Source: a virus. Taken from it: a stretch of 24,911 nucleotides of DNA. Under the pieces are notes generated by a model. It was not told the origin of the DNA. It made no database searches and saw only the letters and a program-made list of their open reading frames with translations. The stretch covers positions 1-24,911 of IMG/VR virus record IMGVR_UViG_3300037071_004995. The stretch is one strand, 5' to 3'. Below, in pieces: positions 1-24,911 of the stretch (within the stretch, counting starts at the first letter, position 1; every line of letters starts with the position of its first letter). The position numbers and the translations under genes were made by a program.

Positions 1-336
1 GGGCCAGTTGACCACCTTGGCAGCTTCGCCTGTAGCGCGTAGCCGGATCGTGGTTCCGCTGGCTTCCAGGATACAGGCCCAGGCGGAATCAGTTTCAGTC
101 GAGTGAATCGAGGTGGTAGCACCCACTTGAGCCAGCACCCCAGCCGCATCGGTGAGGAATGTGCCGGCCAGGATGTAACTAGCCGCCTGTGCCAAAGGCA
201 CGTCCACCGCGATGACTTTGGCTTCGACTAGATAAGCCCGACCGGGCCTAGTCTGGAAGTCTGCCAGCGTGGTTACAGTCGCGTCTGTCGTGGTGATGCT
301 CGGCCCCAGCGGTTGCGTTGTATTAAGAGTAGCCAT
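1..336 (-). CDS. Partial phage structural protein (N-terminal 112 residues)
   Basis: The reading frame opens at the ATG at 336 and runs off the left edge with no stop, so only the first 112 residues are visible. GAGAAAGGAAC precedes the start as a good ribosome binding site. The product is rich in Thr, Ala and Val and has no predicted helix-rich stretches. Its segment around residues 60-112 (LAGTFLTDAAGVLAQVG, then DSAWACILEAS, then a closing VVNW) resembles the beta-rich repeats seen in phage decoration, fibre and tail-associated proteins. It lies 31 bases downstream of the probable major capsid gene on the same strand and is probably co-transcribed with it. A virion role is inferred from position and composition; the exact function is unknown. 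Confidence 0.6.
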   Translation of the reverse strand, partial: MATLNTTQPLGPSITTTDATVTTLADFQTRPGRAYLVEAKVIAVDVPLAQAASYILAGTFLTDAAGVLAQVGATTSIHSTETDSAWACILEASGTTIRLRATGEAAKVVNWP

Positions 337-367
337 ATAAAAGTTCCTTTCTCTCTAATTCAGTTGG

Positions 368-1549
368 TTAGCTGCAAGCCGTGACAAGGGCGCAAGACGG
401 GTCACATCGGAGATGGACAAAGGCCACGCCGCGCTCGGGATGAATCGGCATGGAAGCCGCCGCCAGGATACCGCGATGGAAGAGAATATTTCCATCCGGG
501 TTGCAGATCCGGTCCACGATGTTCTTGACCGTGAAATGACCAGTGTAGGTGACAGGATCAAACCGGAAGTTAGGCGCAGGGTTAGTGATCGGCTCAGGGA
601 TCAACTGCTTCATCACCATCGGATCTTTGATCACCGTTTCCTCGTAAGGTGCGCTCTCGTAGGCCGTGTTGATATCTGCCTTCTGGCCCTTGGTCGCCGC
701 AGCCGTCATAAAGGCTGGGACTTCAGTATAGACACCACCCGCGCAGGTAAACCGGCGAGGATATGGGTCGATGATGTGAATAAATCCACGGTAGACCCGG
801 TTATTGGTCAGGATCGGCTTGAGCAATTCGTTTGGTTCAGCCCAGCGTATATCCTGCCGCAGATCGGGGTTGAGCTTGATGAGGTTCTCGCTCGTCTCCC
901 AACTGGTGATCAGGGTGAACACGGGCCGGCCATTATCCCTAGCCATTGCGGACTGGGCAGCGCCGTCTCGGGAGAGCTTGGCCGCATAACGGTCCAGGAT
1001 GCCTTGAGTCAGAATTGAAGTGGGGCAAACAGCGGGGTAAGTCGTGGCGCTGGTGTTGGATTCTGTCGGGGGACAGCCATCTACTACCACCTTGCGCTTA
1101 ACCAACCTGAAATACTCCTGTCGATTATGGATTTCCCATTCCAACTTGGCGTATTCAGCCATGATATCGGAGATGGCGTTTAATTGCTGGGTAAGCGCAA
1201 ACGGAGTGCGCTGATCCTCAGCGCAGAAGTCCGGGCCTTCCAGGGCTCGGCGTTGCAGGTTGAAGTTCCTGGTGGTCGAACCAATCCCGATCTTGGTGAC
1301 AGGGGGCAAACAAGCACCGCCTTCAGCACCGTCTACGGTTAGAACATCAGTCCAAGCGGGGGCGGCTTCAAGTGGGGCTGACCTTTCATAAGTTAAAACG
1401 TTGAGTACGTCACCCATCCCTTTTGGGAAGGTGCCACGGGGCATAAGCTGCACCTGTGGAGATGTGGCAAAATTCCTCTTGTAAATTTCCTCTGCTAGGT
1501 AGCGTCCTGATTCTCTGACAACTATGTCGGTTATCGCCGTACAAGCCAT
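368..1549 (-). CDS. Probable major capsid protein
   Basis: This 393-residue protein is about the usual size for an HK97-fold capsid subunit. It lies downstream of terminase, portal and scaffold on the same strand, which is the classical head-gene order. I see no diagnostic short motif; the call rests on position, length, a mixed alpha/beta composition and lack of enzyme motifs. I chose the ATG at 1549 (MACTAITDIV) over a TTG two codons upstream because AAAAGG lies about seven bases before it. The protein has several cysteines, for example near residues 4, 79 and 108, unusual for a capsid protein and possibly relevant to stability. The spacing from the scaffold gene is abnormal: six unrelated genes intervene. 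An alternative is another abundant head protein. Confidence 0.7.
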   Translation of the reverse strand: MACTAITDIVVRESGRYLAEEIYKRNFATSPQVQLMPRGTFPKGMGDVLNVLTYERSAPLEAAPAWTDVLTVDGAEGGACLPPVTKIGIGSTTRNFNLQRRALEGPDFCAEDQRTPFALTQQLNAISDIMAEYAKLEWEIHNRQEYFRLVKRKVVVDGCPPTESNTSATTYPAVCPTSILTQGILDRYAAKLSRDGAAQSAMARDNGRPVFTLITSWETSENLIKLNPDLRQDIRWAEPNELLKPILTNNRVYRGFIHIIDPYPRRFTCAGGVYTEVPAFMTAAATKGQKADINTAYESAPYEETVIKDPMVMKQLIPEPITNPAPNFRFDPVTYTGHFTVKNIVDRICNPDGNILFHRGILAAASMPIHPERGVAFVHLRCDPSCALVTACS

Positions 1550-1752
1550 AAACAAACCTTTTCATTCTGAATTGGAAAATGAAGAATCCGAGAAACGACT
1601 GCACTAGCAGTGCGTGGATCTTCGTTGGTTTGTCGTGGCCAACCGACTATGGGCCGAGAGGCAAGTGGAAGAAACTGGATGCCCTAAGCTGGGCAAGCGA
1701 TATCCAGCAACTCTTGTTGCCGGAACAGGGATGGACTAGACGGGAGGTAATG
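1550..1752. other. Intergenic leader of the capsid gene
   Basis: About 200 bases carry no convincing gene. Two short perfect inverted repeats are visible: GCACT-agc-AGTGC at 1601-1613, and GTTGG/CCAAC at 1624-1628 and 1639-1643. Neither is followed by a T-run, so they are not obvious terminators. The region sits between the homing endonuclease and the capsid gene and is the natural place for a separate capsid promoter or mRNA-stabilising 5' structure, but I find no convincing -10/-35 pair. Confidence 0.35.
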
Positions 1753-2217
1753 TCAAGAGGAACTAGGAGGAGCAAATTCCCCCCAAACCGCAATCTCTGC
1801 TAATCGTCGAGCAACTTTGGCTCCTTCTAGCGTCTCAAAGTTCCCCACGTGTTTGCCTTGTATGTGAACTTGCCAATTCTGATTTGGCTTGCACCAAACC
1901 ACTCCCTTAACCCCACTGGTATTGTTTCTAAGCATACCGCGATTTCCCTGATTTTGAGAACGGGTACACGGTCGCAAGTTGTGTCTCTGATTATCCAGTC
2001 CATTGCGATTTACATGATCGGCGTGAACGTCATCGGGCAGCTTAAGAATAATTCGGTGCATGAACACTCTTGTCCACTTGCCGTCTATCATCATGGACAT
2101 CCGGGCGTAGTTGGTGTGCTTAAACTTTGCAACCTGCCACTTCCACTGGTTTAGCCATTCAAAATCGGCATCATCAACCATCGCCGAGAAACCTTGTGTG
2201 AGAGAGATCAATTTCAT
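1753..2217 (-). CDS. HNH homing endonuclease with AP2 DNA-binding domain
   Basis: This 154-residue protein has an HNH nuclease core at about residues 50-90: FMHRIILK, then DDVHADHVNRNGLDNQRHNL, with H65, D67, H68 and N80 as metal and catalytic candidates. An AP2-type DNA-binding domain follows at about residues 100-146 (SGVKGVVWCKPNQNWQVHIQ, then a FETLEGAKVARRLAE helix). Length and order match free-standing HNH-AP2 homing endonucleases, which cut intron-less or intron-less-like alleles and spread their own gene. AGGGG lies eight bases before the ATG. It stands alone between the sugar-modification cassette and the capsid gene, with about 200 bases of non-coding sequence on each side, as expected for an inserted mobile gene. 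No intron boundary was recognised in the capsid gene. Confidence 0.85.
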   Translation of the reverse strand: MKLISLTQGFSAMVDDADFEWLNQWKWQVAKFKHTNYARMSMMIDGKWTRVFMHRIILKLPDDVHADHVNRNGLDNQRHNLRPCTRSQNQGNRGMLRNNTSGVKGVVWCKPNQNWQVHIQGKHVGNFETLEGAKVARRLAEIAVWGEFAPPSSS

Positions 2218-2322
2218 CGCTAACCCCTAAGCGCGTCCGTTGAGCTTACAGAGGCAAACACCGCACAGGGATGCGCAGCAAAACCTACACAACGAACGCG
2301 ATTAAGAGCCAGGATCATTAGT

Positions 2323-2344
2323 TTGAGACCTGTAAGAGTCTTAA
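2323..2344. repeat. Small inverted repeat downstream of the methyltransferase cassette
   Basis: TTGAGAC (2323-2329) and GTCTTAA (2338-2344) can pair over seven positions with one wobble and an eight-base loop. There is no T-run on either side, so it is at best a weak terminator or processing site between the last cassette gene and the homing endonuclease. The rest of 2218-2403 shows no gene. Confidence 0.25.
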
Positions 2345-2403
2345 AAGATCAAACCACCTTCCTACTCGTTTTGAAAGTAAAATCCTAGTAAAAGTACCAG
2401 TAC

Positions 2404-2985
2404 CTATAGCTTCTCCACCGCTACCGAGTACCCTTTGTGCAACGCTTTAAGCTGTTCCCGGTACACCTCCATGAAAGCATCAATCGCCATCTTGGGCCGG
2501 TGCCGCTGGATCTGGTCAGTCCCTGGCCATTCATAGTCATCCATAAACATCACCCCACCTTTCTTGAGCAATGGCCATGATAGAACCATGTCAGAGAGGA
2601 CATCGGGAGCCATGTGGGAGCCATCCACGTATACGATGTCCCTCCAGCACTTAAGATTTTTAAGATTCAACCAGGATGCACCTGAGAGCAATTGGATTCT
2701 GTCTTTGTAGGCTTCGGTATTGGATTTGAACCGTATCATTGTGTTCAAGTCTATAACCATATCGAAATGCTTGTGCTCCTGGCTGCCTTCAAAAGTGTCT
2801 ATGCAGGTTATGGTGGATGTGGGATCGGTTAGAATATTCTCAAGTAGCCACAGTGTTCCCCGCCCTTCGAAGCACCCGATCTCCAGCGCGTGGATATCAG
2901 GTTTGCCTTTGAACTTGGCCAAGACTTCGGTGAGCGGACCAATATTCTGACTAAACCAGTCGCACGTAAAAACAGGTTCACTCAT
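2404..2985 (-). CDS. Class I SAM-dependent methyltransferase (Methyltransf_24-like)
   Basis: The product is 193 residues from the ATG at 2985. Motif I is ALEIGCFEGRGT (about residues 33-44), the binding loop for S-adenosylmethionine. An acidic residue follows in CIDTFEG (61-67), then DIVYVDGSHMAPDVLSDM (116-133) and GGVMFMDDYEW (143-153). The VDGxH plus D-D-Y pattern is typical of the Methyltransf_24/CmcI-like group, which often methylates sugars or small molecules. A longer in-frame start at 3102 lies entirely inside the preceding FkbM-like gene and is less likely. The start overlaps that gene's stop by eight bases, so translation is probably coupled. It is the last gene of the five-enzyme cassette. 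The substrate is unknown; a surface or virion glycan is inferred from its neighbours. Confidence 0.8.
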   Translation of the reverse strand: MSEPVFTCDWFSQNIGPLTEVLAKFKGKPDIHALEIGCFEGRGTLWLLENILTDPTSTITCIDTFEGSQEHKHFDMVIDLNTMIRFKSNTEAYKDRIQLLSGASWLNLKNLKCWRDIVYVDGSHMAPDVLSDMVLSWPLLKKGGVMFMDDYEWPGTDQIQRHRPKMAIDAFMEVYREQLKALHKGYSVAVEKL

Positions 2986-3673
2986 TTGGGTTAATGATGA
3001 TATTACAGATCCTATCCGGCAGTTGCTTGAGTTTGGTGAATGTCCAGTCCCCTTCCATTGTGGGGGTGCCGTAGTTGGTGATGGCAGCCCATAACATGGC
3101 ACACTGATCTGGATTGAGAGTGGGGAACCGTTCCACCTGAACTACCGCCTTGGAAGCCTTGAGCCACGAGGTGTACTCGGCCAGGAGCAATCCATCCTCT
3201 CCCTCGCAATCAATCTTCACAAATGACGGCTTCTCGGGAAACGAGTCCAGTCGCACACATTTAACTGTGACTGGTTCGCCTTCTGTCAGGTATCCGCCGT
3301 TAATCTGTCCGCAGTGGTAATGGAATATTCTCTCTTCCCGCCGCACTCCTACGGCATAGGGAATAACCCAGATCGTGGCGAACTGTGGGTTTAGCGTGGA
3401 GTTCTGGAGCAGGATCTCCAGCGAAACGAGGTTTGGCTCAAAGGCCAGCACTTGGCCTGTTGGACCAGCAGTTACGGCGTAGGGCAATGCTGTGTCGCCA
3501 GTGTAGGCTCCGATGTCGATAACGGTGTCTCCGGGTTTTATGAAGTTGGAGATCCAGTCGATGTCCGACTGAGCGAAAACCTTTCGTTGCTCGCTGGGAT
3601 GATGCCAGTTTGCGAACTTGGCCTTACCCCATTTGTCCAAGTCAAACTCTTCTATGGTAGTTTGGTATTTCAT
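2978..3673 (-). CDS. FkbM-family-like methyltransferase
   Basis: This 231-residue protein has the hallmarks of FkbM-type SAM-dependent O-methyltransferases: VIDIGAYTGD at residues 51-60 (SAM-binding loop), LAFEPN at 76-81, and FVKIDCEGED at 151-160, the characteristic KIDxEG strand. Family members usually methylate hydroxyl groups of sugars in polysaccharides, glycolipids or natural products. It lies seven bases downstream of the radical SAM gene and overlaps the next methyltransferase gene by eight bases. There is no obvious Shine-Dalgarno sequence, so it probably depends on read-through coupling. The target is not shown by the sequence; a glycan built by the two glycosyltransferases encoded upstream is the natural inference. 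Confidence 0.85.
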   Translation of the reverse strand: MKYQTTIEEFDLDKWGKAKFANWHHPSEQRKVFAQSDIDWISNFIKPGDTVIDIGAYTGDTALPYAVTAGPTGQVLAFEPNLVSLEILLQNSTLNPQFATIWVIPYAVGVRREERIFHYHCGQINGGYLTEGEPVTVKCVRLDSFPEKPSFVKIDCEGEDGLLLAEYTSWLKASKAVVQVERFPTLNPDQCAMLWAAITNYGTPTMEGDWTFTKLKQLPDRICNIIINPNE

Positions 3674-3680
3674 CCGCGAA

Positions 3681-4514
3681 CTAACTGTGCATATTACAGG
3701 AATTGCAAGGCGTCAGGTTTCTCTTGATGGTGGTTCTGTATTTTCTAGCCAGATCAGCGTTGAACACCTCTAGCAGTGATTGTTTGTTCAGATCCCCGAG
3801 TGCGTACTGAGCGTCTTGATCCAAGCAACACAGTGCCACCTTTCCGCTGGCCAGGATGCACATTCCGTTCTGCCTCGGGCAAATAATATCCAGCCACGGG
3901 CGGTAATCTATGTGGCTCTTTATACTTCCTTTCCAGTTCCATCTCTGGGCCACAAATGCTGCTGTGCCCGGAAAAGTTTCAGCACAGAACTTCAGAAACT
4001 TTAGATCTTCTGCTTGGTTCCCGTTGCCAACTCGAAGGATCACGATCTGTCGGGTAATGGGCAAGGTTCGGTCTGAATTGATCAGCCTGTGAATGCTCTC
4101 AATAGTTTTTGTCCACGGGATCTTGAGTTCAGCTTCGTACTCGGTGGCGCTGGAGTGGTGGAGAGAAAGGTTGATCGTGTAGATGTTCTTCACGGTCCTA
4201 AGTTGTTCTATGTTCCGCTCGGTGAATAGACTGCCGTTGGTGTAGAAAACAATCGAGGTCTTGGGCAGTTTCTCGTTGATCAACCGGCAGAAGTCATAGA
4301 TCCGAGCATCAGCAAAAGGTTCATTGGTCAGGAACGGGCAGATCGTGTTTGGTGGGGCTTGCCAGGTGGCGATCTCGTTAATGATCTGGCTGAACATCTC
4401 CTCGGTCATTCGCACCGATGCGCCTAGCTCACGGCTGGAATGAGGGCAGAAACCGCACGCTGCGTTGCAGAATGCGGAAGTCTCGATTTGGACTAAGGTG
4501 GGGTATTCGGTCAA
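3681..4514 (-). CDS. Radical SAM protein with SPASM/twitch-like C-terminus
   Basis: This 277-residue protein begins with the radical SAM cluster motif, C16-x3-C20-x2-C23 (FCNAACGFCPH), which binds a 4Fe-4S cluster and S-adenosylmethionine. The GGE-like position is replaced by FLTNEPFAD (about residues 61-69). A second cysteine set lies at the C-terminus: CPRQNGMCILASGKVALCC (about residues 212-230), then CNSCNMHS at the very end, as in SPASM/twitch proteins that hold auxiliary clusters. Such enzymes modify peptides, sugars or cofactors. The start is a TTG at 4514 sharing TTGA with the stop of the upstream glycosyltransferase, so translation is coupled. No later start keeps the cysteine motif. 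Sitting between glycosyltransferases and methyltransferases, it may alter a sugar or the glycosylated protein; the substrate is unknown. Confidence 0.85.
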   Translation of the reverse strand: MTEYPTLVQIETSAFCNAACGFCPHSSRELGASVRMTEEMFSQIINEIATWQAPPNTICPFLTNEPFADARIYDFCRLINEKLPKTSIVFYTNGSLFTERNIEQLRTVKNIYTINLSLHHSSATEYEAELKIPWTKTIESIHRLINSDRTLPITRQIVILRVGNGNQAEDLKFLKFCAETFPGTAAFVAQRWNWKGSIKSHIDYRPWLDIICPRQNGMCILASGKVALCCLDQDAQYALGDLNKQSLLEVFNADLARKYRTTIKRNLTPCNSCNMHS

Positions 4515-5212
4515 AGTGGTCTGTTTCCAAGGAAGCGCACCTTCTTTTTATCCAAAGCCCAACTCTCTGGAAGAGGAACGTCTGCCGGTCTAGTGCGGGG
4601 CATATGACCAGATGCAATCTGATTGTAAGCATCTATCTTGGCCCACACTTCCTCGGACGGCTTACTTTTACCATAATGGAAGATGTGCAAGTTGGGCAAG
4701 AGTGTTGAATAGGGCATTTGGAAGGCAGGTTTGTCTGTACACTTGCGGAGGTACTCATGGACTGGCCCAGTGTAGTTGTATCCCATGTTCAACTTGAAAG
4801 CCCTGGCCTGGTAGTCTGGATAGAACGATGGACAGAAATGGTTGAAGTCATCGACAAACTCAAAGCGTGAGAAAATCAAACTCTCCTCTGTCTCCATGTA
4901 CTGACGAAGGGAAACTAAATCATCGGGCAACATGGATTCATCAGCATCGAGCATGAGCAGCCAATCGTACCCTAATCTTTCTGACAATCCTATGAGAGTG
5001 TTGCGGGCATGTGCATAATCCCGTTGCCACGGATAATCATTTGCAAAGTGAAACACTCGTGGCTCATGGACTAGACTCCTTACACCATGTTCCCACTGTG
5101 CATCTGGAGGTGTCAGTATAATCAACCCATCGAAGTGAGAGATTACCGGACGCAGGCATAAGACTAACAGTGACTCAACCGGGCGGGCGATGATTCCAAG
5201 GGCTACTTTCAT
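4511..5212 (-). CDS. GT-A fold glycosyltransferase (GT2-like)
   Basis: This 233-residue protein looks like a family 2-type glycosyltransferase. After an N-terminal strand (MKVALGIIARPVESL) comes a helix ARNTLIGLSERLGYDWLLML (about 69-88) and the metal/nucleotide-sugar motif D89-A-D91 followed by E92. An H-x-F-H-Y-G segment near residues 172-177 could be the later metal-binding histidine region. GT2 enzymes transfer a sugar from a nucleotide donor; there are no membrane segments here, so it is probably cytoplasmic. Its ATG shares ATGA with the stop of the large glycosyltransferase upstream, and its own stop overlaps the TTG start of the radical SAM gene. Short length suggests a compact catalytic domain without an acceptor-specific extension. 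Donor and acceptor are unknown. Confidence 0.8.
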   Translation of the reverse strand: MKVALGIIARPVESLLVLCLRPVISHFDGLIILTPPDAQWEHGVRSLVHEPRVFHFANDYPWQRDYAHARNTLIGLSERLGYDWLLMLDADESMLPDDLVSLRQYMETEESLIFSRFEFVDDFNHFCPSFYPDYQARAFKLNMGYNYTGPVHEYLRKCTDKPAFQMPYSTLLPNLHIFHYGKSKPSEEVWAKIDAYNQIASGHMPRTRPADVPLPESWALDKKKVRFLGNRPL

Positions 5213-6984
5213 ACCGGAAACCCATATTCCTTAAGGATTGAGATCATGGTTTTAGCCGAGTGCTCCAGGGTGAACCGTCGAGCAGACTTGGCTGAGAGGA
5301 GAGATTTTTCTTGGAGTTCCATTCGGTCCTCGTAAGCACGGCGCATCTGACGGGCCATGCTCGCTACTGATGGTTGAGCGTAAACCCCCATGCTTTCGTA
5401 GATGCCCTGTGCCGGGACCAGTTTGAAATCCACCGGGTACCCATTCTCCCAACTGAAGAACTCGGCCACCCCGCCAAAGTTCACTCCGATTACTGGGCGT
5501 CCCATGCACATCGCTTCGTGTTGATGCTTTCCCCATCCTTCCGAAGCAGAGCCAGAAACAAAGACATTGATCGACTTGTACCACTCCACCAACTGCGCTT
5601 GCTCGATGTAAAGTTGCAACACTTCGATGCGGGTATCCCCGTAAGTATCCAGCGGTGGATCTTCAGCAAAGGCTTTGACCTTGAGCCGGACATCGGTTTC
5701 TTTCTGGAAGGCGATCCGAAAAGCTTCCACCACGATGTTAAACCCTTTGCGAATCCCACCCACGGCAGTCTTGGCTGCCGTCCCAAAGATCATCGGGCCG
5801 ATGATATTGTTGGAGGTGACTCCGAACACATCGGGGTCAAACCCAAGAGGACAAATCCTGATCGGAGTATTCACCCCGCAAGAGGAAAATATAGAAGCAT
5901 TCCAAGCGTTTGGCGTAAGGATTACTTTGCACTTGTTCATCACATCCACGGCCTTAGTTCTCCGAGGGTCAACTGTGGAGACAAGGCGAGTACTTTCCCA
6001 CATTGAGAAATAGGCGTGGGACTGTCTTCCAAGAACCAGATTGGCCGGCTGGATCACGCAGGGGAAGATTATAAGATCCCAATCGTGCGGGTTCTGGTGC
6101 TTGCGCATACACCTCTTGATTTGTGGTGGAATGTCGCCGTGGATCTCATTCCAACTGGGCGGGAATATCTCCACGGCATAATCGAGCTTCATTAGCTCCA
6201 TAGCCATCTGGGAAGAGAAAATTCCGTAGCCACTGGAAGCGTCCAGATGGGCGATGATCGGGATCAGCTTTCGATCCTTTGGTTTGGCCTTGAAAATAGT
6301 GGGGATATACCTAGTCCAACTACTAGACTCCTCCAGCCGTTCCACCAAGGTTCCGTCTTTGCAGCGGTGGAATAGAACAGCGTCATCCCGGACCAGCCTG
6401 GAGATGCTTTCCACGGTTGGGAATGAACATCCATCAGTGGTGATCAAGTGCTGGATCAGCGGAGTGTGCTCCATGAACTTCTCCACCTCCTCCCGCATCA
6501 CCACATCAAACGGAGCTACCCGGCAGAGCAGTGCCTTGACGGTGTAGTTGTGAATGTCAGCCGGGTAGATGGCTACTCCATTTAAGTGCCCGTCCCACTC
6601 GGACATGACGCAGCCCAGAAAGGGTTTACCCGATTCTTCCTTAGCCTCGGATAGTGATGTGAGCCAGCCCTTTCTTAACGGAGAGGCGTCCTGTTCCCAC
6701 CAGAGCCATGATTGTTTCTGCTTGGCCAGGTAACGGGCCACTGACTGCCATGCCCAGTTCTGTGGGTGCGGCCAGGCTGGTTCCCCATTCCATTTGTCGT
6801 AGCAGAAAGTTGTAACTTGCCCGAAGTAACCCCGGGCTAACTCGAGTACCTTGGCCGGGTCGTAACTGGTGTCGTAACAAACCACGCAGGAGAAATCCAC
6901 ATGGCCATCCAACTTCTGGCACCAGCGCAGGTTGGCTAAGGCCAGATGCTCATCCTTGGCGCAGACGGGAAGGGCAACGATCAT
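5209..6984 (-). CDS. Two-domain glycosyltransferase (GT-A-like plus GT4/GT-B fusion)
   Basis: This 591-residue protein appears to be two enzymes in one chain. Residues 1-215 resemble a GT-A-type domain: a start like MIVALPVCAKDEHLALANL, and WLWWEQDASPLR at about 93-104, where EQD stands at the DxD position. Residues about 238-591 look like a family 4 GT-B enzyme: AHLDASSGYGIFSSQMA (246-262) as the N-lobe glycine loop, CPLGFD at 378-383, a KTAVGGIRKGF segment (405-415), and the E482-x7-E490 signature in SEGWGKHQHEAMCMGRPVIG. No membrane segments are seen. The gene shares ATGA with the stop of the scaffold candidate and with the start of the next glycosyltransferase. It could build a disaccharide or longer glycan; the acceptor is unknown. 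Confidence 0.85.
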   Translation of the reverse strand: MIVALPVCAKDEHLALANLRWCQKLDGHVDFSCVVCYDTSYDPAKVLELARGYFGQVTTFCYDKWNGEPAWPHPQNWAWQSVARYLAKQKQSWLWWEQDASPLRKGWLTSLSEAKEESGKPFLGCVMSEWDGHLNGVAIYPADIHNYTVKALLCRVAPFDVVMREEVEKFMEHTPLIQHLITTDGCSFPTVESISRLVRDDAVLFHRCKDGTLVERLEESSSWTRYIPTIFKAKPKDRKLIPIIAHLDASSGYGIFSSQMAMELMKLDYAVEIFPPSWNEIHGDIPPQIKRCMRKHQNPHDWDLIIFPCVIQPANLVLGRQSHAYFSMWESTRLVSTVDPRRTKAVDVMNKCKVILTPNAWNASIFSSCGVNTPIRICPLGFDPDVFGVTSNNIIGPMIFGTAAKTAVGGIRKGFNIVVEAFRIAFQKETDVRLKVKAFAEDPPLDTYGDTRIEVLQLYIEQAQLVEWYKSINVFVSGSASEGWGKHQHEAMCMGRPVIGVNFGGVAEFFSWENGYPVDFKLVPAQGIYESMGVYAQPSVASMARQMRRAYEDRMELQEKSLLSAKSARRFTLEHSAKTMISILKEYGFPV

Positions 6985-8132
6985 CTCCCGGAAAACCCAC
7001 CAGCCTCAGCGATCATCTTGGCCAGAGCATCTCCGTGAGTCAGGCCCTTGTACTTATCGCCATCTGTGTCGCTGGTGGTTTCGGAAGATTCCAAACCCGG
7101 CTCGGAGACACGCAGTTTGCCCAGTTCAGCCTTAAGTTTGGCATTCTCTTCCAGGGTTGAGGCAAAGGTTTTCTCAAACTCTGGCAGCGCCGAAGAGAAT
7201 GCGGCATACCGGGCCTTCTCTTCTGGAGAGATGTCCCCAGAGAAAATCTGGCGGGCCTTCTCTATCCTTTCCTTGACTCCTTTGTTCCAAGCAGCATCAC
7301 CATCCTTTTGTATGAACGGGGCCACGCCTTTCTCTGGTTCTCCCATCGACTTGATCTCACGGTCAAAGACGGAGTTAAGCTTTTCCTTCTCCCGAGTCGT
7401 TTCCATCGCCTGGGCCTCCTGGAGCTTCTTCCAGTTCTCGGACGAGTTCTCGATGACCTTGTTGCGCTCGATCTGGAGCTTGTCCATGTCGGCTACAGCG
7501 CGTTCCAACCGGGCTCGGCGCAGAGGCGTTAAGTCCTCCGAGAGAGCTTCTAATTGCTCGGTCCTCCAATCACTGTCGGGTAAGTCCAGAAGCTTGATTG
7601 CTTTCTCAGCCTTGTCCCCCATCGCCGACTTAATCAGGGCCTTGATGCTGTCGGCCTCTCCGTTGAAATGTTTCTGGAACTTATCGGATTTCTCCAAGGC
7701 CACCGCTTCCAACCGTTCAGCAAGTTTCTGTCTCTCGGTTTTTAGAGAATCATATTCCTTGGGATCAAATCCGTTGAACACTTCCAGTTTGGACTTTAGC
7801 TCATCACGCTCCTTTTCCACCTGCACCTTGGCATCATGGAAAGCTGCCCATTCTGAAGCCTTGCGCGGAGTGGGCGGCCTGTCTATCTTAGGCTCCGTTG
7901 TTTGTGTTTGGCTCCTAGCAACTGGGGCTGGTGCGGTTGGGGTTTGTTCCGCATCAGCCTCTTCCCTTGTCGGATTCATGGCTTGCTCGGCCCGATCTGC
8001 AAAAGCTTTCTCGGCGGCCTGTAAGAAGGCCGGATCATCAAACCCCTTAGCAATAATTGGATCACCGCCGGCTGGCGATTGAGTGACGACATTGGTGGAA
8101 CCTGAACCAGGGGATAGGACGGGGTCTGGCAT
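6981..8132 (-). CDS. Probable capsid scaffolding protein
   Basis: This 383-residue protein is highly charged and mostly helical, with long coiled-coil stretches at about residues 98-150 and 205-260, a Pro/Ala/Thr-rich disordered segment at about 52-90 and a disordered, Gly-rich C-terminus. That composition, and its place between portal and capsid genes, are typical of phage scaffolding proteins, which form the inner core of the procapsid and bind the coat through their C-terminus. It starts two bases after the stop of the 69-aa gene upstream and overlaps the first glycosyltransferase by ATGA. The coat gene would normally follow directly; here it is about 5.4 kb away. An internal virion protein is the main alternative. 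Confidence 0.7.
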   Translation of the reverse strand: MPDPVLSPGSGSTNVVTQSPAGGDPIIAKGFDDPAFLQAAEKAFADRAEQAMNPTREEADAEQTPTAPAPVARSQTQTTEPKIDRPPTPRKASEWAAFHDAKVQVEKERDELKSKLEVFNGFDPKEYDSLKTERQKLAERLEAVALEKSDKFQKHFNGEADSIKALIKSAMGDKAEKAIKLLDLPDSDWRTEQLEALSEDLTPLRRARLERAVADMDKLQIERNKVIENSSENWKKLQEAQAMETTREKEKLNSVFDREIKSMGEPEKGVAPFIQKDGDAAWNKGVKERIEKARQIFSGDISPEEKARYAAFSSALPEFEKTFASTLEENAKLKAELGKLRVSEPGLESSETTSDTDGDKYKGLTHGDALAKMIAEAGGFSGR

Positions 8133-8134
8133 AA

Positions 8135-8344
8135 TTAACTAAACTTTTGTTTCATGTTGACCAATAAACATAGGTCTATATTGACTGGTGTGAAAATCGT
8201 CTCGTATTTTGGAAGAATCAATCCACTTTTAGTTGGAATCCATTTTCGATCATAGGTGATCGCTGAAGGCAAGATCATAAACGTGCAACCAGCCCTAATA
8301 ATGGAAGACAGGAATCCCCTTCGGCCATAATCTCTATTCCACAT
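8135..8344 (-). CDS. 69-aa protein with twin-arginine-like signal in the head operon
   Basis: From the ATG at 8344 the product begins MWNRDYGRRGFLSSIIRAG. The RRGFL sequence followed by a short hydrophobic stretch (about residues 10-28, ending near LPSAITYD) resembles a bacterial twin-arginine (Tat) signal. Short RRxFL proteins of this kind are known to me from head modules of many metagenomic phages, where their function is not established. A TTG at 8371 would add nine residues and sits further inside the preceding gene; the ATG is preferred because it keeps the RR motif near the N-terminus, although its ribosome binding site is weak. The gene overlaps the upstream gene by 11 bases and precedes the scaffold candidate by two. 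Tat export is only a motif-level inference; a minor head protein is equally possible. Confidence 0.6.
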   Translation of the reverse strand: MWNRDYGRRGFLSSIIRAGCTFMILPSAITYDRKWIPTKSGLILPKYETIFTPVNIDLCLLVNMKQKFS

Positions 8345-8690
8345 CTGGTTTATTGTAATCCTTGGGATCAAAGTCAGCCTCTATTTCCTCTGGCACCGGG
8401 TCAGGATGCTTTGGAAGGCTGAAGATGACATTCAGACAATCCTGATAACCTTCTTTTCGGCCAAGTTCGATCGCGGCTTCCACGTCGGATATGGTCCGTC
8501 CACGAATTGGGTAGCCCGATGGTGCCGCATTCCTGATCGCTGAAAGAGCCTGTTGCCACTCCTTCTTGGTCCAGAGTTCACGGGCAAAGGCCAGATACTC
8601 CGGGCTGTTGCGCCAAGTAAATAGATCCATGCCGGTGAATAGGAACCTCACCTTAACCTTGGGCTTGGGGAAGAAATCTTTGAAGGTCAT
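8334..8690 (-). CDS. Hypothetical head-operon protein (118 aa)
   Basis: I do not recognise a family with a known function. The ATG at 8690 is chosen because it shares ATGA with the stop of the 55-aa gene upstream; a start three codons earlier would lengthen the overlap. The N-terminus is basic and hydrophobic (TFKDFFPKPKVKVRFLF), the middle has helices (SPEYLAFARELWTKKEWQ, then SDVEAAIELGRKEGYQDCL), and the C-terminus is acidic (PDPVPEEIEADFDPKD). It sits between portal and scaffold, so it may be a small structural or assembly factor. No membrane segment or enzyme motif is visible. Confidence 0.7.
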   Translation of the reverse strand: MTFKDFFPKPKVKVRFLFTGMDLFTWRNSPEYLAFARELWTKKEWQQALSAIRNAAPSGYPIRGRTISDVEAAIELGRKEGYQDCLNVIFSLPKHPDPVPEEIEADFDPKDYNKPDVE

Positions 8691-8854
8691 GCGTACCATT
8701 TGTCAATATCCTTAAACACTTCAACAATTTCTTCGTACCCCATACTGGAAAGAAGAGAACAGAGTATGCCATCTGCTTCTACGTGGGAAGCCTTAGGATC
8801 ACTTCCACGGTTATTCAAGTCCTTGAGTTTTTCCAATGCTTCTTCTGGTGTCAT
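8687..8854 (-). CDS. Small conserved-type protein (55 aa) after the portal gene
   Basis: A 55-residue reading frame starts with an ATG sharing ATGA with the portal stop and ends sharing ATGA with the next gene, which strongly supports it as real. It reads MTPEEALEKLKDLNN, continues with KASHVEADGILCSLLSSM and ends FKDIDKWYA. The pattern of an ADG(I/L)L helix followed by a terminal (D/E)KWYA recalls a small helical protein family found in many phages and bacteria, with no function known to me. It has no cysteine cluster or membrane segment. It is probably a small helical accessory of the head operon. Confidence 0.75.
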   Translation of the reverse strand: MTPEEALEKLKDLNNRGSDPKASHVEADGILCSLLSSMGYEEIVEVFKDIDKWYA

Positions 8855-11145
8855 TCAGCGGTGCTCTTGGCCTCGGCGGTTTCGCTAGCAATTCTGATCT
8901 TGCTTGCTGCCATCATGTCATTGATAGCGAGTTTCTGGCTGGTCTTCTTGGCGTTCTCGGAGAGCTTGAAATTTGTTTTGCGCTCATCCAACTGCATCTT
9001 GTGCTCTGCTTCGGCGGACTTGATCATGGTGTCAGGATCTTGCCCATTCCTGATTGATTGAGCCTGCTGTTGGGCGGCCTGCATCTCCTGCTCTTGCTTG
9101 GCTTGAGCCTCGGCCTGTTGCTCCACGAGGTTTCGCAATTGATCGGTTTGTTTTCCCATTTCCTCCCACTGATCCAAAAGCGTTTGAACAATATCCTTAC
9201 GGGTAGGATCTTGTTCCATCCTTTGAATATGTTTTCTGGCTGCTGGACCTACTAACTCCATAAAGGCTAAAACCTCTCGTGGGTCTGCTCCTTGTTGCAC
9301 GCTTTCCAGAGCTTGAGACCCAGCCTGTAAAAATGTTTGTGCGTAGATAACTGGGTTCTGGGTCGATGTGACCACAGCCTCAATCCCATCCTTCATGCCC
9401 GACACCTGAAGCATGGCCATTGCATGATGATCGCTGGGTAATTCGTTTTGATCCGGTTTGGGATTATACCGCTGGACCTTGCCCTCACTCGTGTAGATGG
9501 CAATCGTGTCATCAATGAAATTGGATCGTCCCGTCTCTGGTAGCATCGGGATAAATGGGGCCAGGGAACCAAGAGCTTGCTGGCGCATCATACTTGAGCC
9601 GTTGCCCATATTCCTGTCGGCCTTTACGCTATCTATCTTGCGCAGATCCTTCTTGGGCACCCCGCGCTTCACACAACGATCCTGGTACTCAATAGCCATC
9701 TTCGCAAACTTGCCCATCGAGGCATGGATGTTCGGATTGGAAAGCCGGCGGTACATTTCCCGGTAGGCATAATCCAGATAGGAATAGAACCGATTGACGG
9801 CTGAGTTCCCAAGCACGCTGGCCATGCTCATCCTCTGCTGAAATTCACCAAGGGTCATCGGGTTTCCGGGCTTGGGGTCCAGTCGCGGTCGGTAGATCCC
9901 CGTATTGGCTTCCAGCATCGCATCCAGATCACGGTTCATGGCCACCGATGATTCGATGTCGCCGAGCACGGTGCTTTGCTGGATATCAAAGTCCGGTCCA
10001 ATCACATGATAGCCACCGCCCATGTGGGAGATCCCGACCTTTTGCAGAGCTGCCGCGGTCTTGGCTTGAAGGGTGATTCCAAGCCTCAGAAACGTAGCAT
10101 CCATCCCAGCGCAGCGCAGTCTGGATTTTAGCGTCATGGGCGCGTAAATCTGCTTTCCCAGTCCAGCCGAGGCGTTCCAGGAGCCACTCTTTACCTCAAA
10201 GAAAAATGGGGCGATGATCTGGGAAGCTTCCTCGAACTTGTCCACCTTCTTGTAGAGATATTCCTTGTCGGTGTTCTGCCCAGTGCGCTCGATGATGAAA
10301 TGGCTCCACTTGCCGCTAAACTCCCGAACGTAAACATGAGCCACCTTGACACAAGGCATCCGCATGGAAGTGGAAAGATCGTGGTCGCGCAGTTGGTTCT
10401 GGAGTTCAATCGCCTCGGAACTGTCGGCTTCTACATTGGGTGTGGCGTGACGGATGGCATCCTTGCAGCCTTTAGGATTCCAGCCGAGAGAGCGGGCGGT
10501 AGATTCATCCCGGACGCGATTGTAGAGGTTGTGAACCTTCATGTCCTGCAAGACCACGAACATCTCAAACTCATCCTCGATATCACACTCGGTCCCATCA
10601 GGCACCTTGACCCGGTAATGGGAGACTCGCTTGAAACGCCAGTCCAAAGTATCCTCCCACATCAGGAACCCTTTCCCGTAACCCAGGAAATCATTGATCA
10701 TGCTCCAGACATGGAAATCAAATGGCGCGTAATTCTCTAACAGACGGTCCATCTCCTCGGTCTGGATATTCCCGTACTCCTCGCGCCTGGACTCATCATC
10801 ACAATCGGAGGTGATGACGGCGTAATGTTTTCCAGAAGCAAAGAGATCGTAGTATGGGGCGCATCCAGCCGACAGTGAAGCCGATCCTTCTAGGGTATTG
10901 AAGTTCGCCCGACGGGACTGGCCAGCATTGCGCAGCTTAGAGGAATTGTAAGGCGGGTTTCCATCGAACATGGACTGGATCAGCGCGTCATGGTTCGATC
11001 TTCCCTTGTCAGCATCAACCAGAGTTGTGACGATATTAAAGGTGTGGCTGGGAGATTCCAGTCTACTCTTAGGAGGCTTTCCATTGTCACCGAGCGTCTT
11101 TAATCCATAGCTATCCTGGGGCCAGTTGGGAGTGTTTGAGTCCAT
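8851..11145 (-). CDS. Phage portal protein (podovirus-like)
   Basis: This 764-residue protein sits two small genes downstream of the terminase and is translated just three bases after the preceding stop. Length and order fit the large portal of podovirus-like phages, the dodecameric ring through which DNA enters and leaves the capsid. The N-terminal half has an Asn/Asp-rich segment and wing-like beta strands (VWSMINDFLGYGKGFLMWED around residues 145-164). A long helix and stem-like part lies around residues 430-480 (PMTLGEFQQRMSMAS). The last 110 residues are a Gln/Ala/Glu/Lys-rich coiled coil (about 660-764), like the barrel extension of long portals. I assign it on size, context and general pattern rather than one diagnostic motif. 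Confidence 0.85.
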   Translation of the reverse strand: MDSNTPNWPQDSYGLKTLGDNGKPPKSRLESPSHTFNIVTTLVDADKGRSNHDALIQSMFDGNPPYNSSKLRNAGQSRRANFNTLEGSASLSAGCAPYYDLFASGKHYAVITSDCDDESRREEYGNIQTEEMDRLLENYAPFDFHVWSMINDFLGYGKGFLMWEDTLDWRFKRVSHYRVKVPDGTECDIEDEFEMFVVLQDMKVHNLYNRVRDESTARSLGWNPKGCKDAIRHATPNVEADSSEAIELQNQLRDHDLSTSMRMPCVKVAHVYVREFSGKWSHFIIERTGQNTDKEYLYKKVDKFEEASQIIAPFFFEVKSGSWNASAGLGKQIYAPMTLKSRLRCAGMDATFLRLGITLQAKTAAALQKVGISHMGGGYHVIGPDFDIQQSTVLGDIESSVAMNRDLDAMLEANTGIYRPRLDPKPGNPMTLGEFQQRMSMASVLGNSAVNRFYSYLDYAYREMYRRLSNPNIHASMGKFAKMAIEYQDRCVKRGVPKKDLRKIDSVKADRNMGNGSSMMRQQALGSLAPFIPMLPETGRSNFIDDTIAIYTSEGKVQRYNPKPDQNELPSDHHAMAMLQVSGMKDGIEAVVTSTQNPVIYAQTFLQAGSQALESVQQGADPREVLAFMELVGPAARKHIQRMEQDPTRKDIVQTLLDQWEEMGKQTDQLRNLVEQQAEAQAKQEQEMQAAQQQAQSIRNGQDPDTMIKSAEAEHKMQLDERKTNFKLSENAKKTSQKLAINDMMAASKIRIASETAEAKSTAE

Positions 11146-11148
11146 AAA

Positions 11149-11358
11149 TTATTCCTTGCAGCGTAGAGCCTCAACCTCAGAAACAGGTAGTGGAAAATCA
11201 AGGGACCATTCCAAAAGTCGTGGAATATCTTCCTGCAACTTCTCCACTGAAATATAAACCGCAATCGTGGGCAAGTCACCCTTGGCCCAATTGCCTATTG
11301 GTTGAAATGGTCTTACGATCCAACCGTTGGACACGGTTTCAATGATGATGGTTTTCAT
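11149..11358 (-). CDS. Hypothetical head-operon protein (69 aa)
   Basis: The start at 11358 shares ATGA with the stop of the cysteine-rich gene upstream. An earlier in-frame start exists but would deepen the overlap. The sequence MKTIIIETVSNGWIVRPFQP, followed by AVYISVEKLQEDIPRLLEW, suggests a compact alpha/beta fold with a strand-loop-strand N-terminus. The motif W-I-V-R-P recalls a small phage protein family of unknown function often found beside portal genes. The gene ends three bases before the portal start. No enzymatic residues, metal ligands or membrane segments are evident. Confidence 0.7.
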   Translation of the reverse strand: MKTIIIETVSNGWIVRPFQPIGNWAKGDLPTIAVYISVEKLQEDIPRLLEWSLDFPLPVSEVEALRCKE

Positions 11359-11984
11359 TTCTGCCAGCAATACTCGGGCAACCTGTCCTGGTACTCTTTA
11401 GCCTTCTCGGTAATCAGATCCTGGGGCATCTGAATTAAGGCTTTCAAGCTACACCCGCACCCGGCCAGGCAGGATTGCAAAACGGAGTCATACTGGCTTT
11501 TGACCTGTCCGACAAAGGAATTAACCAGAGCCGTGAGTGGGGAATTGCACGTGGCGCATCCCGGAGGGTTGGCGTTGTATGGACACCGAGCACAGATGGC
11601 GGCTCTAGAGTTCATGGTTTCCACGCTGGCCTTCTGCCGACCATTCAACTGCCAGCCGATCAAAGTCTTGGTCCCTTCGATCACCTGGGCAAATGTGAAC
11701 CCATGACGGATCTCCACCGGCTTGTCTGTTGGTGAAGTATAGGAGCACCGATCCGGTGGAAGCAGCCGGCAGAGTTGATCTTGAACCAGCAGGAAGAGAT
11801 TCCCCGGAACCGGAATGCCGTTGGCTTGGTAATGCTTCACCAAGTCGGAGAGCAGTTGGTCCGGGGAAAGGTACTGTTTACCCGGGTCGAGCTTGGGATC
11901 GGGAAACCGTCGGCCTGTCTCGGGCACCAGGTAGCGCCAGTATCCAGGAGGGGTTTCCCGGATGTTATTTACGATTAAGCTCAC
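11355..11984 (-). CDS. Cysteine-rich putative metal-binding phage protein
   Basis: This 209-residue protein uses a GTG start that shares GTGA with the terminase stop. Its C-terminal half has seven cysteines: C131-x2-C134 (ICARCPYN), C143-x2-C146 (PGCATCN), C172, and C176-x-C178 (CLAGCGCSLKALIQMP). The spacing suggests a zinc or iron-sulphur site. The CxxCPxN ... CGCxLKxLxxxP arrangement matches a protein type I have seen in head modules of podovirus-like phages, with no established role. The N-terminal half (GYWRYLVPETGRRF, DLVKHYQANGIPVP) looks like a separate small domain. Its place between terminase and portal suggests a packaging or connector accessory. Confidence 0.75.
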   Translation of the reverse strand: MSLIVNNIRETPPGYWRYLVPETGRRFPDPKLDPGKQYLSPDQLLSDLVKHYQANGIPVPGNLFLLVQDQLCRLLPPDRCSYTSPTDKPVEIRHGFTFAQVIEGTKTLIGWQLNGRQKASVETMNSRAAICARCPYNANPPGCATCNSPLTALVNSFVGQVKSQYDSVLQSCLAGCGCSLKALIQMPQDLITEKAKEYQDRLPEYCWQK

Positions 11985-13789
11985 CAGTCAACAAAGGCTT
12001 CTTCGGTGGTCTGTTCAAATGGAGTATTGAAGCGCGTGTCCTCATCATACACATCGTTCTGCGCTTTGACGAAGTTAATTTCTTCTTTCGATATGGCCAG
12101 CACCGTTCCAGCTACCAATCCGCGCTGGCGAGCCACCTCGCAAATTACCACCACCGCGTCAGCTTCATCAGGGGAATGTCCGAATTTCTTTTTGAACTCC
12201 AGTTTCGTCTCCAAAACTATTTTCCGGTTCTTGACTGAGTACTGCCGGGAACAGAATTGCTGGATAGCTGCCTGTGGGATTCCCTTCAACTGCCCAGATA
12301 CCACGATAGAACGAACAAAGAACCAGAGTTCGGTCACTCGATTAGCGTAAACCTCATGGCTGGGCCTGGGGTCTTCCTCGCTAGCCGGGCGTTCACTGGC
12401 CATCCCACCAAACTCCACTCGGACACATTCTCCCCAGTCTGTTCGAGTGTGAGAATAAACCCCGCGCCCTGTTCCCGTTGAATCAGATCCATGATTCTGG
12501 GGAACAACTTTACGTTTCTTGCATTCCGCTATGGCAGACTGGGAAATCTGATAGTCTAGTTCGTGTTCCGATGTGGATAAGGGCCTTATTGTCACTGACT
12601 CAGTAAGCTGCAAACCCATCTTGCCCATATTGAGATCCCCCAACAATCCGAACTGATCTATACATTTGTCACCCTCAAATCCAGGGTCCAACCCTGAAAG
12701 GGGATCAGACTTGGAAAGGAAGGTGTGCTTATCCCTGACTCCATATTTAGCAATCATGGCCTCACTTAAGACCGTATTGCACACTCCCTCTGGCGGTGGA
12801 AATCCTTCGGTCCATTTCCAGTATTCAATCGTGTCTTCCTTGCCTTCATCCCGCTGAAAATCTTCCCAGGAGTAAAGAAACGGATAGATGGTTTTTCGAG
12901 CTTTCACATTGGGAGATTCCTTGCCGCGAAACCTAACCGTCAATCCTGGCTCCAAGCACAATTCCCGATCTCCTTTAGCTTTCCATTCGATATCTTCCAC
13001 CGTGACAGACTCCCATCCGTTCACCGGCTGGCACGCTCGATCAAAGGGATCTAGAGTCCGGGAGATAGGATTACCGATGAGCAATACCGTCAGATCCGAA
13101 CAACCCTTAGCCAGGTTGGGTATCACTCGGAAGATAGCCTCGGGAGTGTCAGTAGCCTCGTCCACGATCAACAAGATTCTCTCATTATGAATACCCTGAA
13201 GCTTGGCCACCGTCTTGCCCAGCTCACCCGGTTCTACAGACAGTGCCATGATCGCCCGCAAGCTATCCCCCTTCTCCCGCTGGAGGATGGTCTGGGAATC
13301 CAGGAGATTGCCCGTCTTGATTAACGACTCATCGACCTTGAACTTGTCCGACAGGGTTTTCCTGGCCTGGTAAAAGAAATCCTGGATCTTGGGCCAGATT
13401 CTAGTCTTTACCATCTTACCGCTGGTGCTGGTCAGAATCACCGTAGAGGTCATGGGGCTGGCCAGCCACCAGAGAAAGGCGTAGTGGGCCGAGGAAAAAG
13501 TTTTAGCAGCCGCAGCACAGCCGGGCCAGTAGACATACCGATGGATCACGCTTCCGATCTGAACCGCATACTCGGTCGAGCAGAGCGACTGAATCTGAAT
13601 CCGGCTCCAGTCATGGAATTTTGTCTCCGGCAAAACCATCCGGGAGATGTTTAAGAAATGCCGGTACTTTCCCAATCCCCCCTTGTCGGTCGGATGGCTT
13701 CTCTTAAAACACCAGTACTCCAACTCCAGATCATTTAACTGAACAGGGAAAGAAAGGCCGTATTTGTGCGGGATAGAGACGGCGCTCAC
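11981..13789 (-). CDS. Terminase large subunit (TerL)
   Basis: This 602-residue protein has the two-domain plan of a phage packaging motor. The ATPase has a P-loop-like segment WPGCAAAAKTF at residues 88-98, a Walker B ILLIVDEATD at 205-214 with the catalytic glutamate E211, and a coupling motif LLIGNP at 236-241. The C-terminal RNase H-like nuclease has SGLDPGFEGD (D368), GSDSTGTGRG (D436) and DEADAVVVI (D541, D544) as metal-binding acidic residues. The loop is atypical: the residue before K96 is alanine instead of glycine. Translation starts at a GTG with no clear ribosome binding site, only 38 bases from a divergent gene. It cuts and pumps the genome into the procapsid through the portal encoded downstream. 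Confidence 0.95.
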   Translation of the reverse strand: MSAVSIPHKYGLSFPVQLNDLELEYWCFKRSHPTDKGGLGKYRHFLNISRMVLPETKFHDWSRIQIQSLCSTEYAVQIGSVIHRYVYWPGCAAAAKTFSSAHYAFLWWLASPMTSTVILTSTSGKMVKTRIWPKIQDFFYQARKTLSDKFKVDESLIKTGNLLDSQTILQREKGDSLRAIMALSVEPGELGKTVAKLQGIHNERILLIVDEATDTPEAIFRVIPNLAKGCSDLTVLLIGNPISRTLDPFDRACQPVNGWESVTVEDIEWKAKGDRELCLEPGLTVRFRGKESPNVKARKTIYPFLYSWEDFQRDEGKEDTIEYWKWTEGFPPPEGVCNTVLSEAMIAKYGVRDKHTFLSKSDPLSGLDPGFEGDKCIDQFGLLGDLNMGKMGLQLTESVTIRPLSTSEHELDYQISQSAIAECKKRKVVPQNHGSDSTGTGRGVYSHTRTDWGECVRVEFGGMASERPASEEDPRPSHEVYANRVTELWFFVRSIVVSGQLKGIPQAAIQQFCSRQYSVKNRKIVLETKLEFKKKFGHSPDEADAVVVICEVARQRGLVAGTVLAISKEEINFVKAQNDVYDEDTRFNTPFEQTTEEAFVDW

Positions 13790-13827
13790 TCGACAAACGT
13801 AAATTTCACAGGCACACTATACCACCT

Positions 13828-14043
13828 ATGGCAAATCCACTCGCAGAACTCCCCATCCCACCCAACTGGAAACCCTCTCCAAAATGGGAAATCCTCTCCT
13901 GGGTGCAAAACCAGGACACCCAACTGCACGCGATCCTGGAAAAGATCGTAGAAGCCTCACCCGACACCAAGCTCGCCGCCGATGTCCATGTGGCCATCCA
14001 GATCAATCAGAAGATCGGACAACTGGCTGCAGCGCTCCCGTGA
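13828..14043 (+). CDS. Hypothetical 71-aa plus-strand protein
   Basis: This short frame reads MANPLAELPIPPNWKPSPKW, then helical segments EILSWVQNQDTQLHAILEK and DVHVAIQINQKIGQLAAAL. It is divergent from the terminase gene, starting 38 bases from the terminase GTG, and its stop shares GTGA with the following gene, which supports translation of both. There is no good Shine-Dalgarno sequence before the ATG. Composition is ordinary, with an amphipathic helical C-terminal half, so a small oligomerising protein is plausible. No family is recognised. It is one of only two plus-strand genes embedded in a minus-strand block. Confidence 0.6.
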   Translation: MANPLAELPIPPNWKPSPKWEILSWVQNQDTQLHAILEKIVEASPDTKLAADVHVAIQINQKIGQLAAALP

Positions 14044-14489
14044 CTACCGAGGAAGATTTTCAGAGGATATGCAAGGAACTTGGCAGAAATCCGCACACCG
14101 GGCTTCGGGAGCGTGATCCAGCCAAATCGATGGGGCCAAACGAAGAGATCGCTATGAAATACACCGTCATTTACTGGCCAGATGTGGATGTCTTAATCCA
14201 AACCGTCAATGCCCGTATCGCTGAAGGGTGGACTCCAATCGGTGGCATCCTAAAATCCGATAACCTCTGGGCTCAAGCCATGACCCTCCTTCGCCCAGCC
14301 TATGGAGGGCAGGCCCACGATCAACAGGCACCCAATCCTCAGATCCCCAAAGAAGAACACGATTACTGGGCCAAACTCACCGAGACATTTGAAAAATCCA
14401 TCGCATCGGCCAAGACACCAACCCCGCGCTCCTATCGTCAAAAAGCCAAAATCCTACAAACCCGTCAAAGAGAGCATCTGCCCGGTTAA
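14040..14489 (+). CDS. DUF1737-like protein (149 aa)
   Basis: A GTG at 14040 shares GTGA with the preceding stop. After a 38-residue N-terminal extension comes MKYTVIYWPDVDVLIQTVNA, then RIAEGWTPIGGIL and WAQAMTLL. The pattern of a strand, a helix with V-N-x-x-(I/L)-x-E-G-W-x-P-x-G-G and a final QAM is that of DUF1737, a small domain of unknown function found in bacteria and phages. An internal ATG at 14154 would start exactly at this domain and may be the real start. The C-terminal 60 residues are Pro/Lys-rich and probably disordered. It converges on the minus-strand 61-aa gene, 28 bases away. Confidence 0.7.
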   Translation: MTTEEDFQRICKELGRNPHTGLRERDPAKSMGPNEEIAMKYTVIYWPDVDVLIQTVNARIAEGWTPIGGILKSDNLWAQAMTLLRPAYGGQAHDQQAPNPQIPKEEHDYWAKLTETFEKSIASAKTPTPRSYRQKAKILQTRQREHLPG

Positions 14490-14517
14490 TAAGGCCGGGG
14501 ATGGGTGCAGGACAGAT

Positions 14518-14703
14518 TCAAAGAGGTAATACTTCCTGCCCCTCCAACCACACTACCGCCCGTTCTTCATCCGCCCAGGCGACATTCTCCAACCCCACCA
14601 CATTATCACTGATCACACCCGACAATTGCAGCCGGTCCAACACCTCATTTACCCCCAACTTCTCCCTCTCGATGTAGCGTTTTAAGGAGCCGGGGGAAAT
14701 CAT
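14518..14703 (-). CDS. Hypothetical 61-aa protein
   Basis: The ATG at 14703 shares ATGA with the stop of the 34-aa membrane peptide gene. The product, beginning MISPGSLKRYIEREKLGVNE, goes on LDRLQLSGVISDNVVGLENV and ends in WADEERAVVWLE. An N-terminal helix followed by a hydrophobic beta region is likely. A TTG at 14742 in frame would add 13 residues and overlap the small gene extensively, so it is less likely. No family is recognised. It is the last gene of a four-gene coupled chain that starts at 15600. Confidence 0.6.
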   Translation of the reverse strand: MISPGSLKRYIEREKLGVNEVLDRLQLSGVISDNVVGLENVAWADEERAVVWLEGQEVLPL

Positions 14704-14804
14704 TGCAAAAGCGGGCTGTAGTAGTAGTAAATCACGCTCCAAGGGTTAAACGCGAAATAGAAGAACACCAACATTGTTATTTTCATAATTCCTTTCATTT
14801 TCAT
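14700..14804 (-). CDS. 34-aa single-span membrane peptide
   Basis: A tiny frame starts with an ATG sharing ATGA with the upstream 92-aa gene and ends sharing ATGA with the 61-aa gene. It begins MKMKGIMKITMLVFFYFAFN and ends in PWSVIYYYYSPLLQ. A basic N-terminus and a run of aromatic and aliphatic residues predict one membrane helix. GAAAGGA four bases before the third in-frame ATG (14786) makes a 28-residue form starting MKITMLVFF a good alternative. Overlap of both ends with neighbours argues that it is translated. Function unknown; small phage membrane peptides include holin-like and host-modifying proteins. Confidence 0.6.
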   Translation of the reverse strand: MKMKGIMKITMLVFFYFAFNPWSVIYYYYSPLLQ

Positions 14805-15079
14805 ACCCATTCCCATGAACACCCTCTTTTAGCCAGCTCCAACTTAGCACTCGCCGGGTCCATCTTTTTCATCCATCCCAAACTCGGAGCCGCCTCCACG
14901 CACATCCACAGCCCATCGACCCTCTTCCAGGTCGCGCAAGCCACGAAAAACTCGTTCCTAGCCTTCAATTGCTTCTCCAGGACCGGCTTGTAGTCGGGTC
15001 TTTTAACGAAAACCTTCCAGTTATTGCGTCTTTTCAAGCTGTGTTTCACCCTTGGAGCGAAAAGTAAGTCCTGTTTCAT
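14801..15079 (-). CDS. Hypothetical basic protein (92 aa)
   Basis: The start at 15079 shares ATGA with the stop of the upstream replication-type gene. The sequence is rich in Lys and Arg: APRVKHSLKRRNNWKVFVKR near the N-terminus, then LKARNEFFVACATWKRVDGL and LELAKRGCSWEWV at the end. The WKRVDGLWMCVEAAP strand suggests a compact alpha/beta domain. No catalytic motif is seen. High basic content and position downstream of a replication-type gene fit a nucleic-acid-binding role, but that is inference only. An upstream start at 15100 would overlap the previous gene without better initiation signals. Confidence 0.65.
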   Translation of the reverse strand: MKQDLLFAPRVKHSLKRRNNWKVFVKRPDYKPVLEKQLKARNEFFVACATWKRVDGLWMCVEAAPSLGWMKKMDPASAKLELAKRGCSWEWV

Positions 15080-15600
15080 GCCTCGTTCGCGTGTGTCCAC
15101 TCCCTGGAGTCAGGAACCCCACGAGCCTCCTTCTTTACCACTGGGTCTTCTCCGAAAATCTCCTTCTCGTGCTCACTCATATCCTCGAAGTCTGCCGGGA
15201 TCTTCACCCCCTTGGAAGCCTTCTTCGCCCTCCTAGGAGCACTCTTGGCCCTCTGATCAGCCTTTGCCTTCCTCCAGAACTCCCTCTTGGCCTCTGTGGA
15301 AAAGCGATACAAATCGTGGTTTATCACCTGCCACCCACCGGGAATGTCCCGTATCCTTCGGCCCTCCTCCACCTTGCTCGTATCCTCGGGATCTGGTGCC
15401 TTCAGGGTGTCCAAAGCTGTCCTACACTCCACCACACTCACTTTGGCTCGATCAGCTAATCCCACCACTGAAGCCTGCACAACCCCGTTTGAGTCCTTCA
15501 TAGCCAGGATCGTGATCCAAACCAACCTCAATTCCTTGCTGCCTGTAACCCAAAGACTTGAATCAAGTATCTTTGACCAGAGAAGAGTGAATCCAACCAT
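15076..15600 (-). CDS. Winged-helix, replication-type phage protein
   Basis: The 174-residue product opens MVGFTLLWSKILDSSLWVTG and continues with LVWITILAMKDSNGVVQASV, then LADRAKVSVVECRTALDTL, and DPEDTSKVEEGRRIRDIPGG. This is the layout of the N-terminal winged-helix domain found in phage replication initiation-type proteins, where it binds DNA. The C-terminal half (residues 110-174) is very basic then acidic and probably disordered. I prefer the ATG at 15600 because the conserved-looking domain begins there; an ATG at 15651 would add 17 unrelated residues within the repeated upstream sequence. It is the first gene of a four-gene chain coupled by ATGA overlaps. No helicase or initiator nuclease motif is present, so it may act as a loader or regulator. 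Confidence 0.7.
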   Translation of the reverse strand: MVGFTLLWSKILDSSLWVTGSKELRLVWITILAMKDSNGVVQASVVGLADRAKVSVVECRTALDTLKAPDPEDTSKVEEGRRIRDIPGGWQVINHDLYRFSTEAKREFWRKAKADQRAKSAPRRAKKASKGVKIPADFEDMSEHEKEIFGEDPVVKKEARGVPDSREWTHANEA

Positions 15601-15671
15601 AATGTCTGGACAGTCTTGGACAAGTCGCGACAAAATGCAAGACAATTGCATACAGATACAGATACAGAGGG

Positions 15672-15701
15672 AGTACAGAGGGAGAGGTTATTTCATGTCA
15701 A
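15672..15701 (-). promoter_or_regulatory. Candidate promoter for the winged-helix gene
   Basis: On the minus strand a perfect -35 TTGACA (15701-15696) is followed after 18 bases by TGTACT (15677-15672), which matches the -10 consensus at four of six positions. It would fire toward the gene starting at 15600, leaving a leader of about 65 bases. The -10 is weak, so this is a tentative assignment. Confidence 0.35.
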
Positions 15702-15809
15702 AAACCACCATTATTCTGCGTGGATAAAACCCAATTCTGAGAGCAAAAGTTTAGCTAGGGGCAACTATCGGGCTTACACCGATCCGGGCTAGTTTAGATC
15801 CTGCCACTG

Positions 15810-15844
15810 GAGATGACTAATCACAGTTGCCACTAAGTCATCTC
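15810..15844. repeat. 9-bp perfect inverted repeat
   Basis: GAGATGACT (15810-15818) and AGTCATCTC (15836-15844) are perfect inverse complements around a 17-base spacer. No T-run follows on either strand, so it is more like an operator or origin hairpin than a terminator. Confidence 0.6.
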
Positions 15845-15930
15845 ACAGGTCAGCAGTACTGCAACTAAAAGAGGTTTTTACGGAGGAAAAGTTTGGCCAC
15901 ACCCTCCCATTACGAAGCCACCGGGCAAAA

Positions 15931-15944
15931 GGGGGCCTACCCCC
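15931..15944. repeat. GC hairpin GGGGG-CCTA-CCCCC
   Basis: A perfect five-base-pair G/C stem with a four-base loop. It lies eight bases before a 10-base tandem duplication and may be part of the same cis-acting region. No T-run follows. Confidence 0.5.
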
Positions 15945-15951
15945 TCGATCC

Positions 15952-15971
15952 TGGCCCTGGATGGCCCTGGA
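15952..15971. repeat. 10-bp tandem duplication
   Basis: TGGCCCTGGA occurs twice in direct tandem (15952-15961 and 15962-15971) with no mismatch. Such short iterons can be protein-binding sites, though two copies are too few to be sure. Confidence 0.6.
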
Positions 15972-16002
15972 AATAACGATCTTTAAGTAAGTACAGCCCG
16001 CA

Positions 16003-16023
16003 CACTAGACTCACAATCTAGTG
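16003..16023. repeat. 7-bp perfect inverted repeat
   Basis: CACTAGA (16003-16009) and TCTAGTG (16017-16023) form a stem with a seven-base loop, 12 bases before the left copy of the GTACCA/TGTACAGTACAG motif. Confidence 0.55.
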
Positions 16024-16035
16024 GTGGTACGTACA

Positions 16036-16059
16036 GTACCAAGTACTTGTACAGTACAG
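16036..16059 (+). promoter_or_regulatory. Left copy of bipartite motif GTACCA-N6-TGTACAGTACAG
   Basis: GTACCA (16036-16041) is followed after six bases by TGTACAGTACAG (16048-16059). The last 12 bases and the first six occur again, seven bases apart, at 16667-16691, on the other side of the putative small terminase gene. A further GTACAGTAC overlaps the left end (16031-16039). The motif ends six bases from the stop codon of that gene. It is a candidate binding site for the small terminase or for a regulator. Confidence 0.5.
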
Positions 16060-16065
16060 TGCCCC

Positions 16066-16575
16066 CTAGGTTGCCCCTTCTGGGGTACTTGGTGGCAGTT
16101 GAGGTGTGAGCTCGACGTCTATGACCTGGCCTGGGGTAGGCTCAACCTGCTCCTTACCGAACATGCCGATGGAGATGTTCACCGTACCTTGCTGGTTGTC
16201 GAGGCCGAAAGTGGACCTGCCGTACTTCCCATTCATGGCCCTGACCTCAATATGCTCTCTAAGCTTTGGAATAGTCTCAGGAATGGGCACAGCATCGAGT
16301 GCAATAGTGATATCCTCCACTGCATTCATCTCCTTTTCCAACCACTTTTGGGCACGTTCCTGTACCGTATTGGGTTTCTCTTTGACCATGTTATGGACAA
16401 CCTCTGCAACGGCCTTGACTGCATTATCCCTTTTCTGTGCCCACTTATAGCGTTTGGCCCTAGCCGATACAGTGTTGTATTTAACCCCTAACTGTTCAGC
16501 TATCCTAGGAATCTTGAGCCCTTGATTAAAGAGCTGGTGAGCGTGTTCCCAATCAACATCGAGCGTTAGCGGCAT
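16066..16575 (-). CDS. Putative terminase small subunit (TerS-like)
   Basis: This 169-residue protein has an N-terminal helix-turn-helix: HQLFNQGLKIPRIAEQLGVK then YNTVSARAKRYKWAQKRD (about residues 13-50). A helical middle follows (AVAEVVHNMVKEKPNTVQER through LDAVP), and then a beta-rich, proline-containing tail (GTVNISIGMFG, PGQVIDVELTPQLPP). That order, an HTH for DNA recognition, a helical oligomerisation part and a loose C-terminal tail, is the usual plan of phage small terminases, which select the genome for the large subunit. It is not adjacent to the large terminase gene (about 2.3 kb away), which weakens the call. A transcriptional regulator with a similar HTH is the main alternative. 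Palindromic repeats flank it on both sides. Confidence 0.55.
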   Translation of the reverse strand: MPLTLDVDWEHAHQLFNQGLKIPRIAEQLGVKYNTVSARAKRYKWAQKRDNAVKAVAEVVHNMVKEKPNTVQERAQKWLEKEMNAVEDITIALDAVPIPETIPKLREHIEVRAMNGKYGRSTFGLDNQQGTVNISIGMFGKEQVEPTPGQVIDVELTPQLPPSTPEGAT

Positions 16576-16598
16576 GGCCTAGTTTAGCAGTACGTGTC

Positions 16599-16637
16599 AA
16601 GTGAGTGTGTGCTCACCGTGGAATGTAAGTGAGTGTG
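16599..16637. repeat. Direct repeat AAGTGAGTGTG, two copies
   Basis: AAGTGAGTGTG occurs at 16599-16609 and at 16627-16637, start to start 28 bases. The first copy also forms GTGAG/CTCAC (16601-16605 and 16612-16616). They lie between the divergent small-terminase gene and the plus-strand block, as operator sites would. Confidence 0.45.
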
Positions 16638-16666
16638 CGATTTATTTTCGTGGGTTTCGATCAATG

Positions 16667-16691
16667 GTACCAGTGGTTATGTACAGTACAG
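16667..16691 (+). promoter_or_regulatory. Right copy of bipartite motif GTACCA-N7-TGTACAGTACAG
   Basis: GTACCA at 16667-16672 is followed after seven bases by TGTACAGTACAG at 16680-16691, matching the left copy at 16036-16059. The element is followed by a very A/T-rich stretch (about 16692-16718) where an early promoter for the plus-strand block would fit; TGTACA with TAAATA at 16704-16709 is a possible but weak -35/-10 pair. Binding here could repress or control that promoter. Confidence 0.5.
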
Positions 16692-16718
16692 AGTAAATAG
16701 TTCTAAATAAATATAGAC

Positions 16719-16781
16719 ATGAACCGATTGATGTGGGAGAGTCTGTGTGTCGGTAGGATTAAACAACAAACAAAAGGTTAA
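16719..16781 (+). CDS. Possible 20-aa leader peptide
   Basis: A short frame reads MNRLMWESLCVGRIKQQTKG and stops at TAA, four bases before the ATG of the 43-aa gene. Its last six codons lie inside the CA-rich leader, giving a KQQTKG ending much like the ends of other genes before this leader. There is no clear Shine-Dalgarno sequence before its ATG, so translation is doubtful; it may simply be an open stretch of the leader. Confidence 0.25.
   Translation: MNRLMWESLCVGRIKQQTKG
16761..16780 (+). repeat. CA-rich leader repeat, copy 1 (consensus form)
   Basis: AAACAACAAACAAAAGGTTA lies five bases before the ATG at 16786. AAAGG provides the ribosome-binding part, and the CAACAAACA part is unstructured. 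The same element precedes seven or more other genes on both strands in this window. Confidence 0.8.
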
Positions 16782-16785
16782 GACG

Positions 16786-16917
16786 ATGAAAACATATCAA
16801 GTGATCGCAAGAACTCTCGGTGCAATGCGTCGGTGTGAGAAATCAGGGAATACTGAATGGGCAGATCGCCATCAGGCTATAACAGAAGCCCGGGCAGACG
16901 TGATCAATGCCCGGTAG
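16786..16917 (+). CDS. 43-aa protein, short version of a larger phage family
   Basis: The product reads MKTYQVIARTLGAMRRCEKS then GNTEWADRHQAITEARADVI and NAR. The pattern I-A-x-T-L-x-A-x-x-x-C-x-x-S-G-N-x-E-W-x-x-(K/R)-H recalls the N-terminus of a widespread phage and bacterial family of unknown function, whose members usually continue with an LPSGSGFD segment for 60 or more residues. That second part is missing here; the frame stops soon after the first helix pair and no remnant is visible downstream. It follows leader copy 1. It may be a natural one-domain form or a truncated gene. Confidence 0.6.
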   Translation: MKTYQVIARTLGAMRRCEKSGNTEWADRHQAITEARADVINAR

Positions 16918-16962
16918 GATTCCACCTTCACCCACAAAAAAGCACTCGCGCTCTGGTGGCTG

Positions 16963-16980
16963 AAGGTTAGAACAACAACA
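16963..16980 (+). repeat. CA-rich leader repeat, permuted copy
   Basis: AAGGTTAGAACAACAACA carries both halves of the leader in reversed order (AAGGTTAG before AACAACAACA). No start codon follows directly; the next gene begins at 17028 after its own AAAGGTTAGA (17018-17027). Confidence 0.5.
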
Positions 16981-17027
16981 CAGAGCCCCTGGGATTAAAG
17001 CAGGGTGAGTGCGAGAGAAAGGTTAGA

Positions 17028-17303
17028 ATGAAATGTGTAACTGTCAATGTAACTGATGAAGATATAGCCAAGGGAATGCGCAATCTTCCCGGGCATTGTC
17101 CGATAGCGTTAGCATTCAAGAGGGCTAATCCCAGTTGTTCCGTGCTCGTGGGCACAATGGGGCTTTATCTGAGTGCAAGCCGTCTTGAAAACCTGATTGA
17201 GTGGAATAACCCCGAAGTATCTTGCTGGATTATGAAATATGACAACAAAGAGCCAGTAGGACCAATCCGTTTCATTGTCGATATTCCGGGAGGTGCCCAG
17301 TGA
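17028..17303 (+). CDS. Conserved-type phage protein (91 aa)
   Basis: AAAGGTTAGA abuts the ATG. The product begins MKCVTVNVTDEDIAKGMRNL, then HCPIALAFKRANPSCSVLV and LSASRLENLIEWNNPE. The combination V-T-x-x-D-I, then C-P-I-A-L-A-x-(K/R)-R-A recalls a small protein family of unknown function common in phages, where the CPxALA segment starts a helix. The C-terminal part (PIRFIVDIPGGAQ) is strand-like. Its last codons, GGA GGT GCC CAG, provide the Shine-Dalgarno sequence for the next gene, with which it overlaps by GTGA. No catalytic or metal motif is obvious. Confidence 0.75.
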   Translation: MKCVTVNVTDEDIAKGMRNLPGHCPIALAFKRANPSCSVLVGTMGLYLSASRLENLIEWNNPEVSCWIMKYDNKEPVGPIRFIVDIPGGAQ

Positions 17304-17437
17304 AACGCATCCCCATCAAGTTTCAATCAAGACTGACTGAGCAATGGGCCTGGCTTGCCTTGGGCGTGGCGATGTTGGGCGTGCCGCTGGTCATGGTGGG
17401 CAAGCTGGTTTGGATCATGGCAGGAGGTGGGCGATGA
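17300..17437 (+). CDS. 45-aa single-span membrane protein
   Basis: A GTG at 17300 shares GTGA with the upstream stop and has GGGAGGTG eight bases before it. The product reads MKRIPIKFQSRLTEQ, then WAWLALGVAMLGVPLVMVGK and LVWIMAGGGR. One hydrophobic helix (about residues 16-40) follows a basic N-terminus, so the N-terminus should face the cytoplasm. It ends sharing ATGA with the next gene. Tiny single-span proteins in phage early regions can affect the host membrane or block other phages, but nothing here decides the role. Confidence 0.75.
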   Translation: MKRIPIKFQSRLTEQWAWLALGVAMLGVPLVMVGKLVWIMAGGGR

Positions 17438-17673
17438 TCATTGAAGTAAACGGACGTATTTACGAAATTGCGACAACTATGAAACTCGATTTTAACCTGC
17501 TCCTAGAGATGGCTGAAGCCACAAAGGATTATGGCTCCGAAGTCTTGGCCGATCACATCAATAAACTTGGGGAGACCCCCCGCAATAAACAGTATCACGA
17601 TAGAATCCGGGCTGATATAGCCAAGGCAGTGGCGATTATTGAATCGCTTAAGGTACAGGGAGGTGGCAAGTGA
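17434..17673 (+). CDS. Hypothetical protein (79 aa)
   Basis: The ATG at 17434 shares ATGA with the preceding stop and has GGAGGTG five bases before it. A longer frame from 17344 is open but would overlap the membrane-protein gene, so it is rejected. The product starts MIIEVNGRIYEIATTMKLDF with a beta hairpin, then two charged helices (NLLLEMAEATKDYGSEVLAD and HDRIRADIAKAVAIIESLK). It ends QGGGK, again because the GGAGGTGG of the next gene's ribosome binding site lies in its last codons. No family is recognised. Confidence 0.75.
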   Translation: MIIEVNGRIYEIATTMKLDFNLLLEMAEATKDYGSEVLADHINKLGETPRNKQYHDRIRADIAKAVAIIESLKVQGGGK

Positions 17674-17897
17674 AACTCACCTGTCATCCGAAGGCTTTGC
17701 GAAGGATGATCACCCTCTCAATCATCGACGGTAACTGGTGGGCGACATTCAGCGGGGAGGAAGTCAAAATGGGGATCGATGAGATCATTACCCCATTCAA
17801 CAAATATGCAGACTCGAGCACGGTGGAAGCTCATATCCGACGGCTTAATCCGGGTTATGAGGTGGAAGTAAGGCAACAAACAAAAAACGAAACATGA
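17670..17897 (+). CDS. Hypothetical protein (75 aa)
   Basis: It starts at a GTG sharing GTGA with the preceding stop, with GGGAGGTGG just upstream. The product is MKLTCHPKALRRMITLSI, then IDGNWWATFSGEEVKMGIDE and IITPFNKYADSSTVEAHIRR, ending RQQTKNET. The WWATF strand and the DSSTVEAHIRRLNPG helix suggest a small alpha/beta domain of a kind frequent among phage accessory proteins. The last codons lie inside a CA-rich leader copy and the stop shares ATGA with the zinc-ribbon gene. No function can be assigned. Confidence 0.7.
   Translation: MKLTCHPKALRRMITLSIIDGNWWATFSGEEVKMGIDEIITPFNKYADSSTVEAHIRRLNPGYEVEVRQQTKNET
17874..17887 (+). repeat. CA-rich leader repeat, copy 2
   Basis: CAACAAACAAAAAA lies six bases before the ATG at 17894, inside the last codons of the preceding gene (QQTKN). 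The AAGG part is lost (CAAAAAACG), so initiation here may rely on the ATGA overlap. Confidence 0.6.
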
Positions 17898-18187
17898 ACC
17901 TAACTTGTCCTAAATGTGGTTGCGAAATAGACGATATGAATGATTGCTGTCCAGGTTGTTTGTCAGTCAGCGAGAAGCTAAATGCTAAAATTGTCAGGCA
18001 ACCAACTGTTTTCGCAAAGATGCCATTACCTTGGCGATATGACCAACAATCCCGCAATGTTTTGTCTGCCGATGGTGCAATCGTGTGTCGAGTGGGTGAT
18101 TCAGTTTATGGAGATCCCGAAATCGGAGAAACTATCGTTAAAACATTTAACGAATATCCAAAGTGGTTCCCGCAATTATTCCCGTAA
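17894..18187 (+). CDS. Zinc-ribbon protein (97 aa)
   Basis: The N-terminus has two cysteine pairs, CPKC at residues 5-8 and, after DMND, CCPGC at about 18-22, forming a likely zinc ribbon that begins MNLTCPKCGCEIDDMNDCC. The rest (PLPWRYDQQSRNVLSADGAI, then DPEIGETIVKTFNEYPKW) matches a small domain often seen in phage proteins: PW then a short beta hairpin (xxDGxxV) and a terminal helix with an N-x-Y end. Zinc ribbons of this sort bind nucleic acids or other proteins. The start shares ATGA with the previous stop. Confidence 0.75.
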   Translation: MNLTCPKCGCEIDDMNDCCPGCLSVSEKLNAKIVRQPTVFAKMPLPWRYDQQSRNVLSADGAIVCRVGDSVYGDPEIGETIVKTFNEYPKWFPQLFP

Positions 18188-18191
18188 ATTG

Positions 18192-18222
18192 AAACAACAA
18201 ACCAAGATAGAGAAAGGATAGA
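18192..18222 (+). repeat. CA-rich leader repeat, copy 3
   Basis: AAACAACAAACC at 18192-18203 is followed by GAAAGGATAGA at 18212-18222, four bases before the ATG at 18227. The two halves are separated by eight extra bases compared with copy 1. Confidence 0.65.
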
Positions 18223-18226
18223 ACCG

Positions 18227-18640
18227 ATGAAAACGACAGCAAAAGAAAGAGCAGAAGTAATTGCCCGATTAACAAAGCTAGGGCTCGAATATCAAGATGC
18301 CGAACGATTGCGCCGCTGTGCAATGGCTTTGCATTCATGGAACGAAAGAGAGTGCGGCGATGGCAATGACTATGCCTCGTGGTCTATCGAACGGGATGAG
18401 ACAACAGGCAAGCCGTATCTTTGCACCTATCCGCATCAAGGCAAGAGCTATAGGAGGCCCATTGCTGACCGTGAGGCGGGGGCATTAAAGCGAATCAAGG
18501 GCACCCTGAGAGCTTATCCCGAATTGGTTTGGTACCACCAGGGCGATTGCCGGGGGGCGTCTCTTTACATCTTACGCAAAGATGATCTTGGCGAGTTCCC
18601 GGTGGAACAGGTGTACACCCGAGGTGTCGCCGTGTATTAA
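18227..18640 (+). CDS. Conserved phage hypothetical protein (137 aa)
   Basis: The product contains LRRCAMALHSWNERECGDGN, then DYASWSIERDETTGKPYL, RPIADREAGALKRIK, YPELVWYHQGDCRGASLYIL and a C-terminal GVAVY. This string of motifs (ECGDGN-x-Y, IERDE-x-TGKP-Y, DREAGA, and P-x-L-x-x-Y-x-Q-G-D-x-RG-x-x-LYIL) is one I recognise as a widely distributed phage and proteobacterial family without known function. Usually the last motif has DPRG; here Pro is Cys. No catalytic site has been defined to my knowledge. It is the longest gene of the early plus-strand block before 19900 and is followed by a 112-base non-coding gap with a hairpin. Confidence 0.85.
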   Translation: MKTTAKERAEVIARLTKLGLEYQDAERLRRCAMALHSWNERECGDGNDYASWSIERDETTGKPYLCTYPHQGKSYRRPIADREAGALKRIKGTLRAYPELVWYHQGDCRGASLYILRKDDLGEFPVEQVYTRGVAVY

Positions 18641-18685
18641 CTCCCCCGCTCTTGCTTGCTTCCTGGCGAGGCAGGCATCCTCCTA

Positions 18686-18716
18686 CGCCCTCCGGGCTAT
18701 GGAGGACGGGAGGGCG
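18686..18716. repeat. GC-rich hairpin in the 18641-18752 gap (REP-like)
   Basis: CGCCCTCC (18686-18693) and GGAGGGCG (18709-18716) form a perfect eight-pair stem around a 15-base loop; an alternative inner stem is CCTCC/GGAGG (18689-18693 and 18701-18705). No T-run follows. Its appearance recalls dispersed GC-rich repetitive palindromes of bacterial chromosomes. Confidence 0.5.
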
Positions 18717-18726
18717 GAGAAGAGTT

Positions 18727-18746
18727 AAACAACAAACAGAAAGGTT
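18727..18746 (+). repeat. CA-rich leader repeat, copy 4
   Basis: AAACAACAAACAGAAAGGTT precedes the ATG at 18753 by six bases, with one base difference from copy 1 in the spacer. Here it stands in a true intergenic gap, so it is not forced by a coding sequence. Confidence 0.8.
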
Positions 18747-18752
18747 AGGATT

Positions 18753-18995
18753 ATGACTACAGAACAAAAGCACATTAAAGAGCGTCACTGGTTCAATATC
18801 GGCACGGCTCATCGAAACAGGGACGGCAAAGCTATTCACTGGACACCAGGAATTGAGACATATCCGACTCTGGAAAAGACACGCAGCACCATTGATGGAT
18901 TATTCCGTGATTTGGCGGGCCGAGGAATAACCGTTGCTGCCGATGAGTTTATTCCCATCGAAACAAAAGTGATCTATCACGCCGTAATGATATGA
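18753..18995 (+). CDS. Hypothetical protein (80 aa)
   Basis: The product starts MTTEQKHIKERHWFNIGTAH, continues GKAIHWTPGIETYPTLEKTR and ends PIETKVIYHAVMI. It has an Asp/Arg-rich N-terminus, a helix with TRSTIDGLFRDLAGRGI, and a C-terminal strand. Translation starts six bases after leader copy 4, with AGAAAGG as ribosome binding part. It overlaps the next gene by ATGA. No family or motif is recognised. Confidence 0.7.
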   Translation: MTTEQKHIKERHWFNIGTAHRNRDGKAIHWTPGIETYPTLEKTRSTIDGLFRDLAGRGITVAADEFIPIETKVIYHAVMI

Positions 18996-19258
18996 GGCTT
19001 TATGTAATTTACTCCTCAGCGGTGATGGTCATTCTGCTGGCTCTCCACACACAGTCCCGTAGGGACTTGGCGAAGTGTAATGCCGAGAAACACGCCTTAA
19101 TTGCGAGTTACAACGAAGCGCGGAGTGTAATCGACCGCTTCAACGCTATGCTCAAATCGGGAAAGCTTGGATGGCCAACCAATGAATACCATATTTGGTT
19201 TTGTGATGAACATAACCGGTGGAACTGCACTAACTGGCACAACTTTACCCCAAAATGA
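18992..19258 (+). CDS. Membrane-anchored small protein (88 aa)
   Basis: The start shares ATGA with the preceding stop. An N-terminal membrane helix (MRLYVIYSSAVMVILLAL, residues 2-18) is followed by a charged helical segment (QSRRDLAKCNAEKHALIASY through EARSVIDRFN) and a Trp/Asn-rich tail (HNRWNCTNWHNF). One membrane anchor plus a coiled-coil-like part is reminiscent of inner-membrane spanins, but the length and lack of a linked outer-membrane lipoprotein argue against a firm call. It overlaps the next gene by ATGA. Confidence 0.65.
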   Translation: MRLYVIYSSAVMVILLALHTQSRRDLAKCNAEKHALIASYNEARSVIDRFNAMLKSGKLGWPTNEYHIWFCDEHNRWNCTNWHNFTPK

Positions 19259-19515
19259 AACCATTTCTGTGTGATTGGAAGCGATGCAACGAAAAAGCAA
19301 AGTGGACCGCGCCGACTCTCGATGAAAATTGGCACTTTAAGCAAGGGATGGCTTGCGACAAACATCGCCGGGTAGTCGATAAGATGCTCAAACAATTAGG
19401 AGTGAGAACCCCTGACTGGCAACGAACCGATGACTGGAAACCAACGGATGAAACGGAAAGACAGCGCTACGTGGCCCGAAAACTGCAAGCTATTACCACG
19501 AACAAAACCCCATGA
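19255..19515 (+). CDS. Small protein with possible zinc site (86 aa)
   Basis: It starts with ATGA overlap on the previous gene. MKPFLCDWKRCNEKAKW supplies C6 and C11 (C-x4-C), and GMACDKHRRVVDKM supplies C34 and H37 (C-x2-H), a plausible zinc site. The rest is Lys/Arg-rich (KMLKQLGVRT, DETERQRYVARKL), consistent with nucleic-acid binding. No family is named with certainty. It ends sharing ATGA with the next gene. Confidence 0.65.
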   Translation: MKPFLCDWKRCNEKAKWTAPTLDENWHFKQGMACDKHRRVVDKMLKQLGVRTPDWQRTDDWKPTDETERQRYVARKLQAITTNKTP

Positions 19516-19682
19516 CTAAAAACTACTTTGCCCAACAGCTGGGCCGGATGAACAAGGGCGTCAAGAAAACCCTGACCACTGAGCAACGGGCTCAGTTAGC
19601 CGAGCGAGCCAACCGGATGAATGAGGCCCGGAGGTCCGGGGCTGTGGCCTGTGGCAATCGCTATACCAAGGCAAAGAAATGA
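19512..19682 (+). CDS. Basic 56-aa protein
   Basis: This gene is held in place by ATGA overlaps at both ends. The product is MTKNYFAQQLGRMNKGVKKT, then LTTEQRAQLAERANRMNEAR, and RSGAVACGNRYTKAKK. It is strongly basic and mostly helical, as expected for a small DNA- or RNA-binding or protein-binding factor. Similar TxEQRxxLAERxxxxNxxR helices occur in phage hypothetical proteins. No function is assigned. Confidence 0.7.
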   Translation: MTKNYFAQQLGRMNKGVKKTLTTEQRAQLAERANRMNEARRSGAVACGNRYTKAKK

Positions 19683-19894
19683 AACGCCCAAATCTCTGGA
19701 AAGTATGGCCATTGATGATGGCCCTTGGATTTGTCTGCATGGCTGATAATACGGGCTTGGATCAAATGACATTGCGAGCACTCACGATTGTCGCACTGAC
19801 TTATTCGATCAGCTTGGAATTGTGTCGCCCACGAGAAACCCTGAAAGATTTCCCCGGCGGTACCGTAATTGAAAACAACGAACAAAAAGGTTAG
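19679..19894 (+). CDS. Two-span membrane protein (71 aa), holin-like size
   Basis: The start shares ATGA with the preceding gene. Two hydrophobic segments, at about residues 9-22 (VWPLMMALGFVCMA) and 33-48 (LRALTIVALTYSISLE), are separated by a short polar loop, and the C-terminus is charged. This topology and size occur in small holins, but there is no endolysin gene next to it in this window, so a different membrane role is possible. Its C-terminal NNEQKG is encoded in leader copy 5 and the stop TAG lies in its GGTTAG. Confidence 0.65.
   Translation: MKRPNLWKVWPLMMALGFVCMADNTGLDQMTLRALTIVALTYSISLELCRPRETLKDFPGGTVIENNEQKG
19873..19892 (+). repeat. CA-rich leader repeat, copy 5
   Basis: AAACAACGAACAAAAAGGTT, one substitution from the consensus (A to G) and one extra A, precedes the ATG at 19900 by seven bases. 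It overlaps the last codons of the two-span membrane protein. Confidence 0.75.
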
Positions 19895-19899
19895 AAAAT

Positions 19900-20832
19900 A
19901 TGGGCGTTCACAAAAACATCACGATTGATTCATTTCCCAAGCAAGGGCAATGGGTTGGTAAAGAGGTAGAAGTGTGTTTCCACTACAACACCGGGCGATT
20001 GATTAAAGGCAAAATAATCCGGGATGATGCAGAAGACCCGTTCAAAACCATTATCGCTCTTGATGATGGCCGGGTAGTCTCAGGCGGGGAGTGTCAATAC
20101 TCTCTACCGCACTTGAAAGATCCCCCGAAAGAAATACAGTCAACTAGCGTAAATCACCTTATGAAAATACTACCATCACTGGCAATCCTCCTGATTGCTC
20201 TCTCGACTCACGCCGGCACGATCAAGTTCCCGGTTGGCCCCAACATCACCATGAACGCCGGCAAGGAATTAAACTTGGTGTTCAGCGGTTCTGGCTTTGC
20301 CTCAGATGCGACTTGCTCGATTCACCTGGTAGATGCCAAGACCTGGCAATCAACCTACCTGTGGAGCGCACCGATCTATAACACGAGCCAGCAGCTAGCC
20401 ATCCCCATTCCCTGGAATTGGATGGGACCTGCCACGTATGTGGTTCGCATTGAATCGGGGAGGTCTCACGCGACCAGTGGTTACACGGTCAGAATCAGGT
20501 CAGCGATTGTCTGGCCTTATGGCGGTTCGGTTTACTACCACGGCAGGGCCGGCGCAGTAACCTGGGCTGTTCCACCTAACTTCCCCATCGGCGCTGACCT
20601 CCTCGCGGTATCTCTCTGGCCCGAGGGTGGCGGTGGTATTGTCTACGTCAATGACGGGTGTGATCCTTTGGCTGGCGGGTGCAACTTCACGGTTCCAGAT
20701 ACGATTGGAACTTATCGCGTGGTGTTGGAAGGCTATTACATCATTCCCGAATGGTGGGACTCGGAAGTTGACGGAGACTGGCCGTGGGAATCGTTCGCTC
20801 AGGCGTGGTCAGAGAAGGTTTTTGTGAGGTAG
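19900..20832 (+). CDS. Large plus-strand protein: cytosolic domain fused in frame to a signal-peptide-bearing beta-rich protein
   Basis: This 310-residue frame joins two unlike parts. Residues 1-70 (KNITIDSFPKQGQWVGKEVE, VCFHYNTGRLIKGKIIRDDA, then ALDDGRVVSGGECQYS) resemble a small stand-alone phage protein of unknown function. At M88 a typical Sec signal begins: MKILPSLAILLIALSTHAG, with a likely cleavage after THA. After it come about 205 residues of beta-rich sequence arranged as two immunoglobulin-like or Kre9-like repeats (ITMNAGKELNLVFSGSGF; IVWPYGGSVYYHGRAGAVTW; FTVPDTIGTYRVVLEG). No stop separates the parts. It may be a type II membrane protein with the domain after residue 105 outside, or a fusion of two genes, or the second protein may start at the ATG at 20161, which has no clear ribosome binding site. 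Confidence 0.75.
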   Translation: MGVHKNITIDSFPKQGQWVGKEVEVCFHYNTGRLIKGKIIRDDAEDPFKTIIALDDGRVVSGGECQYSLPHLKDPPKEIQSTSVNHLMKILPSLAILLIALSTHAGTIKFPVGPNITMNAGKELNLVFSGSGFASDATCSIHLVDAKTWQSTYLWSAPIYNTSQQLAIPIPWNWMGPATYVVRIESGRSHATSGYTVRIRSAIVWPYGGSVYYHGRAGAVTWAVPPNFPIGADLLAVSLWPEGGGGIVYVNDGCDPLAGGCNFTVPDTIGTYRVVLEGYYIIPEWWDSEVDGDWPWESFAQAWSEKVFVR

Positions 20833-20859
20833 GGTTTTAGGATTCCCCTGCTTTTCACA

Positions 20860-20889
20860 GGCTCACTCTTAAACGGAGTGGGCCTTTTT
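20860..20889 (+). terminator. Rho-independent terminator for the plus-strand block
   Basis: GGCTCACTC (20860-20868) and GAGTGGGCC (20876-20884) form a nine-pair stem with one wobble and a seven-base loop, followed by TTTTT (20885-20889). It lies 28 bases after the stop at 20832. The stop codon of the convergent 56-aa gene lies inside the loop; on that strand no T-run follows, so termination is one-directional. Confidence 0.85.
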
Positions 20890-21039
20890 CATCCTCAACC
20901 ACACCTTGTACAACGCCTCTCGCTCGATCCGCTGCACGTAGCAATGGTCCATAGCCAGCATGGTTCCGACCTGTCTCAAGGTGCGGATAGCGCCCACGGC
21001 CCGGGCTAGTTCAGCGCCGATCTGTTGGTGGGTGGTCAT
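20869..21039 (-). CDS. Stand-alone sigma-70 region 4-like protein (56 aa)
   Basis: The product is MTTHQQIGAELARAVGAIRT, then LRQVGTMLAMDHCYVQRIER and EALYKVWLRMKKAHSV. Residues 20-50 (TLRQVGTMLAM... VQRIEREALYK) follow the helix-turn-helix of sigma-70 region 4.2 closely, in which a conserved (R)QIE-x-x-AL-x-K-(L/V) helix contacts the -35 element. No other sigma region is present. It could act as a repressor, co-activator or sigma-like adaptor for phage promoters. Its ATG shares ATGA with the 38-aa gene upstream, and AGAGAAAGAA lies before the start. It is the last gene of the minus-strand operon. Confidence 0.75.
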   Translation of the reverse strand: MTTHQQIGAELARAVGAIRTLRQVGTMLAMDHCYVQRIEREALYKVWLRMKKAHSV

Positions 21040-21152
21040 TTCTTTCTCTCTAAGACCAAAAATAACAGAATGCCAATAGTTACTGCCAAATTGACAACAG
21101 CCAGCGCCATAACAGCGTGAACGTCTCTTAATACGTGAAGATCATCTATCAT
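21036..21152 (-). CDS. 38-aa single-span membrane peptide
   Basis: A tiny frame coupled by ATGA on both sides: its ATG overlaps the stop of the VRR-NUC gene and its stop overlaps the start of the sigma-like gene. It begins MIDDLHVLRDVHAVMALAV and ends VNLAVTIGILLFLVLERKK. The hydrophobic helix at about residues 13-34 and the basic tail indicate a single membrane span with the C-terminus in the cytoplasm. Function unknown. Confidence 0.7.
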   Translation of the reverse strand: MIDDLHVLRDVHAVMALAVVNLAVTIGILLFLVLERKK

Positions 21153-21550
21153 TGTGGCCTCCCATCAAGGAACTCCCGCGCTTCCTGAACGCTACGAACC
21201 ACGAACACGAGCCAGCCATTGCGCCGCATCTGGCAATGACAGTCTAACTGACCCTCCGTAGGCTCCGATTTACCGATCTTCGCTTCAAATGCAAACCCGC
21301 GGCCATTCCAGAAGAAGAGAAAATCCGGTGCAAATCTCGTATTGGTAGTCCTTTTATCCATCCTGGACCGATTAAACCAGATATCCCGTTGGGTTAACAG
21401 TGCCGCAATCTGCTTTTGCAAGGTTCGCTCATCCTTTGCCACGCTGGATTTCTGGATCTCATCCCAGGTTCGGCCAGCCTTACCCATCGGTTTGCGGTCC
21501 TTGCCGTCCACGTACCTTAGGAATGACTCGGGGAGAACTTGAGACTTCAT
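21149..21550 (-). CDS. VRR-NUC domain nuclease
   Basis: This 133-residue protein carries the PD-(D/E)xK nuclease core of VRR-NUC proteins: the helix DERTLQKQIAALLTQRDIWF (about 40-59), then FAPDFLFF with D76, FAFEAKIG with E89 and K91 (the E-x-K motif), and Q101 in TEGQ, as in Holliday-junction-type and Fanconi-nuclease-like enzymes. The phage versions are stand-alone and act in replication or recombination on branched DNA. The N-terminal 35 residues are an extra helical extension. The start has a conserved lysine-rich N-terminus; AAGGCC precedes it. It belongs with the exonuclease and SSB-like genes. Confidence 0.85.
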   Translation of the reverse strand: MKSQVLPESFLRYVDGKDRKPMGKAGRTWDEIQKSSVAKDERTLQKQIAALLTQRDIWFNRSRMDKRTTNTRFAPDFLFFWNGRGFAFEAKIGKSEPTEGQLDCHCQMRRNGWLVFVVRSVQEAREFLDGRPQ

Positions 21551-21569
21551 GGGAATGGCCTTTTTTGCG

Positions 21570-21767
21570 TCACAGTTGCCCCCGGGAGGCGTTTTGATCG
21601 GTTTTGGCTGTCTGGGGTGGCATGTTCAGGATTATGTCGATAGCGGCCACGCAAGCTTTCATCTTCTGCTCGCACTCCTTGACCTGGACGAGGGCTACCC
21701 GGCGCAACCCCTCCAGTCGGCGCAGTTCGGCCTGGGCTTTGGATAGGGAGATGGCGTTAGCGTTCAT
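21570..21767 (-). CDS. Coiled-coil protein (65 aa)
   Basis: The start shares ATGA with the stop of the exonuclease gene. The sequence MNANAISLSKAQAELRRLEG and the following LRRVALVQVKECEQKMKACV are a heptad-like helix, with a short hydrophobic second helix (AAIDIILNM) and an unstructured tail. Many phages have a small coiled-coil protein at this place beside exonuclease or recombination genes; no function is assigned here. It ends 19 bases before the VRR-NUC gene. Confidence 0.65.
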   Translation of the reverse strand: MNANAISLSKAQAELRRLEGLRRVALVQVKECEQKMKACVAAIDIILNMPPQTAKTDQNASRGQL

Positions 21768-22411
21768 ATCCCCATCGCTGCTACGATCTTTCGGAGCAGG
21801 ACCACATCGTTCTTGGCGTACTCGATAGCTTTCTGCTGATCGTTCTTGAGCAGATCGGCAAAGTCCTTGCCGTTACCAGACTTCTCGCCGACACCCAGAG
21901 CCAGAGCGATATTCTTAAGCGAATGGCCTGCTGTGGGCTGATAGGGACCAGTCCAGACGCTTAACACGTCAACAAATGCCTCGTTCCATGACCATCGACC
22001 TCTGAAATAGGTTTGGAATACCTTGTAAACCGGGATCTTGTTGATGGCGCACCTCATACACAGAACAGGTAGGTCAAAGTGAAACCCATTAAAGCAGTAG
22101 GCTTTGCCACCTTGGTAAAGAACCTTCTCCAAATGTTTCACGATGTTCAGGAGCAAGGTCCGTTCGTTTTCATCTGCCACAACTTCCGGTTCTTCATCAT
22201 CCCAGACCCCGGCATAAGCGATGATCCTCCCGGTAATACCTGAAAGAGCCGCTTTGTCCCTCCATTCGATCTCCTTGCCTTCGATTGAGGCTTTGATCTT
22301 GGCTGGATCAACCAGCCTGGAATCAGGCAGGAACTCCGGCTTGAACTTGTTGAGCAATTCATCGGCTACCGGAGCAGTTTCCAGATCCCAAATGTATTTC
22401 TTTTCGCCCAT
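21764..22411 (-). CDS. DEDD-family 3'-5' exonuclease (DnaQ-like)
   Basis: From the ATG at 22411 the 215-residue product begins MGEKKYIWDLET with D9 and E11 (ExoI motif), has YCFNGFHFDLPVL at about 105-117 with D113 (ExoII), and ends with IEYAKNDVVLLRKI (residues 196-209) with Y198 and D202 (ExoIII). F-VDVLSVW at 147-153 is a further acidic residue. This is the signature of RNase H-like 3'-5' exonucleases related to DNA polymerase proofreading domains. A longer frame from 22552 is rejected because it runs into the SSB-like gene and begins in low-quality sequence. It starts four bases after that gene's stop. It probably trims DNA ends during replication or recombination. Confidence 0.85.
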   Translation of the reverse strand: MGEKKYIWDLETAPVADELLNKFKPEFLPDSRLVDPAKIKASIEGKEIEWRDKAALSGITGRIIAYAGVWDDEEPEVVADENERTLLLNIVKHLEKVLYQGGKAYCFNGFHFDLPVLCMRCAINKIPVYKVFQTYFRGRWSWNEAFVDVLSVWTGPYQPTAGHSLKNIALALGVGEKSGNGKDFADLLKNDQQKAIEYAKNDVVLLRKIVAAMGI

Positions 22412-22415
22412 AGGA

Positions 22416-22862
22416 TCAGAAGGGGACTTCTTCGTCTGTTTCGCCTTCCGGCACAAACTCATCTGGCGGGGGAGCAACGGGAGCAACAGGCTTTGCAACG
22501 GGAGGCTTAATCCCTGAAGGAACTGGCCTCGTCGCTGGCTGCCGTGGAGCACGAACCCTGATGCCGCCGACCAACTTGCCGCCGAACGATACGCTTGGGT
22601 CGTCGTAGAGAACGATCTTGTGGCCCGCCCAAGTATTAGATTCCCGGCTTCCGGTGATTTGCGCTATCAATTGCCCGTTGGTGCTGTTTACGATGAATGG
22701 CTTCTCCAGCTCATCAAACTCGATACACCATTTCAAATCCTGGGGTGCGCCTTCCTTGGCTACGTTTTCCTGGAAGGCGTCGCCCTTAATTGTTACGAGA
22801 ACACCCCTGCCCACATCGGCCTTGGTTAAGAATTTACTGTCTTTTAATTGGTCTACGTTCAT
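22416..22862 (-). CDS. SSB-like DNA-binding protein with acidic tip
   Basis: The 148-residue product starts MNVDQLKDSKFLTKADVGRG and has a beta-rich body (VLVTIKG, LKWCIEFDELEKPFIVN, and SFGGKLVGGIRVRAP at about 92-106). A proline-alanine linker leads to a strongly acidic end, DEEVPF, the same kind of terminal hydrophobic-acidic tip as bacterial SSB proteins (DDxxPF), which recruits partner proteins. The body recalls a phage family in which GGKxVGGIRVR is conserved and which has been suggested to be an SSB-like OB-fold. It follows leader copy 6, with AAAAAAGGA as the ribosome binding part. Confidence 0.7.
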   Translation of the reverse strand: MNVDQLKDSKFLTKADVGRGVLVTIKGDAFQENVAKEGAPQDLKWCIEFDELEKPFIVNSTNGQLIAQITGSRESNTWAGHKIVLYDDPSVSFGGKLVGGIRVRAPRQPATRPVPSGIKPPVAKPVAPVAPPPDEFVPEGETDEEVPF

Positions 22863-22869
22863 GGATATT

Positions 22870-22889
22870 CCTTTTTTAGTTTGTTGTTG
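22870..22889 (-). repeat. CA-rich leader repeat, copy 6 (minus strand)
   Basis: On the minus strand CAACAACAAACTAAAAAAGG lies seven bases before the ATG at 22862. This is the plus-strand leader element reappearing on the opposite strand in a different operon. Confidence 0.75.
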
Positions 22890-22956
22890 CTGCTTCCGAA
22901 ATTGGCACTTGCTTGGTTTTCCTGGCCTTAATTGTCACTGTTTTAGAGCTTCTCAT
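22876..22956 (-). CDS. Possible 26-aa basic peptide
   Basis: A short frame reads MRSSKTVTIKARKTKQVP and then ISEAATTN, stopping at TAA within leader copy 6. It begins directly after leader copy 7 (AACAACAAAAACACACAAA). It is strongly basic. Presence of a full leader and codon-like sequence favours real translation, but length makes this tentative. Confidence 0.45.
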   Translation of the reverse strand: MRSSKTVTIKARKTKQVPISEAATTN

Positions 22957-22975
22957 TTTGTGTGTTTTTGTTGTT
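22957..22975 (-). repeat. CA-rich leader repeat, copy 7 (minus strand)
   Basis: AACAACAAAAACACACAAA on the minus strand abuts the ATG at 22956. No GG is present, so it is the A/C-rich half only. Confidence 0.6.
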
Positions 22976-23502
22976 CAGAATGGGCATTTGCCAAGGTCGG
23001 CCAGAATTGTGCGCTTGAGTGATCCTATTTTATCTTCCTGCGTTTCGACTGGATTGTGTAGCGCAACGACCCACCACCTTTCCCCTTTCCAGTTTTCAGG
23101 TTTCAATGTTCCGTGTAGTGCTTTATGCGAGCACAGTGTCAACGGACCTGAAACCTCCTCCTCTAGCCCAACGGCTGCTTTTGTTTTTGAGCCTCCGTTT
23201 GCGGGTGTGCCATCATTGTTTGAGCGCCAAAAGGCAACTGTTGCGTTAGGCTGTCGGTGCTCCTCTAAGATTGCGGCGATGTATTTCTCCTTTTCGTAGC
23301 CGTCGCCGCAGCCGTCGCCGGAGCCGGAGCCGGAGCCGTAGCCGTAGCCGGAGCCGGAGCCGTCGCCGGAGCCGTCGCCGTAGCCGGAGCCGTAGCCGTA
23401 GCCGGAGCCGTAGCCGTAGCCGTCGCCGTAGCCGTAGCCGGAGCCGTAGCCGTAGCCGGAGCCGTAGCCGGAGCCGTCTAACCCCAAGGTTGTTGGTTCC
23501 AT
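22975..23502 (-). CDS. (Gly-X)n repeat protein with conserved C-terminal phage domain
   Basis: From the ATG at 23502 (MEPTTLGLDG) the 175-residue protein has 30 consecutive X-Gly pairs (X = Tyr, Ser, Asp or Cys; about residues 9-68), then a folded domain: YIAAILEEHRQPNATVAFWR, GTPANGGSKTKAAVGLEEEV, GPLTLCSHKALHGTLKPENW, WWVVALHNPVETQEDKIGSL. The order P-L-x-L-C-x-x-x-A-L-H-x-T-x-x-P-x-x-W, then W-V-V-A-L is one I recognise from phage proteins of unknown function (a DUF7666-like type), often preceded by such Gly-rich runs. AGAGG lies four bases before the ATG. It overlaps the end of the upstream gene by 25 bases. Whether the Gly-rich arm binds RNA, forms a flexible tether or self-associates is unknown. 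Confidence 0.8.
   Translation of the reverse strand: MEPTTLGLDGSGYGSGYGYGSGYGYGDGYGYGSGYGYGSGYGDGSGDGSGSGYGYGSGSGSGDGCGDGYEKEKYIAAILEEHRQPNATVAFWRSNNDGTPANGGSKTKAAVGLEEEVSGPLTLCSHKALHGTLKPENWKGERWWVVALHNPVETQEDKIGSLKRTILADLGKCPF
23296..23478 (-). repeat. Hexanucleotide repeat array encoding (Gly-X)30
   Basis: About 183 bases of six-base units, GGCTAC, GGCTCC or GGCGAC (one TGC), read on the minus strand. X is Tyr 12 times, Ser 11, Asp 6, Cys once. Every glycine is GGC, and the units differ only at the two positions that change X, as expected of slippage-type expansion. The opposite strand contains an open frame of Arg and Ser, which is a by-product. Confidence 0.9.
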
Positions 23503-23765
23503 AACGCCTCTGATTCTGGTGACGCTTCCATTATTGCGGTGACTCCATGAAGTGTGATTGCAGGAGCGGCAGGACCAATCTTGCAAGACTTGCTTGGACC
23601 ATTTGCCGCAAGTCCGACAATGCCTTTTACGTCGGCTGACCAGTAAACGCACATCCTAGCGCGTTCGAGGCGAATCGTTGTGTTTGTGGTGGGTTTAGCA
23701 TAACCGAAGAACACACCTTTACGTGAAGTGGTTACTACCATTGGGATAGTTGTGTCTTGTTTCAT
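23478..23765 (-). CDS. Conserved phage protein (95 aa, DUF6948-like)
   Basis: The product is MKQDTTIPMVVTTSRKGVFF, then YAKPTTNTTIRLERARMCVY, WSADVKGIVGLAANGPSKSC and KIGPAAPAITLHGVTAIMEA. The RKGVFFGY, then ARMCVYWSADVKGxxGLAANGPxxxCxIGPAxP, then T-x-x-G-V-T arrangement matches a phage protein type of unknown function that I know as DUF6948. Family members are about this length. It begins right after leader copy 8. The stop overlaps the Gly-X gene by 25 bases. Confidence 0.8.
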   Translation of the reverse strand: MKQDTTIPMVVTTSRKGVFFGYAKPTTNTTIRLERARMCVYWSADVKGIVGLAANGPSKSCKIGPAAPAITLHGVTAIMEASPESEALWNQQPWG

Positions 23766-23779
23766 TTTGTTTGTTGTTT
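23766..23779 (-). repeat. CA-rich leader repeat, copy 8 (minus strand)
   Basis: On the minus strand AAACAACAAACAAA abuts the ATG at 23765, matching the first 14 bases of copy 1; the AAGG half is replaced by the start codon itself. It starts at the stop codon of the AT-hook gene. Confidence 0.75.
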
Positions 23780-24056
23780 ATGACTGCTGCAAAATCTGCC
23801 CATTGCTCTCTGCCGGGACTTCAGGCTTGTTCCTGGACCCCTTGGGTCGTCCGGGCTTTTTCTTACGCTCTCGTGGTTTGCGCCCGGTGGATGTGAGGAT
23901 AGCCAGAACCGCAGCAGCATTTTCAACTATCCGCCTTGCCATATCCGAACTGGTAGCATCGCTCCCGAATAGTATTTCCAGTTCGTGCTTTTGAGCCTCA
24001 GCCAATGTTGGAAACATCCTACCTTCCACCATAAATCCGCTAGTTTTCTCGATCAT
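23778..24056 (-). CDS. AT-hook-like protein (92 aa)
   Basis: The N-terminal part (MIEKTSGFMVEGRMFPTLAE, then AQKHELEILFGSDA and ARRIVENAAAVLAILTSTGR) forms short strands and helices. The C-terminal part KKKPGRPKGSRNK (about residues 65-77) has the GRPKG core of an AT-hook, which binds the minor groove of A/T-rich DNA. It resembles a phage hypothetical family with a variable basic tail. AAAGGTTAGAA (24061-24071 on the minus strand) lies four bases before the ATG; it also holds the stop of the upstream 60-aa gene. It may help organise or regulate the phage genome. Confidence 0.7.
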   Translation of the reverse strand: MIEKTSGFMVEGRMFPTLAEAQKHELEILFGSDATSSDMARRIVENAAAVLAILTSTGRKPRERKKKPGRPKGSRNKPEVPAESNGQILQQS

Positions 24057-24062
24057 AATTTT

Positions 24063-24245
24063 CTAACCTTTCATTGATTGTTTCTTCCACTCTTCCCGGG
24101 CCTTGCGGCGGAATTGTCTGCGGTTCTTGCGTCTGGCCTTGCTCTCAGCCTTGAACATGATGGCTGGTTTTTCGCTGGATCTCACAATGAACCTGTCAGT
24201 GAAAAAGGAATACGCCGTCACTGCGAGCATGGGCCAGGAGATCAT
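24063..24245 (-). CDS. Basic small protein with a hydrophobic N-terminus (60 aa)
   Basis: The ATG at 24245 shares ATGA with the stop of the upstream gene; a longer frame to 24338 overlaps that gene throughout and is rejected. The product has a hydrophobic segment MISWPMLAVTAYSFFTDRFI followed by a very basic tail (KAESKARRKNRRQFRRKARE, then EWKKQSMKG). It may be a membrane-associated or nucleic-acid-binding peptide. Its KKQSMKG end and TAG stop are encoded within AAAGGTTAG, the ribosome-binding part of the following gene. Confidence 0.6.
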   Translation of the reverse strand: MISWPMLAVTAYSFFTDRFIVRSSEKPAIMFKAESKARRKNRRQFRRKAREEWKKQSMKG

Positions 24246-24454
24246 TGGTTGGGCGCAGTTGGTGTCGGCATCCAATAGGTAGGCTCTGAGCCACGCAACG
24301 GGTACGGACCGTGTTTCCCATCGTCCACATGCCACCACTGAATATCGTGTTCAATATATCTAGCCGATACGCATTGACCCTCCCACCACAACAGCACCAC
24401 CGTTCCATCTTTTGGAGCGGTTTCAATTGGGAGCCAGGAGATCTCTTTGCTCAT
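24242..24454 (-). CDS. DUF551-like protein (70 aa)
   Basis: The product opens MSKEISWLPIETAPKDGTVV and ends with GSEPTYWMPTPTAPNQ. The W-(L/I)-P-I-x-x-(A)-P-x-D-G start and the T-(Y/H)-WMP-x-P-x-x-P end are the hallmarks of DUF551 and related small phage proteins, with no known activity. The middle has a WWEGQCVSARY strand. It begins three bases after the stop of the upstream gene and ends sharing ATGA with the 60-aa gene. Confidence 0.75.
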   Translation of the reverse strand: MSKEISWLPIETAPKDGTVVLLWWEGQCVSARYIEHDIQWWHVDDGKHGPYPLRGSEPTYWMPTPTAPNQ

Positions 24455-24457
24455 AAA

Positions 24458-24721
24458 TCATTCCAGTGGAAACCCCAGCCCGCCCGCCACGCCGTTATGA
24501 ATGACAGGCGACTTATTGTTTAGGCAGTCAAAGCATACCCCTGGCTCAGGATGGTTGATCGGCCCGCGCCGTCGAATTACCCGCTCGAAATAGATCCCGC
24601 AGGACCAGCAGCGCATGGGCTGGCGGTAGTAGCGGGATTTGATCAACACCGCGCAGATGACAGCGACCCAAAACATGGTGGAGATGAACAAGGTGGCGGC
24701 GATACATTGGATAGGTGTCAT
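24458..24721 (-). CDS. Membrane-anchored zinc-ribbon protein (87 aa)
   Basis: The start at 24721 shares ATGA with the stop of the upstream gene. A hydrophobic helix (residues 7-27, IAATLFISTMFWVAVICAVL) anchors it in the membrane, and a zinc ribbon follows: C38-x2-C41 (RCWSCG) and C63-x2-C66 (VCFDC). The layout is N-terminal anchor, basic turn (KSRYYRQPMR), cysteine pair, 21-residue loop, second pair. Membrane-bound zinc ribbons of this kind are not assigned a role; a sensor or host-modifying protein is a reasonable but unsupported guess. Confidence 0.7.
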   Translation of the reverse strand: MTPIQCIAATLFISTMFWVAVICAVLIKSRYYRQPMRCWSCGIYFERVIRRRGPINHPEPGVCFDCLNNKSPVIHNGVAGGLGFPLE

Positions 24722-24891
24722 TGGCTTTTCTTTGGTATCCTGTTGCCTTCCTTGTCGTGATAATCCCACCAGAGAACTTCAAGCCTTGGTAGGTCATCAT
24801 CCTGCCAGCCCAGTTCAGAACAAGCTTCCAGCCACTTCAGGCACGCTCTTAACGCCCACACTGTGGCGTCCTGGGGCCGGTTGGTTTTCAT
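24718..24891 (-). CDS. Conserved small phage protein (57 aa)
   Basis: A strong AAGGAGGACGG lies just before the ATG at 24891. The product is MKTNRPQDATVWALRACLKW, then LEACSELGWQDDDLPRLEVL and WWDYHDKEGNRIPKKSQ. A helix with LRACLxWLxxCxxLGW followed by a final L-W-W-x-Y-H-D is a pattern I know from a family of small phage and bacterial proteins of unknown function. The stop shares ATGA with the next gene. It is the first complete gene at the right edge; 20 bases remain beyond it. Confidence 0.8.
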   Translation of the reverse strand: MKTNRPQDATVWALRACLKWLEACSELGWQDDDLPRLEVLWWDYHDKEGNRIPKKSQ

Positions 24892-24911
24892 TTTCCGTCC
24901 TCCTTGAAGGA

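Follow-up and report, generated by a model that had tools for sequence, protein, structure and literature searches.

The locus described here raises the question of what five glycan-type enzymes do inside the head genes of a phage. The window, which is the whole stretch of 24,911 nucleotides that was analysed (IMG/VR record IMGVR_UViG_3300037071_004995, positions 1 to 24,911), carries the cassette at 2404-6984, and the order read on the minus strand was scaffold, two-part glycosyltransferase, GT2, radical SAM, FkbM methyltransferase, Methyltransf_24 and capsid. The five ORFs had been proposed in an earlier note on this DNA, and their coordinates, strand and order were all borne out in the sequence. 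The overlaps it had described were read back as well, as ATGA at 6984-6981 and at 5212-5209, TTGA at 4514-4511, and the 8-base ATGAGTGA at 2985-2978, where the FkbM methyltransferase and Methyltransf_24 genes meet. Scans of 1-9000 for promoters and terminators scored no higher than shuffled sequence, so joint transcription is argued from the overlaps only. The head module starts with the large terminase subunit, TerL (11981..13789, on the minus strand like every feature given here; PHROG_2 E 1e-6), whose homologues were 66, 65 and 43% identical in the related contigs L010, L011 and L013. The portal protein (8851..11145) gave no match in a Pfam search and was assigned by its position and conserved synteny (71% in L002, 46% in L013, ~30% in L004-L009); its gene always lay between TerL and scaffold in these relatives. 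The scaffold protein (6981..8132), a charged coiled coil, was assigned by position (62% in L002, 25% in L013, ~25% in L003-L009), and its homologues in L003-L009 lay upstream of the capsid gene.

The placement of the cassette between scaffold and capsid, as the earlier note had it, stood as an order, but the capsid gene was not the direct neighbour. The 848 bp from the cassette end to the capsid gene contained an HNH endonuclease gene and a leader of ~200 nt, both of which had been missed. The HNH gene (1753..2217; PHROG_99 E 9e-34) is likely mobile and was 53% identical to L002:7031-7501, which itself matched HNH_3 above its cut-off (E 2.5e-7) and AP2 weakly; in L002 this HNH family was placed between the two glycosyltransferase genes. 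The untranslated leader (1550..1752) was partly conserved in the alignment with L002, L014 and L013 and had no match in Rfam, which returned no family for the window as a whole. The major capsid protein (368..1549, ATG start at 1549) was 88, 88 and 70% identical in L002, L014 and L013. The sequence-family search of the capsid gave no match, and its AlphaFold2 model had a low pLDDT of 46.6; the best structural matches of the model were HK97-fold capsids or encapsulins with Z up to 13.5, the VIA-align Z of 13.5 being to the cyanophage A4 capsid, and on this low-pLDDT model the protein is predicted to have the HK97 fold. An open ORF cut by the window end (1..336) encodes a small protein after the capsid, which by its position is a possible decoration protein, and ORFs resembling it come after the capsid gene in L002 and L014 as well.

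The first enzyme of the cassette is a glycosyltransferase of 591 residues (GT591, 5209..6984; 74% in L002, 59% in L013). Its C-terminal domain (~240-590) is of the GT4 type, with matches to PF13692 (E 2e-9), PF00534 and PHROG_2170 (E 2e-24). The N-terminal domain matched no family in profile searches, and the hhalign probability against a GT2 profile was only 10% over a DxD-like region; the domain is perhaps a GT-A fold. An AlphaFold2 model of GT591 built from three sequences had a pLDDT of 32 and was set aside. The second enzyme is a GT2-type glycosyltransferase of 233 residues with a DADE motif (4511..5212; PHROG_13126 E 2e-10, PF00535 E 0.004 and below the cut-off), with homologues of 57% in L002 and 36% in L013. 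The solved structures nearest to it in the PDB were GmaR (E 8e-6), which adds GlcNAc to flagellin (PMC9638930), and SunS (E 0.005; NCBIfam SunS E 0.003). The flagellin O-GlcNAc transferase domain of GmaR and the peptide S-glycosyltransferase SunS share with the phage enzyme a GT2-type catalytic domain and a similar length as well as being its nearest solved sequences, but identity is low and the phage protein has no TPR region. Two methyltransferases close the cassette, an FkbM-family enzyme (2978..3673; PF05050 E 1e-8, TIGR01444 E 2e-18; 58% in L002, 49% in L013) and a Methyltransf_24-type enzyme (2404..2985; PF13578 E 1e-17). The start of the latter is the ATG at 2985, backed by a 48% identical homologue in L013, and not the GTG at 3102 where the ORF starts. 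No clear membrane segment was present in the five enzymes; the top 19-residue hydropathy was 1.89, at residues 15-33 of the GT2 enzyme, a stretch containing R, H and D. The cassette had no recognisable gene dedicated to nucleotide sugars, which implies that the sugars would be host-derived.

The radical SAM protein (3681..4514, TTG start; PF04055 E 9e-11, PF13186 (SPASM) E 7e-11) is an accessory member of the set. It contained the CX3CX2C cluster motif (Cys16, Cys20, Cys23) and four C-terminal cysteines, Cys212, Cys229, Cys270 and Cys273, which were all conserved in L128 and are the predicted ligands of one auxiliary [4Fe-4S] cluster. The seven-cysteine SPASM motif, CX9-15GX4C gap CX2CX5CX3C gap C (PMC6231123), was present in its first half only (C212-x11-G224-x4-C229), and the protein ended after C270-x2-C273. 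What had been called a SPASM protein is thus, by its cysteine pattern and its profile match to BtrN, a Twitch protein and not a full SPASM protein with two auxiliary clusters. The profile was nearest to BtrN (E 6e-35; E 1e-13 for the C-terminal domain part), a radical SAM dehydrogenase from the butirosin pathway (PDB 4m7s/4m7t) that oxidises an aminocyclitol by two electrons (PMC9012708). BtrN has in common with the phage protein the CX3CX2C motif, the four-cysteine Twitch domain and a similar length, but it differs in its setting and by low sequence identity, and a BtrN-type oxidation of a sugar-like alcohol by the phage enzyme is putative. Sequence clusters make it hard to predict function, as PMC6231123 cautions. 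The low identity of the phage protein to characterised enzymes and the many chemistries of Twitch enzymes count against placing it in a virion glycan pathway. Searches of viral contigs with the single protein or a two-sequence profile found no phage relatives, and a search of genome contigs with the single protein found nothing. The single INPHARED match, MT835743, was bacterial DNA with V-ATPase and ABC-transporter genes and was rejected as a phage case.

Comparison with relatives showed that the core of GT591, GT2 and FkbM methyltransferase is shared at the scaffold-capsid site by three diverged phages, those of the window, L002 and L013, and Methyltransf_24 is also there in L013. Chance is excluded, since both relatives have three of the five enzyme genes at this site and one of them has a fourth. 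The identities of the three core enzymes dropped in parallel with those of TerL, portal and scaffold, and this tracking of head-gene divergence implied an old, vertically kept locus with turnover of accessory genes. Neither relatives lacking the cassette nor a recent insertion, the two outcomes that the earlier note had set against its reading, was found for the core. The core is under purifying selection: its pN was far below a saturated pS (0.18 against 0.77 for GT591 versus L002; dN/dS was not computable for most pairs owing to saturation of dS). The accessory genes behaved otherwise. Methyltransf_24 was absent from the L002 contig, and the radical SAM gene was absent from both the L002 and L013 contigs with a positive control, so that it does not belong to the conserved cassette. 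Among 21 head modules chosen by capsid homology, 20 contained glycan or methyl enzymes within the head block. These lay between portal and scaffold in 17 and between scaffold and capsid in three; the two sites were never both loaded. The core kept the scaffold-capsid site in L002 and L013, but a constant place beside a capsid gene did not extend to the wider family, in which the cassette is mostly at the portal-scaffold site. That the cassette consists of glycan-type enzymes tied to the head genes was upheld, and relatives generally carry such cassettes in the head block, with Pfam matches to GT2, GT25, Gly_transf_sug, GH130 and sugar-type O-methyltransferases (TylF, RMNT_CmcI). The 17 portal-scaffold cassettes differed from the set of the window. 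Those of L004, L026, L054, L071 and L073 resembled it in carrying GTs, Methyltransf_24 and other methyltransferases in the head block of homologous phages, but they had the other site, other GT families (GT25, Gly_transf_sug) and GH130, and no radical SAM or FkbM protein was recognised in them.

Our results suggest that the virion carries an unusual sugar added by the phage itself. The reading that we put at about an even chance is that soluble cytosolic enzymes from a phage-encoded locus, made late together with the head, glycosylate and cap a virion protein. In the host cytosol the soluble GT2 enzyme would attach the first sugar to a virion protein, either the capsid, the small protein encoded after it or some other structural protein, and the two-part GT591 would extend the glycan from this sugar. 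The FkbM and Methyltransf_24 enzymes would O-methylate and hence cap the sugars, while the Twitch radical SAM protein, seen in this phage only among those compared, may oxidise a sugar position by dehydrogenation or epimerisation and yield a rarer glycan. Between phage lineages the locus is exchanged and reassembled, which is what selection for a varied particle surface would be expected to produce. Cellular relatives of the radical SAM protein have O-antigen/rhamnan, heptose and methyltransferase genes nearby, which counts in favour of this reading. The module without a cassette (L003, one of 21) implied that this head type can do without the glycan, which counts against a virion role, as do the unassigned N-terminal domain of GT591 and the lack of a recognised nucleotide-sugar gene.

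The same enzymes could instead remodel the surface glycan of the host during infection, for receptor masking or superinfection exclusion. Loci for surface polysaccharides typically contain GT25 (LPS-type) and GT4 enzymes and O-methyltransferases, the cellular relatives of the radical SAM protein occur in loci of this kind, and the nearest relative found for the GT591 C-terminal domain belongs to a series of GT-like genes of a Verrucomicrobiota genome. However, the enzymes have no clear membrane member, a search for integrase (PF00589) in the window and six related records, which may be incomplete, gave no match although its control was positive, and the genes are in the late head block, where a surface change would be of little use to a lytic phage; we regard this alternative as unlikely. 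Serotype conversion was ranked lower on the same lack of clear membrane segments and of an integrase match in these records, and the membrane GTs and flippase of gtr-type loci were not seen in the five enzymes. The soluble enzymes, the lack of an integrase match and the protein-glycosylating relatives of the GT2 enzyme lean towards a glycan on the virion over one on the host cell.

It is less probable still that the enzymes are neutral cargo with no virion role, in a head block where HNH endonucleases have seeded a hot spot of recombination. HNH genes or remnants were present in or beside the cassette in the window, L002, L014 and L097, the radical SAM and Methyltransf_24 genes turn over, and L013 has a duplicated Methyltransf_24 tail; yet down to ~43% TerL identity the core persists, its motifs intact and its pN well under pS, and 20 of 21 modules carry the same functional enzyme class, not random cargo. 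Phage GTs and radical SAM enzymes also occur in DNA hypermodification, and Methyltransf_24 matched PHROG_2675 ("DNA methyltransferase") and has a 42% homologue in the DNA-metabolism region of phage MW202753, a finding that counts against the virion glycan. Glycosylated and methylated bases are nevertheless a poor prospect here: the cassette is in the head block and not with replication genes, the FkbM and TylF/RMNT-like matches indicate sugar O-methylation, and no thymidylate-synthase/hydroxymethylase family (PF00303) was found in the window and five related records, which may be incomplete (control positive; the PF12851 search for TET/JBP-type base modification had no positive control). A peptide substrate for the radical SAM protein, as in RiPP-like or structural-protein maturation, is equally improbable, for although Twitch/SPASM enzymes often act on peptides and its weak NCBIfam matches include peptide maturases, the nearest solved relative BtrN uses an aminocyclitol, the neighbours are GTs and sugar-type methyltransferases, and no precursor-peptide gene was recognised.

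Phage glycan enzymes are usually regarded as scattered extras. Nearly every sampled member of this large uncultured family carried a multi-enzyme glycan set among its head genes; the set occupied one or the other of two sites that exclude each other, and its content changed rapidly. It can thus be claimed, in a testable way, that these phages have virion glycosylation as a standing trait that diversifies, and not as a curiosity. More tentatively, an uncultured phage lineage, perhaps of Verrucomicrobiota, may maintain, at either of two positions in its head operon, a "virion coat-sugar island" that can be exchanged, and the radical SAM dehydrogenase of this member might give an oxidised or epimerised, O-methylated capsid sugar. 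With this member, radical SAM chemistry enters the structural operon of a phage, and a virion glycan tailored by a radical SAM enzyme has, as far as we found, not been described before.

The primary paper on virion glycosylation in the mycobacteriophages Che8, Corndog and Myrna is reportedly Freeman et al. 2023. Capsids and tails of these phages are glycosylated by phage GTs (PMC12363180, PMC11256854), so that they share phage-encoded GTs with the window, theirs acting on capsid and tail proteins. Their GT gene may be distant from the head genes (close to the genome end in Maravista), whereas the window has a multi-enzyme set inside the head block, to which a radical SAM enzyme and two methyltransferases belong. 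Arthrobacter phage DanielleIgnace gp21 is likewise a single GT within structural genes, and Microcystis phage Mel-JY01 has a GT-FkbM protein beside a structural protein, which recalls the combination of GT4 and FkbM; both are only ~23% identical, have no radical SAM or Methyltransf_24 partner annotated and are not at a scaffold-capsid site. Glycosylation of phage virions is already known, and what is new here is the siting of the cassette, its swapping and its radical SAM member.

The head block of this 24.9-kb IMG/VR virus record is encoded on the minus strand and comprises TerL (13789-11981), the portal (11145-8851), a small gene (8699-8334), the scaffold (8132-6981), and the capsid (1549-368), 3' of which lies a small minus-strand gene truncated by the window end. 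Portal and scaffold were named by position and synteny with relatives. Between scaffold and capsid, on the same strand, lie a 591-aa glycosyltransferase (GT591, 6984-5209), a GT2-type enzyme (5212-4511), a radical SAM enzyme (4514-3681), an FkbM methyltransferase (3673-2978), a Methyltransf_24 enzyme (2985-2404), and an HNH endonuclease (2217-1753). The cassette junctions read from the sequence were, in gene order, ATGA, ATGA, TTGA, a 7-base gap (radical SAM to FkbM), and an 8-base overlap. Re-reading of the ORFs and junctions reproduced the coordinates and overlaps of the earlier note and confirmed the scaffold-cassette-capsid order it had described, but two features had been overlooked: the HNH gene and a roughly 200-nt untranslated leader preceding the capsid. 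Because these intervene, the last enzyme gene is 848 bases from the capsid gene. The leader (1550-1790, minus strand) has counterparts in the related uncultured contigs L002 (9760-10006), L014 (505-729), and L013 (14770-14995), with partly kept blocks such as TATCGCTTGCC..GCT, CATAGT, and ACAAA, and it had no Rfam match. The capsid protein had zero matches among Pfam, PHROG, and NCBIfam models. In an AlphaFold2 model built from 28 relatives, the top structural rows were HK97-fold capsids and encapsulins (best Z 13.5, cyanophage A4), with which the predicted fold aligns despite the low confidence of the model (pLDDT 46.6).

Relatives were sought with the capsid, portal, glycosyltransferase, and TerL proteins, which gave two long close ones. 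The 58-kb contig L002 (identities to the window: capsid 88%, portal 71%, scaffold 62%) showed the order scaffold, GT591 (74%), HNH, GT2 (57%), FkbM (58%), capsid, and relatives of the radical SAM and Methyltransf_24 enzymes were not found in the whole contig. The 53-kb contig L013 (capsid 70%, portal 46%, TerL 43%) showed the order scaffold, small ORF, GT591 (59%), GT2 (36%), 86-aa ORF, FkbM (49%), Methyltransf_24 (47-48%), small Tat-like ORF, capsid, with no radical SAM gene found. The core GT591-GT2-FkbM is thus conserved in order and site in all three phages, and Methyltransf_24 is present in two of them. The Radical_SAM search was positive in 14/14 control genomes; since the gene was seen in the window only, it is an accessory member. 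Upstream of the capsid, L096 (capsid 67%) carries Methyltransf_24, and L097 (capsid 54%) carries GT2 and a Methyltransf_24-like gene among HNH-like, DNA-methylase-like, and helicase-like genes.

Enzyme-gene identities drop in parallel with head-gene identities across relatives, with saturation at synonymous sites and little non-synonymous change (GT591 against L002, pS 0.77 and pN 0.18; GT2, FkbM, and Methyltransf_24 in both comparisons, pN 0.28-0.44 at pS 0.82-0.91), which marks the core as old and subject to purifying selection. The radical SAM gene has a GC3 (0.63) similar to that of its neighbours, with lower values in GT2 (0.51) and HNH (0.50). Turnover of cassette genes is visible in duplicated and remnant pieces: in L013 a second copy of the final 31 codons of Methyltransf_24 lies downstream of the gene (14168-14450, copies 94% identical) after a strong GC hairpin (CCCCCGCCAG...CTGGCGGGGG), and the final 13 codons of an HNH gene persist upstream of the capsid in L014. 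HNH-like genes or remnants at varied sites in and around the cassette (window 1753-2217, L002 7031-7501 and 9020-9556, and L097 980-1630, all minus strand; L014 about 481-519) suggest that these elements are mobile, and they may drive gene exchange.

The capsid profile found 316 relatives, of which the best 80 were mostly 28-33% identical. Head modules were picked by homology to the capsid, portal, or TerL; the exception is L013, which entered via GT591. Among the 21 with readable portal and scaffold, which include near-identical ones (about 11 distinct types), glycan/methyl enzymes lie between portal and scaffold in 17, between scaffold and capsid in three (the window, L002, and L013), and are missing from one (L003); both sites were loaded in none. 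Where co-oriented modules leave the scaffold-capsid site unloaded, the gap there measures only 143-212 bp. The portal-scaffold sets differ in their enzymes, which include GT2, GT25, Gly_transf_sug, Methyltransf_24, other class I methyltransferases (some matching TylF), and a GH130-type protein. Carrying a variable glycan set among the head genes is thus a family habit (20/21), and in the clade of the window the set has been relocated to, or newly gained on, the opposite side of the scaffold. In a large subgroup (L026, L038, L054, L061-L086), the capsid gene runs opposite to the scaffold and portal genes, and tail-fibre-like genes lie between them.

Several other features of these regions were observed. 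All portal-scaffold cassettes seen have a GH130-type protein (mannooligosaccharide phosphorylase family) close to the scaffold, e.g. L004 7365-8294 and L054 16127-17485 (minus strand); a phosphorylase or hydrolase is unexpected inside a head block. Small proteins starting with a twin-arginine-like RRxFL motif adjoin scaffold or capsid in the window (8135-8371, minus strand), L013 (14474-14806), L097 (3029-3391), and L099 (313-921). An LPxAxxYxRxW-like stretch is common to three of them, and the three tested had no Pfam match; the motif is a possible export signal, odd within a head block. The window also encodes a low-complexity protein (22975-23652, minus strand) with a long glycine-tyrosine-serine repeat (GYGSGYGYGDG...).

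The radical SAM protein contains the CX3CX2C motif (Cys16, 20, and 23) and Twitch-arranged cysteines 212, 229, 270, and 273. A full SPASM protein was rejected, as the seven-cysteine motif (PMC6231123) lacks its second half. The best solved-structure match of its profile was BtrN over both halves (E 6e-35; runner-up 7e-15), which catalyzes the two-electron oxidation of 2-deoxy-scyllo-inosamine and carries an auxiliary cluster ligated by cysteines only (PMC9012708). Its cellular relatives adjoin O-antigen/rhamnan genes on a Brachyspira plasmid, heptose genes on a Roseibium plasmid, methyltransferase and aminotransferase genes on a Lawsonia plasmid, and a methyltransferase and a TPR protein in a Verrucomicrobiota genome (37% identity). 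GT2 is nearest to SunS, a peptide S-glycosyltransferase, and to GmaR, whose GT domain adds GlcNAc to flagellin (PMC9638930). GT591 is GT4-type in its C-terminal part, and family searches gave no assignment for its N-terminal domain.

The earlier note had proposed that the five enzymes, expected to be expressed late with the head, could build and decorate a glycan on the virion or the host surface. This reading is supported in part: the conserved site and glycan-type enzymes of the core agree with it, but the radical SAM gene it emphasized is absent from the L002 and L013 contigs. Most likely, the cassette works in the cytosol and modifies a virion protein with a short glycan. GT2 would initiate the glycan, GT591 would extend it, and the two methyltransferases would cap it; in the window phage only, the radical SAM enzyme would oxidise or epimerise a sugar. 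Late co-expression with the head genes is presumed. The virion is favored because no clear membrane segment was found in the cassette enzymes, no integrase was found in the window and six related records and no thymidylate-synthase-type base-modifying enzyme in the window and five (records that may be incomplete), the glycosyltransferase relatives are protein-type, the enzyme sets sit with head genes in nearly all modules, and there is precedent in mycobacteriophages with capsids and tails modified by phage-encoded glycosyltransferases (PMC12363180). Counted against it are the chemical diversity of Twitch enzymes, the cassette-free L003, and a 42% Methyltransf_24 homologue in MW202753.1 (8910-9470), near a "dpG-synthase-like" gene and other DNA-metabolism genes, hinting that this methyltransferase type occurs beyond glycan loci.

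Weak hints point to a host in Verrucomicrobiota. A contig binned, perhaps wrongly, into an Akkermansiaceae MAG encodes an L054-type capsid (92% identical), and the closest cellular relatives seen for the C-terminus of GT591 (38%, E 2e-70) and for the radical SAM protein came from this phylum, in a genome search covering it alone; nearer ones may exist in other phyla.

Among 50,697 deposited phage records, the capsid, FkbM, and GT2 had no relative at E 1e-5, and GT591 matches were limited to GT4 domains (about 25%). The only radical SAM match, MT835743.1 (deposited as "Bacteriophage sp."), was rejected as a phage case, as its V-ATPase-like and ABC-transporter genes look like bacterial DNA. An open literature search found no paper joining radical SAM, FkbM, glycosyltransferase, phage, and auxiliary metabolism. 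Phage glycan enzymes are known as a kind, and the nearest settings are Arthrobacter phage DanielleIgnace, with a glycosyltransferase within its structural genes, and Microcystis phage Mel-JY01, with a GT-FkbM protein adjoining a structural protein; new here are the scaffold-capsid site, the exchange across the family between two sites in the head block, and the BtrN-like radical SAM member.
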